Shown piece after piece: positions 1 through 64,000 of a stretch of 64,000 bases of DNA. Made by a program: the position numbers and the translations under genes. The notes below the pieces were generated by a model that worked only from the letters and a program-made list of their open reading frames with translations, was not told where the DNA came from and searched no databases. The stretch comes from Oscillospiraceae bacterium (GTDB taxonomy: Bacteria; Bacillota; Clostridia; Oscillospirales; Ruminococcaceae). Within the stretch, counting starts at the first letter, position 1. Every line of letters starts with the position of its first letter. The DNA is taken from positions 1 through 64,000 of the forward strand of contig SVNC01000007.1 in the NCBI GenBank assembly GCA_015067025.1, read 5' to 3'.

Positions 1-16
1 TCGGACTGCTCCCAGC

Positions 17-93
17 CCCAGCAGTTCGCAGAACTGCGACAATTTCGGCAAAATCTTTTTGCCGAAATATATTTCCTCAGGGGAAAGGGGGTC
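17..93 (+). repeat. Dispersed repeat B, copy 1
   Basis: A stretch of about 77 bp recurs with only a few mismatches at 8772-8848, in the same orientation. It contains a strong hairpin at about 42-66 (arms TTTCGGCAAAA and TTTTGCCGAAA) followed by a purine-rich tail GGGGAAAGGGGGTC. Neither copy shows a coding signal. It looks like a non-coding REP or MITE-like element. Its mobility and function are unknown. Confidence 0.75.
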
Positions 94-120
94 AGGGGGA
101 TTGGGGCTACAATAACCCAG

Positions 121-253
121 CGGAGCGCTAAACAACAATCTATCTCACAATTATCGTGTGAAACCGCCGTTTGCGAGGTTATAACACCCACAATGATGTA
201 TAAAGGCGGAACTTGGATTGAACGCCACGCGTTCAAACAACAATTTATCGTGC
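121..253 (-). repeat. Dispersed repeat A, copy 1 (minus orientation)
   Basis: The reverse complement of this block closely matches 8400-8532 and, less completely, 26676-26792 and 25691-25789. Shared landmarks in order are GCACGATAAATTGTTG, GAACGCGTGGCGTT, TTCCGCCTTTA, a spacer with ATCAT, GCAAACGGCGG, and AGATAGATT-TTGTTT. The core is bounded by inverted CCGCC and GGCGG ends. No reading frame is conserved across the copies, so it is treated as a non-coding interspersed element. Confidence 0.75.
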
Positions 254-259
254 ATTTAA

Positions 260-318
260 CATATGATTCCTGCCGTTCACAAAGCTTTGCTACCATCAAT
301 GATTTTTAAAGGCAGGAG
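260..318 (-). repeat. Dispersed repeat A, partial copy 2
   Basis: Read on the minus strand this piece gives CCTGCCTTTAAAAATCATTG, then AGCAAAGCTTTGTGAACGGC. This is the core of the repeat A family and is closest to 8445-8492. It lies directly beside the first copy in the same orientation, so the two form a short tandem upstream of the first gene. Confidence 0.6.
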
Positions 319-359
319 ATGCCTGCGGGTGCAACCCGCCGTTTATTTTAAAATTTTAC

Positions 360-388
360 TTGAAATTGTCGCCGATTTAATGTATAAT
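360..388 (+). promoter_or_regulatory. Candidate sigma-A promoter for the activase gene
   Basis: TTGAAA (360-365) and TATAAT (383-388) are separated by 17 bp, close to the vegetative consensus, and lie about 80 bp before the start codon at 467. The leader contains the palindrome GATACGTATC (411-420) next to a near-palindromic GTATTGTATAATAC, which could be an operator. No regulator is identified. Confidence 0.65.
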
Positions 389-466
389 TTAAAATGGTAT
401 TGTATAATACGATACGTATCGCTTATAATGCGACCTTCCGCATTTACATAGAAAGGAAACTTTATT

Positions 467-3400
467 ATGCTTCATATCGGACTTGACGTCGGCTCAACAA
501 CCGTAAAGATTGCTGTGCTTGACGAAAACAACAAACCCATTTATAAAAACTATCAAAGACATTACTCTGATATCAAGAAGACGATTGCTGAGGTGCTTGG
601 CGGCTGTCTTGAAACCATTAAGGACGAAAAGGCTACCATAGCCGTTACCGGCTCAGGCGGTATCTCGGTTGCGGGGTGGCTTGACATCCCCTTTGTGCAG
701 GAGGTATCAGCAGGTACGAATGCCATCGAGCAGTTTATCCCCAAGACTGACGTAGCTATCGAGCTTGGCGGTGAGGACGCTAAGATCACATACTTAACAG
801 GTGGTATCGAGCAGAGAATGAACGGTACCTGTGCAGGCGGTACAGGTGCATTCATCGACCAGATGGCGGCACTTTTAAACACCGATATCACAGGTCTTAA
901 CGAGCTTGCAAAGGACTATACCACCATCTACCCCATTGCATCCCGTTGCGGCGTTTTTGCAAAGAGCGATATCCAGCCCCTTTTAAACGACGGTGCTAAA
1001 AAGAGCGACGTGGCGGCATCAATTTTCCAGTCAGTAGTAAATCAGACTATAAGCGGACTTGCCTGCGGTAAGCCAATACGAGGCTACGTTGCATTCTTAG
1101 GCGGTCCTTTACACTACCTTTCTGAGCTTCGTAAGAGATTTATCGAAACCTTAGAGCTTGACGACGAGCATATAGTATTCCCGCCCGACGCAAACCTTTT
1201 CGTTGCTATGGGTGCGGCTCTTGCCGATAACAGAGGGGAAATTGACGTAAAGGCTTTAAATGACAGTCTTGCTACCTTATCAACGGTAGAAGTTCATGAA
1301 GTAGAAAGACTTGCTCCTTTATTCAAGGACGAGCAGGAAAAGAAAGAATTTGCCGAAAGACATGCAAAGAACGTTATCCCTGAAAAGGATCTTTCAAAGC
1401 ACGAGGGCAAATGCTACCTCGGCGTAGACGCAGGCTCTACCACCACAAAGGCGGTACTTATCGACGGTGACGGCGAGATTTTATATTCCTATTACGGTAA
1501 CAATATGGGCGACCCCTTAAAGTCGGTTATCGGAATTTTAAAGGATATCTACAGCAAAATGCCCGAAAAGGCGTATATAGCAAAGGCTACTGCTACAGGC
1601 TACGGTGAGCATCTTATCAAGGCGGCACTCGGTGTTGACTTTGGTGAGATCGAAACAATGGCTCATTATAAGGCGGCAGAACGTATCCTACCCGGTGTAG
1701 AATTCATTCTCGACATCGGCGGTCAGGATATGAAGTGTATGAGAGTAAAGAACGGCGAAATTGAAAGTATTCTGTTAAATGAAGCCTGCTCTTCAGGTTG
1801 CGGCTCCTTTATCCAGAACTTTGCAAACGCTCTCGGTATGGAATCGGCAGAGTTTGCAAAAATCGGTCTTACTGCTGAAAACCCCGTAGACTTAGGCTCT
1901 CGTTGTACGGTATTTATGAACAGCCGTGTAAAGCAGGCACAGAAGGAAGGTGCAAGCGTTGCAGATATCTCTGCAGGTCTTTCCTACTCTGTAGTAAAGA
2001 ACGCTTTATTCAAGGTTATAAAGATACGTGATCCGAAGCAGATGGGCGAAAAGATAATCGTTCAGGGCGGTACCTTCTTAAATGACAGCGTACTGCGTGC
2101 TTTTGAGCTTACCTGCGGCAGAGAGGTCATAAGACCTGACAAGGCAGGGCTTATGGGCGCTTACGGCAGCGCTTTGGTTGCTCTTGAAAGAGATGATAAC
2201 GAAGGCAGTACTATTGCAAAGCTCGAAAAATTAGAGGGCTTTGAAATAAAGAAGACAACTGCCCGTTGCGGTAAATGTTCAAATAACTGTTTACTTACTA
2301 TCAGCCGTTTCAACGACGGTACAAAGTACATCACAAATAACAGATGTGAAAGAGGTGCAGGACTCGGCACGAAGAAATCCACACTCCCCAACCTCTTTGA
2401 GTATAAATATAACAGACTTTTTGATTATGATCCCTTACCCGAAAAGGAAGCACCCAGAGGCGTTGTGGGTATTCCGAGAGTACTCGGTCTATATGAAAAC
2501 TATCCCTTCTGGTTCACCTTCTTTACAAAGCTTGGCTACAGCGTAAAGCTTTCTCCCAAGTCAAGCCGTGAGATTTACGACAGAGGTATCGAAACAATGC
2601 CCTCAGAGTCGGTTTGCTACCCTGCAAAGCTCTCCCACGGACATATTATGAAGCTCCTTGACGATGGCGTAAAGTTTATATTCTATCCCTCGCTCCCTTA
2701 TGAGATGGATAACGGCGGCGGTGGTGACAACCACTACAACTGCCCCGTAGTTGCTACCTATAGCGAAGTTATCAAGAACTCCGTTCCTGAGCTTCGTGAA
2801 GATGGCATCACCTTTATGAATCCCTTCTTACCCATCTATGATGAGGACAGAATGCTTGAAAGACTTATCGAAGAGTTTATGCCTATGGGTATAGGCGGTG
2901 CTGAGATAGGTCCTGCATTAAAGGCGGCTTATGCTGAGGACAAGCGTTTTAAGGACGATATAAAGGCAAAGGGCGAAGAGGTATTAAAGCTTCTTAAGGA
3001 TACAGGCAGTAAGGGTATCGTCCTTGCGGGCAGACCCTACCACGTTGACCCTGAAATAAATCACGGCATCCCCGAAATGATAAACGGCTACGGCTTTGCA
3101 GTACTGACTGAGGACAGCATTGCACACCTCGGTAACGTTGTAAGACCTATCCGTGTAGTTGACCAGTGGATGTATCACACAAGACTTTACAGTGCGGCTA
3201 CCTTAGTCGGACAGACTCCCGAACTTGAACTTGTACAGCTCAACAGCTTCGGCTGTGGTCTTGACGCAGTTACGACCGATGAAGTACAGGAAATTTTACA
3301 GGGCTACGGCAGAATGTATACCGTACTTAAAATAGACGAAGTAAATAACCTCGGTGCGGCAAGAATAAGACTGCGTTCACTTATTTCGGTTATGGAAGAG

Positions 3401-4744
3401 CGTGACAGAAACGGCATAAAGCCTGCAGGAAAATTCAAAGGTTATATTCCTCAGCCTCCTTTTACAAAGGAAATGAGAAAGGAATATACTATCATTGCTC
3501 CTCAGATGGCTCCTATGCATTTTGAACTGCTTGAAGCGGCGTTCCATTACTGCGGATATAACCTTGTAGTGCAGAAGAACTACTCCAAGGAAGTGGTAGA
3601 AGAGGGTCTTAAGTACGTAAACAATGACGCTTGCTACCCTGCGATAATCACGATAGGACAACTGCTCCACGCAATAAATACAGGCAAGTACGATAAGGAT
3701 AAATTAGCGGTACTCATCACTCAGACGGGCGGTGCCTGCCGTGCGACAAACTACATCGGTATGCTTAAAAAGGCACTTAAGGATGCGGGACACGACCAAA
3801 TTCCGCTGATCTCTTTAAACGTAGTCGGTATGGAAAAACAGCCCGGTTTTAAGATCACCGTTCCTCTTGCTATCCGTGCATTTATGAGCCTTATCTACGG
3901 CGACGTATTAAGTCGTTGCGTATACAGAGTAAGACCCTATGAGGCTGAAAAGGGTGCAACCAATGCGATGTACGAAAAGTGGAACGAAAAGCTTAAAAAG
4001 GATATCAAGAGCCTTTCTCTTGCAAAGTTCAATAAGAACGTAAGAGCGATCGTAAAGGACTTCGACTCCATTCCCTGCCTTGACATAGTAAAGCCGAGAG
4101 TAGGTCTTGTAGGTGAAATTCTCGTAAAGTATCATCCTGCGGCAAATAACTTTGCAGTTGATTTAGTTGAAGCTGAGGGTGCAGAAGCGGTAGTACCCGA
4201 TCTTATGGGCTTTATCTACTATATCTGCGACCACGCAAATTCACGCCACGAATTACTTACTGTATCAAATACGAGATACAAGATAATGAATATGGCAATA
4301 GGCTTTATCGAAAAGATGGCAGGTGCTTATAAAAAGGCAATTGAGGGCACAAAGTTCGGCTCATTTATGAAGATCAGCGAAATGAGAAAGCTTGTTGACG
4401 GCATTGTTTCCACAGGTAACATTGCAGGTGAAGGCTGGTTCTTATCCGCAGAAATGATAGAGCTTATCCACAGCGGCGTAAACAACATCATCTGTATGCA
4501 GCCCTTTGCTTGTCTGCCTAACCACGTTACAGGTAAGGGTATCATAGGCGAGCTTCGTCGCAGAAATCCTCAGTCTAATATCATTGCGGTAGACTACGAC
4601 CCCGGTGCATCTGAAGTAAACCAGATAAACAGAATAAAGCTTATGCTTTCTCAGGCGTTCAAACAGCTTGAACAGCTCCCCACAGAGGAGGATAAGAAGG
4701 GTGTAGAGCTTAACGATAAATATTCGGAAATAGTAAACAATTAA
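467..4744 (+). CDS. Giant acyl-CoA dehydratase activase-like protein (BcrA/BadF ATPase family plus DUF2229)
   Basis: This 1,425-residue protein belongs to the large activases related to the ATPase that activates 2-hydroxyacyl-CoA dehydratases. It has two consecutive ASKHA ATPase domains. The first opens with [13 protein letters not shown] near residue 5. The second has [13 protein letters not shown] near 318, DIGGQDMK near 416 and [10 protein letters not shown] near 440, the last being the usual region of the iron-sulfur cysteines. A cysteine cluster (RCGKCSNNC near 600, CERG near 628) precedes a DUF2229-like region from about 665. The C-terminal third from about 1200 resembles the dehydratase B subunit fold ([12 protein letters not shown] near 1343). 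GAAAGGAA lies just before the ATG. In the family, ATP hydrolysis drives electron transfer to a partner enzyme. No dehydratase subunit genes are nearby, so the partner is unknown. Confidence 0.9.
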
Positions 4745-4776
4745 AACAAGATTAATATTAATTTGGTAAATTTATT

Positions 4777-4800
4777 GTAGGGGAGACCTGCGGTCGCCCG
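4777..4800 (+). repeat. Short GTAGGGG repeat, copy 1
   Basis: GTAGGGGAGACCTGCGGTCG followed by CCCG. Related short units with GTAGGGG at one end and CGCCC or CGCGG at the other occur at 5804-5827 and 5846-5878, and inverted at about 8894-8908. They sit in intergenic DNA and can form small hairpins. Confidence 0.55.
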
Positions 4801-4846
4801 CTATATAAATACCGCCAATGTGTATAAACAGAAAGGACAATAAAAA

Positions 4847-5800
4847 ATGGCAGAAATGAAATTCTCAACACAGAGCAACAGCTCATCTTCATCATCAAAC
4901 GGCAATATGGATAACAAAAAGGTAGGAACTTTCGTATTTATCGGTGTACTGGTTGTAATCGCACTTATCGTGCTTTTCAACTGCTTCTCTATCGTAAACG
5001 AAGGCTTTATCGGTGTTAAGTACACCTTTGGTAAGATTACTCAGGATAACCTCACTCCCGGCCTTAACTTCTGCATTCCCTTTGTAGAAGAAATCAGACA
5101 GGTAGATATAAGAGAACAGATCTACGATGTTACAGCGGACGCTTATACCAGCGATACACAGACAGTTCAGGAGCTTAAAATGAAGCTCAACTACCGTTAT
5201 GACAGCTCAAAGCTCTCTGACCTTATCAGAAACGTCGGCATCGATAACGTAGAAACAAAGCTCCTCGTTCAGAACGTTGCAAAGATCTCAAAGAATGAGA
5301 TAGGTAAGGTAAAGGCGGAAGAACTGGTACAGTCCCGTGCAGACGTTCAGCAGAAGATTGAAGACAAGCTGAAAGAAATACTTGCCCTTGAAGGTATTAT
5401 AGTAGAATCCTTTGCTATCGAAAACCTAAGCTTTGACGACGCTTTCGAGGCATCCATTCAGGCTAAGGTTATCGCCGCTCAGGATGCATTAAAGATGGAA
5501 AACAAGACAAAGGAAAAGGAAGAAGAAGCAAAGCAGATAGTTATTGCTGCACAGGCACAGGCTGACAGTAAGAAGCTTGAAGCTGACGCCAACGCTTACG
5601 CAATCCAGAAGGTTCAGGAACAGCTGGCAAACAGTCCCAACTACATTGATTATCTGAAGATAACAAACTGGAACGGCGAACTTCCTCAGATCATCGGCGA
5701 TGGCGTAAATCCCTTTGTAAACCTTGATACAAATAAGTCCGAAAACAAGACAAACACAAACACAAACACAAACACAAGCACAAACACAAATACACAGTAA
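4847..5800 (+). CDS. SPFH/band 7 (prohibitin-like) membrane protein
   Basis: This 317-residue protein has a Ser-rich cytoplasmic start, one transmembrane helix (about 26-46, FVFIGVLVVIALIVLF), then an SPFH/band 7 domain beginning NEGFIGVKYTFGKI. A long charged helix rich in Ala, Lys and Glu (about 205-255) is typical of oligomerising band 7 proteins. The tail is a run of Asn-Thr dipeptides coded by an ACAAAC-type tandem repeat, which is probably disordered and length-variable. The family scaffolds membrane microdomains or protease complexes, but the exact role here is not known. The start has AGAAAGGACA upstream. The gene is flanked on both sides by GTAGGGG repeats. Confidence 0.88.
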   Translation: MAEMKFSTQSNSSSSSSNGNMDNKKVGTFVFIGVLVVIALIVLFNCFSIVNEGFIGVKYTFGKITQDNLTPGLNFCIPFVEEIRQVDIREQIYDVTADAYTSDTQTVQELKMKLNYRYDSSKLSDLIRNVGIDNVETKLLVQNVAKISKNEIGKVKAEELVQSRADVQQKIEDKLKEILALEGIIVESFAIENLSFDDAFEASIQAKVIAAQDALKMENKTKEKEEEAKQIVIAAQAQADSKKLEADANAYAIQKVQEQLANSPNYIDYLKITNWNGELPQIIGDGVNPFVNLDTNKSENKTNTNTNTNTSTNTNTQ

Positions 5801-5803
5801 AAC

Positions 5804-5880
5804 GTAGGGGCGACTATCAGTCGCCCGTTTTGTTCCTACAATTGCGTAGGGGCGGCTGTTTCTAAGAAACAGTCGCGGTC
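5804..5880 (+). repeat. GTAGGGG repeats, copies 2 and 3
   Basis: Two units lie in the 149 bp gap before pcrA: 5804-5827 (GTAGGGGCGACTATCAGTCG then CCCG) and 5846-5878 (GTAGGGGCGGCTGTTTC then AAGAAACAGTCGCGG). Each is partly self-complementary (CGACTATCAGTCG; CTGTTTCTAAGAAACAG). They match the unit after the first gene. Confidence 0.55.
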
Positions 5881-5949
5881 TTCAGACCATAAATTGATAT
5901 TCGCCCGAATGGATAATATCAATATTTTAAATAACATAAGAGGGAAAAT

Positions 5950-8352
5950 ATGACCTATAACGAGCTTAAAATAAAGGTTTTAGAAAAATATTTCAGCCGA
6001 ACGAATCCGATGCAAAGACAGGCTATATTTACAATAAACGGCGCTGTACTTATAATCGCAGGTGCAGGCAGCGGCAAAACTACCGTGCTTTGTAACCGTA
6101 TTGCAAATATGATTCTTTTCGGCAATGCATATAATAAGAATTCGGTAAGAGAGCTAAGCGATAGCGACAGAGAATTTGCCGAAAGCTATTTAAACGGCGA
6201 AATAGAGAATTTTGCAGCGGCAGGCAGACTGTCCGAAATATTCGGAGAGGACACAGTAAAGCCCCGGCGTATACTTGCCGTGACCTTTACCAACAAAGCG
6301 GCGGCAGAGCTTAAAGAAAGACTTTCCAATATGGGTGCTGACGTAGAGGGGATCTGGGCGGCTACCTTCCACTCCGCCTGTGTCAAGATACTGAGAAGAG
6401 ATATCGAAAGTCTTGGACTTGGCTATAAGTCGAATTTTACCATCTATGATATGGATGACGCCTTAAAGGTAATAAAGAATATAATGAAGGATAACAACCT
6501 TTCTGAAAAGACCTTTACTCCTAAATCCATACAAGGAATTATTTCAAGAGCAAAGGACAAGCTCATAACTCCTGATAAGTTTTCCGCTATGGGTAAAAAC
6601 GGCAATGAGGATTTTTTACTTGCTACGGCAAAAACTGTATATAAGGAATATCAGCAGAGGCTTATAAACGCTAACGCCCTTGACTTTGACGATATCATAA
6701 ACGTAACGGTAAGATTGTTTGCAAACTGTCCCGATGTACTCCACTCCTGGCAGGAACGCTTTAAATATATAATGGTAGACGAGTATCAGGATACAAACGT
6801 TGCCCAGTATAAGTTGATTTCTCTCCTTGCAGGAGATAACGGCAATTTATGCGTTGTAGGTGACGAGGACCAGAGTATCTATCGCTTCAGAGGTGCTACT
6901 ATCGAAAATATCCTCTCCTTTGAGGACGAGTTTGATGCAGAAGTAATAAAGCTTGAGCAGAACTATCGTTCTACTTCCACAATACTTGAAGCGGCAAATG
7001 CGGTAATCAGAAACAACACTCAGCACAAGGACAAGAACCTGTGGAGCAATATGGGTGAAGGTGATAAGATAAGACTTGACCGCTTTTCTTCGGAGCAGGA
7101 AGAGGGTATGTTCGTTACAGAACGTATCCTTGACGGTATAAAGGCAGGCAAGCAATACAGCGACCATGTGGTGCTCTATCGCAACAACGCCCAGTCGAGA
7201 ACGGTCGAAACTTCTCTTGCTAAAGCAGGTATCCCCTATAAAATTATAGGTGGCGTCCGCTTCTTCGAGAGAAAGGAGATCAAGGATATCATTGCGTATT
7301 TAAGCGTGCTGAATAATAATTTTGACGAGGTGCGTTTCTCTCGTATCATAAACGAGCCTTTAAGAGGTATCGGTGACGCTACTCAGCAGGAAATTATAAA
7401 CGTAGCCAACGGTATGGGTATGTCCCTTGTGGACGTGCTTATTGAAAGCCCCAACTTCCCCTCTTTATCGAAAAAGGCAAAGACCTTACAGCCTATAGGC
7501 GAAATATTTATGGAGCTGTCAAGAGAGGTAGACGACATCTCTGACGGCAGTATAATTGATAAGATACTCGAAATGTTCGGCTATCGTGAAGCGATGGTAA
7601 AGCAAGGTATTGAAGGCGAAGTAAGACTTGAAAACATCGCCGAATTAAAATCGAGTATGATGACCTATGCCAAGGAAAACGAGGGAGCAACTTTATCCGA
7701 CTTCCTTGAAAACGTGGCTCTGGTTTCCGATATGGATAATTTTGAGGCAAGTGAAGATAAGGTCGTACTGATGACGATGCACTCAGCCAAGGGTCTTGAA
7801 TTTGATACCGTATTTGTTGTGGGTGCAGAGGAAAACATCTTCCCCGGTTACCGTAGCCAGTTCGATCCTATGGAAGTGGAGGAGGAACGTCGTCTTGCCT
7901 ACGTGGCAATAACAAGAGCAAAGCGTACTCTTTACTTCACCTGTGCAAAACAGCGTATGCTTTACGGACAGACTATGAGAAACAAGGTATCAAGATTCGT
8001 TTCCGAGATACCGCCTAAATATATGCAGTACAATGATACTACTGCTTTGACTGCATCGGCAAAATCCCCTGCTCCTGCACCGCAGAAGAGAGAGGGCTAT
8101 CTTAAGAGCAACGGTTATACAAGACCTTCAGCCTTCTCGGCATCTTCATCCATTGGAGGTGGCAAAACTTCTTCAGGCGGTGCACCGTCAGAAAGCTACA
8201 ATGCAGGTGACAGAGTAAAGCACAACGTTTTCGGAGAGGGAACAGTTCTTTCTGCAAAGCCTATGGGTGGTGATATGCTTTTAGAGATTGCTTTTGATAC
8301 TCAGGGTACAAAGAAGTTAGCGGCAAAATTCGCAAAGCTGAAGAAAATATAA
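5950..8352 (+). CDS. pcrA: ATP-dependent DNA helicase PcrA/UvrD family
   Basis: This 800-residue superfamily 1A helicase has a full motif set: Walker A AGAGSGKTTVL near residue 38, TFTNKAA (motif Ia), VDEYQDTN (motif II), GDEDQSIYRFRGA (motif III), LEQNYRST (motif IV), TMHSAKGLEF (motif V) and VAITRAK (motif VI). The C-terminus carries the small Tudor-like segment GDRVKHNVFGEGTVLS that is typical of Gram-positive PcrA and contacts RNA polymerase. It unwinds DNA 3' to 5' in repair, replication restart and plasmid rolling-circle replication. The length is slightly above the usual 730-750 because of a low-complexity Ser/Gly/Pro linker before that tail. AGAGGGAAAAT precedes the ATG, and a terminator follows. 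Confidence 0.95.
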   Translation: MTYNELKIKVLEKYFSRTNPMQRQAIFTINGAVLIIAGAGSGKTTVLCNRIANMILFGNAYNKNSVRELSDSDREFAESYLNGEIENFAAAGRLSEIFGEDTVKPRRILAVTFTNKAAAELKERLSNMGADVEGIWAATFHSACVKILRRDIESLGLGYKSNFTIYDMDDALKVIKNIMKDNNLSEKTFTPKSIQGIISRAKDKLITPDKFSAMGKNGNEDFLLATAKTVYKEYQQRLINANALDFDDIINVTVRLFANCPDVLHSWQERFKYIMVDEYQDTNVAQYKLISLLAGDNGNLCVVGDEDQSIYRFRGATIENILSFEDEFDAEVIKLEQNYRSTSTILEAANAVIRNNTQHKDKNLWSNMGEGDKIRLDRFSSEQEEGMFVTERILDGIKAGKQYSDHVVLYRNNAQSRTVETSLAKAGIPYKIIGGVRFFERKEIKDIIAYLSVLNNNFDEVRFSRIINEPLRGIGDATQQEIINVANGMGMSLVDVLIESPNFPSLSKKAKTLQPIGEIFMELSREVDDISDGSIIDKILEMFGYREAMVKQGIEGEVRLENIAELKSSMMTYAKENEGATLSDFLENVALVSDMDNFEASEDKVVLMTMHSAKGLEFDTVFVVGAEENIFPGYRSQFDPMEVEEERRLAYVAITRAKRTLYFTCAKQRMLYGQTMRNKVSRFVSEIPPKYMQYNDTTALTASAKSPAPAPQKREGYLKSNGYTRPSAFSASSSIGGGKTSSGGAPSESYNAGDRVKHNVFGEGTVLSAKPMGGDMLLEIAFDTQGTKKLAAKFAKLKKI

Positions 8353-8354
8353 TG

Positions 8355-8394
8355 AATTCACCTATAGGGCGTATGCTCTATAGGTGAATTTTAT
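8355..8394 (+). terminator. Intrinsic terminator after pcrA
   Basis: A perfect 13 bp stem (AATTCACCTATAG, 8355-8367; CTATAGGTGAATT, 8378-8390) with a 10-base loop is followed by TTTAT. It begins two bases after the pcrA stop codon. The stem flanked by A and T makes it potentially bidirectional. Confidence 0.85.
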
Positions 8395-8399
8395 ATGCA

Positions 8400-8532
8400 G
8401 CACGATAAATTGTTGTTCAAACGCGTGGCGTTTGATCCAAATTCCGCCTTTAAAAAACATATCAATTAGCAAAGATTTGTGAACGGCGGCATCACACAAT
8501 CGAGAGCGATAAATTATTGTTTAGCGGGGAGA
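8400..8532 (+). repeat. Dispersed repeat A, copy 3
   Basis: This is the plus-strand counterpart of 121-253, sharing GCACGATAAATTGTTGTTC, ACGCGTGGCGTT, ATTCCGCCTTTAAA, GAACGGCGGCATCACAC and AAATTATTGTTTAGCG. It starts a few bases after the pcrA terminator. With copy 1 it brackets the first three genes as an inverted pair about 8 kb apart. Confidence 0.75.
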
Positions 8533-8545
8533 TGTGACGGAATGA

Positions 8546-9065
8546 ATCCCCCTGACGGCTATCGCCGCCATCCCCCTTTAGGCAAGGGGGACTTTGGTTG
8601 GTGTAGCATCAAAAAGCCTCCCTTGCCTAAAGGGAGGTGGCAGTCCGTTGGACTGCTGGGGCGGTAGCCCCAAAGGGGTCATTGGTCTAAAGACCGTCGC
8701 AGTCTTTCAGACTGCTACAGGGGCGGTAGCCTAAACTTTATGAAAATTGCATTTTCATAAAGTCACGCAGTCCCAGCAGTTCGGAGAACTGCGACAATTT
8801 CGGCAAAATCTTTTTGCCGAAATATATTTCCTCGGGGGAAAGGGGGTCGGGTGGGATATTGCCCTAAAGGGCGTCACAGTCCTTTGGATTGCTCGACGCC
8901 CCTACATTAAGGCTACAATTAAAAACAAGGTGGTAAATTGTCCACAAACGCCTATATAAAAGGGGTTTGGGGCGGTAGCCCCAAACAAGGTCGCAGGGGC
9001 GGTAGCCCCCGTATTTACCCCCTTCCCTAAGGGGGAAGGGGGTAAGGGGGTTGGGGGCTAAAATG
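8546..9065. repeat. GC-rich repeat island before the ribosomal operon
   Basis: No credible gene is visible here. The stretch is a patchwork of short repeats. CCCCCTTTAGGCAAGGGGG (8572-8590) is complementary to CCCTTGCCTAAAGGG (about 8621-8635). GGGGCGGTAGCC occurs four times (near 8659, 8709, 8968 and 8998). CAGTC-TT-GACTGCT type hairpins occur at about 8642, 8700 and 8878. A CCCCCTTCCC palindrome lies near 9019. Repeat B copy 2 is nested at 8772-8848. Short open frames across it are low-complexity and use no recognisable start signals. Confidence 0.7.
8772..8848 (+). repeat. Dispersed repeat B, copy 2
   Basis: This matches 17-93 with a constant offset of 8,755 bases and only a few substitutions, including the TTTCGGCAAAA/TTTTGCCGAAA hairpin (about 8797-8821) and the GGGGGAAAGGGGGTC tail. 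Confidence 0.75.
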
Positions 9066-9295
9066 CCCACGGCAACCCGCAAATAACAATTTGACACACT
9101 TTTTAAACCTATCCATCACAGAGAAATTTTCCCCTATACTATTATAATATATATAAAGAAAATTTCTTCTCCTCATCACCCATATCTTGTGCCGATTTTA
9201 TCGGCAATTTCTATATATTCCGAGCTTGTACAATATGCACAAAAAATAAACAAAAAATATGTAAAATTTCTACTGCTAAAAATCGGTCAAAAGGC

Positions 9296-9324
9296 TTGTA
9301 ATTGGCTTTGTAATGATGTATAAT
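9296..9324 (+). promoter_or_regulatory. Main promoter of the S10-spc-alpha operon
   Basis: TTGTAA (9296-9301), a 17 bp spacer and a perfect TATAAT (9319-9324). The predicted start lies near 9331, about 320 bases before the rpsJ start codon. The whole block 9654-25615 reads in the same direction and no comparable promoter was noticed within it. Confidence 0.8.
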
Positions 9325-9330
9325 AAATCT

Positions 9331-9640
9331 TGCTTGCGGTATAGCAAGCACTGCTTAATGATATGCTGAGATGTCTGAGGTTGCGGTTTTACCGGTAATT
9401 CAGACGGAGTATGTCCAGAAAATGGGCGAAAGCGGTCAAAGTTTCCACAGCGAGAGAAATTAAGGATTTTTGCTGTCGGGAAGGGTTAGCAATGGTGTTA
9501 ATACCCCCTAAAGAAAAATCCTGTTTTATATCGGACAGTGAGAAACACCCGGCACAGTGTATTTCATAAATACGCTCCTGACCGTATCCACTGACGTATG
9601 ACACCATACGACGGTGTTCCCCCGAAAAAAACTAAAGAAA
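9331..9640 (+). promoter_or_regulatory. Long structured leader of rpsJ (candidate ribosomal-protein leader)
   Basis: The untranslated leader opens with a 7 bp hairpin (TGCTTGC and GCAAGCA, 9331-9350), then a GTCTGA/TCAGAC stem (9373-9405), and ends with ACACC-ATACGA-CGGTGT just before the rpsJ ribosome binding site. Clostridial S10 operons are known to carry autoregulatory r-protein leaders. Position and length fit such an element, but no covariance model was run, so the assignment is inferred. Confidence 0.6.
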
Positions 9641-9653
9641 GGGAGATATTAAG

Positions 9654-9965
9654 ATGGCAGTTAAGGAAAAAGTGAGAATCAAGATCAAGGGCTACGAACA
9701 CGCACTTGTAGACGCTGCAGCAGCAAAGATCGTTGAAACAGCTAAGCGTACAGGCTCAAGAGTTGCAGGACCTATTCCCCTTCCTACAAACAAGGAAGTA
9801 ATTACGATCCTGAGAGCTGTACACAAGTACAAGGACAGCCGTGAACAGTTCGAGCTCAGAACTCACAAGCGTCTTATCGACGTAATCCGTCCCACCAACA
9901 AGACAGTTGAAGCTCTTAAGAGCCTTGAACTTCCCGCAGGTGTGGAAATCTCTATGGAACTTTAA
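9654..9965 (+). CDS. rpsJ: 30S ribosomal protein S10
   Basis: The 103-residue sequence is a complete S10. It is recognisable by [15 protein letters not shown], the [10 protein letters not shown] loop that reaches into the 30S head, and [18 protein letters not shown]10 (NusE) also takes part in transcription antitermination with NusB. It is the first gene of the operon, with AAAGGGAGATATTAAG before the ATG, and follows the long leader. Confidence 0.98.
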
Positions 9966-10094
9966 TCCATAAGAGCGAAGTTATGTTGGCGTAAAGTCAA
10001 CCAATAACCGCACGGCACCGGAAAACAAGCAGATATCGGTGTCGGTGGTCATGTCGGGAAACCGACCAATAACCAAAACAGGAGGATTTAAACC

Positions 10095-10730
10095 ATGACT
10101 AAAGGTTTAATCGGTAAGAAGATCGGTATGACTCAGATCTTCGACGAAGCAGGAAAAGTAGTTCCTGTAACCGTTATCGAAGCAGGTCCCTGTGTAGTAA
10201 CACAGCTCAAGACAGCTGAGAACGACGGATATGTAGCAGTACAGCTTGGCTACGGTGATACATCCCCCAAGCATGTAAACAAGCCCATGACAGGTCACTT
10301 CAAGAAGAACGACCTCCCCTTCAAGAGAACTCTCAAGGAGTTCAGACTTGATGATATCAGCAACGTAAACGTTGGCGATATCCTTAAGGCAGATGTATTT
10401 GCAGTAGGCGACGTTATCGACGTAAGCGGCGTTAGCAAGGGTAAGGGCTTCCAGGGCGCAATCAAGCGTCACAATCAGCACAGACTCAAAGAAACTCACG
10501 GCTCAGGTCCTGTAGTTAGACAGGCAGGTTCTATGGGCGCTTGCTCATCCCCTTCAAGAATCTTCAAGGGTAAGGGCATGGCTGGTCACATGGGTGCTGA
10601 AAACGTAACAGTTCAGAATCTCGTAATCGTTAAAATCGATGCAGAAAACAATCTTATCGCAATCAAGGGTGCTATTCCCGGTCCTAAGGGCGGAGTAGTT
10701 TGCATTACCGATGCGGTTAAGAAAGCGTAA
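10095..10730 (+). CDS. rplC: 50S ribosomal protein L3
   Basis: The 211-residue L3 is of normal length. It opens [16 protein letters not shown] and has the long tip loop ([19 protein letters not shown]) that approaches the peptidyl transferase centre. It is separated from rpsJ by 129 bases that hold two ACCAATAACC motifs and a TGTCGGGAAACCGACC stem, an unusually long gap for this operon. ACAGGAGGATTT precedes the ATG. Confidence 0.98.
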
Positions 10731-10744
10731 GGAGGAGGATTAAT

Positions 10745-11365
10745 ATGGCAAAGATATCAGTTTATGATATGACAGGTGCTGTTGTATCCGACCTTGAGCT
10801 TAATGACGGTGTATTCGGAATCGAACCCAATGCAGTTGTTATGCACGCAGCAGTTGTCAACTACCTCGCTAATCAGCGTCAGGGCACACAGTCCACACTT
10901 ACAAGAACAGAAGTAAGCGGCGGCGGCAGAAAGCCCTGGAGACAGAAGGGTACAGGCCACGCAAGACAGGGTTCTACAAGAGCTCCTCAGTGGACACACG
11001 GTGGTATCGCTTTAGGTCCTAAGCCCAGAAGCTACAGATACGCACTCAACAAGAAGGTTAAGAGACTTGCTCTTAAGTCTGCACTTTCTTCTAAGGTACT
11101 CGACAATGATATGATCGTTGTAGATTCCATCACAACAGACGAGTTCAAGACAAAGACTATGGTTAACATGTTAAAGGCTCTCGGCGCTGAAAAGGCTCTG
11201 ATCGTTCTTAACACGGTTGACGAAAAGGTTATCAAGTCCGCGGCTAATATCCCCGGCGTAAAGACAACACAGGTAAACACTCTTAACGTATATGACATCT
11301 TAAAGTACAACAAGTTCATCGTTGTTAAGGATGCCGTTGCAACTATCGAGGAGGTGTACGCATAA
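10745..11365 (+). CDS. rplD: 50S ribosomal protein L4
   Basis: The 206-residue L4 carries the internal extended loop [18 protein letters not shown], which lines the peptide exit tunnel. In E. coli L4 represses its own operon; whether it does so here is not evident. Its stop codon overlaps the rplW start (TAATG), implying translational coupling. GGAGGAGG lies upstream. Confidence 0.98.
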
Positions 11366-11664
11366 TGGCAAAGCTCGCTTATGACATCATTTTAAAGCCC
11401 ATTATCACAGAACACAGCATGGAACTTCTGACACAGGGCAAGTACACATTCAAGGTAGCCAAGGATTCCAACAAGATTGAAATCGCTAAGGCTGTAGAAG
11501 CTCTCTTCCCCGGCGTAAAGGTTGCTAAGGTAAATACAATCAACTGCCGTGGCGTAATGAAGAGAATGGGCCGTAACGAAGGTTACACAGCTGCTTGGAA
11601 GAAAGCAATCGTAACTCTCGCTGAAGGCTCCAAGACTATCGAGTTCTTCGATGGAATGATATAA
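11365..11664 (+). CDS. rplW: 50S ribosomal protein L23
   Basis: The 99-residue L23 (DIILKPIITEHSMELLTQGKY) sits at the tunnel exit and in the family docks trigger factor and SRP. It overlaps the rplD stop codon by one base and is followed 13 bases later by rplB. Confidence 0.97.
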   Translation: MAKLAYDIILKPIITEHSMELLTQGKYTFKVAKDSNKIEIAKAVEALFPGVKVAKVNTINCRGVMKRMGRNEGYTAAWKKAIVTLAEGSKTIEFFDGMI

Positions 11665-11677
11665 AGGAGTGATATAA

Positions 11678-12511
11678 ATGGCTATTAAGTTTTATAAACC
11701 TGTCACCCCCGGTCGCAGAGGCATGACATGCACCGATTACAGCGTTCTGTCAAAGGTAGAGCCCGAAAGAAGCCTTCTCGAATCATTAAAGAAGCATTCA
11801 GGCCGTAACAGCTACGGTAGAATCACTGTAAGACACAAGGGTGGCGCACAGAGAAGAAAATATCGTATTATCGACTTCAAGAGAAACAAGCTCGGTATGG
11901 ACGCTGAAGTTCTCACACTCGAATACGACCCCAACCGTTCAGCATTTATCGCACTTGTTCAGTACGAGGATGGCGAAAAGAGATACATCATCGCTCCCGA
12001 CGGACTTAAGGTCGGCGATAAGGTAAGAAGCGGTTCTGACGCAGATATCAAGCCCGGCAACGCACTTGCCCTCATCGATATCCCCGTTGGTACAATCATC
12101 CACAACATCGAGCTTTACCCCGGCAAGGGCGGTCAGCTTGTTCGTTCTGCGGGCAACATGGCTCAGCTCATGGCTAAGGAAAATGGCTACGCACTTTTAA
12201 GACTCCCCAGCGGCGAGCTCAGAAACGTATCTGACAAGTGCATGGCAACAATCGGTGTTGTATCTAACCTCGACCACGAAAACGTAAACTACGGTAAGGC
12301 TGGTCGTATGCGTCACAAGGGCGTTAGACCTACAGTAAGAGGTTCTGTAATGAACCCTAACGATCACCCTCACGGTGGTGGTGAAGGTAAGTCACCTGTT
12401 GGTCGTCCCGGCCCTGTAACTCCTTGGGGTAAGCCTGCTCTTGGTTACAAGACAAGAAAACTCAAGAAGAGCTCTAACAAGTTCATTGTTAAGAGAAGAA
12501 ACAGTAAGTAA
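11678..12511 (+). CDS. rplB: 50S ribosomal protein L2
   Basis: The 277-residue L2 has the conserved C-terminal motif [20 protein letters not shown] that contains the histidine near the peptidyl transferase centre. It begins [32 protein letters not shown] is the ribosome binding site. A 98 bp spacer with a hairpin separates it from rpsS. Confidence 0.98.
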
Positions 12512-12535
12512 TTAGATCCAAGTCATTGTTAATAA

Positions 12536-12568
12536 GTGCGGTGTTTGCCAGAGGCAGTAAAACGCCGC
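12536..12568 (+). promoter_or_regulatory. Hairpin in the rplB-rpsS spacer
   Basis: GCGGTGTTT (12538-12546) pairs with AAACGCCGC (12560-12568, one G-U pair), enclosing GCCAGAGGC, which forms a second small stem. No T-run follows, so this is not a classic terminator. It may be an RNA processing or regulatory structure. Confidence 0.45.
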
Positions 12569-12609
12569 CGCACATTAACTTGCAATTCACTTGAAAGGAA
12601 TTTATATTA

Positions 12610-12885
12610 ATGAGCAGAAGTATTAAGAAGGGACCTTACGTGCAGGAAGCTCTCATGAAGAGAGTACTCGCTATGAACGAAGCCGGCGAAAAGAAGGTTT
12701 TAAAGACCTGGAGCCGTTCCAGCACAATATTCCCTGATTTCGTTGGACACACATTCGCTGTTCACGATGGCAGAAAACACGTTCCCGTATATGTAACCGA
12801 AGATATGGTAGGTCACAAGCTGGGCGAATTCGCTCCTACAAGAACCTATAAGGGTCATGCAGGAAGCAAGACATCAAACAAGTAA
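12610..12885 (+). CDS. rpsS: 30S ribosomal protein S19
   Basis: The 91-residue S19 of the 30S head starts [19 protein letters not shown] and ends with the basic [11 protein letters not shown] tail. [23 protein letters not shown] is the family signature. TTGAAAGGAATTTAT precedes the ATG. Confidence 0.98.
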
Positions 12886-12898
12886 GGAGGAGTAATCA

Positions 12899-13234
12899 AT
12901 GGAGGCAAGAGCAGAACTCAGACAGGTTCGCATTTCACCTCGTAAGGTTGGCATTGTTCTTGATTTAATCAGAAACAAGCCCTGCGACGAAGCAATGGCG
13001 ATCCTCAAGTATACACCCAAATCAGCGAGCGAGCCTTTACAGAAGCTCCTCAAGTCAGCAATGGCTAACGCAGAAAACAATCACAACATGGACGTTTCCA
13101 AGTGCTTTGTTTCTTCCTGCCACGTTGGTGCTGGCGTTACTTTAAAGAGAATCAGACCTAAGGATCACGGAAGAGCACATCGCATTCTCAAGAGAACTTC
13201 CAACATCGTTTTGGTTGTAAAAGAAGCAGAATAA
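12899..13234 (+). CDS. rplV: 50S ribosomal protein L22
   Basis: The 111-residue L22 is defined by [17 protein letters not shown] and the tunnel-constriction hairpin [20 protein letters not shown], the site where macrolide-resistance changes occur in this family. It lies 13 bases after rpsS with AAGGAGGAGTAATCA upstream. Confidence 0.98.
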
Positions 13235-13245
13235 GGAGGATAGCA

Positions 13246-14022
13246 ATGGGACAGAAAGTTAATCCGCACGGTCTTAGAGTCGGAGTTATCAAAGATTGGG
13301 ATTCCCGCTGGTTTGCCGGCAAGGCTACCTTCGGCGATACACTCGTAGAAGACTACAAAATCCGTGAATATATCATGAAAGACAGAATGCTCATCAAGGC
13401 TAACGGCGAAAAGTCCGATCAGCAGCTCTCAAGAGCAGCAGGTATCTCTTTAGTTGAGATCGAGCGTGCAAATGACAAGGTTAAGGTTCACATCCACACA
13501 GCAAAGCCCGGTATGCTTATCGGTGCTAAGGGTGCTGAAATCGAAAAGCTCCGCAATGAGATCTCCAAGATCGCAGGCGGCAAGGACATCAACTTAAACA
13601 TCGTAGAGGTTAAGAACCCCGATTTAAATGCTGCTTTAGTTGCTGAAAACATCGCAATGCAGCTCGAACAGCGTGTATCCTTCAGAAGAGCTATGAAGTC
13701 CTGCATCGGCAGAACAATGAAGAGCGGCGCTAAGGGTATCAAGACAATGGTAAGCGGCCGTCTCGGCGGTGCTGAAATTGCACGTAGCGAAAGCTACCAC
13801 GAGGGTACAATTCCCCTGCAGACATTAAGAGCTGATATCGACTACGGTGTAGCAAGAGCTAACACAACATATGGCGTTATCGGTGTTAAGGTATGGATTT
13901 ACAAGGGCGAAGTTCTTAAGGGTGAGATCCCTGCACAGAAGACAGAAAAGCCCCGCCGCAGAAACAACGACGGCAGAGCTCGTAAGCCCAGAGCAGAGAA
14001 AAAAGAGGGAGGTAACGAATAA
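13246..14022 (+). CDS. rpsC: 30S ribosomal protein S3
   Basis: The 258-residue S3 is longer than the usual 210-230 because of a basic, probably disordered tail ([19 protein letters not shown]). It has the KH type 2 RNA-binding domain ([16 protein letters not shown]) and the C-terminal S3 domain ([13 protein letters not shown]). Its stop codon overlaps the rplP start. Confidence 0.98.
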
Positions 14023-14444
14023 TGCTGCTTCCAAAGAGAGTAAAGTACAGAAGACAACAGCGTGGTCGTCTGACAGGTAAAGCAACACGAGGCAATGTAG
14101 TCAGCCACGGCGAATTCGGCCTTCAGGCACTCGAAGCTTCCTGGATCACATCAAACCAGATCGAAGCTGCCCGTATCGCTATGACACGTTATATCAAGCG
14201 TGGTGGTCAGGTTTGGATTAAGATATTCCCTGACAAGCCCATCACAGAAAAGCCCGCTGAAACCCGAATGGGTTCAGGTAAGGGTTCACCTGAATACTGG
14301 GTAGCAGTAGTTAAGCCCGGCAGAGTAATGTTTGAAATCGCCGGCGTTTCCGAAGAAGTTGCAAGAGAAGCTATGCGTCTCGCTATGCACAAGCTCCCCA
14401 TCAAGTGCAAGTTCATTACAAAGGAAAATGGAGGTGAGCAGTAA
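14022..14444 (+). CDS. rplP: 50S ribosomal protein L16
   Basis: The 140-residue L16 begins [20 protein letters not shown]. It contacts the A-site tRNA region of 23S r[22 protein letters not shown] is diagnostic. It shares bases with the neighbouring stop and start codons on both sides (TAATG), a tightly coupled S3-L16-L29 cluster. Confidence 0.98.
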
Positions 14445-14641
14445 TGAAGGTTAAAGAAATCAGAGAGTTAAAGGATATCGAACTCGATAAGAAGCTTGTA
14501 GAGCTCAAGCAGGAATTATTCAACCTCCGTTTCCAGCTCGCCGTAAACAAGCTTGACAACCCCACAAGAATTAAGGCGGTTAAGAAAGAGATCGCTATGG
14601 TTAAGACAGTTCAGCGTGAACGTGAACTGGATGCTAAGTAA
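14444..14641 (+). CDS. rpmC: 50S ribosomal protein L29
   Basis: The 65-residue, all-helical L29 ([20 protein letters not shown], then [12 protein letters not shown]) sits beside L23 at the tunnel exit. Start and stop both overlap the flanking genes by one base. Confidence 0.97.
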
Positions 14642-14661
14642 TGGAAGAGGAGGACAAAGCT

Positions 14662-14919
14662 TTGAGTGAAAGAAACTTAAGAAAAACCAGAGTTGGTAAG
14701 GTTGTAAGCAACAAGATGGACAAGACCATCGTTGTAGCAATCGAGGACAATGTCCGTCACCCTCTTTATAAGAAGATCATTAAGCGTACAATCAAGTTTA
14801 AGGCGCATGACGAAAACAACTCCTGCGGAATCGGCGACAAGGTTGAAATTATGGAAACCAGACCCCTTTCCAAGGATAAGAGATGGCGTTTAGTAAACAT
14901 CATCGAAAAGGCTAAGTAA
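14662..14919 (+). CDS. rpsQ: 30S ribosomal protein S17 (TTG start)
   Basis: S17 is an OB-fold 16S rRNA-binding protein. The sequence from 14662 reads [21 protein letters not shown], the normal N-terminus of clostridial S17, giving 85 residues. An ATG at 14641 in the same frame would add MEEEDKA, but the AGAGGAGG inside that extension (about 14646-14653) is a well-spaced ribosome binding site for TTG at 14662. The later start is therefore preferred. Confidence 0.93.
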
Positions 14920-14955
14920 TTTTTACTTTAAATTTATCGGAAGGAGAATAAATCC

Positions 14956-15324
14956 ATGATTCAAATGCAGTCACGCATGAAGGTTGCGGATAACACAGGC
15001 GCTAAAGAACTTATGTGCATCAGAGTACTCGGCGGTACACGCAGAAAGTACGCTAACATAGGCGATATCGTGGTTGCTTCTGTAAAGAAGGCAAGCCCCG
15101 GCGGTACTGTTAAGAAGGGCGATGTTGTTAAGGCAGTTATCGTTCGTTCAGCAACCGGCGTTAGAAGAGATGACGGCACATATATCCGTTTCGACGAAAA
15201 TGCAGCCGTAATCGTTAAAGAAGATAAAAACCCCAGAGGAACCCGTATTTTTGGGCCTGTAGCCAGAGAGCTTCGTGATAAGGACTTCACAAAGATCCTT
15301 TCCCTCGCTCCCGAAGTATTATAA
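14956..15324 (+). CDS. rplN: 50S ribosomal protein L14
   Basis: The 122-residue L14 begins [19 protein letters not shown], and has the [12 protein letters not shown] and [16 protein letters not shown] motifs. It binds 23S rRNA near the 30S interface, where RsfS (if present) would dock. GGAAGGAGAATAAATCC lies upstream. Confidence 0.98.
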
Positions 15325-15338
15325 TCCGGAGGTCGCTA

Positions 15339-15653
15339 ATGAATAATTTACACGTAAAGACTGGCGATAACGTTCAGATCATATCCGGCAAGGACAAAGG
15401 CAAGCAGGGTAAGGTTCTGGAAGTATCCATTAAGGAACAGAAGGTTATCGTAGAAGGCAGAAACCTCGCAACAAAGCACGTTAAGCCCAGAAGACAGGGC
15501 GAACAGGGCGGTCTCGTAAAGGTAGAAGCACCTATCTATGCATGCAAGGTAATGCCCGTATGCCCCAAGTGTGACAAGCCTACAAGAGTTGGTCACGAAA
15601 TCAAGGGCGACAAGAAAATCAGAGTTTGCAAGCACTGCGGCGCTGAACTTTAA
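15339..15653 (+). CDS. rplX: 50S ribosomal protein L24 with a four-cysteine tail
   Basis: The 104-residue L24 has an N-terminal KOW domain ([21 protein letters not shown]) involved in early 50S assembly. The C-terminus carries CPKC and CKHC pairs that would form a zinc ribbon, a feature found in only some bacterial L24 proteins. A structured 75-base spacer follows before rplE. Confidence 0.97.
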
Positions 15654-15654
15654 T

Positions 15655-15707
15655 CAGCAGCCCATATAACTTGGCAGTGGGTCGGATAAAGTAACTTCCG
15701 GCTGCTG
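15655..15707 (+). promoter_or_regulatory. Structured rplX-rplE spacer (candidate S8-type control site)
   Basis: CAGCAGCC (15655-15662) and GGCTGCTG (15700-15707) form a perfect 8 bp stem that closes an inner CCCA-TGGG stem, ending shortly before the rplE ribosome binding site. In E. coli the spc operon is controlled by S8 binding around the L5 start. This element is at the same place, but the identity is inferred from position only. Confidence 0.45.
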
Positions 15708-15728
15708 TCGGTAAGGAGAATTAAGAAT

Positions 15729-16268
15729 ATGAACAGAATGAAAGCATATTACAGAGAAACAGTTGCTCCTGCACTCTTCAAGAAGTTCGGTTACAAAAGC
15801 GTAATGCAGGTTCCCAAGCTCGACAAGATCATCATCAACGTTGGTTGCGGCGAAGCTAAGGAAAATGCTAAGATCGTAGACGCTATCATGGCTGACTTAA
15901 TGCTCATCACAGGTCAGAAGCCTGTAGTTTGCCGCGCTAAGAAGTCAGTAGCTAACTTCAAGCTGAGAGAAGGCATGGTTATCGGTGTTAAGGTAACATT
16001 AAGAGACGAAGTTATGTACGAATTCCTCGACAGATTCTTCAATGTTGCACTTCCCCGTGTACGTGACTTCAGAGGTATCAACCCCAACTCATTTGACGGC
16101 AGAGGTAACTACTCAACAGGTATCAAGGAACAGCTTATATTCCCTGAAATCGAATACGACAAGATCGACAAGGTTCGTGGTATGGACATCAACTTCGTAA
16201 CCACAGCCAAGACTGATGAAGAAGCAAGAGAGCTGCTCACCCTTATGGGCGCTCCTTTCGCAAAGTAA
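15729..16268 (+). CDS. rplE: 50S ribosomal protein L5
   Basis: The 179-residue L5 binds 5S rRNA in the central protuberance and contacts the 30S head. Typical segments are [32 protein letters not shown] and [38 protein letters not shown] precedes the ATG. Confidence 0.98.
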
Positions 16269-16287
16269 GAAAGGAAACTAAAGAGAT

Positions 16288-16473
16288 ATGGCAAAGAAAT
16301 CAATGATTGCTAAACAGCAGCGTCCTGCAAAGTTTTCTACACGTTCTTACAACAGATGCAAGATCTGCGGCAGACCTCACTCTTACATGCGTAAGTTTGG
16401 TATATGCAGAATTTGCTTTAGAGAGCTTGCTTATAAGGGACAGATTCCCGGCGTAAAGAAATCCAGCTGGTAA
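16288..16473 (+). CDS. rpsN: 30S ribosomal protein S14, zinc-binding type
   Basis: The 61-residue short S14 has the CKIC-x12-CRIC zinc motif ([20 protein letters not shown]), so it is the zinc-dependent type (rpsZ/rpsN1). GAAAGGAAAC lies upstream. Confidence 0.98.
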
Positions 16474-16505
16474 TAAGCAGAACAAATATTTAGGAGGAAG
16501 AAGTA

Positions 16506-16904
16506 ATGCAGATCACCGATACTATCGCAGATATGCTGACCAGAATTCGTAATGCTAACTCTGCTAAGCATCCTACAGTAGACGTTCCCGCTTCTAACAT
16601 GAAGAAGCAGATCGCTCAGATACTCGTAGATGAAGGTTACATTAAGAATTTCAGAGTGATTGAAGACGACAAACAGGGCGTTATCAGAATCACTTTAAAG
16701 TATACTGAGAACAAGTCGCAGGTCATTACAGGTTTACGCCGTGTAAGTAAGCCCGGACTTAGAATTTACTCAAACAGCAAGGATATGCCCAAGGTAATGA
16801 AGGGCTTAGGTATTGCTATCGTGTCAACATCCAAGGGTGTTATGACAGACAGAGAAGCTCGTAAGAATAACGTTGGCGGCGAAGTGCTTGCTTTCGTTTG
16901 GTAA
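16506..16904 (+). CDS. rpsH: 30S ribosomal protein S8
   Basis: The 132-residue S8 begins [20 protein letters not shown] and ends with the RNA-binding [20 protein letters not shown] motif. It is an early 16S binder and, in E. coli, the repressor of the spc operon. A possible target lies upstream at 15655-15707. TTAGGAGGAAGAAGT is the ribosome binding site. Confidence 0.98.
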
Positions 16905-16920
16905 TTAAGGAGGAACAGAT

Positions 16921-17466
16921 ATGTCAAGAATTGGTAAGTCACCTATCGCTGTTCCTGCCGGCGTTGATGTTAAGATCGACGGTACCACAGTTACAGTAAA
17001 GGGCCCCAAGGGCACACTCACAAAGGAGTTCAAGCCCTCAATGATCATCAAGATGGAAGGCACAGAGATCACTGTTGCTCGTCCTGATGACGCAAAGGAA
17101 AACCGTGCTCTCCACGGCCTCACAAGAACACTCATCGCTAACATGATTGAAGGCGTTACAAACGGCTACAAGAAGGAACTCGATGTAAACGGTGTAGGTT
17201 TCCGTGTACAGAAGCAGGGTAAGGATCTAATAATGAACCTCGGTTTCTCACACCAGGTTATCATATCCGATACAGAAGATGTAACAATCGAATCACCCGC
17301 TCCTAATAAGATTATCGTTTCCGGTATCGACAAGCAGAAGGTTGGTCAGTTTGCAGCTGAAATCAGAAACAAGCGCAGACCTGAACCTTATAAGGGTAAG
17401 GGCATCAAGTACGTTGATGAAGTTATCCGTCGTAAGGAAGGTAAAGCAGGTAAGGGTAAGAAATAA
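16921..17466 (+). CDS. rplF: 50S ribosomal protein L6
   Basis: The 181-residue L6 has two related domains: [19 protein letters not shown] at the start and the signature [22 protein letters not shown] at the end. It binds near the sarcin-ricin loop. AAGGAGGAACAGAT precedes the ATG. Confidence 0.98.
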
Positions 17467-17487
17467 ACCGCAAGGGGTGAAAGTTAA

Positions 17488-17847
17488 ATGATTAAAGTAA
17501 TTGATAGCAAGAAAAGCAGAATCAAGCGTCGCAAGCGTATCCGTGCTAAGATAAGCGGAACAGCAGCTTGCCCCAGACTCAGCGTATTCCGTTCTTCAAA
17601 GCACATTTATGCACAGCTCATTGACGACGTTGAAGGTAAGACCCTTTGCAGCGCATCAACAATGGAAAAGAGCTTTGAAGGTTTCGGCGGCAACGCAGAG
17701 GCAGCAAAGAAGGTTGGTCTTGCACTCGCTGACAAGGCAAAGGCAGCAGGCATCGTTGACGTAGTATTTGACCGTAGCGGTTACGTTTACCACGGCAGAG
17801 TTGCAGCACTTGCTGAAGGCGCACGTGAAGGCGGACTTAACTTCTAA
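17488..17847 (+). CDS. rplR: 50S ribosomal protein L18
   Basis: The 119-residue L18 is a 5S rRNA-binding protein with [34 protein letters not shown] and [36 protein letters not shown] lies upstream. Confidence 0.98.
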
Positions 17848-17884
17848 TCGAGTAAAACCTAAATCATAATAGGAGGACAATATT

Positions 17885-18385
17885 TTGGCACTTTTAGATG
17901 CAAGCAAATACGAGCTTTCCGAAAAGGTAGTTGCCATAAACCGTGTATCCAAGACCGTTAAGGGCGGACGTATCATGAAGTTTTCCGCACTGGTCGTTGT
18001 AGGTGACGGTAACGGCGTTGTAGGCTTCGGTACAGGTAAATCAAGCGAAGTTCCCGACGCTATCCGCAAGGGTATTGAAGATGCAAAGAAGAACATTGTA
18101 AAGATTTCCTTAAAGGGTAACACAATCCCCCACGAAATCGTTGGTAAGTTCGGCGCAGGCGCAGTTCTTTTAAAGCCCGCTCCCGAAGGTACCGGTGTTA
18201 TCGCAGGTGGTCCTGTTCGTGCTGTTGTTGAAATGGCAGGTATCAAGAACATCCGTACAAAGTCACTTCGTTCAAACAATCCTTGCAACGTAGTTAGAGC
18301 AACAATGGCAGGTCTTACAGCACTCAGAGATGCACAGCAGGTAGCTGAGCTCAGAGGCAAGACCGTAAAAGAAATCTTAGGTTAA
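17885..18385 (+). CDS. rpsE: 30S ribosomal protein S5 (TTG start)
   Basis: The 166-residue S5 has its double-stranded RNA-binding domain ([35 protein letters not shown]) and the C-terminal half [18 protein letters not shown]. It shapes decoding accuracy and the mRNA entry site. The start is a TTG at 17885, positioned 8 bases after AGGAGG. No ATG fits before the conserved sequence. Confidence 0.97.
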
Positions 18386-18421
18386 GATTTCCCTGACTCA
18401 TAAGAAAGGACGGAAACCGAA

Positions 18422-18598
18422 ATGGCTTTAAAGATTAAGCTGGTTAAATCACTGGCAGGCCGTAAGGACAGCCACATTGCAACCGCACAGTCTCTTGGTC
18501 TTCGTAAGATCGGTGCTGAAACAGTACAGCCCGACAACGCTGCTACAAGAGGCAAGATCAAAGAAATTTATTATTTAGTTGAGGTTACTGAGGAATAA
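18422..18598 (+). CDS. rpmD: 50S ribosomal protein L30
   Basis: A 58-residue L30 (ALKIKLVKSLAGRKDSHIAT, then LGLRKIG) lies between rpsE and rplO in its usual place. AAAGGACGGAAACCGA precedes the ATG and the frame ends at TAA. It is short enough to be missed by length-filtered gene calls. Confidence 0.97.
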   Translation: MALKIKLVKSLAGRKDSHIATAQSLGLRKIGAETVQPDNAATRGKIKEIYYLVEVTEE

Positions 18599-18655
18599 TT
18601 CCTTACACCTTATAAAACGTTAAAAAAGCACATTAACTAATAGGAGGTGTAACAC

Positions 18656-19099
18656 ATGAAGCTACACGAATTATACCCTGCAGCAGGAGCAACAAAGGAA
18701 GTTAAGCGTATCGGCCGTGGTCACGGTTCCGGTCACGGTAAGACAGCCGGCAAGGGTCACAAGGGTCAGTGGGCACGTTCAGGCGGCGGTGTAAGACCTG
18801 GTTTTGAAGGTGGTCAGACATCCCTTGCAAGACGTATGCCTAAGAGAGGCTTTAACAACATTTTTGCTACTGAATATACAGTAATCAACGTTGCAGATTT
18901 AGAAGCACGTTTTGAAAGTGGTGCAGTTATCGACTTAGATGCAATGATCGATGCAGGTCTTGTTACTAAGGTATTAGACGGCGTTAAGGTTCTCGGCAAC
19001 GGCGAACTTACAAAGAGCTTTACAGTTAAGGCTGCTAAGTTCTCTGAAACAGCTAAGTCTAAGATCGAAGCTGCCGGCGGAAAGGCAGAGGTGCTGTAA
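18656..19099 (+). CDS. rplO: 50S ribosomal protein L15
   Basis: The 147-residue L15 has the Gly-rich, basic N-terminal arm ([20 protein letters not shown]) that penetrates 23S rRNA, followed by the globular domain. Its stop codon overlaps the secY ATG. TAGGAGGTGTAACAC lies upstream. Confidence 0.98.
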
Positions 19100-20400
19100 T
19101 GTTACAAGTCTTCAGAAATGCGTGGGCTGATCCCTCGCTTCGCAGAAAGATTTTATTTACATTGCTCATCGTTGTAATTTTCCGTTTTGGTTCATCAATA
19201 TTCGTTCCCTTCCTGGATCCTGATGCGGTTAAGACCCTCATCGATCCTCAGGGCGGTACGATTCTTAACTATCTTGACTCACTGACAGGTGGTTCACTCA
19301 GCAAGGGTACATTACTTGCTATGTCAATTTCACCTTACATCAACGCATCCATCATCGTTCAGCTTTTAGCTGTTGCGATTCCTGCACTCGAAAGATTGCA
19401 GAAGGAAGGCGACGTGGGCCGCAAGAAGTTAGATACAATAACAAAATTTGTAGCTTTGGGCATTGCAATATTCCAGGCTGTTGCTTATTATCTTGCTCTT
19501 CGTAACGTCGATGCTGTTTTATACACAAAGGGCTTCGAAGGCATTCTCGCAGCAGTAACCATTGTTGCCTGCTTCGTAGCAGGTGCGTCACTTATCATCT
19601 GGCTCGGTAATCTTATTACCCAGCATGGTATCGGTAACGGTATCTCAATGATTCTGTACGCAGGTATCATCTCAGGTGTACCCAGCATGATCATGACACT
19701 CTTCAAGCAGATCACAGTAAACACTGCTCAGAACTGGGTATTCGTTCCCCTCATCCTCGTTATTTACGTTCTGATGATTGCATTTGTAATCCTCATGACA
19801 AACGCAGAGAGAAGAATCCCCGTTCAGTATGCAAAGAGAGTAGTCGGCAGAAAGATGTACGGCGGTCAGTCACAGCATATTCCGATAAAGGTTGCTATGG
19901 CAGGCGTTATGCCCATCATCTTCGCTATGACAATTATGACGTTACCTACTTCAATAGGTCTTATGTTCGGCGTAACACCCACTTCAGAAACACCTTTCTG
20001 GAGCGGAGTAATGCAGGTGTTCAGTTCTAACCACCCTGTATACGCTATACTTTACTTCTTCTTGATCATTGCATTCAACTACTTCTATATATCTATGCAG
20101 TACAACCCTGTACAGATAGCAAATGATCTTAAGAAGAACAACGGTGCTATCCCGGGTTATCGTCCCGGCAAGCCCACATCCGACTTCATCCACAATTCGC
20201 TTTCAAAGATAACACTGGTAGGCGCGATCTTCTTAGGTATCATCGCTATATTCCCTATCATCTTCTCCAACCTGACAGGACTTCAGGGTCTGTCACTCGG
20301 TGGTACAACGATCCTCATCGTTGTAGGTGTTGCTCTTGAAACAGTTCGTGTTCTTGAAAGCCAGATGATGATGCGTCATCACAAGGGCTTCCTTGAATAA
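19099..20400 (+). CDS. secY: Protein translocase subunit SecY
   Basis: The 433-residue SecY is the channel of the Sec translocon. About ten transmembrane segments can be read. Conserved parts include SISPYINASIIVQLL, GIGNGISMI, PVQYAKRVVGRKMYGGQSQHIPIKVAMAGVMPIIFA and the cytoplasmic GYRPGKPTSDF loop that contacts ribosomes and SecA. It overlaps the rplO stop codon by one base. Confidence 0.98.
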   Translation: MLQVFRNAWADPSLRRKILFTLLIVVIFRFGSSIFVPFLDPDAVKTLIDPQGGTILNYLDSLTGGSLSKGTLLAMSISPYINASIIVQLLAVAIPALERLQKEGDVGRKKLDTITKFVALGIAIFQAVAYYLALRNVDAVLYTKGFEGILAAVTIVACFVAGASLIIWLGNLITQHGIGNGISMILYAGIISGVPSMIMTLFKQITVNTAQNWVFVPLILVIYVLMIAFVILMTNAERRIPVQYAKRVVGRKMYGGQSQHIPIKVAMAGVMPIIFAMTIMTLPTSIGLMFGVTPTSETPFWSGVMQVFSSNHPVYAILYFFLIIAFNYFYISMQYNPVQIANDLKKNNGAIPGYRPGKPTSDFIHNSLSKITLVGAIFLGIIAIFPIIFSNLTGLQGLSLGGTTILIVVGVALETVRVLESQMMMRHHKGFLE

Positions 20401-20424
20401 TTGACCAGCAGAAAGGAACTAATT

Positions 20425-21057
20425 ATGAATTTAATTTTCTTAGGTGCTCCCGGTGCAGGCAAAGGCACTCAGGCAGAGGTTGTTTGCGATAAGCTCGGCA
20501 TCCCTGCTATCTCAACAGGTAATATGTTAAGAGAAGCTGTAAAGAACGGCACACCCGCAGGTCTTGCAGCAAAAGAGTGCATGGACAGAGGCGACCTTGT
20601 TCCCGATGATGTTGTAATCGGCATCTTAAAGGACAGAATCGCACAGGATGATGCAAAGAACGGCTTTATTCTCGACGGCTTCCCCAGAACAGTAGCTCAG
20701 GCAGAAGCACTCGAAGCAATGGGCGTTCAGATCGATAAGGTCGTTGAAATTTCAGTTGCAGATGAAAAGATCATCGCAAGACTTTCCGGCAGACGCGTAT
20801 GCGAAGGCTGCGGTGCTTCCTACCACGTAGACTTCAAGCCTACAAAGGTAGAAGGTAAGTGCAACCTCTGCGGTGCAAACGTTGTACAGAGAGTTGATGA
20901 CAAGCCTGAAACTGTTCTTTCAAGACTCGAAACCTACTATGAAAAGACAGCTCCTTTAAAGGATTTCTATCAGGCAAAGGGCAAGCTCGTAACAGTAGAA
21001 GGTCAGGAAGAAATTTCTGAAACTTCAAAGCTCACACTGGCAGCAGTTGAAGCGTAA
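20425..21057 (+). CDS. adk: Adenylate kinase, zinc-lid type
   Basis: The 210-residue enzyme interconverts ATP+AMP and 2 ADP. It has the P-loop GAPGAGKGTQ near residue 7, STGNMLREAV and DGFPRT motifs, and a LID domain with C126, C129, C146 and C149, the zinc-binding set typical of Gram-positive adenylate kinases. The reading frame is open from a TTG at 20401, but ATG 20425 has AGAAAGGA upstream and begins exactly at the conserved MNLIFLGAPG, so it is chosen. Confidence 0.97.
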   Translation: MNLIFLGAPGAGKGTQAEVVCDKLGIPAISTGNMLREAVKNGTPAGLAAKECMDRGDLVPDDVVIGILKDRIAQDDAKNGFILDGFPRTVAQAEALEAMGVQIDKVVEISVADEKIIARLSGRRVCEGCGASYHVDFKPTKVEGKCNLCGANVVQRVDDKPETVLSRLETYYEKTAPLKDFYQAKGKLVTVEGQEEISETSKLTLAAVEA

Positions 21058-21087
21058 TCACTGTTCTTCATAGGAAGGAAATTACTG

Positions 21088-21855
21088 ATGATTCAGGTTA
21101 AATCGGCAAAAGAAATCGAAACCATGAAAAAAGCAAGTGAGATAGCCGCTGAAGCACTCATCGTTGCGGGCAATGCAATAAAGCCCGGTATGAGCACCTG
21201 GGAGCTGGATAAGATCATTCATGATTTTATCGTTTCAAAGGGAGCAATCCCCTCCTCTCTCGGCTATTGCGGATTTACAGGCAGTGCCTGTATTTCCCTT
21301 AACTCCGAGCTTATTCACGGTATCCCCTCAAAAAAGAAGATCATTAAGGATGGAGACATCGTTTCCGTTGATGTGACTGTTGAGTATGACGGCTACAACG
21401 GAGACAACGCCTATACCTTTATGGTGGGCGACGTTCCCGAAAGAGCAAAAAAGCTTTTACAGGTAACGAATGAAGCTCTTTACGAGGGTATAAAGATGGC
21501 TGTAGCGGGTAACCGCATCGGCGATATTTCAAATGCCGTACAAAATTACTGTGAATCAAGAGGCTACTTTGTAGTCGACAGATTTATCGGTCACGGAATC
21601 GGCCGCAATATGCACGAAGCCCCCGATGTTCCTAACGTCGGAAAGGCAGGCAGAGGTCCGAGACTCGTACCCGGTATGACGATCTGCATTGAGCCTATGA
21701 TAAACGAAACAACGGCTGAGGTTATTATTCTCCCTGACAAATGGACAGTGGTAGAAGCAAATCATAACTACAGCGCTCACTTTGAGCATACTATTGCGAT
21801 AACGAACGGCGAGCCACTGATTATGACTATGAGCGATATGCATCGCCCTAAGTAA
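21088..21855 (+). CDS. map: Methionine aminopeptidase type I
   Basis: The 255-residue cytosolic metallopeptidase removes initiator methionine. Metal ligands are recognisable in SVDVTV and GDNAYTF (Asp), GHGIGRNMHEAPDV (His), CIEPMI (Glu) and FEHTIAIT (Glu). It has no N-terminal SH3-type extension. GGAAGGAAATTACTG precedes the ATG. secY-adk-map-infA is the normal Firmicute order. Confidence 0.97.
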   Translation: MIQVKSAKEIETMKKASEIAAEALIVAGNAIKPGMSTWELDKIIHDFIVSKGAIPSSLGYCGFTGSACISLNSELIHGIPSKKKIIKDGDIVSVDVTVEYDGYNGDNAYTFMVGDVPERAKKLLQVTNEALYEGIKMAVAGNRIGDISNAVQNYCESRGYFVVDRFIGHGIGRNMHEAPDVPNVGKAGRGPRLVPGMTICIEPMINETTAEVIILPDKWTVVEANHNYSAHFEHTIAITNGEPLIMTMSDMHRPK

Positions 21856-21867
21856 CGGAGGACTCTT

Positions 21868-22137
21868 ATGTACCGTGAAGCTATCAGAGTAGGAATGGTT
21901 GTTAAAAGTATGGCGGGACACGACAGCGGTCTGCTGCACGTCATCGTCAGAGAAGAAGCAGGGTTTGCGTATATTGCCGACGGCAAGCTACGAAAGCTCG
22001 ATGCTCCGAAGAAGAAAAATCCGCTGCATCTGGCAAAGACCAATACGGTACTGGATTTAACGGATTTGACTGATAAAAAGCTAAGAACGGTCCTGCGAAC
22101 AATGAGCGGGACAGACATCGCCGAGGAGAGTGATTAA
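21868..22137 (+). CDS. KOW-domain RNA-binding protein
   Basis: An 89-residue protein resembling the L14e/L6e/L27e-like KOW proteins that Clostridia carry between map and infA. The KOW-like segment is [20 protein letters not shown], then a basic patch [15 protein letters not shown]. It probably binds RNA, possibly the ribosome. No function is established. ACGGAGGACTCTT lies upstream, and its end overlaps the infA ribosome binding site. Confidence 0.85.
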
Positions 22138-22139
22138 GC

Positions 22140-22358
22140 TTGTCTAAAGAAGATGTAATCGAAGTAACCGGCAAGATACTTGAAGCACTGCCGAACGCAA
22201 CTTTTCAGGTTGAGCTGGAAAATGGCCACAAGATTCTGGCACATGTAAGCGGCAAGCTGCGTATGAATTTCATTCGTATCTTACCCGGTGATAAGGTAAC
22301 TGTTGAAATGTCACCTTATGATCTTACAAAAGGCAGAATTACATGGAGAGCCAAGTAA
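22140..22358 (+). CDS. infA: Translation initiation factor IF-1 (TTG start)
   Basis: The 72-residue OB-fold factor ([25 protein letters not shown]-like [29 protein letters not shown]) binds the 30S A site during initiation. It uses TTG at 22140, two bases after the preceding stop, with GAGGAGA inside the end of the previous gene. Confidence 0.97.
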
Positions 22359-22416
22359 TTCGAAGTTAAGCGGGAGTAATCCCGGAAGCCTACTATACAG
22401 GAAGGATGATATTAAA

Positions 22417-22530
22417 ATGAAAGTTAGACCTTCAGTAAAGCCTATGTGCGATAAGTGCAAGGTAATTAAACGCAAGGGCAAGGTTATGGTAATCTGCCAG
22501 GAACCTAAGCACAAGCAGAGACAGGGCTAA
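22417..22530 (+). CDS. rpmJ: 50S ribosomal protein L36
   Basis: The 37-residue L36 ([20 protein letters not shown]) has the zinc ligands C11, C14, C27 and H32, so it is the zinc-containing form. GGAAGGATGATATTAAA precedes the ATG at 22417. An upstream in-frame start at 22303 would overlap infA and is not needed. Confidence 0.97.
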
Positions 22531-22558
22531 GCCCCAATTTTAACAGGAGGAAAAAGAT

Positions 22559-22930
22559 ATGGCAAGAATTGCTGGTATCGACCTGCCTAAGGAAAAGCGT
22601 ATTGAGATCGCTCTCACATACGTTTACGGTATAGGCAGAAAGACCGCTAACGACATTCTGGAAAAGTCCGGTGTAAACCCCGACACCAGAGTTAAGGAAC
22701 TTACCGATGATGATGAAGCTAAGATCCGTGATGCTATTGAAGAGCTTGGTATCGTATTAGAAGGCGACCTCAGAAGAGAAGTTGCATTAAACATCAAGCG
22801 TCTTGTAGAAATCAACTGCTTCAGAGGCACACGTCACCGCAAGGGCTTACCCGTTCGTGGTCAGCGTACAAAGACAAACGCAAGAACAAGAAAAGGTCCC
22901 AAGAAGACCATCGCTAATAAGAAGAAGTAA
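22559..22930 (+). CDS. rpsM: 30S ribosomal protein S13
   Basis: The 123-residue S13 starts [20 protein letters not shown], has the [12 protein letters not shown] helix-hairpin-helix and ends with the basic [17 protein letters not shown] tail that contacts P-site tRNA. ACAGGAGGAAAAAGAT lies upstream. Confidence 0.98.
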
Positions 22931-22957
22931 TAACTTCAGGAGAAAGGTGGTAAAACA

Positions 22958-23362
22958 ATGGCAAAGGCAACCGCTAACAAAAAGCCTGTTATCCGCAGAC
23001 GTCGTGAGCGTAAGAACATTGAAAACGGTGCAGCTCACATCCAGTCTACATTTAACAATACAATTGTTACTATTACAGACCTTCAGGGAAATGCTTTATC
23101 ATGGGCATCAGCAGGCGGACTTGGCTTCAGAGGTTCAAGAAAGTCCACTCCCTTCGCAGCACAGAGTGCAGCAGAAACAGCAGCTAAGGCTGCTATGGAA
23201 CACGGTCTGAAGACAGTAGAAGTTTTCGTTAAGGGTCCCGGATCCGGACGCGAAGCAGCTATCCGTGCATTACAGGCAGCAGGTCTTGAGGTTAGACTTA
23301 TCAAGGATGTTACTCCTATTCCTCACAATGGATGCCGTCCTCCCAAGAGAAGACGTGTATAA
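22958..23362 (+). CDS. rpsK: 30S ribosomal protein S11
   Basis: The 134-residue S11 of the platform has [34 protein letters not shown] and [18 protein letters not shown]. It is followed by a 91-base spacer before rpsD. AGGAGAAAGGTGG precedes the ATG. Confidence 0.98.
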
Positions 23363-23371
23363 CAGAAAGAA

Positions 23372-23414
23372 CTGAGTGTAGTTTACTCAGAGTCGCGTGA
23401 ATGTATAAACATTC
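23372..23414 (+). promoter_or_regulatory. Two hairpins in the rpsK-rpsD spacer
   Basis: CTGAGT-ACTCAG (23372-23390) and GAATG-CATTC (23399-23414) form two adjacent stems ahead of rpsD. S4 controls its own mRNA in several bacteria, so a regulatory role is possible. No S4 pseudoknot could be confirmed by eye. Confidence 0.35.
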
Positions 23415-23453
23415 AAGAAACGATATTTATTTAAAAAACGGAGGTACTGACAA

Positions 23454-24050
23454 ATGGCAGTAGACAGACAGCCGGTCTTAAAGAGATGTAAGGCCTTAGG
23501 AATTTCTCCCATGGTACTGGGATACAGCAAGGAAACAAAGCGTCACGCAAACGCAAGCAACAGAAAGAAGACAAGTGAATACGGTCTTCAGTTAAAAGAA
23601 AAGCAGAAGCTCAAGTTCATCTACGGTGTTCTTGAAAAGCAGTTCTATCACTACTATGAAATGGCAGTTAAGATGGAAGGCGTTGCCGGCGAAAACTTAA
23701 TCAAGATCCTTGAATCAAGACTTGACAACGTTGTATTCAGAATGGGTATGGCTATAACAAGACGTGAATCCAGACAGCTTGTTACACATGGTCACTTCAC
23801 AGTAAACGGCAAGAAGGTAGACGTTCCTTCTTACAGAGTAAAGCCCGGTGACGTTATTGCAGTCAGCGAGACAAGCAAGAAGAGCCCCAAGTTTGCACAG
23901 ATCGTTGAACAGACAAACGGAAGACTCGTTCCCCTGTGGCTGGACGTAAATAAAGAGGGTATGTCAGCTAAGATCGCAAGAGAATTCCAGCGTGAAGAGC
24001 TTGACTTCGAAATTGCAGAACACTTAATCATCGAGTTATATTCAAAATAA
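23454..24050 (+). CDS. rpsD: 30S ribosomal protein S4, zinc-less form
   Basis: The 198-residue S4 nucleates 30S assembly. It lacks the N-terminal cysteine cluster of zinc-type S4 (only one Cys, in LKRCKALGI) and carries the S4 RNA-binding domain (LESRLDNVVFRMGMAITRRESRQLVTHGH split across this region). It is followed by a 226-base structured spacer. Confidence 0.97.
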   Translation: MAVDRQPVLKRCKALGISPMVLGYSKETKRHANASNRKKTSEYGLQLKEKQKLKFIYGVLEKQFYHYYEMAVKMEGVAGENLIKILESRLDNVVFRMGMAITRRESRQLVTHGHFTVNGKKVDVPSYRVKPGDVIAVSETSKKSPKFAQIVEQTNGRLVPLWLDVNKEGMSAKIAREFQREELDFEIAEHLIIELYSK

Positions 24051-24077
24051 TAACCGATTTGCTTTGCAAACTCTTTT

Positions 24078-24217
24078 CATATCCGCGTTTTCGGATATGT
24101 TATCAGTTATTTTTAATTTACGATTCCGCAGCGGTTTATACCGCTTCGGAGGGCAAAGCCCGCTAAAGCGTAATTTAAAATTAACTGGGCGGTTTTACGT
24201 TATGTAAAATCCTGCCC
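24078..24217 (+). promoter_or_regulatory. Structured rpsD-rpoA intercistronic region
   Basis: This is the longest gap in the operon (24051-24276) and carries three stems. CATATCCG-CGGATATG lies at 24078-24099. A compound stem bounded by TTTTAATTTACG and CGTAATTTAAAA encloses GCGG-TTTATA-CCGC (24131-24144). GGGCGGTTTTAC pairs imperfectly with GTAAAATCCTGCCC at 24187-24217. It could be an attenuator, a processing site, or a spacer that sets RNA polymerase alpha output apart from ribosomal protein output. Confidence 0.45.
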
Positions 24218-24276
24218 GGAACGACATCGGAAATTCCCGATATATCAACAAACAAACTTGTGGGAGGGTAAACCAA

Positions 24277-25236
24277 ATGCTTGAAAAATTCGAAAAGCCT
24301 GTAATCGAGACCGCTAAGTTAAAACCCGACGGAACCTACGGTATGTTCACGTTAGATCCGCTGGAGGGTGGTTATGGATACACGTTAGGCAACAGCCTTC
24401 GTCGTGTACTCCTTTCATCACTTCCTGGTGTTGCCGTTACATCTGTAAAGATCGACGGTATTCTGCATGAATTTTCCACAATTCCCGGCGTTAAGGAGGA
24501 TGTAACAGAAATCATCCTCAACATCAAGGGTCTGATTGCAAAAATGTATGGCGAATGCCCGAAAACAGTTTATATTGAAGCTGAGGGAGAATGCGAAGTA
24601 ACTGCAGGCGATATCAAGACTGACAGTGAAATCGAAATTCTCGATCCCGGTATGCATATCGCTACCTTAGGTGCAGGTGCTAAGCTCTATATGGAGATCA
24701 CACTTGACAGAGGCAGAGGTTACGTATCCGCTGACAAGAACAAGCAGCAGCTTCAGCCGTCAATCGGCGTTATTGCTGTCGACAGCATTTATACACCTGT
24801 TTTAAAGGTGAATTATACAGTTGAAAACACCCGTGTGGGACAGAAGATCGACTACGACAAGCTCATTTTAGAGGTTTGGACAGACGGTACTATTTCCGCT
24901 AAGGAAGCTGTTTCATACGCAGCCAAGGTTCTCACTGAGCATCTGACATCCTTCGTTGAACTGTCAGATGAAACACTTCAGCCTGATCTTATGGCAGATA
25001 AGAACGAGTCCGGCAAGAGCGATATTCTTGCTATGACTATTGATGATCTCGAGCTTTCAGTTCGTTCCTACAACTGTCTGAAGAGAGCTAACATCAACAC
25101 AGTTGACGATCTTATCAGCAAGTCACAGGGTGAAATGATGAAGGTAAGAAACTTAGGTAAGAAGTCATTTGAGGAAGTAAGAGCAAAGCTTCAGTCATTA
25201 GGCTTTGATCTCGCAAGTGACGATGACAACAATTAA
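24277..25236 (+). CDS. rpoA: DNA-directed RNA polymerase alpha subunit
   Basis: The 319-residue alpha subunit has an N-terminal dimerisation domain ([18 protein letters not shown] near residue 35) that assembles the polymerase core. A linker and the C-terminal DNA-binding domain ([20 protein letters not shown], then [12 protein letters not shown]) that binds UP elements and activators follow. TGGGAGGGTAAACCAA lies upstream. Confidence 0.98.
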
Positions 25237-25273
25237 CAAGTGACTTTCAATTTGTCTGAAAGGAGAAATAAAC

Positions 25274-25615
25274 ATGGCAGGTTCAAGAAAACTGGGTAGA
25301 ACCAGCGATCACAGAAAGGCTATGCTCAGAGGCATGGTAACATTACTGCTTGAAAAGGGCAAGATCATTACAACAGTATCAAGAGCTAAGGAAGTTCGCA
25401 GTGCTGCTGAAAAGATGATCACTCTTGGCAAGGTAAACACACTGCACACAAAGCGTCAGGTGTTTGCTTACATCACTAAGGAAGATGTAGCTAAGAAGCT
25501 GTTTGATGAAATCGCTCCTAAGTACGCTGATAAGAATGGTGGTTACACACGCATTATCAAGATCGGCCCCAGAAGAGGCGACGCAGCAGAAATGGCTGTT
25601 ATCGAATTAGTTTAA
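25274..25615 (+). CDS. rplQ: 50S ribosomal protein L17
   Basis: The 113-residue L17 ([21 protein letters not shown], then [16 protein letters not shown]) is the last gene of the operon. AAAGGAGAAATAAAC precedes the ATG, and an intrinsic terminator starts 25 bases after its stop. Confidence 0.98.
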
Positions 25616-25640
25616 TCGCTGATTTAACTTAAAACATTTA

Positions 25641-25672
25641 AATCCCTACCGCTTTTGCGGTGGGGATTTTTT
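25641..25672 (+). terminator. Terminator of the ribosomal operon
   Basis: AATCCCTACCGC-TTTT-GCGGTGGGGATT is followed by TTTT. The same terminator recurs at 26644-26675 as the first part of a duplicated block. Confidence 0.9.
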
Positions 25673-25840
25673 ACGGTGTGCCACCGCTCCCAATTCCGCC
25701 TTTAAATATCATCGAGGTGTACGAAGGTTTGCAAACGGCGGTTTCACGCATTAGGTGTAAGATAGATTATTGTTTGCGGGTGCAACCCTCATTTATCACA
25801 TTTCCACAACTTCCCATTATTTTTTTGTACACTTTACTAC

Positions 25841-25869
25841 TTGAAATGTTATATCCCGCAAGATATAAT
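25841..25869 (+). promoter_or_regulatory. Promoter for the first lipoprotein gene
   Basis: TTGAAA (25841-25846), 17 bp, TATAAT (25864-25869). AAGGAGG follows closely at 25878-25884 and the ATG is at 25894, so the untranslated leader is very short. The equivalent at 26844-26872 is identical in both boxes. Confidence 0.75.
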
Positions 25870-25893
25870 AAAAGAAAAAGGAGGTATCCCGAA

Positions 25894-26601
25894 ATGAAAA
25901 AAATTATATCATCCTTTATATGCTTTAGCTTAATTTGTTCCGTTCTTTTATGTGGTTGCTCTGATGCCAAGGTGCAATCAACGATAAGCGAAGAAGGTAT
26001 ATCAAAGACAGAAACCGCCTCTGTGGCTGTTTCTGACACCACGTTTGCTGACGAAACAGTCAGCTCCGATACAGAGAGTACAGCCGAAGCTGAAAAGAAT
26101 AGCGATAAGCAGTCGAGCGGTCGTGAATATCACTTCCTGTCCATATTAAAGGAAGAGGACATAGATTATGTGGGTATCCCCTATAAAGACCTTACTCCCG
26201 AACAGGTTATACAGATGTGGGCACAGTGTACGAGAGAACGCAATTGGCAGAAAAGATATGTTATAGAGAAATATCTGTACAGCGATATGCCTGAAGACCT
26301 TTATAAGCAGGATATAACCTTTGACAGTCAGGGTCGTTTGAACGGTTGTTATTATGATGTGGAAATATCCGACTGGTATCCTGAGGGCAATGCAGAAAAC
26401 GCAAAACGATTGTATTTCAGAATAAAATCAAGAATTGTATTTTATGATCATCAGTCAAATAATGAGGATCATATTCAGATGGAGCAATCTGATCTGGCTC
26501 AGTGCGTAGAGCTGGAAAAGATAGACGGCTACTGGAGAATTGTCGGTCTGTCTACCAGCGGTCCTGCCGACGTTGACAGAGTGACAGAAACAGTTTGGTA
26601 A
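25894..26601 (+). CDS. Secreted lipoprotein of unknown function
   Basis: The 235-residue protein has a lipoprotein signal peptide (KKIISSFICFSLICSVLLCGC, lipid-modified Cys22 in LCGC), then a Ser/Thr/Glu-rich spacer to about residue 70. A globular part follows with LTPEQVIQMWAQCTRERNW and a C-terminal strand region ending ELEKIDGYWRIVGLS, reminiscent of the NTF2-like folds seen in other clostridial lipoproteins. The frame is open back to 25660, but ATG 25894 has AAAGGAGGT at ideal spacing and starts the signal peptide. Function is not known. Confidence 0.85.
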   Translation: MKKIISSFICFSLICSVLLCGCSDAKVQSTISEEGISKTETASVAVSDTTFADETVSSDTESTAEAEKNSDKQSSGREYHFLSILKEEDIDYVGIPYKDLTPEQVIQMWAQCTRERNWQKRYVIEKYLYSDMPEDLYKQDITFDSQGRLNGCYYDVEISDWYPEGNAENAKRLYFRIKSRIVFYDHQSNNEDHIQMEQSDLAQCVELEKIDGYWRIVGLSTSGPADVDRVTETVW

Positions 26602-26643
26602 AATTATTGAAAATCTGATAAACGACAAGCTTAAATATATTTC

Positions 26644-26675
26644 AATCCCTACCGCTTTTGCGGTGGGGATTTTTT
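26644..26675 (+). terminator. Terminator after the first lipoprotein gene
   Basis: AATCCCTACCGC-TTTT-GCGGTGGGGATT then TTTT, identical to the terminator at 25641-25672. Confidence 0.88.
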
Positions 26676-26843
26676 GAACGCGTGGCGTTCACCAATTTCC
26701 GCCTTTAAATATCATCGAGGTGTACAAAGGTTTGCAAACGGCGGCTTCACGCATTAGGTGTAAGATAGATTATTGTTTGCAGGTGCAACCCTCATTTATC
26801 ACATTTCCACAACTTCCCATTATTTTTTTGTACACTTTACTAC

Positions 26844-26872
26844 TTGAAATATTATATCCCGCAAGATATAAT
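26844..26872 (+). promoter_or_regulatory. Promoter for the second lipoprotein gene
   Basis: TTGAAA, 17 bp, TATAAT, the same arrangement as 25841-25869. It lies about 27 bases before the ATG at 26899. Confidence 0.75.
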
Positions 26873-26898
26873 AAAAGAAAAAAAGGAGGTATCCCGAA

Positions 26899-27822
26899 AT
26901 GAAAAAGCTTTTGACAATCCTACTTTCAGTCTTTGTTCTGCTGACTGCTACCGCCTGCGGAGATAATGTCACATCGGCAACGACCGGCGAAAGCAGTACG
27001 ATATCTCAGGCTGAGGACTTTTCAAAATATGAGCTTGTAGAAGAAAACGGCTCGCTTACTCTTAATATTACAGAATTTACCGATGATGGTTTTAAAGCCA
27101 ATAAGAATGGTTCTGATTCTGACGGCACTTACTATACCGTTATCTGTAGTGAAAAGGATAAGGAAAATATCTGTGTAGCTGACCGTGTGGATATATCCTT
27201 TGAAAAGCTGTACAAGGCAGATGAAAATAGTTTTGTTGTGATCCCCACAAAGAATGCATTTGTAATATATGAGCCTGTCGATAAACCCGTCATATACCTC
27301 TACCCCGAAGAAAAAACGGAGGTGTCTGTTGAGCTTGACTTTAACGGACAGCTTATGGTTACTTACCCTCAGTATAATAACGGATGGCAGGTAACAGCTA
27401 TGCCTGACGGCACTCTTTACGACAAGGACGGAAATGAATATTCCTACATCTTCTGGGATGGTATCAGCAGTATTGATTACGATTTCAGCAAGGGCTTTTG
27501 TGTAAAGGGCGAGGACACCACCGAATTTTTAAGAGAAAGCCTTAAAAGGCTGGGACTTACTCCAAGAGAATATAACGAATTTATTGTATATTGGTTACCC
27601 CTTATGCAGAGCAATAAGTATAACGTTATCTCCTTCCAGACGGATAGATACACGGATAATGCCGTTCTGAACGTTACTCCTGCACCTGATACCGTAATCA
27701 GGGTATATATGGCATATTACGGCAGTGACGAATATGTGGATATAGCACCACAGGAGTTGTCTGTACCTGACAGACTCGGTTTTACTCTCGTTGAATGGGG
27801 AGGAACAGAGGTCAGAAGATAA
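26899..27822 (+). CDS. Secreted lipoprotein with KPVIYLYP motif, function unknown
   Basis: The 307-residue protein begins with a lipoprotein-type signal peptide (KKLLTILLSVFVLLTATAC, Cys20). After a variable region it contains DKPVIYLYPEEKTEVSVEL near residue 130, GWQVTAMPDGTLYD, EYSYIFWDG and EFIVYWLPLM. This set recurs in uncharacterised secreted proteins of several phyla. The fold is probably beta-rich. It is unrelated to the preceding lipoprotein despite the shared promoter cassette. No function is proposed. Confidence 0.85.
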   Translation: MKKLLTILLSVFVLLTATACGDNVTSATTGESSTISQAEDFSKYELVEENGSLTLNITEFTDDGFKANKNGSDSDGTYYTVICSEKDKENICVADRVDISFEKLYKADENSFVVIPTKNAFVIYEPVDKPVIYLYPEEKTEVSVELDFNGQLMVTYPQYNNGWQVTAMPDGTLYDKDGNEYSYIFWDGISSIDYDFSKGFCVKGEDTTEFLRESLKRLGLTPREYNEFIVYWLPLMQSNKYNVISFQTDRYTDNAVLNVTPAPDTVIRVYMAYYGSDEYVDIAPQELSVPDRLGFTLVEWGGTEVRR

Positions 27823-27851
27823 CGTAAGTATTTTAGTAGCAGAAAATTTTT

Positions 27852-27886
27852 CAGCTCCACAATTTCAAATTGTGGAGCTGATTTTT
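27852..27886 (+). terminator. Terminator after the second lipoprotein gene
   Basis: CAGCTCCACAATTT-CAAATTGTGGAGCTG is a long near-perfect stem followed by ATTTTT. It separates the lipoprotein gene from the flagellar operon. Confidence 0.9.
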
Positions 27887-27945
27887 ATATTTCACAAAAA
27901 TTTAATAAAAAATTAAAAAAATCCGAAAAATTTGCTGATTTGGTC

Positions 27946-27972
27946 TAAAGTTAAGGCGTTTTCTGCCGATAT
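27946..27972 (+). promoter_or_regulatory. Sigma-D (sigma-28) flagellar promoter
   Basis: TAAA (27946-27949), a 15 bp spacer and GCCGATAT (27965-27972) match the sigma-D/FliA consensus exactly. It lies about 50 bp before flgM, the gene for the anti-sigma factor of that same sigma, giving the usual feedback loop. Confidence 0.9.
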
Positions 27973-28022
27973 AATAAATGTAGAAATATACGGGTAAATA
28001 TGCCCTGAAGGGAGCTGACAGT

Positions 28023-28292
28023 ATGGAAATAAAAAACATCAGCGGTATTCTTAATACCTACAACAAAGTAAAAATGAGCGGCAGTAAGGTGAAAACTGCT
28101 CCCACGACAGCAAAAACTGATAAGGTAGAATTCAACTTTGCACGCAGCGTAGAGGCTGCAAAGTCAAATCTTGCGGCACAGATAAGTAGCGATGCAGCAG
28201 CAGAGAAGATTAGTTCTCTTTCCGAATCAGTAGAAAACGGAAGCTATCAGGTAGATCCTGAGGCATTGGTTGATGCTATCCTGATGTTCTGA
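28023..28292 (+). CDS. flgM: Anti-sigma-D factor FlgM
   Basis: The 89-residue protein has the FlgM pattern: a flexible N-terminal half and a C-terminal sigma-binding region (AAEKISSLSESVENGSYQVD, then PEALVDAILMF). It holds sigma-28 inactive until the hook is complete and FlgM is exported. It is the first gene behind a sigma-D promoter. AAGGGAGCTGACAGT precedes the ATG. Confidence 0.93.
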   Translation: MEIKNISGILNTYNKVKMSGSKVKTAPTTAKTDKVEFNFARSVEAAKSNLAAQISSDAAAEKISSLSESVENGSYQVDPEALVDAILMF

Positions 28293-28305
28293 GAGGCGGT
28301 GTAAA

Positions 28306-28788
28306 ATGACAGTCCAGACAACTGACAAGATAATCGCTTTTATGGAAAAATATAACGCAACCTACCGTGATATGGTGCTTTATCTTACAGAAAAGATGGC
28401 AAAGGTCATGGATGACGACCTTTTGTGGCTTTTAGAGGCGGTAGATGACGAGCAGGCACTGATAATGAAAATTCAGTCCCAGGAGAACACGAGAGTTCAA
28501 TATTTTTCCGAGCTTGGTATTGACGAGGATATAAAGGCAAAGGAGCTTATTGAAAAAGCTCCTGCTGAGAGAAAAGTAAAGCTGCAGATGATATACGACG
28601 ATCTGACGGGATATATTGCAAGGATACGCAAGCTGAACGACGAGATCACAGAAACTGTAGAAAAGAAGTTATCGGTTCAGGAAGAGCTGGTACGGGGCGC
28701 AGGGATGACTATGGCAGAAACCTATAACGGTTACGGTGCAAAGGTAAAGCGCACAACAGGCACAAAGGGATTTATCGGAAGTGTCTGA
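28306..28788 (+). CDS. flgN: FlgN-like flagellar export chaperone
   Basis: A 160-residue helical, coiled-coil protein placed between flgM and flgK, the standard FlgN position. FlgN proteins hold FlgK and FlgL before export. Recognisable parts are LTEKMAKVMDDDLLWLLEAV near the N-terminus and a C-terminal conserved-type end AETYNGYGAKVK. The sequence alone is weakly conserved, so the neighbours carry much of the weight. GAGGCGGTGTAAA precedes the ATG. Confidence 0.85.
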   Translation: MTVQTTDKIIAFMEKYNATYRDMVLYLTEKMAKVMDDDLLWLLEAVDDEQALIMKIQSQENTRVQYFSELGIDEDIKAKELIEKAPAERKVKLQMIYDDLTGYIARIRKLNDEITETVEKKLSVQEELVRGAGMTMAETYNGYGAKVKRTTGTKGFIGSV

Positions 28789-28828
28789 CTTATAACCGGT
28801 GATATCATCGGGAGGAAGGAAAACATAG

Positions 28829-30391
28829 ATGAGAGCATCTTTTTTAGGATTAGAAGTACAAAAGCGTTCTGTGCAGATGGCACAGAAGGGTTTAGATATA
28901 ACAGGTAACAACCTGTCAAACGCCAACACCGAAGGCTATACAAGACAAAGACTTGACGTTTATGCAGAATATGCAAATATGCGTGGTGCATATCTTACAA
29001 AGACCGCAAAGCTTGGCCTTTCAGGACAGGGCGTATTCGCAAGCGGCGTAGGTCAGACGAGAGATGACTACCTCGACAAGCGTTTCAGAGATAACAACTG
29101 TTACGTAGCTGAATATGATCAGAAGGCGGCTATAATGGATGAAGTTGAAACAGTATTCACAAACTTCTCCGACACCTTTGACGATATGGGTATGGCGGTA
29201 CAGTTCGACAACCTCAAATCAGCCCTCAGAAAATATGCTGAGGACGCTCCTGACAGAGAAGAGCTTGCCAGCCTTGTAAGAAACCAGTGCTACAACATTG
29301 CAAAGCTGTTCAATCAGCAGCATATGGATCTTGAAGCTCTTGAAGAGCAGACGATATACGATCTTCATTGCACACTCGAAGACGCAAACTCACTCATTCA
29401 GGAGATAGTTGAATATAACCGTGAGATAGTTGACGACTATGCAGTACTCGCGGCAGATAACATCTACAACGGTGTATCGGTAACGGGCGGCTATGGACCT
29501 AACGAACTGCTTGACGCAAGAAACGTACTCGTTGATAAGTTATCAGAGCTTGGGGATATCCACGTTGAAGATAACTTCGACGGCTCAGTAAAGATCACGA
29601 TGGGCGGAGTTACGATAGTTGACGGCAAAAAGAGTACGTTATTTGTAACAAACAGCACCTATGAAGAATTCAGAGACAAATTCTACGAAAACAAATGCAC
29701 GATGCTGAAGTTTACCGACGGCACTATGGCAGAGCTTGGCAGCGGTAGCATAAAGGCATATAACGATATGTTAAACGGTAACGGCCCCTACTCCACAGGC
29801 GGCGGACAGAATACCGAATATGGTATAGCTTATTACAAGAGAGCACTTAACGAATTTGCAAACTCCTTTGCAGGACTTATGAACGGACTTAACGGCATAG
29901 AGCACGGCGAAGAAAGAGCGATGTTTGCGGCAACAGGCGGCGGAGAGATAGACGCCTCCAACATCCGTATATCAGACGCGTGGCTTAAGGAAGCTACAAT
30001 GATCGCTAAGATATACAACGAAGAAACAGGCGAATACGACTTCCCTGTAAACCTTGACGGTGACGCAGTAAACCAGCTTTTACTCGGTATGGATGATCCG
30101 GTAACGATAGGCGAATCTGACTACTACGGATCAAGCTACGACTTTATTCTGTTCCTTAACAACAGACTGGCACAGAATATTGAATTTACAAACAAACAGT
30201 GCGAAATGTATACGGAAACCACCACTTCCCTGCTCAACAGCAGAGATTCGATAATGGGTGTATCTGATACTGAAGAGGGTGTTAATATGCTGAACTACTC
30301 AAAGTGGTTCAACGCATCATCAAGAATGCTCACCACTCTTGACGAAGCACTTGATACGATAATCAGCAAAATGGGTCTTGTAGGAAGATAA
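28829..30391 (+). CDS. flgK: Flagellar hook-associated protein 1 FlgK
   Basis: The 520-residue protein joins hook and filament. The N-terminus has the family signature (LDITGNNLSNANTEGYTRQR, with SFLGLEVQKRSVQM before it), and the C-terminal heptad region (KWFNASSRMLTTLDEALDTI) completes the D0 coiled coil. The middle domain is variable. GGGAGGAAGGAAAACATAG lies upstream. Confidence 0.95.
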   Translation: MRASFLGLEVQKRSVQMAQKGLDITGNNLSNANTEGYTRQRLDVYAEYANMRGAYLTKTAKLGLSGQGVFASGVGQTRDDYLDKRFRDNNCYVAEYDQKAAIMDEVETVFTNFSDTFDDMGMAVQFDNLKSALRKYAEDAPDREELASLVRNQCYNIAKLFNQQHMDLEALEEQTIYDLHCTLEDANSLIQEIVEYNREIVDDYAVLAADNIYNGVSVTGGYGPNELLDARNVLVDKLSELGDIHVEDNFDGSVKITMGGVTIVDGKKSTLFVTNSTYEEFRDKFYENKCTMLKFTDGTMAELGSGSIKAYNDMLNGNGPYSTGGGQNTEYGIAYYKRALNEFANSFAGLMNGLNGIEHGEERAMFAATGGGEIDASNIRISDAWLKEATMIAKIYNEETGEYDFPVNLDGDAVNQLLLGMDDPVTIGESDYYGSSYDFILFLNNRLAQNIEFTNKQCEMYTETTTSLLNSRDSIMGVSDTEEGVNMLNYSKWFNASSRMLTTLDEALDTIISKMGLVGR

Positions 30392-30411
30392 CGGAAAGGA
30401 ATGATAGATAA

Positions 30412-31410
30412 ATGAGAGTAACCCAGAGCATGACAAACAGAAATTATCTGTCACATCTCAATTCTGCCCTTGAAAGAAAAAACGCTTCTGAGCGTAAGAT
30501 CAACTCCACAAGAAAATATAACAGAGCAAGTGAAGATCCTATTGCGGCGGCAAAGGCAATGAGAGTAAGAAAGGCTATTGCAAATACGGATCACTATCTT
30601 GATAACCTTGATACAGCCGAGCAGATATACTATGCAGCTGACACAGCTATCTTTAATATGGTAGATATCATTGATACTATCGCAGAGAAGGTAACCTACG
30701 CTGCAAACGGTACACAGGGTCCCACAGAAGAAGAAATTCTCGCTACAACAATAGAGACATTTGCTGACGAGCTGGTAAGAACTCTTAATATCGACGTTGC
30801 CGAAAGACGACTCTTCGGCGGTGTATATAACGGTATGGACGTTTTCAGAATCGAAAAGGGACTTGACGGCAAATCAGTTGTAAAGTATAATGAAGTTGAT
30901 ATAAACTCATTAAATGATTATAACGAGTTCCCTTATTCAGAATCCTCCTTTACAGATATCGGTATCGGTATGATGGTTGATGAGGAAACAGGCAGAATCG
31001 ATCCCCAATCGGCGCTTCCTGTCACAATGAATGGTGCATGGGTAACAGGCTGTGGTACAGATGAAGACGGCTACCCCAAGAACATTATTCAGCTTACACT
31101 TGATGTAGCACAGGTAATAAGAGAGGGCGACAAGATAAAGGCTATGGATTATCTTAACAAAATAAGAGAATCCCAGACCAACGTAAGTATCGCCCACGCA
31201 GAAATAGGTAATAAAGAAGAGTATATCGAGTATAACAAGAACAGACTTACCACCAACAAGGAAAACCTTCTTGAACAGCAGAACAATCTTGAAGGTACTG
31301 ATATGGGTGAAGAGTCCACCAACTGGAAGACTCTTGAAGCGATATATAATATGTCGCTTCAGATGGCAACATCTGTTATCCCGATGACCATATTCGATTT
31401 TCTTCAGTAA
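30412..31410 (+). CDS. flgL: Flagellar hook-associated protein 3 FlgL
   Basis: The 332-residue protein has a flagellin-like N-terminus (MRVTQSMTNRNYLSHLNSAL, then RKYNRASEDPIAAAKAMRVR) and a C-terminal helix ending QMATSVIPMTIFDFL. It forms the second junction ring above FlgK. It lies 20 bases after flgK with GGAAAGGAATGATAGATA upstream. Confidence 0.95.
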   Translation: MRVTQSMTNRNYLSHLNSALERKNASERKINSTRKYNRASEDPIAAAKAMRVRKAIANTDHYLDNLDTAEQIYYAADTAIFNMVDIIDTIAEKVTYAANGTQGPTEEEILATTIETFADELVRTLNIDVAERRLFGGVYNGMDVFRIEKGLDGKSVVKYNEVDINSLNDYNEFPYSESSFTDIGIGMMVDEETGRIDPQSALPVTMNGAWVTGCGTDEDGYPKNIIQLTLDVAQVIREGDKIKAMDYLNKIRESQTNVSIAHAEIGNKEEYIEYNKNRLTTNKENLLEQQNNLEGTDMGEESTNWKTLEAIYNMSLQMATSVIPMTIFDFLQ

Positions 31411-31441
31411 TAACGAAAAATAATATAAGGAGGGGAAAGAA

Positions 31442-32062
31442 ATGAATCCTAATCTGCTTAAAATAACAAGTATCCCGATAAGCATTGAGGTGAACGTAAC
31501 CAACGGTTCGCTCAAAGCCCCGGAAAACAAAGAGCCTTTAAAGGTAAACATCAGTACCACACCCAGCGGTTTCAGAATGGAAAGCCAGCCCGCACAGATA
31601 AAAATAGACTCATATGCAGTCCGTTCAAGTATGGGTTATGGTGAATACAACGCCAGCGACTTCAATCAGAAGGAAGCTGATAAGGGATGGAAGATAGCTT
31701 ATCAGGGCGTTGCAAAGATCATCGACGAGGGTAACCAGTTAGCACGCGGCGTTTCTCCCTCAGCTATTGCGGCTCAGCAGATGAGAGCAGGAGCGTCAAT
31801 AGAAACGATAACAGAATTTTTACCCAAGGGTATTCCCGACGTTTCCTTTGATAAGGGCAAGTTAAGTCTTAACTATCAGCCCTCTGACGTAAACATTGAC
31901 TGGGAAAATCTTATGGCGTCTCCCGTAGAATTCGTACCCGGTAACATTGAATTCATCATCAAGGAAAAAGCAAGAGTAGAAATTGAATACACAGGCGGTC
32001 CTATATACGTTCCCGCAAGTGCAGACCCCAACTACGAGCCTAAGTTTGAAGCAAAGGGCTGA
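31442..32062 (+). CDS. DUF6470 (YviE-like) flagellar operon protein
   Basis: The 206-residue protein matches the YviE/DUF6470 type: a short strand-rich N-terminus (IPISIEVNVTNGSLKAP), SYAVRSSMGYGEYN, GVSPSAIAAQQMRAGASIET and a C-terminal ARVEIEYTGGPIYVP. In Bacillus the homologue lies between flgL and fliW, as here. Its role is unknown. It has no signal peptide, so it probably acts in the cytoplasm or in flagellar export. AGGAGGGGAAAGAA precedes the ATG. Confidence 0.85.
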   Translation: MNPNLLKITSIPISIEVNVTNGSLKAPENKEPLKVNISTTPSGFRMESQPAQIKIDSYAVRSSMGYGEYNASDFNQKEADKGWKIAYQGVAKIIDEGNQLARGVSPSAIAAQQMRAGASIETITEFLPKGIPDVSFDKGKLSLNYQPSDVNIDWENLMASPVEFVPGNIEFIIKEKARVEIEYTGGPIYVPASADPNYEPKFEAKG

Positions 32063-32096
32063 TAAAATTAAACCTAAAGGAAAGGTAATAAAGACT

Positions 32097-32537
32097 ATGA
32101 CTGAAATAAATACAAGAGATTTCGGAAAGATTGAAGTAGATGAAAACAATATTTTTACATTTCCTTCAGGTGTTTTCGCTTTTGAAGAGTGCAGACAGTT
32201 CGCTCTTATAAGCCCGCTCGGTGACGGGGTTTATCCTATGTGGCTGCAGTGCGTTGAAAGTATAGCACCCTGCTTTATAGTATTTGATCCCCAGCTTATA
32301 GATAACACCTATCAGATAACGCTCAACAGCTCTGAAAGAAAGCTGTTAAAGCTTAACGACGACAGCAAGGTGAGATGCTTATCAATAGCGGTAGTTCCTG
32401 AAGATTATAAGCAGACGACAGTCAATATGAAGTGCCCTATCGTTATAAACACAGACGAAAGATTAGCGGCTCAGGTCATTTTACCTGAAAAGTATGAAAT
32501 TCGTCAGCCGATATATCTTGAGGAGGGAAATGAGTAA
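32097..32537 (+). CDS. fliW: Flagellar assembly factor FliW
   Basis: The 146-residue protein antagonises CsrA and binds flagellin, coupling flagellin stock to translation. Typical parts are IFTFPSGVFAFEECRQFALI and VVPEDYKQTTVNMKCPIVIN. The frame is open from 31983, but that would overlap the previous gene by 80 bases. ATG 32097 has AAAGGAAAGG upstream and starts at the usual FliW N-terminus. Its stop overlaps the csrA start. Confidence 0.93.
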   Translation: MTEINTRDFGKIEVDENNIFTFPSGVFAFEECRQFALISPLGDGVYPMWLQCVESIAPCFIVFDPQLIDNTYQITLNSSERKLLKLNDDSKVRCLSIAVVPEDYKQTTVNMKCPIVINTDERLAAQVILPEKYEIRQPIYLEEGNE

Positions 32538-32761
32538 TGTTAGTAGTAACAAGAAAAACTGACGAAAGCCTTACGATTTCCGATAACATCGAGATAACGG
32601 TACTGGAAATAACAAAGGACAGAGTTAAAATAGGAATTTCAGCTCCGAAGGATGTAAAGATAATCCGTAACGAGCTTAAGGATGCACAGGATATGAATAA
32701 GCAGTCATCAGCGGCATTGCCTAAAGCGGCGATGGAAGCGTTGCTTGGCATGAAGAAATGA
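32537..32761 (+). CDS. csrA: Carbon storage regulator CsrA
   Basis: The 74-residue RNA-binding dimer begins MLVVTRKTDESLTISDNIEI and includes the conserved IGISAPKDVKIIRNEL. In Bacillus, CsrA blocks flagellin mRNA translation until FliW sequesters it. Translational coupling with fliW (TAATG) ties the two levels together. GAGGAGGGAAATGAGTA lies upstream. Confidence 0.97.
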   Translation: MLVVTRKTDESLTISDNIEITVLEITKDRVKIGISAPKDVKIIRNELKDAQDMNKQSSAALPKAAMEALLGMKK

Positions 32762-32782
32762 TCACAGAGAGGACGAAGTACA

Positions 32783-35386
32783 ATGGCAAATAATATTCTC
32801 AGAATGAGCGGTATGAATTCAGGCCTTGATACTGAGGCTATCGTTGAGGCGATGACCGCCGCTACAAAGCTTAAAATAACAAAGCAGAACAGAAAGGCTA
32901 TCACTCTTAAGTGGAAGCAGGAAGCATATCAGGACGTAACTACAAAGCTTACAGACTTCCAGAAGAAGTTTTTTGATATGTTAGACTCCAAGACAAACTT
33001 AAAGAGTGCCTCTTCCTTCAATAAATATAAGGCTACCGTTTCTCAGAATGTGAACGGCGTGCTTACAGAGGGCTCTCCTGCAGGTGTTACCGTAAAGTCA
33101 CAGTCAGGTGCAGTCCCCGGTACGTATAACGTAAAGGTGAACAAGACTGCTACTCAGGCTAAGTACCAGGGTAGTGCTATGGATACAAGTTCACTTGATT
33201 TTTCAAATTACTCTGACAGCACACAGACCTATACCTTCAGCTTAAAGGTTGGTGACAAGGCTACGAACGTAAGCTTTACAGGCGGTTCTGCTGACGATAT
33301 AAAGGCACAGATCAACAGCCAGCTTACTGCAGCCTACGGCGAGTCCAACACAACTGCTACCACAGGCAGGGGTCTTGTATACATAAATGACAGCGGAAAG
33401 CTCGTCTCCTCCGACCGCACAAGCATGACTATGAGCGGCGTTATGAGTATGGAAGGCGATATTTCCCTCAATATGAATAACTTAAAGCAGGGTACAAACA
33501 AGCTTAACCTTACTATAGGATCAAACAGCTACAGCGTATCCTTCCAGACCTTTGATGCAGAATATTTTGGCAACGAAGATGGTACTTTAGGTGCTATCAC
33601 AAGAGAGGAATATCAGAATATTCACTTCAATCTTGAAGGTGAAAAAGCGTACAATGCCGCTAAGGAAGCAGGAGAGATCGACTCTGACGCATTAAAGGCA
33701 GAGGCTTATGAAAAGGCTAAGAGCGATGCTTATCAGGCTGAGTATGACAAGGAGCTTGTGATCAAGAAGTCTGCTTACGAAGAACAGCTTAAGAAGGATT
33801 TTGAAGCCGGCAAGGCTGACGGTTCTATAGCTGATGGTATCGAATTTGAAGACTGGAAGGCAACTCAGCCCGAATACGATGAAGAAGCCTTTAAGGTTGA
33901 ATTTGACGAAAAGTACAACGAAGATTTTAACGAAGAAGCTTTCAAGGCAGAATTCGATAAGAACTATGACGAGCTTGCGGCATATAAGGAATTAAAGCTT
34001 AACAAGGATGATTATGCACTCTCCAATGAAGACCTTGCAACCTGGGCAAACAGACACGAGCTTGAAAAGGCTCTGTCAAGCGTAAAGCTCCCCGGTGACG
34101 CTACCTTATCCCTTTCCGATGACGGTACTATCACAGCAAGCGACGGCTCTAAGATCGCAGTTGCGGCTGATCCCTCAAGTGCAAACACCTACGGCGTATC
34201 AACAGCAACATCCTCTGCAAGCCAGGTAACAACAGGCACAACCTTAAAGGAACTGGGTATCGAGGGCGACGCTACTATAAAGGTAAACGGCGTAAGCTTC
34301 ACCTTCTCTTCTGATTACACAATCAAGAAGATGATGAACGAAATCAACGCCAGCAAGGCGGCAGGCGCTACAATGAGCTTCAGTACTCTGACAAACAGCT
34401 TCTCAATAAGCTCTTCAAAGTATGGTACAGAAGCAACTCTTGACTTTACTGCGGATGCAGGCAGTGACGGTGACGCATTACTTTCAACTCTCGGCTTAAA
34501 GTCGGGCACGTTTACAGCAGGTACAAACCTTGAAATAGAAGTAAACGGCGAGGTTATCGAAACCTCCTCCAACTCTTACACAGCAGACGGCACAACGATG
34601 ACCTTTACCTCTGCGGCAGCAGGCAGCGAATTTACTTACGAAGTAAAGAAAGACAACAGCGAAGCAATTGATGCCATCAAGGAATTTGTAAAGGACTATA
34701 ACCAGCTTCTTGAGGACGTATTCAAGTATGTTGATGAAAAGCCCAACTCCGATTACTATGCTCTTACAGATGATGACATCGAAGAAATGGATCTTTCTGA
34801 AAAGCAGCAGGAAAAGTGGGAGACCATGGCTAAGAAGGGTCTGCTTTACAATGACTCAGCAGTAAGCTCTGTAATGCAGAAGATGCGTAGCGTGCTTTAT
34901 TCAACAGTAAAGACCGCTGACGGTCAGAACTTCAGCCTTTTCAGCATGGGTATCACAACCAGCGACGACTGGACAAAGCACGGTCAGTTAGAGCTTGACG
35001 AAAAGAAGCTTGAAGAAGCCTTTGAAAATTTCGCTCCTCAGATCGAAGAGCTGTTTACAGGCACAACGATCGACGAAGAAGGCAATACTGTAAAGACAGG
35101 CATTATGCACAAGCTTGACGAAGTTCTTACAAGTGCCGTTAAGACAACAGGTGCAAGAAACGAAAAGGGTTCTCTCGTACAGATTGCGGGTATGAAGACG
35201 GGTACTGCCGCTACTGACAACTCTATCTTCGACCAGTTAAAGAGCATACAGAACCTCATAGACAGTCTTGAAGAAAGATATGAAAATCAGCAGGACAGAT
35301 ACTGGAAGCAGTTCTCTTCTCTCGAATCAATTATGGGTAACTTAAACAGCCAGACAACCTACATCCAGCAGCTGATGCAGTTCTGA
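32783..35386 (+). CDS. fliD: Flagellar filament cap protein FliD with a large acidic insert
   Basis: The 867-residue protein is longer than typical FliD (about 450-700). The N-terminal cap motif (RMSGMNSGLDTEAIVEAMTA) and the C-terminal helix (RYENQQDRYWKQFSSLESIM, ending QLMQF) are standard. Residues of about 253-430 form a Glu/Asp/Lys/Ala-rich, predicted helical insert with an imperfect tandem repeat, DEEAFKVEFDEKYNED then NEEAFKAEFDKNYDE (about 366-397). FliD caps the filament, promotes flagellin folding and can act as an adhesin. The insert is probably surface exposed. Confidence 0.93.
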   Translation: MANNILRMSGMNSGLDTEAIVEAMTAATKLKITKQNRKAITLKWKQEAYQDVTTKLTDFQKKFFDMLDSKTNLKSASSFNKYKATVSQNVNGVLTEGSPAGVTVKSQSGAVPGTYNVKVNKTATQAKYQGSAMDTSSLDFSNYSDSTQTYTFSLKVGDKATNVSFTGGSADDIKAQINSQLTAAYGESNTTATTGRGLVYINDSGKLVSSDRTSMTMSGVMSMEGDISLNMNNLKQGTNKLNLTIGSNSYSVSFQTFDAEYFGNEDGTLGAITREEYQNIHFNLEGEKAYNAAKEAGEIDSDALKAEAYEKAKSDAYQAEYDKELVIKKSAYEEQLKKDFEAGKADGSIADGIEFEDWKATQPEYDEEAFKVEFDEKYNEDFNEEAFKAEFDKNYDELAAYKELKLNKDDYALSNEDLATWANRHELEKALSSVKLPGDATLSLSDDGTITASDGSKIAVAADPSSANTYGVSTATSSASQVTTGTTLKELGIEGDATIKVNGVSFTFSSDYTIKKMMNEINASKAAGATMSFSTLTNSFSISSSKYGTEATLDFTADAGSDGDALLSTLGLKSGTFTAGTNLEIEVNGEVIETSSNSYTADGTTMTFTSAAAGSEFTYEVKKDNSEAIDAIKEFVKDYNQLLEDVFKYVDEKPNSDYYALTDDDIEEMDLSEKQQEKWETMAKKGLLYNDSAVSSVMQKMRSVLYSTVKTADGQNFSLFSMGITTSDDWTKHGQLELDEKKLEEAFENFAPQIEELFTGTTIDEEGNTVKTGIMHKLDEVLTSAVKTTGARNEKGSLVQIAGMKTGTAATDNSIFDQLKSIQNLIDSLEERYENQQDRYWKQFSSLESIMGNLNSQTTYIQQLMQF

Positions 35387-35406
35387 TTTTTGATTGAAAT
35401 TATTAA

Positions 35407-35435
35407 GATTTACCTGCTCATAGGGCAGGTAAATC
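35407..35435 (+). terminator. Hairpin between fliD and fliS
   Basis: GATTTACCTG (35407-35416) and CAGGTAAATC (35426-35435) form a perfect 10 bp stem followed only by GGTTT. The weak T-run suggests partial attenuation or 3' end protection rather than full termination. Confidence 0.5.
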
Positions 35436-35459
35436 GGTTTAAATGGAAGGAATACCGAT

Positions 35460-35876
35460 ATGACCAACGCGTTTTCGGCATATAAAAAGCAGTCTATAAC
35501 CACCCTCACCCCGGGTGAAGTAGTGGTACGACTGTATATGGAGGCAGAACGCCAGCTTAATCGTGCATCCTATTACATCCCTCAGAAGAATTTCGAGGGA
35601 GCTAATAAGTCGCTTACAAAGGCTCAGGACGTAATAAATGCACTGCGTTCCTGTCTTGATATGAAAATACCGATTTCAAAGAATCTCGATTCTCTTTACG
35701 AATATTTCAACCGTGAGATAGTAGAGGCGAACGTTAAAAAGGATAAGGCAAAGGTTGACGCACTTATCCCTATGATAGCTGAGCTGAGAGAGGCTTTTCA
35801 GGAGATAAACTCTATGCCTCGCGAACAGATGGCAGCACAGCAGCAAAATCCTCAGGGTATAACACCGCAGGGATAA
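35460..35876 (+). CDS. fliS: Flagellin export chaperone FliS
   Basis: A 138-residue helical chaperone for flagellin (AYKKQSITTLTPGEVVVRLY, then LDSLYEYFNREIVEANVKKD). It keeps flagellin unpolymerised in the cytoplasm and delivers it to FlhA. The Gln-rich tail is poorly conserved. ATGGAAGGAATACCGAT precedes the ATG. Confidence 0.93.
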   Translation: MTNAFSAYKKQSITTLTPGEVVVRLYMEAERQLNRASYYIPQKNFEGANKSLTKAQDVINALRSCLDMKIPISKNLDSLYEYFNREIVEANVKKDKAKVDALIPMIAELREAFQEINSMPREQMAAQQQNPQGITPQG

Positions 35877-35904
35877 ACGGGTTATCGGAAAGGAAACACC
35901 GCTT

Positions 35905-36384
35905 ATGAAAAAAGCAGACGCAAACACTCTGCTCCAGCTTATGGATAAGCTGACGGAGCTGATGACAGAATACAACAAACGCACTGATAAAATGGTGACC
36001 TTTGACCTTGAAATAATTCAGCAGGTTCTGCTTTCCCGTAATGAGATAATGGACAGTATGCGACAGGTGAAGCAATCCATAATGGATGTAGTCAATGCTC
36101 AGGTGGCAAACGAAAGAGAGTTGCTCAGAAATATTCTCAACAATAAGCCGGTAGAAGCGGAGCTTTCTTACGAACTGCGACAGCTTCAGGGTAAGATGAG
36201 AAGACTGCAGGAGATAAAGCAGGAAATTGACCAGAAGGATAAAAAGGTGACCGCAGTGGTGACTCAGAGTTATGAAGACGTCAAGGCAGAGCTTGAATCT
36301 CTTAAGGTAGACAAGAAGAAGATCGATTACTACAGCAGTGTAAAGCTTGGCGGAAAGGGTCGCACCTTCAGTACAAATTCATAA
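35905..36384 (+). CDS. FliT-like coiled-coil flagellar protein
   Basis: A 159-residue, almost entirely helical protein directly after fliS, where Firmicutes carry fliT, the FliD chaperone. It is longer than usual FliT and shows a heptad pattern (ELRQLQGKMRRLQEIKQEID) and a basic C-terminus. No FliT motif is strong enough to be certain, so the call rests on position and helix content. CGGAAAGGAAACACCGCTT lies upstream. Confidence 0.6.
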   Translation: MKKADANTLLQLMDKLTELMTEYNKRTDKMVTFDLEIIQQVLLSRNEIMDSMRQVKQSIMDVVNAQVANERELLRNILNNKPVEAELSYELRQLQGKMRRLQEIKQEIDQKDKKVTAVVTQSYEDVKAELESLKVDKKKIDYYSSVKLGGKGRTFSTNS

Positions 36385-36779
36385 AACGTAAAATGCCGCA
36401 TCGTTTGATGCGGCATCAGACTGATGACAAACTCACGCACCGCAAAAATGTATAATTTTTTATCGAATTTTATGAGCAAATACAAAATTCAGTACAAAAG
36501 TTTAGGGGAGCCGCAAACGGCTCCCCTAAAGCATTTCTATTTGCTTTGTACGACGACTTTTATATAATATGTAAAGTAAACTTTGTTGTATAATAAAAAT
36601 CGTAAAACAAAATGCACAGAGCCGTTAAATGCCGATAAAACCCCAACGATATGCTGTTGTAATCGTTTAAATTTTTTTCAAAAAAGATGAATATAAGAGT
36701 AGACAAAGAGCTATTTATATGTTAAAATAGTCTTAATCTTAGTCGTAAGACGACTTAACACAGAAAGGATATTAATGCT
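36385..36779 (+). other. Non-coding gap after the flagellar operon
   Basis: This 395-base AT-rich gap has no credible gene. It contains the hairpin TGCCGCATC-GTTT-GATGCGGCA (36394-36415), a second perfect hairpin TTTAGGGGAGCCG-CAAA-CGGCTCCCCTAAA (36501-36530), and the promoter for the isomerase gene. Either hairpin could end the flagellar transcript, although neither has a long T-run. Confidence 0.6.
36700..36728 (+). promoter_or_regulatory. Candidate promoter for the isomerase-family gene
   Basis: TAGACA (36700-36705), 17 bp, TAAAAT (36723-36728), 52 bases before the start codon. The match is moderate. Confidence 0.5.
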
Positions 36780-38267
36780 ATGAAGAACATACCCGTAGTT
36801 AAACTCGGTATTGCGGCAGTAAGCCGTGACTGTTTCCCTATGAGCCTTTCCGCACAGAGATGCGACGCTGTAGTAAAGGCTGCAAAGGACAAGGGACTTG
36901 ATATTTTCAAATGTCCCACGACTATTGAAAGTGAAACACATATGATGCAGGCTTTAAAGGAGCTTAAGGATGCAGGCTGCAACGCTCTCGTTGTATACCT
37001 CGGCAACTTTGGTCCCGAATCTGCTGAAACACTCCTCGCAAAGTACTTTGACGGCCCTGCAATGTTTGTTGCGGCTGCAGAAGAAACAGGCGACAACTTA
37101 GTAGGCGGCAGAGGCGACGCATACTGCGGCGTACTCAATGCAAGCTATAACTTAGCACTCCGCAACATAACAGCTTACATTCCCGAATATCCCGTAGGCA
37201 CAGCTGAAGAAGTTGCTGATATGATCATCGATTTTGTTCCCGTTGCAAGAGCTATCATCGGTCTCAGAAACTTAAAGGTTATCACCTTCGGTCCTCGTCC
37301 TCAGGACTTCCTTGCTTGTAACGCTCCTATAAAGCAGCTTTACAACCTCGGTATTGAAATCGAAGAAAACTCTGAGCTTGACCTTTACGCGGCGTTTAAC
37401 GAACACAAGGACGACCCCAGAATTCCTGAAGTCGTTGCAGATATGGAAAAGGAACTTGCAGGCGGCAATAAAATGCCCGGCATTCTCCCCAGACTTGCAC
37501 AGCTTGAGATCACACTCCTCGACTGGATGGAAGAACACAAGGGCAGCCGTGAATACGTAGTATTTGCAAACAAGTGCTGGCCTTCATTCCAGACACAGTT
37601 CGGCTGTGTTCCCTGCTACGTAAACTCAAGACTTACAGCAAGAGGCATCCCCGTATCCTGCGAGGTTGATATCTACGGTGCGGTAAGCGAATACATAGGC
37701 ACGTGCATTACAGGCGACGTTGTTACGTTACTTGACATCAACAACTCTGTTCCTGCCGATATGTACAACGAATCCATCAAGGGTAAGTTTGATTACACGT
37801 TAAAGGATACGTTTATGGGCTTCCACTGCGGTAACACAGCTTCCTGCAAGCTTACAAGCTCCACAATGAAGTATCAGCTCATCATGCACAGAGGTCTTGA
37901 ACCCGATAAGGAACCTGATATCACAAGAGGTACACTTGAAGGTGACATCATCCCCGGCGATATCACATTCTTCCGTTTACAGTCTACAGCAGACGCACAG
38001 CTTCGTGCATACGTAGCACAGGGTGAGGTTCTCCCCGTTGCAACACGTAGCTTTGGTGGTATCGGTGTATTTGCTATCCCCGAAATGGGCAGATTTTACC
38101 GTAACGTTCTTATCAAGAAGAACTATCCTCACCACGGTGCAGTTGCATTCGGTCACTACGGCAAGGCTATCTTCGACGTACTGAAGTATCTTGGTGTAGA
38201 AGATGTAGAATTTAACCGTCCCAAGGGTGTTCTTTACGATGGCGAAAACCCCTACGCAAAGTATTGA
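36780..38267 (+). CDS. L-fucose/L-arabinose isomerase family protein
   Basis: The 495-residue protein resembles the fucose/arabinose ketol-isomerases, which use a metal to interconvert aldose and ketose. Candidate metal ligands are E295 in CEVDIYG, D319 in LLDINN and H451/H452 in NYPHHGAVAFGHYG. The N-terminal half has a Rossmann-like part (ELKDAGCNALVVYLGNFGPE). The gene stands alone without a kinase, aldolase or transporter, so the sugar is unknown and it may be one of the uncharacterised members of the family. AGAAAGGATATTAATGCT lies upstream, and a terminator follows. Confidence 0.85.
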   Translation: MKNIPVVKLGIAAVSRDCFPMSLSAQRCDAVVKAAKDKGLDIFKCPTTIESETHMMQALKELKDAGCNALVVYLGNFGPESAETLLAKYFDGPAMFVAAAEETGDNLVGGRGDAYCGVLNASYNLALRNITAYIPEYPVGTAEEVADMIIDFVPVARAIIGLRNLKVITFGPRPQDFLACNAPIKQLYNLGIEIEENSELDLYAAFNEHKDDPRIPEVVADMEKELAGGNKMPGILPRLAQLEITLLDWMEEHKGSREYVVFANKCWPSFQTQFGCVPCYVNSRLTARGIPVSCEVDIYGAVSEYIGTCITGDVVTLLDINNSVPADMYNESIKGKFDYTLKDTFMGFHCGNTASCKLTSSTMKYQLIMHRGLEPDKEPDITRGTLEGDIIPGDITFFRLQSTADAQLRAYVAQGEVLPVATRSFGGIGVFAIPEMGRFYRNVLIKKNYPHHGAVAFGHYGKAIFDVLKYLGVEDVEFNRPKGVLYDGENPYAKY

Positions 38268-38288
38268 TTGAGATAAGGTAAATATACT

Positions 38289-38324
38289 ATGCCCGGACGT
38301 TCTTGCGGATGTTCGGGCATTTTG
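38289..38324 (+). terminator. Terminator after the isomerase-family gene
   Basis: ATGCCCGGACGT (38289-38300) pairs with ATGTTCGGGCAT (38309-38320) using G-U pairs, followed by TTTG. Confidence 0.75.
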
Positions 38325-38402
38325 TGTTAAAATATCCACGCAAATTTCAATTTATTGCTCTATATATGTAATTTTTATTTGTGTGCATTTTTCCAAAAAC
38401 TG

Positions 38403-38431
38403 TTGACATAAACAAGCAAATGTGGTAGAAT
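38403..38431 (+). promoter_or_regulatory. Promoter for the prepilin gene
   Basis: Perfect TTGACA (38403-38408), 17 bp, TAGAAT (38426-38431). The start codon lies about 85 bases downstream. Confidence 0.75.
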
Positions 38432-38515
38432 TGACTTAATAAAATGAGTCAGTATCCTTATTTTTAGAAATCATACCCACTGTCTCAACTTCAGGGGAAA
38501 GGCTGGTACATATCA

Positions 38516-39226
38516 ATGTGGCTTAACAAAAACAGACGCAAGGGTTTTACGATGGTAGAACTTATCGTGGTACTCGGTATCATAGGCGTTATGACGGCAA
38601 TAATTCTTCCTATGGTCGTAGGCTCAGGCAAGCCTCAGGCGGCTAATGCAAAGGCAAAGAGCTTTTATTATGCTGCACAGAACGTCTTTATGAATATCAA
38701 GACGGATAAACCCGAGCTTGACGTGGAAAAGGATCACGAGAGTTACTTCACTATTAACTGTGCCGGAACGAGCTATGGTTCATACTTTGCAGACGATTAC
38801 TATTTCGTAGAGGCAGAAGCAAAGGTGAACGAAGGCTTTACAAAGATAACGGTTGCCCTTTTTGAAGACGGCACATCACTTCCTGCCGAAGAACAGTACA
38901 AGTGCCTTTCAAAGACTCTCTCGGATAACGCTCCTTCCACATACAGAAGAGAAGAATTTACATCCGGCAGTCTTTTTGACGCCTTCAACGGCTTTACAAC
39001 GAATGAAGAATACGGTTATTACTATGCTATCGTTGATTACAAGTGCAGAGTAATTGCTACCTACTGGTCAGATGAGCCCCTTTCAGTACTCAGCGATGAT
39101 ACAACAGGCGAATATACAAAGCAGTCTATCCAGTTTATAGATAATAACAAGGTCGATTTTACATACGTCGGAGCTTTCCCTGAAACAAGAGGAGCAGTCG
39201 GCGACTATATGTTCAAGGTTTCCTAA
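38516..39226 (+). CDS. Prepilin-type N-terminal methylation domain protein
   Basis: The 236-residue protein has a classic type III signal: positively charged leader MWLNKNRRKG, then FTMVELIVVLGIIGVM with the conserved Glu at +5 of the mature protein. Cleavage is predicted after Gly10. The remainder is a soluble domain with KSFYYAAQNVFMNIKTDKPE and no other known motif. Type IV pilins and pseudopilins are processed by PilD-like peptidases and assembled by an ATPase and platform protein, none of which are nearby. It appears monocistronic, with its own promoter and terminator. Confidence 0.85.
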   Translation: MWLNKNRRKGFTMVELIVVLGIIGVMTAIILPMVVGSGKPQAANAKAKSFYYAAQNVFMNIKTDKPELDVEKDHESYFTINCAGTSYGSYFADDYYFVEAEAKVNEGFTKITVALFEDGTSLPAEEQYKCLSKTLSDNAPSTYRREEFTSGSLFDAFNGFTTNEEYGYYYAIVDYKCRVIATYWSDEPLSVLSDDTTGEYTKQSIQFIDNNKVDFTYVGAFPETRGAVGDYMFKVS

Positions 39227-39233
39227 AAATATG

Positions 39234-39267
39234 ATTGCAGGATGTTAAACATCCTGCAATTTTTTTG
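39234..39267 (+). terminator. Terminator after the prepilin gene
   Basis: ATTGCAGGATG-TTAAA-CATCCTGCAAT is a perfect 11 bp stem followed by a run of T. Confidence 0.92.
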
Positions 39268-39287
39268 CTTAAAAGCCTTTTCAGGAC

Positions 39288-39316
39288 TTGAAAAACAAAA
39301 AGAACTATGCTATAAT
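39288..39316 (+). promoter_or_regulatory. Promoter for the PrsA-like lipoprotein gene
   Basis: TTGAAA (39288-39293), 17 bp, perfect TATAAT (39311-39316). The leader is about 135 bases with no obvious known riboswitch. Confidence 0.75.
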
Positions 39317-39456
39317 AGTCATTATGTAGATTTATGCTCTGTAAAAGACATAATCTTGACAGGGAGAGAAGCACCATATAAATAAAGGTGTTTTATAAAT
39401 ACTAACACGTAAGTTGTGTAAGAAAAAGCAAGTAAAATTTTAAGGAGATTTGCAGA

Positions 39457-40674
39457 ATGAGATTATTAAAAAGAATAGCAGCGGCTGTCTGTGCAGTTGC
39501 GGTTGCTGTTTCAGTGGCAGGCTGTGCCGACATTACGAAGATGGGTACGGTAGAGGATAAGGAAATAAACGCAGGTGTTTATCTGTGGTTTGTAAATGCG
39601 GCAATGGATGACGCTCAGACAGAGGTTGACAATCAGCTTTCTGAAATGGGTACAAGTGCAAGCAATATCGAAAACTTCAGCTACTTTGACTACAACGTTC
39701 AGGAAAAGCCCTTCAAACAGTTTGTTGAAGAAAAGACGATCGAGCTTGTAAAACAGCACGTTGCGATCGAAAAGAAGTGTGAAGAGCTTGGTCTTACTCT
39801 TACGGCAGAGGAAGAAAGCACGATAAAGGAAAGTGCAAAGACACTCTGGAAGACAGAAATAACATACTACGGCTACTCTACAGGTACTACTTATGGTGAA
39901 AACTATGAAAAGGCAGGTATCAGCAGACAGTCCTACACACAGGTACAGATAATAAACTCTCTCAGAAACAAGCTTTTTGATAAGTACTACGAAGAAAACG
40001 GTATCACTCCTACAGATCAGAAGGATATTGACGTATACTTTGAAGATAACTACGGCCGTTTCCAGATCATTCAGGTTGCACTTACAGATGGCAATGGCGA
40101 CAAGATCGAAACAGACCAGGGTAAGGCTGATAAGTTAAAGCAGGCTGAAGGCTACCTCGACAGACTCTTAAAGGGCGAGGATTACGACGTAGTATTCCAC
40201 GAATACGAAGAATACGTAGCTGAACAGGAAAAGCTTGCCAAGGAAGAAGAGGATAAGAAGAACAACAGCGGTACTTCTTCCTCAACATCTTCAACTACAA
40301 CAAGCAGTAAGGAAGAAAGCCAGGCTGAGGATACAACAAGCAGCGGTTCTTCAGAGGAAGAAGAGGAGGAACACGATCACGACTTCCTTTTAAACAAGGC
40401 TGATACATCCCCCAGCGAAGCGTTCATCAAGTGGGCGTTCGAGCTTAAGGACAACGAAGGTAAGGTATACAAAGATACAAACGTATATTACGTAGTTGTA
40501 AGAAAGCCTATGAAGGAACGTGAAGACTGGTACGAACAGTACAGAAGCGACCTTCTCCACGAAATGAAGGATGGCGAGTTCAACGAGATCCTTAACGATT
40601 TCGCAAAGGATTATAAGGTAGATTTCTCCGGTGCGGCACTTGATGCATATGCACCTGATAAGATCAAGAGATAA
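39457..40674 (+). CDS. PrsA/SurA-like foldase lipoprotein
   Basis: The 405-residue protein has a lipoprotein signal peptide (Cys23 in VAGC). An N-terminal helical region (about 30-170) resembles the chaperone part of PrsA/SurA. A parvulin-like piece (GRFQIIQVALTD, then LLKGEDYDVVFHEY) is interrupted at about 262-308 by a Ser/Thr/Glu-rich insert ending EEEEEEHDHD. The domain resumes at SEAFIKWAFELKDNEGKVYK. PrsA helps exported proteins fold at the outer face of the membrane. Whether the interrupted parvulin domain is active is uncertain. AAGGAGATTTGCAGA precedes the ATG. Confidence 0.75.
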   Translation: MRLLKRIAAAVCAVAVAVSVAGCADITKMGTVEDKEINAGVYLWFVNAAMDDAQTEVDNQLSEMGTSASNIENFSYFDYNVQEKPFKQFVEEKTIELVKQHVAIEKKCEELGLTLTAEEESTIKESAKTLWKTEITYYGYSTGTTYGENYEKAGISRQSYTQVQIINSLRNKLFDKYYEENGITPTDQKDIDVYFEDNYGRFQIIQVALTDGNGDKIETDQGKADKLKQAEGYLDRLLKGEDYDVVFHEYEEYVAEQEKLAKEEEDKKNNSGTSSSTSSTTTSSKEESQAEDTTSSGSSEEEEEEHDHDFLLNKADTSPSEAFIKWAFELKDNEGKVYKDTNVYYVVVRKPMKEREDWYEQYRSDLLHEMKDGEFNEILNDFAKDYKVDFSGAALDAYAPDKIKR

Positions 40675-40681
40675 GTAAATC

Positions 40682-40717
40682 AAAGCGGTCAACGGTTAAA
40701 AACGCTGACCGCTTTTT
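40682..40717 (+). terminator. Terminator after the PrsA-like gene
   Basis: AAAGCGGTCAACG pairs with CGCTGACCGCTTT around a GTTAAAAA loop, followed by TTG. It lies just upstream of the ABC-F ribosome binding site. Confidence 0.85.
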
Positions 40718-40746
40718 GTGCTGTAAAAACTCACGGAGGTGAGATA

Positions 40747-42651
40747 ATGATAATTTTAAGCGGCAATGATCTGTCGGTAGAATTCGGCGGAGAGGTGCTT
40801 TTTTCTGACGTGGATTTCAGGCTCGAAAATGATGGCAGGGTGGGTCTTGTAGGCGTGAACGGTTGCGGCAAGACTACCCTTTTCAGAGTGATAAACGGAG
40901 AGTGCGAAGCGTCAGGCGGTAATATTAATAAAGCGGCAGGCGTAAAAATAGGATATATGGAGCAGTACGTCATCCGTGATGAGAGTATGACTCTCTATGA
41001 CGAGGTGCTGGAGATATTCCGACCCCTTATTGATATGGAGCAGGAGCTTTATGAGATAGGCGTTGCTATAGACGCGGGTGACCATAGCGAAAAGACCCTG
41101 CAAAGACAGATGAATTTGAATGAGATATTCCAGCGTGAGGGCGGACTTGTTTACAAGTCTATGACTACCTCTGCCCTTATCGGTCTCGGCTTTGATAAGG
41201 AAATGCTTTCCCGACCGGTAAGCGTTCTTTCGGGCGGACAGAAGAGCAAGGCGCAGCTTGCCAAGCTGCTCTTATCCGACAGTAACGTCCTGCTCCTTGA
41301 CGAGCCTACCAACCACCTTGATATAAAAGCGTGTGAATGGCTGGAAAAATTTCTTTCCGAATATAAGGGTGCGTATATCGTAATATCCCACGACAGATAT
41401 TTTCTTGACAAGGTGACGAGTATTACTTACGAAATGGAAAACGGTCACCTTACCGAATACAAGGGAAACTATACCCGTTTCCTTTCCCTTAAGGCTGAAG
41501 CACAGCTTGCTCAGCAACGCCGGTACGATAAGACTATGAAGGAGATACACCGCATAGAAGGAATCATCGAACAGCAACGAAGCTGGAAGGTGGAGCACAA
41601 CTATATCACTGCTTTCTCAAAGCAAAAGCAGGTGGACAGATTAAAGGAAACTCTTGATAAGCCCGAGGATTCGCCTGAGGGTATAAAATTCCGTCTTAAA
41701 TGCAAAGAGGGCGGCGGAAACGATGTGCTGATGGCGGAAAAGCTCTGTAAGGCATTTGACGGAGAAAAGCTCTTTTCGAACGTAGATCTTGACATAAAGA
41801 AGAACGAAACTGTATTTATATTAGGCGAAAACGGCAGCGGCAAGACTACCCTTTTTAAAATCCTTACAGGACAGCTCCCTGCTGATTTTGGTAGCTACCG
41901 TTACGGCAGCGAGATAGAATGGGGCTACTACGACCAGGCGCAGAGCAATCTTACTGCGACCAAAACGGTGTTGGATGAAGTGTGGGATGACTTCCCACGT
42001 ATGACTCAGACAGAGGTAAGAACTGCCCTTGGCTCATTTTTATTCCGTGGTGATGACGTGTTTAAGCTGATAGGCAGTCTGAGCGGCGGCGAAAAGGCAA
42101 GGGTTTCCCTTTTAAAGCTTATGCTGGGCGGAGGTAATCTTCTGCTCCTTGACGAGCCGACAAACCACCTTGATATACATTCAAGAGAAGCACTTGAAAA
42201 GGCGTTATCCGAATACGGCGGAACTCTTGTGATAGTTTCTCACGACCGTTATCTTATAAATAAGCTTGCAACAAGGATAGTGCTTCTGAAGGCTGATGGA
42301 GTCACAAAGATTGACGGGAACTACGACACCTACGTAGCTGCTCTTGAGGCGGAGGAAGAAAAGCCCGCAGTAAAGGCGGAAGAAAAGAAGCCCAATGATT
42401 ATAAGCTTCGCAAGGAGCGTGAAAGTAACTTAAGAAAGCTTAAATCCGCTTTACAGCGTACCGAGAAGGAAATAGAGGAGCTGGAGGAAAAGATAGTTGA
42501 AAGCACGGTTCTGCTTTCTTCTCCCGAGTATTCAGCCGATTATGAAAAGGCTATGAAGCTGTCTGTTGAAATTGATGAAATGAAACAGAGGGAAGAAGAG
42601 CTGACTGCAAAATGGATGGAAATATCCGAAGAGCTGGAGTCGGCAGAGTAA
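40747..42651 (+). CDS. ABC-F family ATPase
   Basis: The 634-residue soluble protein has two ABC domains and no membrane segment: GVNGCGKTTL with LSGGQKSKAQLAKLLL and DEPTNHLD, then GENGSGKTTLF with LSGGEKARVSLLKLML and DEPTNHLDIH. They are joined by the charged linker (QQRRYDKTMKEIHRIEGIIE) that reaches toward the peptidyl transferase centre in ABC-F proteins. A C-terminal coiled coil (about 545-630) resembles Uup/YdiF types. Members relieve stalled ribosomes or give antibiotic protection. The exact subclass cannot be set from motifs. GGAGGTGAGATA precedes the ATG. Confidence 0.92.
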   Translation: MIILSGNDLSVEFGGEVLFSDVDFRLENDGRVGLVGVNGCGKTTLFRVINGECEASGGNINKAAGVKIGYMEQYVIRDESMTLYDEVLEIFRPLIDMEQELYEIGVAIDAGDHSEKTLQRQMNLNEIFQREGGLVYKSMTTSALIGLGFDKEMLSRPVSVLSGGQKSKAQLAKLLLSDSNVLLLDEPTNHLDIKACEWLEKFLSEYKGAYIVISHDRYFLDKVTSITYEMENGHLTEYKGNYTRFLSLKAEAQLAQQRRYDKTMKEIHRIEGIIEQQRSWKVEHNYITAFSKQKQVDRLKETLDKPEDSPEGIKFRLKCKEGGGNDVLMAEKLCKAFDGEKLFSNVDLDIKKNETVFILGENGSGKTTLFKILTGQLPADFGSYRYGSEIEWGYYDQAQSNLTATKTVLDEVWDDFPRMTQTEVRTALGSFLFRGDDVFKLIGSLSGGEKARVSLLKLMLGGGNLLLLDEPTNHLDIHSREALEKALSEYGGTLVIVSHDRYLINKLATRIVLLKADGVTKIDGNYDTYVAALEAEEEKPAVKAEEKKPNDYKLRKERESNLRKLKSALQRTEKEIEELEEKIVESTVLLSSPEYSADYEKAMKLSVEIDEMKQREEELTAKWMEISEELESAE

Positions 42652-42784
42652 AATATCAGCTAATTAAGTAAAATTGCAAAAAATTAAGCAATAAAAAATG
42701 ACGAATTTTTTTGTGCAAATTTAACAAATTTTCAAAAATCCAAAAAAACAGGTAAAAAAAACACGAAAAAATTCATTTCATTTT

Positions 42785-42798
42785 GGAAATCGTTTACA
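42785..42798 (-). promoter_or_regulatory. cre-like box (candidate CcpA operator)
   Basis: Read on the minus strand, TGTAAACGATTTCC fits TGWAAACGNTWNCA except at the last base. It lies about 175 bp upstream of the promoter, farther than most repressing cre sites. Carbohydrate transport genes downstream make it plausible but it remains a guess. Confidence 0.35.
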
Positions 42799-42973
42799 CA
42801 GAAAATAGAAGAAATTCAGACAAAAATCGCAAGATATTGTGTTAACTGAATGTGAACTCGTCTTTTTTTACAAAAAAACACATTTCAGTTTGTTCAAAAT
42901 GCACATAGCTTTTTTGACCCTTGAAACCTCTTATTTATATGGGTTTGCAATGGTGAAAACTACCTTATTTTTC

Positions 42974-43002
42974 TTGACAGAGAGATGAAAATTTGTTATA
43001 AT
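42974..43002 (+). promoter_or_regulatory. Strong promoter of the transport locus
   Basis: Both hexamers are perfect: TTGACA (42974-42979), 17 bp, TATAAT (42997-43002). The start of transcription would be near 43009, about 160 bases before the first ATPase gene. Confidence 0.88.
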
Positions 43003-43168
43003 TACTATGTTATAGACTCTTAATGCGTTTTGTGTATTTCATCTAAAAGCAGGGTTGATATGGGCAAATAAATCGGTCGATATTGTACATAATGCTTAAA
43101 AAACATAAAACTTCGGAAACGACATCTTCTTTACGGAATGTCACGACAAACAAGAGGAATTTTTACTT

Positions 43169-43879
43169 ATGGAAACGATTTTAAAAGCGGTAAATATCAC
43201 TCGCAGTTTTAAGATCAATGATAAGACTACCGTCCACGCCTTAAAGGATATCAACATCGAGGTGGAAAAGAATAAGCTTGTGGTACTGAGAGGCCGTTCG
43301 GGTTCAGGTAAGACGACGCTTATAAACATCCTTGGTGCACTTGACCGCCCCACTTCGGGAGAGGTGATCTTTGACGGAAACACCATTACAGGTCTTTCCG
43401 ATACGGGCATGGATAAGCTGAGAAGAAAGGATATGTCCTTTGTTTTCCAGTCGGTTGCACTTATCCCTACGATGACTGCGTTTGAAAATGTTGAGTTTGC
43501 CATGCGACTGGTTGGCGCACCCTACTCCGAAAGAGTAAAGCGTGCTAAGGAATGCCTTATCAGAGTCGGACTTGAAAAGAGAATGCACCACAGACCCGGT
43601 GAGCTTTCAGGCGGTGAGCAGCAGAGAGTTGCCATTGCGAGAGCCATCTCCAATAAGCCCAAGCTTATCTTTGCGGATGAGCCTACAGCGGCACTGGATA
43701 CACCGACGGGACTTGCGGTAATGAATCTCTTTAAAGAGCTTGTGCGGACTGACGGACTCACGATAGTAATGACGACACACGATACAGCCATGATGGACCT
43801 GTGCGACGTTGTTTATACCCTTGATGACGGTGTGATAACCGACGTTAAGGTGAACGACGAAGAAACCACTACAGAATAA
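43169..43879 (+). CDS. ABC transporter ATPase, MacB/LolD type
   Basis: The 236-residue ATPase has Walker [11 protein letters not shown], the Q-loop [17 protein letters not shown], signature [14 protein letters not shown], Walker [13 protein letters not shown] and TTHD switch. The [19 protein letters not shown] region is of the MacB/LolD/FtsE type, which normally energises FtsX-like permeases. No such permease is near. The downstream permeases are MalF/MalG types that normally use MalK-type ATPases with a C-terminal regulatory domain, absent here. AAGAGGAATTTTTACTT precedes the ATG. Confidence 0.9.
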
Positions 43880-43901
43880 GCTTTGAAACGATTTTCAAAG
43901 C
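43880..43901 (+). promoter_or_regulatory. Perfect inverted repeat between the two ATPase genes
   Basis: GCTTTGAAA (43880-43888), CGAT, TTTCAAAGC (43893-43901) starts immediately after the stop codon and is followed by ACTTTTTCA. It could be a weak terminator or attenuator, or an operator for a dimeric DNA-binding protein. The AbrB-like fusion encoded next door is an obvious candidate to test. Confidence 0.5.
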
Positions 43902-43965
43902 ACTTTTTCAATTCAGGTAATCGTTATCTTAAACAACGGACACGGTACGGTAAAGGAGGTATCAT

Positions 43966-44925
43966 ATGCCACAAAGAGTAATGCTTGCACCACCTGAAAA
44001 CGTGATGGTGCAATGCGAAAACCTTGTAAAGATCTATAAGACGACAGACGTTGAAGTAATGGCTCTGCAGGGACTTGACCTGACGGTCGAGCGAGGAGAG
44101 CTTATGGGTATAGTGGGTGCCAGCGGCAGCGGTAAATCAACACTGCTTAATATGCTGGGTGCACTTGATAAGCCTTCGGCAGGAAGCCTTTACGTAGACG
44201 GCAAAGATCTTCTTAAATTTGATGAAGAGGATCTGATAAAGTATAAAAGAGAAACGGTAGGCTTCGTATGGCAGAACAACGCCAGAAACCTTATCCCCTA
44301 TCTTACGGCCATTCAGAACGTTGAAATGCCCTTGCTTTTATCGGGACATAAAAACCGTCACGAAAGAGCAACGGAGCTTCTTGAAATGGTAGGACTGGGA
44401 GCAAGAAAGAATTCCCTTTTGGGACAGCTTTCAGGCGGTGAGCAACAGAGAGTTGCGATCGCCATCGCTCTTTCCAATAATCCAAGCCTCTTGCTTGCGG
44501 ACGAACCCACCGGTGCGGTGGATACGAAGACTGCGGCAATGGTGCTTGACGTGTTCAGAAATCTGAACAGACAAATGGGCGTTACGATAATCATCGTAAC
44601 TCACGACACAAATCTTTCAAAGTCCATCGACAGAGTAGTTGCCATCCGCGATGGCAGAACCTCAAGCGAAATGCTGAGAAGACCTGCTTCTAACCTGTCC
44701 TTTGATGAACTTCAGAAGATGAGTGAGCAGCAGCGTGCCGAGCACGAAGCACTGCAAAGGGCAAAGAGCGAGCAGGAAGAGCTCGTTGTTATTGACCGTG
44801 CAGGCAGACTGCAGATTCCAAAAGAATATCTTGAAGCTCTTGGTATCAAGGGTGGAGACAAGGTGAGGGTAGAACTGGAGGAAGGAAAGATATCTCTTTA
44901 CAACTCTGATTTCAACCGGCACTGA
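43966..44925 (+). CDS. ABC ATPase fused to a C-terminal AbrB/SpoVT-like domain
   Basis: The 319-residue protein starts with a MacB/LolD-type ATPase: [47 protein letters not shown] and VTHD. After a charged helical linker (about 235-270, QQRAEHEALQRAKSEQEELV) the last 48 residues read as a swapped-hairpin AbrB/MazE/SpoVT domain (IDRAGRLQIPKEYLEALGIK, then GGDKVRVELEEGKISLYN). Such domains usually bind DNA as dimers, so transport activity and gene control could be linked. It lacks the residues of a MalK regulatory domain. AAAGGAGGTATCAT precedes the ATG. Confidence 0.88.
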   Translation: MPQRVMLAPPENVMVQCENLVKIYKTTDVEVMALQGLDLTVERGELMGIVGASGSGKSTLLNMLGALDKPSAGSLYVDGKDLLKFDEEDLIKYKRETVGFVWQNNARNLIPYLTAIQNVEMPLLLSGHKNRHERATELLEMVGLGARKNSLLGQLSGGEQQRVAIAIALSNNPSLLLADEPTGAVDTKTAAMVLDVFRNLNRQMGVTIIIVTHDTNLSKSIDRVVAIRDGRTSSEMLRRPASNLSFDELQKMSEQQRAEHEALQRAKSEQEELVVIDRAGRLQIPKEYLEALGIKGGDKVRVELEEGKISLYNSDFNRH

Positions 44926-45004
44926 TAAATATCCTTAACAAGTCGAATGTTAAAAATCTTCGATTAAGCATAAAAAGTAAATTTTCAGAAAGGTGGATTT
45001 AACT

Positions 45005-48000
45005 GTGGCAATCAGAACGAGCAGGATGAAAAGAATCATCGCAGGCATACTTTCAGCAACGACTATTATGTCTTCGGTAATAATTTCGATTCCCGCAGCA
45101 AGTGCAGAGGAAACACAGTCCAGCACAACAACAGGCTCTTCGAGTACATCAAGCGTAGAAATTACAGGTACCGAAGGCAAGTACAGCAAGTACTACAATG
45201 AATATGTGGCTCAGGGCGTAGCAAAGCCCGATAAGGAGATCACTATCTATGCTGCCGACTATACGGGAGGCACGATAGACGGAACGACCTTTACAAAGGG
45301 TACATCTGACGTAGCACTTTTAGGTTCTCTTACAGCATCTCTTGAGGATGTGGCAGGAGGCAGCAACGGCTACCAGAATCTCAAGACTTTCCTTGCGGAA
45401 AAAACAGATCTTGAGACAAACAGACTTGAAACTATCAAGTGGAGAAACGACAAACTTACGCTTACATATAAGTTTACAGTTCCCGAAACGGGTCTTTACA
45501 ACTTAGAAGCTATCTACTACCCCATCTCAGGTTCAGAAACTTCTAATACAGTACTTGATATCGGTCTTAAGCTTGACGGCGAATATCCCTTCACAGCGGC
45601 AAAGGACCTGACTCTCGACCGTTACTGGAAGGATGAATCCGAAATCAAGCGTGACGGTAAGGACAACGATCTTCGTCCCGGTCAGATCACGTACGACTGC
45701 TGGGTAAAATATCCTATCAAGGATAAGGAAGGTCTTTACAACGATCCTTACTTCTTCTATCTTGAAAAGGGCGAACATACTCTTGAGATCGAAGGTATCA
45801 GAACCTACGGCGTTTTCCATTCCTTCACCTTCAAGAACTATGATGAGCTTATCAGCTACGAAAGCATCAAGCCCACAGAAGATGAGATCCAGAACACACC
45901 CGCTCTTACGTCAAAGAACGAGGAACTCGGTTCAAACACGATCTTCCTTCAGGCAGAAGAACCTCTGTACAAGACAGCATCCACACTTTATGCTACATAC
46001 GACAGAACAACATATATGACAAATCCCAGCCATCCTACAAAGCAGAGATACAACACAGTAGGTCAGGCAACCTGGAATAAGTCAACACAGGCTATTACAT
46101 ATAGCTTCAAGGTTGAAAACGACGGTTACTACCGTTTCAACTTCAAGGCAAGACAAAATCAGATGAGAGGCTTCTTCTCCAACAGAAGAATCTACATCGA
46201 CGGTGCAGTTCCCTGCAAGGAGCTTGATGACGTACAGTTCGTATATTCACCCGACTGGCAGTCAGTAACTCCCAAGGATGAGGCAGGAAATGACATTTAT
46301 ATCTACCTCACAGCAGGCGAAGAACACACCATTACAATGGAAGCGATCCCCGGTTCTATCGGTGCGGTTATGCAGAGACTTGACGACCTCATCTTAGAAC
46401 TTAACCAGTATTACAGACGAATACTCATGATCACAGGTCCTGACCCTGATGAATTCAACGACTACTTCGTAGAAAAGAAGATTCCCGATCTTATCCCCGC
46501 ATTTGAAAGAATAGTAAAGAGCCTCCGTGAAGAAAAAGAAGGCATCGAAAAGCTCACAAAGAAGGGCTCCGAAGCTGCTGCACTCGAAACAATGGCTATC
46601 TATCTTGAAAGATGTATCGAAAAGCAGGAAGATATTCCGATAATGGCTGCAAGCATCAAGGATAGTATCTCATCCGTATCAGCATGGATGCGTGACTATC
46701 GTGACCAGCCCTTAGAGCTTGACTACATTGAAATTGCTACCTGCCACGAGAACTTCTCCGGTGCAACAGGCAACTTCTTCAGCGAATTCTTATTCGGTTT
46801 CAACTCCTTCATCGGTTCATTCTTTGAAGACTATACAGTTCTTTCCGACTCCAGTGCTACGTCACTTGACGTATGGGTATCCCTCGCACGTGACCAGGCA
46901 ACAGTTGTTAAGAACCTCGTTGACAACAAGTTCAACTCTAACCCCGCATACAATGGTACACAGGCTTCTATAAACCTCGTTCAGGGTTCTATCCTTGAAG
47001 CAACACTCGCAGGTAAGGGTCCTGAGATCGCCCTCTTTATCGGTGGTGACTTCCCCATCCAGCTTGCGGCAAGAGGACTGCTCGTGGATATCACACAGTT
47101 TAAGGATTATGAACAGGTAACAAGGCGATTTGCGGATGACGCAATGACACTTTACGAATACAACGACGGTACAAAGACAGGTGTTTACGGTCTTCCCGTA
47201 TCACAGAACTTCCCGATGCTGTTCTACCGTACCGACGTACTTGAAGAGCTTGGCTTTGAAGGTCCTCCGAAGACATGGGATGAGCTTATTGAAATGCTCC
47301 CCACTCTCCAGAGAAAGTACCTCGACGTAGGTCTTATCCTTCCCCAGAACATCTCTTCCAACACCTTTGACTTAGGTAACACCTTCGTATTACTTATGCT
47401 TCAGTCAGGTCAGGATCTTTACAACGAAGATCTTTACACAACTGACTACAGCCAGATAAAGACATCTGATATCAAGAATCTGAACCTTACAAACTTTATG
47501 ACTCAGGATTCTATCAAGGCGTTTACAAAGTGGACAAAGTTCTACACAGTATTCAGCTTTGACCAGACCTTCGACGCATTCTCAAGATTCAGAACGGGCG
47601 AAATGCCTCTTGTAATTCAGTCGTACACATTCTACAATCAGTTATCAGTAGCCGCACCCGAAATCAAGGGTCTTTGGGACTTCACGATAGTTCCCGGCAC
47701 TGTAAGAGAAGATGGTACAATAAGCCACGCTGCAAACTCTGCAGGTGCAGGCGCAATTATCTTCAACAAGGTTTCCAATCAGGCTGCAGCCTGGGATTTC
47801 ATCAAGTGGTTCACAAGCACAGACGTTCAGATCGACTACGGTAAGCAGATCGAAGCACTTATGGGTCCTATGGGTCGTTTCGATACAGCTAACGTAGAGG
47901 CTCTCGAACAGCTCCCCTGGTCAACCGCTGAATATGAAAAGATAAGCGCTCAGCAGAGCGAACTTCGTGAAGTACCGATCATTCCCGCTTCATACGCAGT

Positions 48001-48136
48001 AACAAGACATGTAAACAACGCATTCAGAATGGTTGTTAACGATGCAGGAAACCCCAGATACACTCTTATGAGCTATAACGATCAGATCAAGTCTGAAATC
48101 GTTCGTAAGTATCAGGAGCTTTCCAGCATGAAGTAA
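45005..48136 (+). CDS. Giant extracellular solute-binding protein with N-terminal beta-sandwich regions
   Basis: From GTG 45005 the protein has 1,043 residues. It opens with a Sec signal peptide (RMKRIIAGILSATTIMSSVI, predicted cleavage after ASA at residue 34). Two regions that read like carbohydrate-binding beta-sandwiches follow at about 75-290 (LTLTYKFTVPETGLYNLEAI; FFYLEKGEHTLEIEG) and 310-465 (AITYSFKVENDGYYRFNFKA; YLTAGEEHTITMEA). A helical segment leads into a type 1 sugar-binding protein from about 610 to the end (GPEIALFIGG, YGLPVSQNFPMLFYRTDVL, PKTWDELIEMLP, AAWDFIKWFTS). Such binding proteins are usually 400-550 residues. GTG 45005 has AAAGGTGG upstream; a GTG at 44993 lies inside that site. 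There is no lipobox. Confidence 0.9.
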   Translation: MAIRTSRMKRIIAGILSATTIMSSVIISIPAASAEETQSSTTTGSSSTSSVEITGTEGKYSKYYNEYVAQGVAKPDKEITIYAADYTGGTIDGTTFTKGTSDVALLGSLTASLEDVAGGSNGYQNLKTFLAEKTDLETNRLETIKWRNDKLTLTYKFTVPETGLYNLEAIYYPISGSETSNTVLDIGLKLDGEYPFTAAKDLTLDRYWKDESEIKRDGKDNDLRPGQITYDCWVKYPIKDKEGLYNDPYFFYLEKGEHTLEIEGIRTYGVFHSFTFKNYDELISYESIKPTEDEIQNTPALTSKNEELGSNTIFLQAEEPLYKTASTLYATYDRTTYMTNPSHPTKQRYNTVGQATWNKSTQAITYSFKVENDGYYRFNFKARQNQMRGFFSNRRIYIDGAVPCKELDDVQFVYSPDWQSVTPKDEAGNDIYIYLTAGEEHTITMEAIPGSIGAVMQRLDDLILELNQYYRRILMITGPDPDEFNDYFVEKKIPDLIPAFERIVKSLREEKEGIEKLTKKGSEAAALETMAIYLERCIEKQEDIPIMAASIKDSISSVSAWMRDYRDQPLELDYIEIATCHENFSGATGNFFSEFLFGFNSFIGSFFEDYTVLSDSSATSLDVWVSLARDQATVVKNLVDNKFNSNPAYNGTQASINLVQGSILEATLAGKGPEIALFIGGDFPIQLAARGLLVDITQFKDYEQVTRRFADDAMTLYEYNDGTKTGVYGLPVSQNFPMLFYRTDVLEELGFEGPPKTWDELIEMLPTLQRKYLDVGLILPQNISSNTFDLGNTFVLLMLQSGQDLYNEDLYTTDYSQIKTSDIKNLNLTNFMTQDSIKAFTKWTKFYTVFSFDQTFDAFSRFRTGEMPLVIQSYTFYNQLSVAAPEIKGLWDFTIVPGTVREDGTISHAANSAGAGAIIFNKVSNQAAAWDFIKWFTSTDVQIDYGKQIEALMGPMGRFDTANVEALEQLPWSTAEYEKISAQQSELREVPIIPASYAVTRHVNNAFRMVVNDAGNPRYTLMSYNDQIKSEIVRKYQELSSMK

Positions 48137-48205
48137 AACGCTGATTTTTAAAAGGAGATGAGGAGCTTCTCCTCTTCTCCTATAAATACTGAGGAGGTTA
48201 TCGGT

Positions 48206-49141
48206 TTGTTCAACAAGGAAAAATCGCAGTATATTGAAGACAGTAAATTCAGATATACTCTGCGTGAGATGAAGAAGAACAGCAGCGTTTATCTGCTGAT
48301 GGCTCCTTACTTCATTCTCTTCACAATATTTACAATTATACCGGTTATACTCGCTTTGCCTATGGGCTTTACGAATTTTAACATGGTACAGTTCCCACAG
48401 TTTGTAGGACTTAACAACTTCTACGCTCTGATCTTAGAGGACGAAGTATTCTTAACAGCTATCCAGAACACACTGGTATTTGCTATTATCACAGGTCCTT
48501 TAAGCTACATACTCTGCTTTATACTCGCATGGCTGATAAACGAAATGCCCAGAGTTTTAAAGACGGTATTCACATTCATCTTCTATGCTCCCACTCTTGC
48601 AGGTAACATCTATACTACGTGGCAGCTCATCTTCTCAGGTGACACATACGGTATCGCAAACTCCTACCTGCTCGACTTAGGTATCATCAACAGTGCTCGT
48701 CAGTGGCTGACAGACGCTAACTACATCATGGGTGTAGTTATTATAGTACAGCTCTGGATCTCACTGGGTGCCGGCTTCCTTGCTCTTCGTGCAGGTCTTC
48801 AGGGTATTCCTAAGGACAGATACGAGGCAGGTGCTATTGAAGGTATCAAGAACCGTACACAGCAGCTCCTGCTGGTTACAGTTCCTGCGATGGGACCTCA
48901 GCTTCTGTTCGCAGCGGTTATGCAGATCACAGCTTCCTTTACAGCAGGTGACGTAGGCCGTTTCTTAACTGCTTTCCCAAGTACAGACTATGCTGCACAT
49001 ACAATTATGACTCACGCCTTCGACTACGGCTCAATCCGTTACGAAATGGGTTATTCATCAGCGATATGCTTTGTATTGTTTGCAGTAATGCTCCTTGCCA
49101 ACTGGGGTATCAAAAAGCTCCTGGGCAAGTATCTTGACTAA
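48206..49141 (+). CDS. Sugar ABC permease, MalF/UgpA type (pair 1)
   Basis: A 311-residue permease with about six transmembrane helices (YLLMAPYFILFTIFTIIPVI first) and the EAA loop YEAGAIEGIKNRTQQLLLVT that docks on the ATPase. The frame is open from ATG 48158, but that codon is only one base from its AAAGGAG. TTG 48206 has GAGGAGG at good spacing, so the shorter form is chosen. It directly follows the binding protein gene and precedes its MalG partner. Confidence 0.88.
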   Translation: MFNKEKSQYIEDSKFRYTLREMKKNSSVYLLMAPYFILFTIFTIIPVILALPMGFTNFNMVQFPQFVGLNNFYALILEDEVFLTAIQNTLVFAIITGPLSYILCFILAWLINEMPRVLKTVFTFIFYAPTLAGNIYTTWQLIFSGDTYGIANSYLLDLGIINSARQWLTDANYIMGVVIIVQLWISLGAGFLALRAGLQGIPKDRYEAGAIEGIKNRTQQLLLVTVPAMGPQLLFAAVMQITASFTAGDVGRFLTAFPSTDYAAHTIMTHAFDYGSIRYEMGYSSAICFVLFAVMLLANWGIKKLLGKYLD

Positions 49142-49187
49142 TCGGAGGACATCGGAATGTATGCTTCTCTAAGAAAGGAAGGTAGTT

Positions 49188-50051
49188 ATGAAAATAGCTA
49201 AGAAGGGAAGAAAAAGATACGGCGGCTCTCTCGGCGGCGATATTTTCATCTTCGTGCTGCTGACGTTGCTCGGTCTTTTCATGCTTTTCCCTATATATCT
49301 CTCAATTATACAGTCATTAAAGCCGGTTGAAGAATTATTCCTCTTCCCGCCTCGTCTGTATGTATCAAATATCACAGATCAGAACTTCTCAGACCTGCTT
49401 GCTACAGCGTCTAACATGTGGGTTCCGTTCTCAAGATACGTATTCAACTCTGTATTTGTATCAGTAGTTGTAACAGTAACTCAGTTGCTCTTTGCGTCCT
49501 CTGCGGCTTATGCCTTAGCAAAGGTTAAGTTCCCCGGCGTAAAGGCGATGAACAAGATCATCGAAACAGCTCTGCTGTTCACATCAACAGTAACTTACAT
49601 CATGCAGTACATGGTAATGGCAACACTCGGTATGATCGATACATATTTCGCTATTATCCTGCCCTTTATCGCAACACCTATGGGACTTTTCCTTATGCGT
49701 CAGTTTATGGGACAGATCCCCGACAGTATGATAGAGGCTGCAAAGCTTGATGGTGCAAGTCACATCAGAATCTGCTGGCAGGTCGTAATGCCCAACGTTA
49801 AGCCCGCTTGGCTTACACTTCTTATTTTCGCATTCCAGGGTGCATGGCAGATCACTGGTTATTCATTTATCTATAACGAGGCATTAAAACCCATTCCGAC
49901 CGTTATGCAGCAGATAAGTGCCGCAGGTATCGCCCGTGCGGGTGTTGCCGCAGCCGCAGTAGTAATTACGATGCTGCCTCCTATGATAGTATTCGTATTC
50001 TGTCAGAGCAGCGTTATGGAAACAATGGCTCACAGCGGTCTTAAGGATTGA
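49188..50051 (+). CDS. Sugar ABC permease, MalG/UgpE type (pair 1)
   Basis: A 287-residue permease with about six transmembrane helices and the EAA loop IEAAKLDGASHIRICWQVV. MalG-type features include LMFPIYLSIIQSLKP and a long periplasmic-facing first loop. AGAAAGGAAGGTAGTT precedes the ATG. It pairs with the preceding gene as the channel. Confidence 0.93.
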   Translation: MKIAKKGRKRYGGSLGGDIFIFVLLTLLGLFMLFPIYLSIIQSLKPVEELFLFPPRLYVSNITDQNFSDLLATASNMWVPFSRYVFNSVFVSVVVTVTQLLFASSAAYALAKVKFPGVKAMNKIIETALLFTSTVTYIMQYMVMATLGMIDTYFAIILPFIATPMGLFLMRQFMGQIPDSMIEAAKLDGASHIRICWQVVMPNVKPAWLTLLIFAFQGAWQITGYSFIYNEALKPIPTVMQQISAAGIARAGVAAAAVVITMLPPMIVFVFCQSSVMETMAHSGLKD

Positions 50052-50085
50052 TTTACACTTATACTAAACAGAAAGGATGATTTTA

Positions 50086-51978
50086 GTGCCAAAGATGAAG
50101 AAAATTGCTACAGCAGTTGTTTCATTTGTATTGGCGGCTTGCTCACTGTCTACCACAGTTTTCGCAGATCAGCCCTATGAAGGCTATAACTACGACTGGT
50201 GGGGCGATCCTGTTCCTTCACAGACAGGCTACGTAGTAGACAGAGTAATCACAGGTCGTGATTTCAAGACAGGTAAACGCTATAATACGGAAGCACAGCT
50301 TAAAGAAATAGCTGCAGAGCATAATAAAGTGTACTTTGCGTCACAGCAGGAGATTGATGATTATAATGCAAAGCTTGCTGTTTATCAGGCTTACGAAGAT
50401 AAGCTGAAGGAATACGAAAAGTACGAAAAGGCTCTTGAAAAGTACAATACATATCTTGAAAAGAAGGCTGCTTACGAGCAGTATGAAAAGGATTTAGCTG
50501 ATTATGAAGCTAATCCCGACGGCAAGGAAAAGCCCAAGAAGGTTTCAAAGCCCAAGGAGGTTGAAAAGCCTGTTGAGGTAGCAAAGCCTGAGCCTGTAGA
50601 AGAGGTAAAGGAATTAAAGCCCGAAGACATTCTTATGACAAACGTTGACCTCGGTGCTTTCTCAGAACCCTCTGACCTTTTCGTTGACAGAGAAACTGAA
50701 GATCTATATATAGTAGACAGCGGTAATAACAGAATTCTCGTTACCGATGTAAACTATGAAAAGGAAGTAGTTATCCTCGATTACTTCTACAACCCCAAAA
50801 CAAAGAAATACGAAACACTCAATAATCCTCACGGTATCTTCGTTCGTCACGTAAAGAACGAAGAAACGGATGAAGATGTAATAATGCTTTACATTGCTGA
50901 CTTCGACAACAACCGTGTTTTAGGTGTATATTCAGATGGTACGGTGTTCCAGGAATTTACAAAGCCTTCCTCAGAATTCTACGAGGATAAGGTAACCTTC
51001 CAGCCCAACAAGGTAGTTGTTGACGTTGCGGGTAACGTTTACGTAAACATCAAGTCCATCACAACCGGTGCGGTTATGTTCGCACCCGACGGTTCCTTCA
51101 GCAACTACTTCGGTGCTAACCGTGTTGAACAGACAGCACAGGCTATCGCAAACAAGTTCTGGAAGACCATCTTAGACCGTGAAGCTGCCGCAAACTTCAT
51201 TCAGGCAGTTCCTATGGAATTCTCCAACTTCGATATTGACGACGAAGGCTTTATCTACACAGTTACAGAAGCAAAATCTGCAACAACAGACGTATTCAAG
51301 AAGATGAACCCTGCAGGTGAGAACATCCTCATTAACTTAGGTTTCTCTGATTACATTTACGGCGATATGATCTCTTACTACTGGAAGGGCGTATCCTACG
51401 GCTCACAGATCAACGACGTTGATATTGACGAAGACGGAACGATCAGACTTCTTGACTTCGGTAACGGCCGTATCTTCGAGTACACAGACGAATGTGACCT
51501 GCTGTTCATTTACGGCGGCAAGGGCGAGCAGAAGGGCTTATTTACATCCGTAAAGGCTATCGAAGCTTACAACAACGTCGTTTACGTTCTTGACTCCCGT
51601 AAGGGCTCTATCACAACCTTCAAGCGTACAGAGTTTGGTGATATCGTTCACGAAGCTATGAGCTTATATACAGAAGGTAAGTATGAAGAAGCACGTGAAC
51701 CCTGGAACGAGGTATTAAGCCGTGACTCCAACTACTGGTTCGCATACATCGGTCTTGGTAACGCTGAGCTTTCTCAGGGTAACTACCAGCAGGCTATGGA
51801 CTACTTCTACCGCAACAGCCGTCCCGGTTACGACAGAGCGTTCAAGCAGTTCCGTATGCAGTTCATTCGTGATAACTTCAATTTATTTATGATAATCATT
51901 GCAGTTGTTATAATACTCGGTATTGTAGTAAGCAAGCTGCTTAAGATGAGAAAAAAGAAAAAAGCGGGAGGTAAATAA
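50086..51978 (+). CDS. Secreted NHL-propeller/TPR protein with C-terminal membrane anchor
   Basis: A 630-residue protein. It has an N-terminal signal peptide (KKIATAVVSFVLAACSLS) that contains a possible lipobox LAAC and also a VFA-D cleavage site, so lipid modification is uncertain. A Lys/Glu/Tyr-rich coiled coil and Pro-Lys hinge span about 80-185. About six NHL-type propeller repeats follow (FVDRETEDLYIVDSGNNRIL; MLYIADFDNNRVLGVYSDG; DVDIDEDGTIRLLDFGNGRI). Then come two TPR-like units (YTEGKYEEAREPWNEVLSRD; YIGLGNAELSQGNYQQAMDY) and a transmembrane helix with a Lys-rich cytoplasmic end. NHL and TPR both mediate protein contact, so it may be a scaffold for the transporter. GTG 50086 follows GAAAGGAT; ATG 50077 overlaps that site. 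Confidence 0.82.
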   Translation: MPKMKKIATAVVSFVLAACSLSTTVFADQPYEGYNYDWWGDPVPSQTGYVVDRVITGRDFKTGKRYNTEAQLKEIAAEHNKVYFASQQEIDDYNAKLAVYQAYEDKLKEYEKYEKALEKYNTYLEKKAAYEQYEKDLADYEANPDGKEKPKKVSKPKEVEKPVEVAKPEPVEEVKELKPEDILMTNVDLGAFSEPSDLFVDRETEDLYIVDSGNNRILVTDVNYEKEVVILDYFYNPKTKKYETLNNPHGIFVRHVKNEETDEDVIMLYIADFDNNRVLGVYSDGTVFQEFTKPSSEFYEDKVTFQPNKVVVDVAGNVYVNIKSITTGAVMFAPDGSFSNYFGANRVEQTAQAIANKFWKTILDREAAANFIQAVPMEFSNFDIDDEGFIYTVTEAKSATTDVFKKMNPAGENILINLGFSDYIYGDMISYYWKGVSYGSQINDVDIDEDGTIRLLDFGNGRIFEYTDECDLLFIYGGKGEQKGLFTSVKAIEAYNNVVYVLDSRKGSITTFKRTEFGDIVHEAMSLYTEGKYEEAREPWNEVLSRDSNYWFAYIGLGNAELSQGNYQQAMDYFYRNSRPGYDRAFKQFRMQFIRDNFNLFMIIIAVVIILGIVVSKLLKMRKKKKAGGK

Positions 51979-51980
51979 AT

Positions 51981-52619
51981 ATGAGATTTGATTTAGATAT
52001 GCCCGCTTGGAAGTGGCCATTCTACGTGGCAAGACACCCCTTTGAGGGCTTTGAAGATCTTCGTTGGAAGAAAGCCTACTCTATGAGAGTATCACTTGTT
52101 ATCGTACTGTGCTTCTTTATCATCACAGTATGTCAGCAGGTTATGACGGGCTTCTTATTCAACAACAGCTATGTAAAGGTATTTAACATAGTACCTCTTT
52201 TAGTGCAGACAATCGTTCTGTTCTTTACATGGGTTATAGGTAACTGGTCGCTTTGTACCTTATTCGACGGCGAAGGTTCAATGAAGAACATCTGCTGTAT
52301 AAGTGCATATGCCCTTGTTCCCTATCTTATCACTCAGATCGTGGTAATTATCGCAAGTAACGTACTGTTAAGAGGCGAAAGTGCATTCATAATGTTCTTC
52401 CAGTATCTCGGACTTGTATGGAGCGTTGTGCTTATGATCTCAGGTATGAAGACTGTTCACCAGTATTCTGTACCCAAGACACTCCTCGCTATGTTCTTTA
52501 CAGTAGTTGCAATGGTAATCATACTGTTCCTGCTCGTACTTTTAATGAGCCTTTTCCAGCAGGTATACGTATTTGGTTTCTCAATCTATACAGAGCTTAT
52601 GTATAGATTCAGTATTTAG
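51981..52619 (+). CDS. YIP1-family membrane protein
   Basis: A 212-residue integral membrane protein with about five transmembrane helices after an amphipathic start (WKWPFYVARHPFEGFEDLRW). GNWSLCTLFDGEGSMKNICC and YALVPYLI match the YIP1 pattern, in which the conserved core ends in a loop with a Gly-rich acidic turn. Bacterial YIP1 proteins have no settled function. It starts two bases after the stop of the NHL protein gene, so the two are probably translated together. CGGGAGGTAAATAAAT precedes the ATG. Confidence 0.8.
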   Translation: MRFDLDMPAWKWPFYVARHPFEGFEDLRWKKAYSMRVSLVIVLCFFIITVCQQVMTGFLFNNSYVKVFNIVPLLVQTIVLFFTWVIGNWSLCTLFDGEGSMKNICCISAYALVPYLITQIVVIIASNVLLRGESAFIMFFQYLGLVWSVVLMISGMKTVHQYSVPKTLLAMFFTVVAMVIILFLLVLLMSLFQQVYVFGFSIYTELMYRFSI

Positions 52620-52633
52620 TCGGAGGTGTGAAA

Positions 52634-54976
52634 ATGTTAAAATTAAAAAAGAAAATTTTAGCTGTTTTACTCACAGCCGCTATGGTACTTTCCATGAGCT
52701 CAGTCGTTGCCTGGTCTGATGAATTACCTGCAACGGATGATACAGTTCAGACAGAAACCACAGATGATAATGCAGCAGAAGGCGAAGACGCTGAGGAAGG
52801 CGAAGAAGGCGAAGAAGGTTCAGCGCTTCTTACCGATGAACAGGGTCTTGCAAAGATGAAGAAGTATGCTGAAAACAGCAACTACGCTCTTTATCTTAAC
52901 GAGGATACGACAATATTCGCCGTACAGTCAAAGGCTGACAAGCACGTATGGTGGAGTGCTCCTCTCAATTCAGAAAGCGACCCCAACGCTAAGCCTGCAC
53001 AGAGAAAAAAGATGCAGTCACCCTTCTATATTGAATTTGGTGACGTTAAAACACATACCGCTCAGAGCCTCAATGCTTATGAAGGTAGTATAAAGGATAA
53101 GGACTTTACGATCAGCGAGATCGAAAACGGTGTAAGAATTGACTATTCTATCGCAAAGATAGGTGCTGTAATTCCTATGACTATCGTTCTTGAAGATGAT
53201 AACGTAAACGTATCTATCTTAAGTGAAGAGATAAAGGAACCGCCTGTTAGCGATACAGAAGGTAACGCTATCCTCACTATCGGACTTATGCAGTTCTTTG
53301 GTGCTGCAGGCATTGGCGAAGATGGTTATATGATCGTTCCCGATGGTTCAGGTGCTATAATCAATTACAACAACCAGCGTATTGAAGCCAGAGAATATTC
53401 AAATAAGATCTATGGTCTTGATTCATCTGTAACACAGCTCAAGCGTCCCGCAAAGACAGAGCAGGTTTATCTGCCTGTAATGGGTGCTATCACAATGGGC
53501 GACAGCACAGATCACGGATTTATGGCAATCTGTGAATCCGGTGAGACCTGTGCAACTGTAAATGCAGCCGTTTCAATACAGAATGCAACCTCATACAACA
53601 ATTGCTGGTACGAATTCGACGTAAGAACAACAGACACATACTATATGGGTACTCGTCTTCTTACAGTATTTGAAGCAGGCGAAATCAAGCAGCCCACACT
53701 TTCAGTAGGCTACTACCTCTTATCAGACAAGGATCTTTCATACGTTGATGTGGCTGAAGACTACAGAAACTACCTTATTGAAGAAAAGGGTCTTCAGGAC
53801 AATAAGGATAAGATCAAGTCCAGCTACTATCTTAACGTATTCGGCGGCACTGTAAAGGCACAGTCCATTGCAGGCTTCCCCATAAACCTTGAAACATCCG
53901 CTACAACCTACGATCAGGCACAGGATATTATGAAGCAGCTCGCAGAACTCGGCGTTGATGACATTACGCTCACTTACTCCGACTTCAACACAGCAGGTAT
54001 CAAGGGACTTATCAGTGCAGGCGTTGATTATTCCGGCACACTCGGCGGTAAGAACGACTTCAAGGAGCTTCAGTCTTATGTTGAAAGCGTAAACGGACAG
54101 ATATTCCCCAGCGTAGGCATTACATATATGAAGGACTCCGGCAACGGTTATTCCTATTCACTCAATGCCTGCAAGCAGACAACAAAGGCTTATGCAACAG
54201 TAAACAACTGGGATATCGCATTTGGTATTCCTCACCAGGTAAGACTTGTTACAAAGACAACACTTTCACCTTATTACTGGCCTGACCTTTTCAGAAAGCT
54301 CAGAGAATCCTTTAATAATGAAGGAATCAAGACTATCAGTCTTGGCAATGCAACAACTCTCCTTTACAGTGACTTCAGCCGTGGCGACTACACAAGATAT
54401 GACGCTATGACAGAGATCATCGACGGTCTCAAGAAGTTCAAAGAAGCAGGAATTACAGTTTTAGCAGATGGTGCAAACGCTTACGCACTGCCCTATGTTG
54501 ATTACGTTACAGGCGTTCCGCTGACATCCAGCAACTTTGACCTGTTCGACTATGATATTCCCTTCTATTCACTTGTAATACACGGCCTTGTTCCTTATAC
54601 AACAACAGCTATCAATGCAAGTGCAAACGCAACGGATACTATCATGTTATCAATAGCTACAGCAACTCCTGTAAACTATGATATGATGTATACAAACCCC
54701 AACAAGTTCACAGACAGCGATTACGATTCACTGTTCTATTCAAACTACAAGGGTTGGATCGAACCCTCTGCAAATGCATACAAGCTCTTTAAGGAAAATC
54801 TTTCTGATCTTGCAAACAAGAAGATCACAGATTATGAGCGTGTATCCACATACGTTACAAAGACAACCTTTGAAAACGGTGTGACAGTTACTGTAGATAC
54901 AAAGAATCTCACAGTAGATATTAACGGCAAGGAAGTTGACCTTGTACAGTACGGATTGAAAGGAGAAGATAAATAA
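52634..54976 (+). CDS. Large secreted DUF5696-like protein (possible glycosidase-like barrel)
   Basis: A 780-residue secreted protein. The signal peptide is LKLKKKILAVLLTAAMVLSM, followed by an acidic low-complexity stretch (AEEGEEGEEG, about 55-68). Recognisable later blocks are IVPDGSGAIINYNNQRIEAR, DVAEDYRNYLIEEKGLQ, LAELGVDDITLTYSDFNTAG, VLADGANAYALPYVDYVTGV and a C-terminal FENGVTVTVDTKNLTVDING. The alternating strands and helices in the middle suggest a TIM-barrel-like, glycoside-hydrolase-related fold. This is inferred, and catalytic residues cannot be assigned. ATG 52634 follows GGAGG with 7-base spacing; GTG 52628 overlaps the site. Its stop overlaps the next start. Confidence 0.75.
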   Translation: MLKLKKKILAVLLTAAMVLSMSSVVAWSDELPATDDTVQTETTDDNAAEGEDAEEGEEGEEGSALLTDEQGLAKMKKYAENSNYALYLNEDTTIFAVQSKADKHVWWSAPLNSESDPNAKPAQRKKMQSPFYIEFGDVKTHTAQSLNAYEGSIKDKDFTISEIENGVRIDYSIAKIGAVIPMTIVLEDDNVNVSILSEEIKEPPVSDTEGNAILTIGLMQFFGAAGIGEDGYMIVPDGSGAIINYNNQRIEAREYSNKIYGLDSSVTQLKRPAKTEQVYLPVMGAITMGDSTDHGFMAICESGETCATVNAAVSIQNATSYNNCWYEFDVRTTDTYYMGTRLLTVFEAGEIKQPTLSVGYYLLSDKDLSYVDVAEDYRNYLIEEKGLQDNKDKIKSSYYLNVFGGTVKAQSIAGFPINLETSATTYDQAQDIMKQLAELGVDDITLTYSDFNTAGIKGLISAGVDYSGTLGGKNDFKELQSYVESVNGQIFPSVGITYMKDSGNGYSYSLNACKQTTKAYATVNNWDIAFGIPHQVRLVTKTTLSPYYWPDLFRKLRESFNNEGIKTISLGNATTLLYSDFSRGDYTRYDAMTEIIDGLKKFKEAGITVLADGANAYALPYVDYVTGVPLTSSNFDLFDYDIPFYSLVIHGLVPYTTTAINASANATDTIMLSIATATPVNYDMMYTNPNKFTDSDYDSLFYSNYKGWIEPSANAYKLFKENLSDLANKKITDYERVSTYVTKTTFENGVTVTVDTKNLTVDINGKEVDLVQYGLKGEDK

Positions 54977-56220
54977 TGAGTGATTCAAATTTCAATCAGA
55001 ATGAAGAATTAAACGAAATCAAGGATGAAGCTACTGAAGTAGCAGAAAACGTTGCTGAGGCTACCGAACAGGTAGCTGATGCGGCAGAAGTTGCAGAAGA
55101 AACAGTAGAAAACACTGCTGAAGAAGTGGCAGAGGTTGCTGAAGAAGTAGCAGAAGCTGCCGAAGAAGCAGCTGAACCTGCAAAGAAAAAGGCAGTACAC
55201 ATGACAGCTTCCGCTGCATCACTCAACGCTGAAGGCGAAGAGGTAGACATCCGCCGCAGACAACCTAAAAAGGAAGTCAAGATCAAGAAGACCCGTATTT
55301 CCTACGAAAGAAAGAAGGGACTTTACGGTTACGGCTTCGTTGCTATCTGGATCGTCGGCGTAATCTATATGTTCATTATTCCTCTTATCCAGTCTGCCTG
55401 GTACTCTTTATGTAAGACTGACCTGGTTACAGATATGGCTATGGCTCAGGAATACGGAATGTCCTCCGTTGGTATTTATACAGAGTGGAACAACTTCAAT
55501 AACTACCACGAAGCATTACTGAGAAACACCAAGTTCCTGCCCGCACTTACCGAATCTCTCGGTAATATGCTGATGCAGGTGCCTATGGTAATGATATTCT
55601 CACTGTTTATTGCACTTCTCTTAAACCAGAAGTTCAGGGGCAGAACACTTGCCCGTGCGGTATTCTTCCTGCCCGTACTTGTTGCGACAGGTCCTGTTAT
55701 CGCAGTTATCCGAGGCGATATTTCGACAAACGGTGTATCCGGTGCTGAACAGTTCAGCTCACTTTTCCAGACCGACCTTGTAGACGAGTTGCTATCGTTC
55801 TTAGGTCTGTATAACTTAAGTGAAGAATTGACCACCACCATCGAAACCATTACATCAGATATCTTCAACCTTATCTGGGCGGCAGGTATTCAGATACTGA
55901 TATTCCTTGCAGCTCTCCAGCAGATTCCTACTTCCGCTAAGGAAGCGGCGTCCATGGAAGGTGCTACAGGTTGGGAATTCTTCTGGAAGATAACCTTCCC
56001 GATGATAAGCCCGATGATTTTGGCGAACCTGATCTATACGGTTATTGATACTTTCGTAGACTCAGAAAACCCTGTAATGGAAATCGTTATAACACAGTCA
56101 CGAGAGCTTAACTACGGTCTGTCAGCGGCTATGGCGTGGATATACTTCGCAATAGTTGCGGTGGCTCTGGGTATTATCGTATTGATCGTATCGAAGTTCG
56201 TATTCTATGAAAATGATTAA
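54976..56220 (+). CDS. Sugar ABC permease, MalF type (pair 2) with an Ala/Glu-rich N-terminus
   Basis: A 414-residue permease. Residues of about 1-70 are an acidic heptad-like repeat (TEQVADAAEVAEETVENTAE; EVAEVAEEVAEAAEEAAEP), followed by a very basic patch (RRRQPKKEVKIKKTRISYER) and about six transmembrane helices. The EAA loop is KEAASMEGATGWEFFWKITF. The N-terminal repeat would lie in the cytoplasm as an amphipathic helix. The start overlaps the DUF5696 stop codon by one base. AGGAGAAGATAAATA precedes the ATG. Confidence 0.9.
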   Translation: MSDSNFNQNEELNEIKDEATEVAENVAEATEQVADAAEVAEETVENTAEEVAEVAEEVAEAAEEAAEPAKKKAVHMTASAASLNAEGEEVDIRRRQPKKEVKIKKTRISYERKKGLYGYGFVAIWIVGVIYMFIIPLIQSAWYSLCKTDLVTDMAMAQEYGMSSVGIYTEWNNFNNYHEALLRNTKFLPALTESLGNMLMQVPMVMIFSLFIALLLNQKFRGRTLARAVFFLPVLVATGPVIAVIRGDISTNGVSGAEQFSSLFQTDLVDELLSFLGLYNLSEELTTTIETITSDIFNLIWAAGIQILIFLAALQQIPTSAKEAASMEGATGWEFFWKITFPMISPMILANLIYTVIDTFVDSENPVMEIVITQSRELNYGLSAAMAWIYFAIVAVALGIIVLIVSKFVFYEND

Positions 56221-56232
56221 GGAGGTGTAGTT

Positions 56233-57522
56233 GTGAGCGAAAAAGATTTAGAATCAATGAATGATGTTTCATTTGACGATTTACTGGTTAATGACGCCGC
56301 ATCTGCACCTGCAGATGAAGCTTCTGCGGAAGCTGTCGGTGAGGCGATCGCCCAGATCAATGAAGAAGTAACAGAAACTGCTGAAGAAACAGCAGAAACA
56401 GCAAAGTCAATCACAACTGTATCTGCTGACGAGCTCCAGTCAGGTGTTACTCCCATTGAACGTAAAATGACACGCAAGGAAAAGAAGTTAGAAAAGAAGC
56501 AGGCGAAGGAAGCTAAGAATATCTACCACGTAAGTAACTGGCAGATAATCAAGAACTACCGCACCTACAACAAGCAGGAAAGAGCGCACTACAGATACAT
56601 CTTCGGCAGAAGAATTGCTGAAAAGGTATGGCCTGTATTCCGTTTCCTGATCCTTTTCGGACTGGGCTTCGTAATTCTTTATCCTCTGCTTTATATGCTT
56701 TCCACATCTATAAGACCTCAGATCGAAATGACTGACCCTTCAGTTATGTGGATTCCTAAGAACGTCATCTTCTCAAACTTCGTAGAAGTATGGCAGGCTA
56801 TCAATTTCCCCGAAGTATTACTGAGAACTATACTCATCAACGTTGTTTGTTCAGTACTCCAGGTTATCACCTGCGGTATCACAGGCTACGGTTTTGCAAG
56901 ATTTAAGTTCAAGGGTAAGGGACTTATGTTCGGTATCGTTATTTTCCAGATCATCGTTCCCGTACAGGTTGTACTTATCCCTCTGTATATGCAGTTCAGA
57001 TTCTTTGACGTATTCGGTATCATCAAGCTTATCACAGGTACCCCCCTGAACCTTGTAAGTACTCCTGCTGCTCTTTATCTGCAGGCACTCTTCTGCAACG
57101 GTATCAGAGCAGGTGTGTTCATCCTTCTGTTCAGACAGTTCTTCAGAGGACTGCCCAAGGAACTTGAAGACGCTGCATACCTCGATGGTTGCGGTCCTGT
57201 AAAGACCTTCGTAAAGGTTATGATACCCAATGCAAAGACATCTTTCTTAACAGTATTTATCTTCTCAATCGTATGGTACTGGAACGACTCCTATGTAACA
57301 GGTATGTTCTTCACAGAGCCTTATACGATCGCTATGGAGATCAACAACATCGCTACAAAGATGATGATCTTCTTCACAGGCGAAACAAACGGTATGGCTT
57401 CTGACTATCTGGTATGGATCGAAGCAGGCTGTCTGCTCTCCCTCTTACCGATACTCATTATGTACATCTTCTTACAGAAGCAGTTCGTTGAAGGTGTTGA
57501 GCGTTCAGGTCTCGTAGGCTGA
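56233..57522 (+). CDS. Sugar ABC permease, MalG type (pair 2) with an acidic N-terminus (GTG start)
   Basis: A 429-residue permease. Residues of about 1-75 are acidic and Ala/Glu/Thr-rich (EAVGEAIAQINEEVTETAEE), then comes a Lys-rich turn (MTRKEKKLEKKQAKEAKNIY) and about six transmembrane helices. The EAA loop is LEDAAYLDGCGPVKTFVKVM. The acidic-then-basic start mirrors that of its partner. GGAGGTGTAGTT precedes the GTG. It is the last gene before a terminator. Confidence 0.9.
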   Translation: MSEKDLESMNDVSFDDLLVNDAASAPADEASAEAVGEAIAQINEEVTETAEETAETAKSITTVSADELQSGVTPIERKMTRKEKKLEKKQAKEAKNIYHVSNWQIIKNYRTYNKQERAHYRYIFGRRIAEKVWPVFRFLILFGLGFVILYPLLYMLSTSIRPQIEMTDPSVMWIPKNVIFSNFVEVWQAINFPEVLLRTILINVVCSVLQVITCGITGYGFARFKFKGKGLMFGIVIFQIIVPVQVVLIPLYMQFRFFDVFGIIKLITGTPLNLVSTPAALYLQALFCNGIRAGVFILLFRQFFRGLPKELEDAAYLDGCGPVKTFVKVMIPNAKTSFLTVFIFSIVWYWNDSYVTGMFFTEPYTIAMEINNIATKMMIFFTGETNGMASDYLVWIEAGCLLSLLPILIMYIFLQKQFVEGVERSGLVG

Positions 57523-57545
57523 TTGCTTAAAGCAAAACAAAAATT

Positions 57546-57573
57546 AAGGGAAACCGTAAGGTTTCCCTTTTTG
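57546..57573 (+). terminator. Terminator of the transport locus
   Basis: AAGGGAAACC-GTAA-GGTTTCCCTT is a perfect 10 bp stem, followed by TTTG. Confidence 0.92.
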
Positions 57574-57615
57574 TCTTTATAAAAATGCTAATTTCATAAA
57601 GTTTAGTCTCGCCGT

Positions 57616-57645
57616 ATAAAAAGCGAACCTTATAACAGGTTCGCT
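57616..57645 (-). terminator. Terminator of the VTC-DUF4956 operon
   Basis: On the minus strand AGCGAACCT-GTTATA-AGGTTCGCT is followed by TTTTT. It lies about 40 bases past the stop of the beta-helix lipoprotein gene and faces the convergent terminator at 57546-57573. Confidence 0.88.
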
Positions 57646-57682
57646 AATTTTATTTATCCACTTTTGAACGTGACCCCGCCGT

Positions 57683-59566
57683 TTACCAAAAGATTTCGAG
57701 ATCCTCGTGTCTGCCGGGCTTGTGACCGCCGCCACCCATACCGCCGCCGAAGCCGAAACCGCTTCCGCCGTAGATGAGGCTGGTCATTTCTATTTCCTGA
57801 CTCTGTTCACCATACTTTAACGTGTAGGTGTTATTTGCCTGCATACCGGGTGCTGAAATTACTATCACCTGATAATTCTTTTCAGTGGTAAACTCGGCAA
57901 GAGTTTTTCCACTGCTATCGGCAATACTTATTACGTCTCCTGCACTGCCGTTTGCATTGCCCATTATAACACCCTGAGTTGAACCGTTGCTGAAGCTCTG
58001 AGCCATTCCGTTTGAGCCTGCCGCAATAAAGATACCGCCTGAGATAATTGCCTGTCCACCGTAGTCGAGAGAGCCGTTGCCACCGTTTGTAGGACCGCTG
58101 ACGTAGGTCTCACCACCTGTTATGGTGACGTTGCCGTTACTGTCTATACCGTCGCCCTCTGCAACAACTGTAAGCTTGCCGCCTGATATAGTGATACCTG
58201 CACTACTGTCATTTTCCATCATGCCGCCACCGAAGCCGCCGCCGAACTGATCGGGACGCATACCGCCGCCCATACCTGAGCCGTCGTTACCGCCTGCCGC
58301 ATTAAGTCCGTCATCGGAGGATACTACCTTTGTTTCACCGCCTGAAATAGTGATAGTCTGACCTTCAATACCCTCATAGCATTTGGGAGCGCTTACTGTA
58401 CCACCTGAAATATTTACGTTCTGATCGCTGTGAACTGCGTCGTCGCTGGTGGTTATTTCAAAAGTACCTCCGTTTATATTTACGTCCATAGAAGAATGAA
58501 TAGCGTCATCAAGACAGTCTAAAGTAAACGTGCCATCGCTTACTGTAATAGTACCGTCAGCCTTAAGTCCCTTGTAGGATTCCGTGCTGTTCTGCTTTTT
58601 ACCGCTGCCGCCGCCGGAAAGAACTTTGACACTTCCGCCCTTTATGTTCATAGTACCGGAGGCATCAATAGCGTCTGTGCCGCTGGTGAGGTTTAAATTA
58701 CCGCCTGCGATATAAACGTAGCCCTTTGCGGTATCCTCGGTATTTTCGCTGTGGATACTGTCTGTACCGCTGGTGACAGTTATATTGCCGCCTGCAATTC
58801 TTACACTGTCCTTACCTGAAAGACCCTGCTTTGCACTGGTTATATTATACGTGCCGTTTGCAATTTTTAAATTATCCTTTGTAACGATGCCGTGAGCAGT
58901 TTCGCTGTTTACGTTAAGAGTACCAAAGCCGTTAAGCACGATGTTTGCCTTTGAGAATATCGCACCATCAACGTTGTCGGAGCTTACACCGAAATTGCCT
59001 TTAGAGGATAATGTACTTTCGGTGTTTTCCTTAGTGGTGATAAATACCTTATCCGCACTCTTTATCTGGATCGCCGCACCGCCGTTTTTAGTGACGCTTG
59101 CGTTATCAAGCACTATCTGTACCTTATCCTTACTGCCTGCTGCTACTATTATCTGACCGTCGGACAGACTGCCTGATATAAGATATGTGCCTTCCTTTGC
59201 GATAGTCACGGTATTACCATCAACAACTACACCGCTGGCAGTGGTTTTTATACCGCTGTCAGATAATTCAATATTTAAAGCACCTGAGTACGTGCCCTCC
59301 ATATCACGGTCGGTAAACATACCCTCTGCCACCACATCAACTGTGGGTGCTACATCCTGAGGAGGTGCTGAGGTTTCGGGACTGCTTTCAGTGACGTTGC
59401 TGTTTTCATCCGTTGATGAATTATTTTCCGTCTTAGATTCAGTCTGTGAGTCGGTCTGTGACTGTGTACTGCTTATTGGCAGGCCTACGTCCTCGCCGCT
59501 GCAAGCGGTGACAGAGGTCAGCATAAGACCTGCAACGATAGTCGATATCAGAATTTTGCCTTTCAT
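57683..59566 (-). CDS. Secreted beta-helix carbohydrate-binding-type lipoprotein (Cthe_2159-like)
   Basis: A 627-residue lipoprotein with the signal peptide ILISTIVAGLMLTSVTAC (Cys22), a Ser/Thr-rich stalk to about 75 and then many short strand repeats such as DGTITVSDGTFTLDCLDDAI, INGGTFEITTSDDAVHSDQN and ISGGETKVVSSDDGL. These GG-T-x-x-SxDDA/GI turns are typical of the right-handed beta-helix family named after Cthe_2159, which binds acidic polysaccharides with calcium. A Gly/Met-rich loop and a C-terminal Gly-rich GGMGGGGHKPGRHED follow. TAAGGAGG lies upstream. It starts 16 bases after the DUF4956 gene. Confidence 0.82.
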   Translation of the reverse strand: MKGKILISTIVAGLMLTSVTACSGEDVGLPISSTQSQTDSQTESKTENNSSTDENSNVTESSPETSAPPQDVAPTVDVVAEGMFTDRDMEGTYSGALNIELSDSGIKTTASGVVVDGNTVTIAKEGTYLISGSLSDGQIIVAAGSKDKVQIVLDNASVTKNGGAAIQIKSADKVFITTKENTESTLSSKGNFGVSSDNVDGAIFSKANIVLNGFGTLNVNSETAHGIVTKDNLKIANGTYNITSAKQGLSGKDSVRIAGGNITVTSGTDSIHSENTEDTAKGYVYIAGGNLNLTSGTDAIDASGTMNIKGGSVKVLSGGGSGKKQNSTESYKGLKADGTITVSDGTFTLDCLDDAIHSSMDVNINGGTFEITTSDDAVHSDQNVNISGGTVSAPKCYEGIEGQTITISGGETKVVSSDDGLNAAGGNDGSGMGGGMRPDQFGGGFGGGMMENDSSAGITISGGKLTVVAEGDGIDSNGNVTITGGETYVSGPTNGGNGSLDYGGQAIISGGIFIAAGSNGMAQSFSNGSTQGVIMGNANGSAGDVISIADSSGKTLAEFTTEKNYQVIVISAPGMQANNTYTLKYGEQSQEIEMTSLIYGGSGFGFGGGMGGGGHKPGRHEDLEIFW

Positions 59567-59582
59567 CGTTATCCTCCTTATA

Positions 59583-60275
59583 TCACAGAAGTTCTCTGTT
59601 ATCAGCGTTCATGGACATAAGATTTATTTCGAGGTTACCGTTACGGCAACGAAGCTCGTCAATAAACGCTTTTTCTTCTCCTGCCTTTTTAAGTGTTACG
59701 TTGTATGTAAGACGGTTAAGACTTCCGAGATTTGTAGTCTTTACCTGAGAAAGCTCGTGCTTTGTTGTATACTTTTCAAATAAATCATCGAACATAGAGC
59801 CGTATTCCAAGTCCTCGGGTACAGTTATACGCAGTACTCTGCGAAGAGATGCGTTCTTACCCTCGCCAAAGCCGATAGCATTAAGCAATAAGAATGCTCC
59901 GCCTGTGACTGCCACGAATAAAAGACCGTATAAGGGATAACCCATACCGCATACAAGACCTACTGCCATTGCAAGAAAGATTATACCTATCTCCTTTGCA
60001 GTACCGGGTATACTACGGAAGCGTACAAGAGAGAAAGTACCTGCCGCCGCAACACCTGCACCGAGCGAACCGCTTACCATCATAATAACGATGGCAACTA
60101 CCGCAGGGAGTATAGCAAGAGTTACCACAAAGCTCTTTGTATAAACCGACTTGAACATATAGATAAGCGCCAACGCTATACCAAGCGCGAGGGCAGAAAC
60201 TACCCCTATAATGAAGTTTGGTACTGATATTGTACCAAGACCTGTTGTAAATAATGCATTAAATAACTCGTCCAT
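59583..60275 (-). CDS. DUF4956 membrane protein
   Basis: A 230-residue protein with four to five transmembrane helices in the first 130 residues (ISVPNFIIGVVSALALGIAL; GSLGAGVAAAGTFSLVRFRS) and a soluble C-terminal domain containing LRITVPEDLEYGSMFDDLFE. GTFSLVRFRSIPGTAKEIG is the conserved core loop of the family. DUF4956 genes commonly sit beside VTC-domain genes, as here. The function is unknown. It overlaps the upstream VTC gene by 17 bases. Confidence 0.87.
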   Translation of the reverse strand: MDELFNALFTTGLGTISVPNFIIGVVSALALGIALALIYMFKSVYTKSFVVTLAILPAVVAIVIMMVSGSLGAGVAAAGTFSLVRFRSIPGTAKEIGIIFLAMAVGLVCGMGYPLYGLLFVAVTGGAFLLLNAIGFGEGKNASLRRVLRITVPEDLEYGSMFDDLFEKYTTKHELSQVKTTNLGSLNRLTYNVTLKKAGEEKAFIDELRCRNGNLEINLMSMNADNRELL

Positions 60276-60984
60276 TGCAAAGACCTCTTCTTTCTGCTAA
60301 ATTATCCTTTAATATTGACGTATAGGCATTGCCGTATTTTGAAAATGATGACCGCCTTACCCCCGTCTTATTTATTATGTCCACAAGCCACAAGGGCATT
60401 GCCGTACCCGATTTTATCTCCATAAGGGATTGTCCCTCCTTTAAGATATCCGTGCCGTAGTGGTCGTTTTTTAGATCCAGCTCCTCTGTCCGCCACAGAA
60501 TATTGCGGTCGAAGGTTATTCTCAGATCTCTGTTGACTGAAGAAAAATACGCCGTTCTGTCATAGCACAGATAAACTCTCGGCTTTAAAGTCTCATAATA
60601 TTTTATAAAATACTTTATCTCTCTGCCTATCTGGGTATCTTCCTTTAAATCGGTCTTACCCTCCATAAAGTCTATCGCTTCTTTACAGGTAAGGGAGATC
60701 CTTCTTTTATACACAACGCCGTCGTATTTCTTTTTAAGCTCTAAATAGACTATTTTGTCATCCGCTGATTTTCCGTAGCTTCTTAGCCTCAGCTTTTCCT
60801 TATACATCGGCTTTTCAATGGAACGGCGTATAAGTCTGTAGTTATCGGTATCGTAATATATGTTGCAGATGGTGCTTTCGCCGTGTTCGTCAGGAATCAT
60901 ATATTCACTGAGAGCTTCTTCAATAGTTGCTCTTTGTTCGGCACTGACAAGATATTTCAGCTCGTGCCTTTTAAAGATATTCAC
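60259..60984 (-). CDS. VTC-domain (polyphosphate polymerase-like) protein
   Basis: A 241-residue soluble tunnel-fold protein related to the catalytic domain of yeast Vtc4, which makes polyphosphate from ATP. Tunnel residues can be recognised in HELKYLVS, YKEKLRLRSYG, VYLELKKKYDGVVYKRR, ITFDRNI and LMEIKSG, the alternating Lys/Arg and Glu expected for phosphate and metal binding. No membrane segment is present, so the DUF4956 partner may provide membrane attachment. It is the first gene of the operon, and GGAACGGGATGCAGTGA lies upstream, a weak ribosome binding site. Confidence 0.87.
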   Translation of the reverse strand: MNIFKRHELKYLVSAEQRATIEEALSEYMIPDEHGESTICNIYYDTDNYRLIRRSIEKPMYKEKLRLRSYGKSADDKIVYLELKKKYDGVVYKRRISLTCKEAIDFMEGKTDLKEDTQIGREIKYFIKYYETLKPRVYLCYDRTAYFSSVNRDLRITFDRNILWRTEELDLKNDHYGTDILKEGQSLMEIKSGTAMPLWLVDIINKTGVRRSSFSKYGNAYTSILKDNLAERRGLCNGRVI

Positions 60985-61107
60985 TGCATCCCGTTCCTTT
61001 CTCTTTATTACCCGTTTATTTTAAATCCGCTACCTTAAAGTAACCTTAATAAACAATGTACGTTTTGTGAAAATTCTTTGATTATTTAAAGCAGTATAAT
61101 CATAATA

Positions 61108-61136
61108 ATTATACCATTATCTGTTTATGCCGTCAA
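61108..61136 (-). promoter_or_regulatory. Promoter of the VTC-DUF4956 operon
   Basis: On the minus strand TTGACG (61136-61131), 17 bp, perfect TATAAT (61113-61108). It lies about 125 bases before the VTC start codon. Confidence 0.78.
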
Positions 61137-61182
61137 TGATAAAACTGCCTTGTAATCAGAATTTTACGGACATATTTATAAC

Positions 61183-61204
61183 AAAAAAGACGGCTTATGC
61201 CGTC
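61183..61204 (-). terminator. Terminator after htrA
   Basis: On the minus strand GACGGC-ATAA-GCCGTC is followed by TTTTTTG. It ends the htrA transcript shortly before the VTC promoter. Confidence 0.85.
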
Positions 61205-61248
61205 CTTTTCGTTTAAGGGGTTATTTTATGAAAAATTTCTTATACGCT

Positions 61249-62586
61249 TTAGTTTAATTCAAGCTCTGCAAGCTCTACCGTTATTTTCATTTCTCTGTAC
61301 TTGCCTGTGATACTTTCACGATAGACAGTAAGCTCTACTGTGTCGCCCACGTTGTGCTTTACTATTTCAGTCTGAATAGCATTGATAGTGCCTGTATTGA
61401 CGCCGTTTACTGCTGTGATCACGTCACCCTCTCTAAGTCCGCTCTTTGCAACGGGCTTATCTTCGGCGATAAAGGTTACGTATACGCCTGCATGAGGGAT
61501 ACCTTCACGTTTTGCATTATATTCGCTTATGTCCTGACCGTTGATACCGAGACCGGGACGGTTTGTAACGTAGCCGTGTACCATAAGGTCGTTTATTACA
61601 GGCTTTGCTTCGTCAATGGAAATTGCAAAACCGATATTTTCAACTGATGCTGAGCCGCCTGTGGAAACCATCTTGTAGTCGATGATGCCTATTACGTTGC
61701 CATACATATCAAAAAGTCCGCCACCGCTGTTACCTGAGTTTATAGCGGCATCTATCTGAATACTGCTGCAGCCGTAGCCGCTGCCTGAATAGGATGCTCT
61801 GCCAAGACCTGAAACGATACCCTTTGTAAGTGTACTTGCAAGGGATTTGGGGTTGCCGAGTACGCATATATCCTGGCCTACTCTCACTGATTCGGAGTTG
61901 CCGAGTAAAGCATATTTGAAAGGCTCGTCACGGCTTATCTTTATTACTGCAAGGTCGGTGGCTGTATCGCTGCCGATAATGGTTGCCTCATATTCGTGGG
62001 TGATAGTGTCATCCTCATAATCGTAAACAATAGCGGTCATTTTTGTCGCACCTGCTACTACATGTGCATTGGTAACGATGTAACCGTCTGCTGTGAAAAC
62101 AACACCGCTGGCACTACCTGAAAGCACAGGCTCGTCATAGCCCTGAACATCCTGATAGGAATAAAGCATTACTACCGAATCCTTTACCTTGGCATACAGC
62201 TCCTCAGCATTAAGTAATACGCTGTTGTTTTTGTCGTTTATCTTTTCTTCGTCAAGGGGACGTACTGTAGAATTTTTTGAAGTATCTATAGTGGTTTCAG
62301 GCTTGGGCATCTCTGCCTTTGATTCGGCATCAGAGCTTTCTGCACCCTTATCTTCGTTCGGAGCTTCACTGCTTGCAAGCTCAGGTAATGCTACTGTACC
62401 GATGTTGTTACCGATAACTGAACCTGCAAAACCTGCAACGCCTCCCACTACAAGAGCGGTGACGATGATGCCCGCCACAAAGCCTGCACGGTTTTCTTTT
62501 TTGTTGTTTTGGTTACCGTTATTTTCTGTGCCGTAGGGCTGATTGAGGTTCTGATTATCGTAATTATTTAAGTTGTTTTCTGACAT
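61249..62586 (-). CDS. htrA: HtrA/DegP-type membrane-anchored serine protease with PDZ domain
   Basis: From ATG 62586 this is a 445-residue quality-control protease. It has an Asn/Gln-rich cytoplasmic start, one transmembrane helix (about 34-60, AGFVAGIIVTALVVGGVAGF), a Ser/Glu/Asp-rich linker, and a trypsin-like domain with the complete triad H174 (TNAHVVAG), D211 (TATDLAVIK) and S287 (NSGNSGGGLFD). One PDZ domain (PGLGINGQDISEYN; SGLREGDVITAVNGV) ends the protein. It acts outside the membrane on misfolded exported proteins. ATG 62595 overlaps the AGGAAAGGA site, whereas ATG 62586 is correctly spaced from it. Confidence 0.93.
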   Translation of the reverse strand: MSENNLNNYDNQNLNQPYGTENNGNQNNKKENRAGFVAGIIVTALVVGGVAGFAGSVIGNNIGTVALPELASSEAPNEDKGAESSDAESKAEMPKPETTIDTSKNSTVRPLDEEKINDKNNSVLLNAEELYAKVKDSVVMLYSYQDVQGYDEPVLSGSASGVVFTADGYIVTNAHVVAGATKMTAIVYDYEDDTITHEYEATIIGSDTATDLAVIKISRDEPFKYALLGNSESVRVGQDICVLGNPKSLASTLTKGIVSGLGRASYSGSGYGCSSIQIDAAINSGNSGGGLFDMYGNVIGIIDYKMVSTGGSASVENIGFAISIDEAKPVINDLMVHGYVTNRPGLGINGQDISEYNAKREGIPHAGVYVTFIAEDKPVAKSGLREGDVITAVNGVNTGTINAIQTEIVKHNVGDTVELTVYRESITGKYREMKITVELAELELN

Positions 62587-62711
62587 AAAAACCATCCTTT
62601 CCTGATGTGATTTCCGACTTTATGCTTAAAGTATATCCCCGGTATGTGAAAATATCGTGAAAACAGACAGAAATTAGGAAAATAATTATAAAAAAATAAA
62701 AAAAATAAATG

Positions 62712-62740
62712 TGGACAAAGGGTGAATAGTATGATATACT
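62712..62740 (+). promoter_or_regulatory. Promoter for the small unknown gene
   Basis: TGGACA (62712-62717), 17 bp, TATACT (62735-62740), about 40 bases before the ATG at 62781. It lies in the divergent spacer with htrA, which is rich in A-tracts. Confidence 0.65.
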
Positions 62741-62780
62741 TTTGTTGTAAAACTGAGAAAAAGGCAAAGGAGATGAATTT

Positions 62781-63143
62781 ATGTTCGGTTTTCTGAAGAA
62801 AAATAAAACCCCGTCAGAACCGCCTCTTGCGAAAAAGGCAAAAAATATGCCCTATACAAAAAAGGTGCAGTTTTGTTTTCTTAAGCTATCGGAGCTTACA
62901 GAACAGCTGGAGAAGGATATAAACAGCGTGCTTACTCTGACACCCGTAAACTATTATGCAGAAAAGAACCGCTATTATCAGTGTGTTTTTTACCACACTG
63001 AAGATTACAGAGAGATACTTATGAATTTTGAGCTTTACGAAAACGATATGAAGAAGTCTTCCACACCTTTTTATAGTATAGATATGGAGCTTTATTCAAA
63101 GATACTTTTAAAATTCGGACAAAAGCCGATAAACTACAGATGA
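62781..63143 (+). CDS. Small protein of unknown function
   Basis: A 120-residue soluble protein. It has a basic start (FGFLKKNKTPSEPPLAKKAK), a helical KVQFCFLKLSELTEQLEKDI and the Tyr-rich NYYAEKNRYYQCVFYHTEDY. There is no signal peptide, membrane segment or known motif. AAGGAGATGAATTT precedes the ATG, with a fair promoter and a terminator, so it appears to be a real single-gene unit. It is not recognised. Confidence 0.75.
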   Translation: MFGFLKKNKTPSEPPLAKKAKNMPYTKKVQFCFLKLSELTEQLEKDINSVLTLTPVNYYAEKNRYYQCVFYHTEDYREILMNFELYENDMKKSSTPFYSIDMELYSKILLKFGQKPINYR

Positions 63144-63173
63144 TAATAAAGGGCGGAGTTTGTCTTCGGTCTG

Positions 63174-63197
63174 AGGCGGACGTTGTCCGCCTTTTTT
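63174..63197 (+). terminator. Terminator after the small unknown gene
   Basis: AGGCGGAC-GTT-GTCCGCCT is a perfect 8 bp stem followed by TTTTT. Confidence 0.9.
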
Positions 63198-63213
63198 AGT
63201 TTTAAAATAACTA

Positions 63214-63242
63214 TTGCAAAAGATGCGGATTTCTGTTACAAT
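63214..63242 (+). promoter_or_regulatory. Promoter for the amino acid permease gene
   Basis: TTGCAA (63214-63219), 17 bp, TACAAT (63237-63242), about 65 bases before the ATG at 63308. Confidence 0.65.
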
Positions 63243-63307
63243 AGTTAGGTAGCTTGTTATTACATCAGCACACCGCTATGATAAAGCGATAACGGAAAGG
63301 AAATATA

Positions 63308-64000
63308 ATGGACGGAGAAAGCATTTTAAAGGTAACGGGGATACTTCTCGAATACCTTATACCAACTCTTAAAATATTCGGCTTTACGCTACTGTTTTCA
63401 ATACCTCTCGGTATGGTGGTAGCCTGCCTTAAAATGTGTAAGATAAAACCGATATCCTGGCTTACAAACGTATACATACTGATAATGAGAGGCACGCCTC
63501 TCATGCTTCAGGTAATCGTTGTATATTACGCTCTTCCCTATATCAGAATGATAGAGGGTCTGCCCGATTTTCTTAAAAATATGCTGTCAGGAATAGACGT
63601 TGCATCTGATGACTTTATGTTCGGTGCGGTACTCACAGCCTTTGTACTGAACTATGCCGCATATTTTGCAGAAATATTCAGAGGCGGAATTGAAGCAATG
63701 CCCAAAGGACAATATGAAGCGGCGGCGGCACTCGGTATGACAAGGCCCCAGACCTTCTTCAGAATTATTCTGCCTCAGGTTATAAAAAAGATAGTACCCG
63801 CGTCATCAAACGAAGTAATAACACTTGTCAAGGATACGTCCCTTGCCAACGTAGTAGCCTATGCTGAAATCACCTTAAAGGCAAAACAACAGATGATGAA
63901 CTACAGCTCGCTCATACCTTTATTTATTGCAGGCGTATTCTATTTTGCAATGGCAATGATACTTACCTTCCTCTTCTCCTTTATAGAGAAGAAGCTGAAC
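63308..64000 (+). CDS. Polar amino acid ABC transporter permease (partial, runs off the window)
   Basis: The frame is open from ATG 63308 to the window end (231 codons, no stop). It begins LKIFGFTLLFSIPLGMVVAC and has the HisM/GlnP-type sequence IMRGTPLMLQVIVVYYALPY, NYAAYFAEIFRGGIEAMPKG and the EAA loop EAAAALGMTRPQTFFRI, followed by IPLFIAGVFYFAMAMIL. Members take up polar amino acids with a binding protein and a HisP/GlnQ ATPase, which should lie just beyond the window. GGAAAGGAAATATA precedes the start. Little of the C-terminus is missing. Confidence 0.93.
   Translation, partial: MDGESILKVTGILLEYLIPTLKIFGFTLLFSIPLGMVVACLKMCKIKPISWLTNVYILIMRGTPLMLQVIVVYYALPYIRMIEGLPDFLKNMLSGIDVASDDFMFGAVLTAFVLNYAAYFAEIFRGGIEAMPKGQYEAAAALGMTRPQTFFRIILPQVIKKIVPASSNEVITLVKDTSLANVVAYAEITLKAKQQMMNYSSLIPLFIAGVFYFAMAMILTFLFSFIEKKLN

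Follow-up and report, generated by a model that had tools for sequence, protein, structure and literature searches.

Does a co-directional gene cluster that holds two ABC ATPases, two permease pairs and several additional secreted and membrane proteins encode one transport complex, or do its parts serve different machines? This question is raised by a locus of an Oscillospiraceae bacterium in a DNA stretch of 64,000 nt (the whole stretch analysed, hereafter the window). The initial annotation had proposed a composite complex for capture, trimming and import of glycans. The co-conservation of the core genes and tethered capture support this proposal, whereas the two ATPases speak against it, trimming is doubtful and the core splits into modules. 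We consider it moderately probable, judging from sequence comparisons, that the locus is a glycan-uptake operon with two CUT1-type importers powered in trans by MalK, and that its LolD pair works for a separate exporter.

Layout of the locus

Ten open reading frames on the + strand span 43169 to 57522 (Table 1), with intergenic gaps of 86, 67, 21, 46, 25, 2, 8, -1 and 12 nt in gene order. The locus had been described as nine genes in a single direction; the direction stands, but the count does not, and the list given with it also sums to ten. The gene names assigned at that time (two ABC ATPases, a giant solute-binding protein, four permeases, NHL/TPR, Yip1 and DUF5696) agree with Pfam and NCBIfam models, and both the perfect promoter and the terminator-like end were found as described.

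Table 1. Coordinates of the features of the locus in the window
Feature	Position	Strand	Remarks
Promoter TTGACA-17-TATAAT, extended -10	42974..43002	+	12/12 consensus matches
LolD1, LolD/MacB-like ABC ATPase	43169..43879	+	most likely part of a remote FtsX-type exporter
LolD2, LolD/MacB-like ABC ATPase	43966..44925	+	AbrB/MazE-like tail (275-309); LolD1 partner
Small hairpin ahead of binding-protein gene	44942..44964	+	12 close relatives compared
SBPbig, secreted solute-binding protein	44993..48136	+	N-terminal CBM35/Golvesin-like part, C-terminal SBP domain
PermA1, UgpA/MalF-type permease	48158..49141	+	NCBIfam only; EAA-type loop kept (EAG..G)
PermB1, UgpE/MalG-type permease	49188..50051	+	EAA loop
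NHL + TPR protein	50077..51978	+	predicted extracellular, C-terminal membrane anchor
YIP1-family membrane protein	51981..52619	+	five hydrophobic segments
DUF5696, secreted GH129-like protein without Glu at 677	52628..54976	+	DUF5696 model E 1.1e-148
PermA2, UgpA/MalF-type permease	54976..56220	+	long acidic N-terminal extension; slightly below Pfam cut-off
PermB2, UgpE/MalG-type permease	56233..57522	+	long N-terminal extension
Intrinsic-terminator-like hairpin	57546..57569	+	T-rich tail

The promoter is the sole perfect one among 36 sites listed between 41500 and 59500. It also lies 5' of the first ATPase gene in all 21 loci checked (from the 26 that carry the ATPase pair, window included): 19 are exact with the 17-nt spacer, one has an 18-nt spacer and one has TATACT. 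In two relatives without the ATPase pair (L066 and L069), the same kind of promoter precedes the binding-protein gene. Thus the locus exceeds a chance arrangement, as the promoter recurs at the first ATPase of relatives and even distant genera show the same gene order. A second terminator-like hairpin is located between both ATPase genes (43880-43901), and the small hairpin ahead of the binding-protein gene has both-sided changes at 2/6 pairs. We infer that the whole locus is read as a single transcript.

Conservation and modules of the eight-gene core

Eight of the genes (SBPbig, PermA1/PermB1, NHL/TPR, YIP1, DUF5696 and PermA2/PermB2) form a core that recurs across Bacillota, in Butyrivibrio and Paenibacillus among others; literature searches within one open-access library returned no paper on this core. 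The next recognised gene behind DUF5696 is the PermA2-PermB2 pair in 80/83 loci, the other three ending with their contigs, and the next one ahead is NHL/YIP1, likewise in 80/83, the exceptions being L102 and L107 at contig ends and L101, where YIP1 is split into two ORFs. Here 'next' refers to the next same-strand ORF recognised at at least 35 bits, with strict adjacency not required; 80 loci were hand-picked from search matches, and several share one genome and hence are not independent. Moreover, SBPbig is present in 25/25 sampled genomes of the phylum, other than the window's own, that have DUF5696. This count omits G066, G113, G151, G185 and G215, in which only the C-terminal SBP part matched (556-958), and retains G138 and G161, which are cut by contig ends. 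The eight core genes are thus strongly co-conserved across genomes, with DUF5696 and NHL close to permease genes, and therefore the central idea of the initial annotation holds.

Module 1, with SBPbig and PermA1/PermB1, lies directly ahead of module 2, with PermA2/PermB2, in 65 of the 83 loci. In L119, L120, L125, L128, L129 and L135 module 2 is not immediately preceded by module 1, the order is swapped in L139 and L140, and L185 has module 1 alone, by which a single operon conserved everywhere is ruled out. Such separations would suit two adjacent importers for different substrates that are merely co-regulated, with NHL, YIP1 and DUF5696 belonging to module 2 only. We regard this reading as unlikely, given the prevalence of module 1 directly ahead and the constant presence of SBPbig in sampled genomes with DUF5696.

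Binding protein, permeases and membrane tether

SBPbig has 1047 aa and matches SBP_bac_1/8 models (SBP_bac_8, E 1.8e-24), and its PDB matches are sugar-binding SBPs. Its true start is probably GTG 45005, because GTG 44993 falls within a likely ribosome-binding site as read by eye. In a crude scan, a lipobox cysteine was found in 0/66 SBPbig proteins of at least 900 aa, and the same scan was positive for 14/31 small binding proteins. Small binding proteins are encoded directly behind pair 2 in many relatives; none is found there in window-type loci, which counts against the reading that we favour.

All four permeases of the window are of the BPD/UgpA-E/MalF-G type by family models, and each retains an EAA-type loop with E or D in first position and the conserved G. 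These loops are retained whether LolD is present or absent.

The NHL and YIP1 genes are often fused, in 29 loci by best match, including L138, in which NHL-YIP consists of two ORFs; in 6/6 of these that were scanned, NHL, TPR and Yip1 lie within one protein. Yip1 is not dedicated to the FtsX pump, since it is also found with the core where LolD and FtsX are missing, at the level of loci as well as of genomes. The fusions, together with an SBPbig that has no lipobox, fit a membrane-tethered capture system.

The two ATPases and a remote permease

For LolD1 and LolD2 alike, the best NCBIfam model is LolD, in each case below its equivalog cut-off. By sequence, LolD2 is closest in the PDB to ATPases of dipeptide importers, namely Rv1281c (4e-61), which we take to be one of these, and DppD (1e-57); MJ0796 and LolD rank after them, followed by MacB. 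In three other families the ATPase pair adjoins an FtsX/MacB-type permease: genes for an FtsX permease, LolD1 and LolD2 are contiguous in L167, L168 and L169, and the partner permease is adjacent in the genomes G041, G050 and G057. The window's own genome carries an adaptor and FtsX gene pair on another contig, with no ABC ATPase nearby.

Presence and absence of LolD2 and FtsX agree in 58/59 genomes (cut-offs of 1e-80 for LolD2, 1e-60 for FtsX and 1e-90 for MalK), and the mismatch, G001, is 86% complete. LolD2 is kept in 28/35 other same-genus genomes, and FtsX is on another contig or far off in 27 of these 28; the two are on separate contigs in 26 of them and in the own genome, and are 2.15 Mb apart in the one-contig genome G014. 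A strong match to the ATPase pair was found in only 25 of the 83 loci within the fetched stretch, all window-type. In addition, G003 and G006 (82 and 86% complete) keep the eight-gene core with LolD and FtsX both absent. LolD1 and LolD2 most likely belong to a pump of the export type whose other genes lie at a different place in the genome.

The proposal of a single ten-protein complex that captures, trims and imports glycans, with both ATPases energising both permease pairs, could draw on the single strand, small gaps and common promoter, on the retention of LolD2 in the genus and on its nearest solved relatives by sequence. We hold it very improbable, because among the 83 fetched loci only window-type ones match the pair strongly, LolD2 tracks FtsX, a MalK-type ATPase is encoded elsewhere and the EAA-type loops are unchanged. 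On these grounds LolD1 and LolD2 were rejected as importer motors, and their earlier assignment as importer parts is not upheld.

In the tree, for which L080 was scored LolD-present by hand because the ATPase genes of its genome lie on another short contig (L170), the ATPase pair has remained in the operon since deep branchings of the clade. This could point to a functional connection to the importers and counts against a merely co-expressed pair. Accordingly, a shared LolD pair was considered, which would drive the remote FtsX exporter and one permease pair and so couple export with import. The lasting place of the pair in the operon across the clade and its closeness to the promoter would fit, and importer ATPases serving several transporters are known (PMC7658222); the sharing described there, however, stays within type I importers, and the core persists in G003 and G006 without LolD and FtsX. 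We judge this sharing improbable. The least probable arrangement that we considered would have NHL/TPR-Yip1 dock two importers and the CBM-bearing binding protein, with a captured MacAB-like motor shared between import and export and coupling them.

Probable power supply

An orphan MalK-type ATPase is encoded on another contig of the own genome, so that absence of MalK from this genome is refuted. It scores above the cut-off of the UgpC model, and no BPD permease match was found on its contig. Aligned by eye with K43 in register, it keeps D77, R104 and E110 of the MsmX signature and has Q at 154. Close, full-length MalK copies (83-99% identical) are found in 30/35 same-genus genomes, and MalK is fragmentary in G004, G006 and G007. 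The fragment in G006 was rejected as an operon member; it lies 0.9 kb behind PermB2 with an opposite-strand 190-aa ORF between. A close MalK is absent from G003 (82% complete) and G026 (98% complete), the best match in G026 being 57% over 310 aa. The gap in G026 tells more against supply by the orphan MalK than that in G003, and favours a shared LolD pair. Since the ATPases of the locus track FtsX and the genome encodes a MalK-type ATPase at another site, the importers probably have an ordinary energy source and are probably powered by the orphan MalK/MsmX-type ATPase.

DUF5696 and its form in the window's clade

With the DUF5696 profile, structures of the GH129 type were matched at a best E of 5.6e-10; the similarity covers the N-terminal domain and the beginning of the barrel and stops short of the likely nucleophile region. 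In a Pfam search at E up to 0.01 the window protein matches DUF5696 only and no GH129 model, and the DUF5696 position that L058 places opposite a likely nucleophile varies within the family; DUF5696 as a plain GH129 member was therefore rejected. E677 is present in 55/55 other DUF5696 rows aligned and in 0/29 of the window's clade, a loss that corresponds to one change on the tree; W453 is also absent from this clade. Because residues retained by all other family members aligned are missing from this clade, the 'trimming' previously attributed to this protein is doubtful. The whole family might be non-catalytic, because the nucleophile column is variable and E677 is not proven to be catalytic.

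The curated GH129 model PF11308 had 0 matches in 299 genomes, as had its 14 controls. A scan of viral contigs with the Butyrivibrio DUF5696 as query gave no relative, plasmid searches with two different DUF5696 queries returned the same two records, and a single-protein search of genome contigs returned one relative.

Discussion

The gene set looks suited to the uptake of complex sugars via two linked importers. In the glycan-uptake operon that we favour, the secreted CBM35-like/SBP binding protein would feed PermA1/PermB1, and PermA2/PermB2 would be fed by small binding proteins, which in the window's genus would be supplied from elsewhere. NHL/TPR and Yip1 would act together as a single unit in the membrane, which would give the non-lipidated binding protein a scaffold or tether and may help in permease assembly. 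In most relatives DUF5696 probably processes glycans as an enzyme; in the window's clade it may be an altered or inactive form, perhaps glycan-binding. The permeases would be energised in trans by the orphan MalK/MsmX-type ATPase, and LolD1/LolD2, merely co-expressed with the importers, would drive a separate MacAB-like exporter of adaptor and FtsX, whose membrane genes are elsewhere. The sequences show the gene set with its order and co-occurrence, the fusions, the lost residues and the separation of the ATPases from the permease; substrate, scaffolding, power supply, cotranscription and enzyme status are inferred.

The core is widely conserved in Bacillota and uncharacterised; through it, DUF5696 can be placed in the context of glycan uptake and linked to a distant enzyme family, and bacterial Yip1 proteins acquire, after YknW, another association with ABC transporters. 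The exporter with its divided genes is a warning that ATPases inside a sugar operon may belong to another transporter, and a clean test case for the way in which ABC motors find their permeases in trans.

Compared with GH129 (NagBb, 5wzn) and GH129-like DagB (5opq), DUF5696 is similar by profile in the N-terminal domain and first barrel part, but differs in its Pfam assignment and unconserved nucleophile column and, in the window's clade, in the loss of E677 and W453. The locus resembles CUT1 importers with a multitask MsmX/MsmK ATPase in its SBP and two EAA-loop permeases, and in an orphan ATPase, probably acting in trans, with a UgpC match and 3/4 MsmX signature residues. It differs from them in having two permease pairs in one operon, a binding protein of ~1000 aa that includes a CBM35-like part but no lipobox, and the added NHL/TPR, Yip1 and DUF5696. 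YknWXYZ of Bacillus comprises a Yip1 protein, an adaptor, an ATPase and an FtsX permease, the Yip1-family protein being an ABC transporter assembly factor (PMC4887032 and PMC4338810). An adaptor, an FtsX permease and ATPases of the LolD-like kind are likewise encoded in the window organism; relative to the Bacillus system, however, it has two distinct ATPases, one with an AbrB-like tail, its ATPase genes lie apart from those of the adaptor and permease, and its Yip1 is part of an importer core that is found without LolD.

Gene content of the operon

ORF calling placed ten genes in the run, where the initial annotation had counted nine although its own list of products sums to ten. The perfect TTGACA-17-TATAAT promoter and a terminator-like hairpin were located at its ends. 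Pfam and NCBIfam scans agreed with the product names assigned before: two ABC ATPases (LolD1 and LolD2), a 1047-aa solute-binding protein (SBPbig), the permease pairs PermA1/PermB1 and PermA2/PermB2, an NHL and TPR protein, a Yip1 protein and a DUF5696 protein, the last eight being called the core.

The hairpin between LolD2 and SBPbig has compensatory changes in two of six pairs among 12 close relatives, and no counterpart was recognised by eye among the more distant loci inspected. PermA2 and PermB2 are longer in window-type loci than in most others. The gene beyond the converging DUF4956 gene resembles one for a VTC-type protein, judged by eye only.

Coordinates of the operon and of neighbouring features in the window
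Feature	Positions	Strand
Flagellar genes FlgK, flagellin, FliD (upstream)	28829-35386	
Ten-ORF operon	43169-57522	+
Terminator-like hairpin separating the two ATPase genes	43880-43901	
AbrB/MazE-like tail of LolD2 (residues 275-309)	44788-44892	
Hairpin between LolD2 and SBPbig	44942-44964	
N-terminal extension of PermA2 (~100 aa, acidic, repetitive)	54976-55275	
N-terminal extension of PermB2 (~100 aa, acidic, repetitive)	56233-56532	
Cthe_2159-type carbohydrate-binding protein gene and DUF4956 gene, converging on the operon	57683-60275	-

Conservation of the core

Besides the source genome, all 35 others of its genus have DUF5696. It is present in 50 of the 60 relatives-set genomes and scored above cut-off in 26 of the 299 genomes sampled across the phylum (source genome included in both counts). 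One small genome (G045, ~1.8 Mb) has six DUF5696 genes. We fetched 80 loci around DUF5696 hits that were chosen by us rather than at random, and added a Ruminiclostridium MAG locus (L003) and plasmids of Butyrivibrio fibrisolvens (L062) and Paenibacillus cellulosilyticus (L063). The grouping of NHL, YIP1, DUF5696 and both permease pairs claimed for the window recurs in most of these 83 loci. Behind DUF5696, the genes recognised next are PermA2-PermB2 in 80, and the remaining three stop at a contig edge. NHL/YIP1 stands next ahead of DUF5696 in 80, as two genes in 51 and, by best match, as one in 29; of the three exceptions, L102 and L107 lie at contig edges and L101 has YIP1 divided between two ORFs. 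NHL, TPR and Yip1 matches were found in 6/6 fused proteins scanned. SBPbig-A1-B1 lies directly ahead of NHL/YIP1 in 65 loci; seven are at an edge and 11 are otherwise, three of which (L101, L132, L138) are excluded solely by a split ORF. In the phylum sample, SBPbig occurs in all 25 other DUF5696 genomes and in three further genomes that have no DUF5696; in each of these three, the SBPbig contig is 3-4 kb long and breaks off inside the permease genes.

Two putative importer modules and their probable energy supply

The second module (NHL-YIP, DUF5696, A2, B2) occurs without SBPbig-A1-B1 ahead in six loci (L119, L120, L125, L128, L129, L135), the module order is swapped in L139 and L140, and L185 has SBPbig-A1-B1 alone, other core genes being absent. 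In 25/83 loci, none of them window-type, the next gene after B2 encodes a small binding protein. Since the modules occur apart or swapped and small binding proteins adjoin B2, the core resembles a pair of importers that have separate binding proteins and usually share one operon. In the source genome, the second binding protein is absent from the operon, and 10 binding-protein matches, SBPbig included, are found genome-wide. Behind a single permease pair, L141 has four small binding-protein genes in tandem; L118 has five matched ORFs of this kind, some short, behind PermB2.

The C-terminal part of SBPbig is a sugar-type binding protein, with Lin1841 as the closest solved match (E 3.6e-32). The N-terminal part comprises, by eye, two Golvesin_C/CBM_35-like regions; at E up to 1, Golvesin_C matches 20/30 members (best 4.6e-5) and CBM_35 13/30 (best 2e-6), and neither matches the window protein itself. 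In a crude scan, a lipobox was found in 0/66 full-length SBPbig proteins and in 14/31 small binding proteins. If secreted without lipidation, SBPbig would need a tether; the natural candidate is the NHL/TPR protein, which in 29/29 window-type members has a membrane segment at its C-terminus.

All four permeases keep EAA-type loops, likewise in loci with and without LolD. A candidate energy source for the importers is the one UgpC/MalK-type ATPase of the source genome, on a contig with zero matches to the importer permease class; it is 58% identical to the Paenibacillus ATPase whose gene stands in front of that core locus, and, of the four MsmX residues examined in PMC7658222, it retains three (D77, R104, E110). 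Full-length copies (83-99% identical) occur in 30/35 same-genus genomes. A close copy is absent from G003, only pieces occur in G004, G006 and G007, and the match in G026 (98% complete) is just 57%. The piece in G006 shows 97% identity over 172 aa; it sits at a contig end, 0.9 kb past PermB2 and separated from it by an ORF on the opposite strand.

The LolD pair as probable motor of a split exporter

LolD is the top NCBIfam model for both ATPases, below cut-off in each. Against the PDB, LolD2 ranks dipeptide-importer ATPases (Rv1281c, DppD) first, then MJ0796 and LolD, then MacB, which counts against the LolD assignment. A strong match to the pair is found in 26/84 loci (window included), every one window-type. 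The AbrB/MazE-like tail of LolD2, above Pfam cut-off and kept across 16 aligned LolD2 proteins, is an odd attachment of a DNA-binding-type fold to an ABC ATPase.

The initial annotation had counted these ATPases among the parts of the import complex, and the distribution of LolD2 speaks against this. It was found in 28/35 other same-genus genomes and 3/24 other members of the order; in those three the gene order is FtsX/MacB-type permease (~930 aa, domains verified in L167), LolD1, LolD2, with an HlyD-type adaptor gene additionally preceding the permease in L169. In the source genome, an ortholog of this permease (35% identity, E 6.7e-176) is encoded on a different contig, directly downstream of a gene for an HlyD/MacA-type adaptor; the genome's 52 ABC-ATPase matches all lie away from these two genes. 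The FtsX permease occurs in 27/35 same-genus genomes and in the identical 3/24 others, so that LolD2 tracks it with a sole mismatch in 59 genomes (G001, 86% complete). L066 and L069 have the core, with the same kind of promoter ahead of SBPbig, and lack both LolD and FtsX (genomes 82 and 86% complete). Thus, LolD1/LolD2 most likely drive a MacAB-like exporter whose genes were split, the motor genes now standing at the head of the importer operon.

LolD2 and FtsX lie on separate contigs in the source and 26 same-genus genomes, which in fragmented assemblies is insufficient alone to place them far apart; their distance follows from the one-contig genome G014, where they are 2.15 Mb apart, and from the flanks in the source genome. 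On the DUF5696 tree, the LolD distribution requires two changes; the simplest scenario has a gain at the clade base and a loss in the L066/L069 branch.

DUF5696

A profile of 35 DUF5696 members matched 8rzg and 5opq (E ~6e-10) and GH129 NagBb structures (E ~2e-7); PMC5698469 describes 5opq as GH129-like and proposes it as a new family. When 25 E677-type members, many of them also in the first set, were made into a second profile, these hits recurred at weaker scores (3.7e-9 and 2e-5). Members outside the clade of the window protein keep E677 in 55/55 cases and W453 in 48/55, whereas in all 29 rows of that clade E677 is lost and W453 is replaced by F or Y. The clade is well supported on the tree, and a single E677 loss suffices. 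The column aligned with a likely nucleophile varies across the whole family. Hence, judging from these residues, the trimming proposed for DUF5696 could apply to the family as a whole but is doubtful for the window protein.

Comparison with known systems

The individual parts are of known kinds. In the literature searched, neither the gene set nor the split exporter motor seems to have been described: in open-access papers, outside which most subscription journals fall, we found none on DUF5696 or the gene set. PMC4887032 and PMC4338810 describe YknW, a Yip1-family protein that modulates assembly of the adaptor-ATPase-FtsX pump in Bacillus YknWXYZ. We considered the core Yip1 protein as merely the YknW of the split exporter and rejected this, since it is retained with the core in the absence of both LolD and FtsX. 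By analogy, it may be a permease assembly factor: in YknWXYZ a Yip1-family protein likewise assists assembly of an ABC transporter, whereas the Yip1 protein here sits in an importer core.
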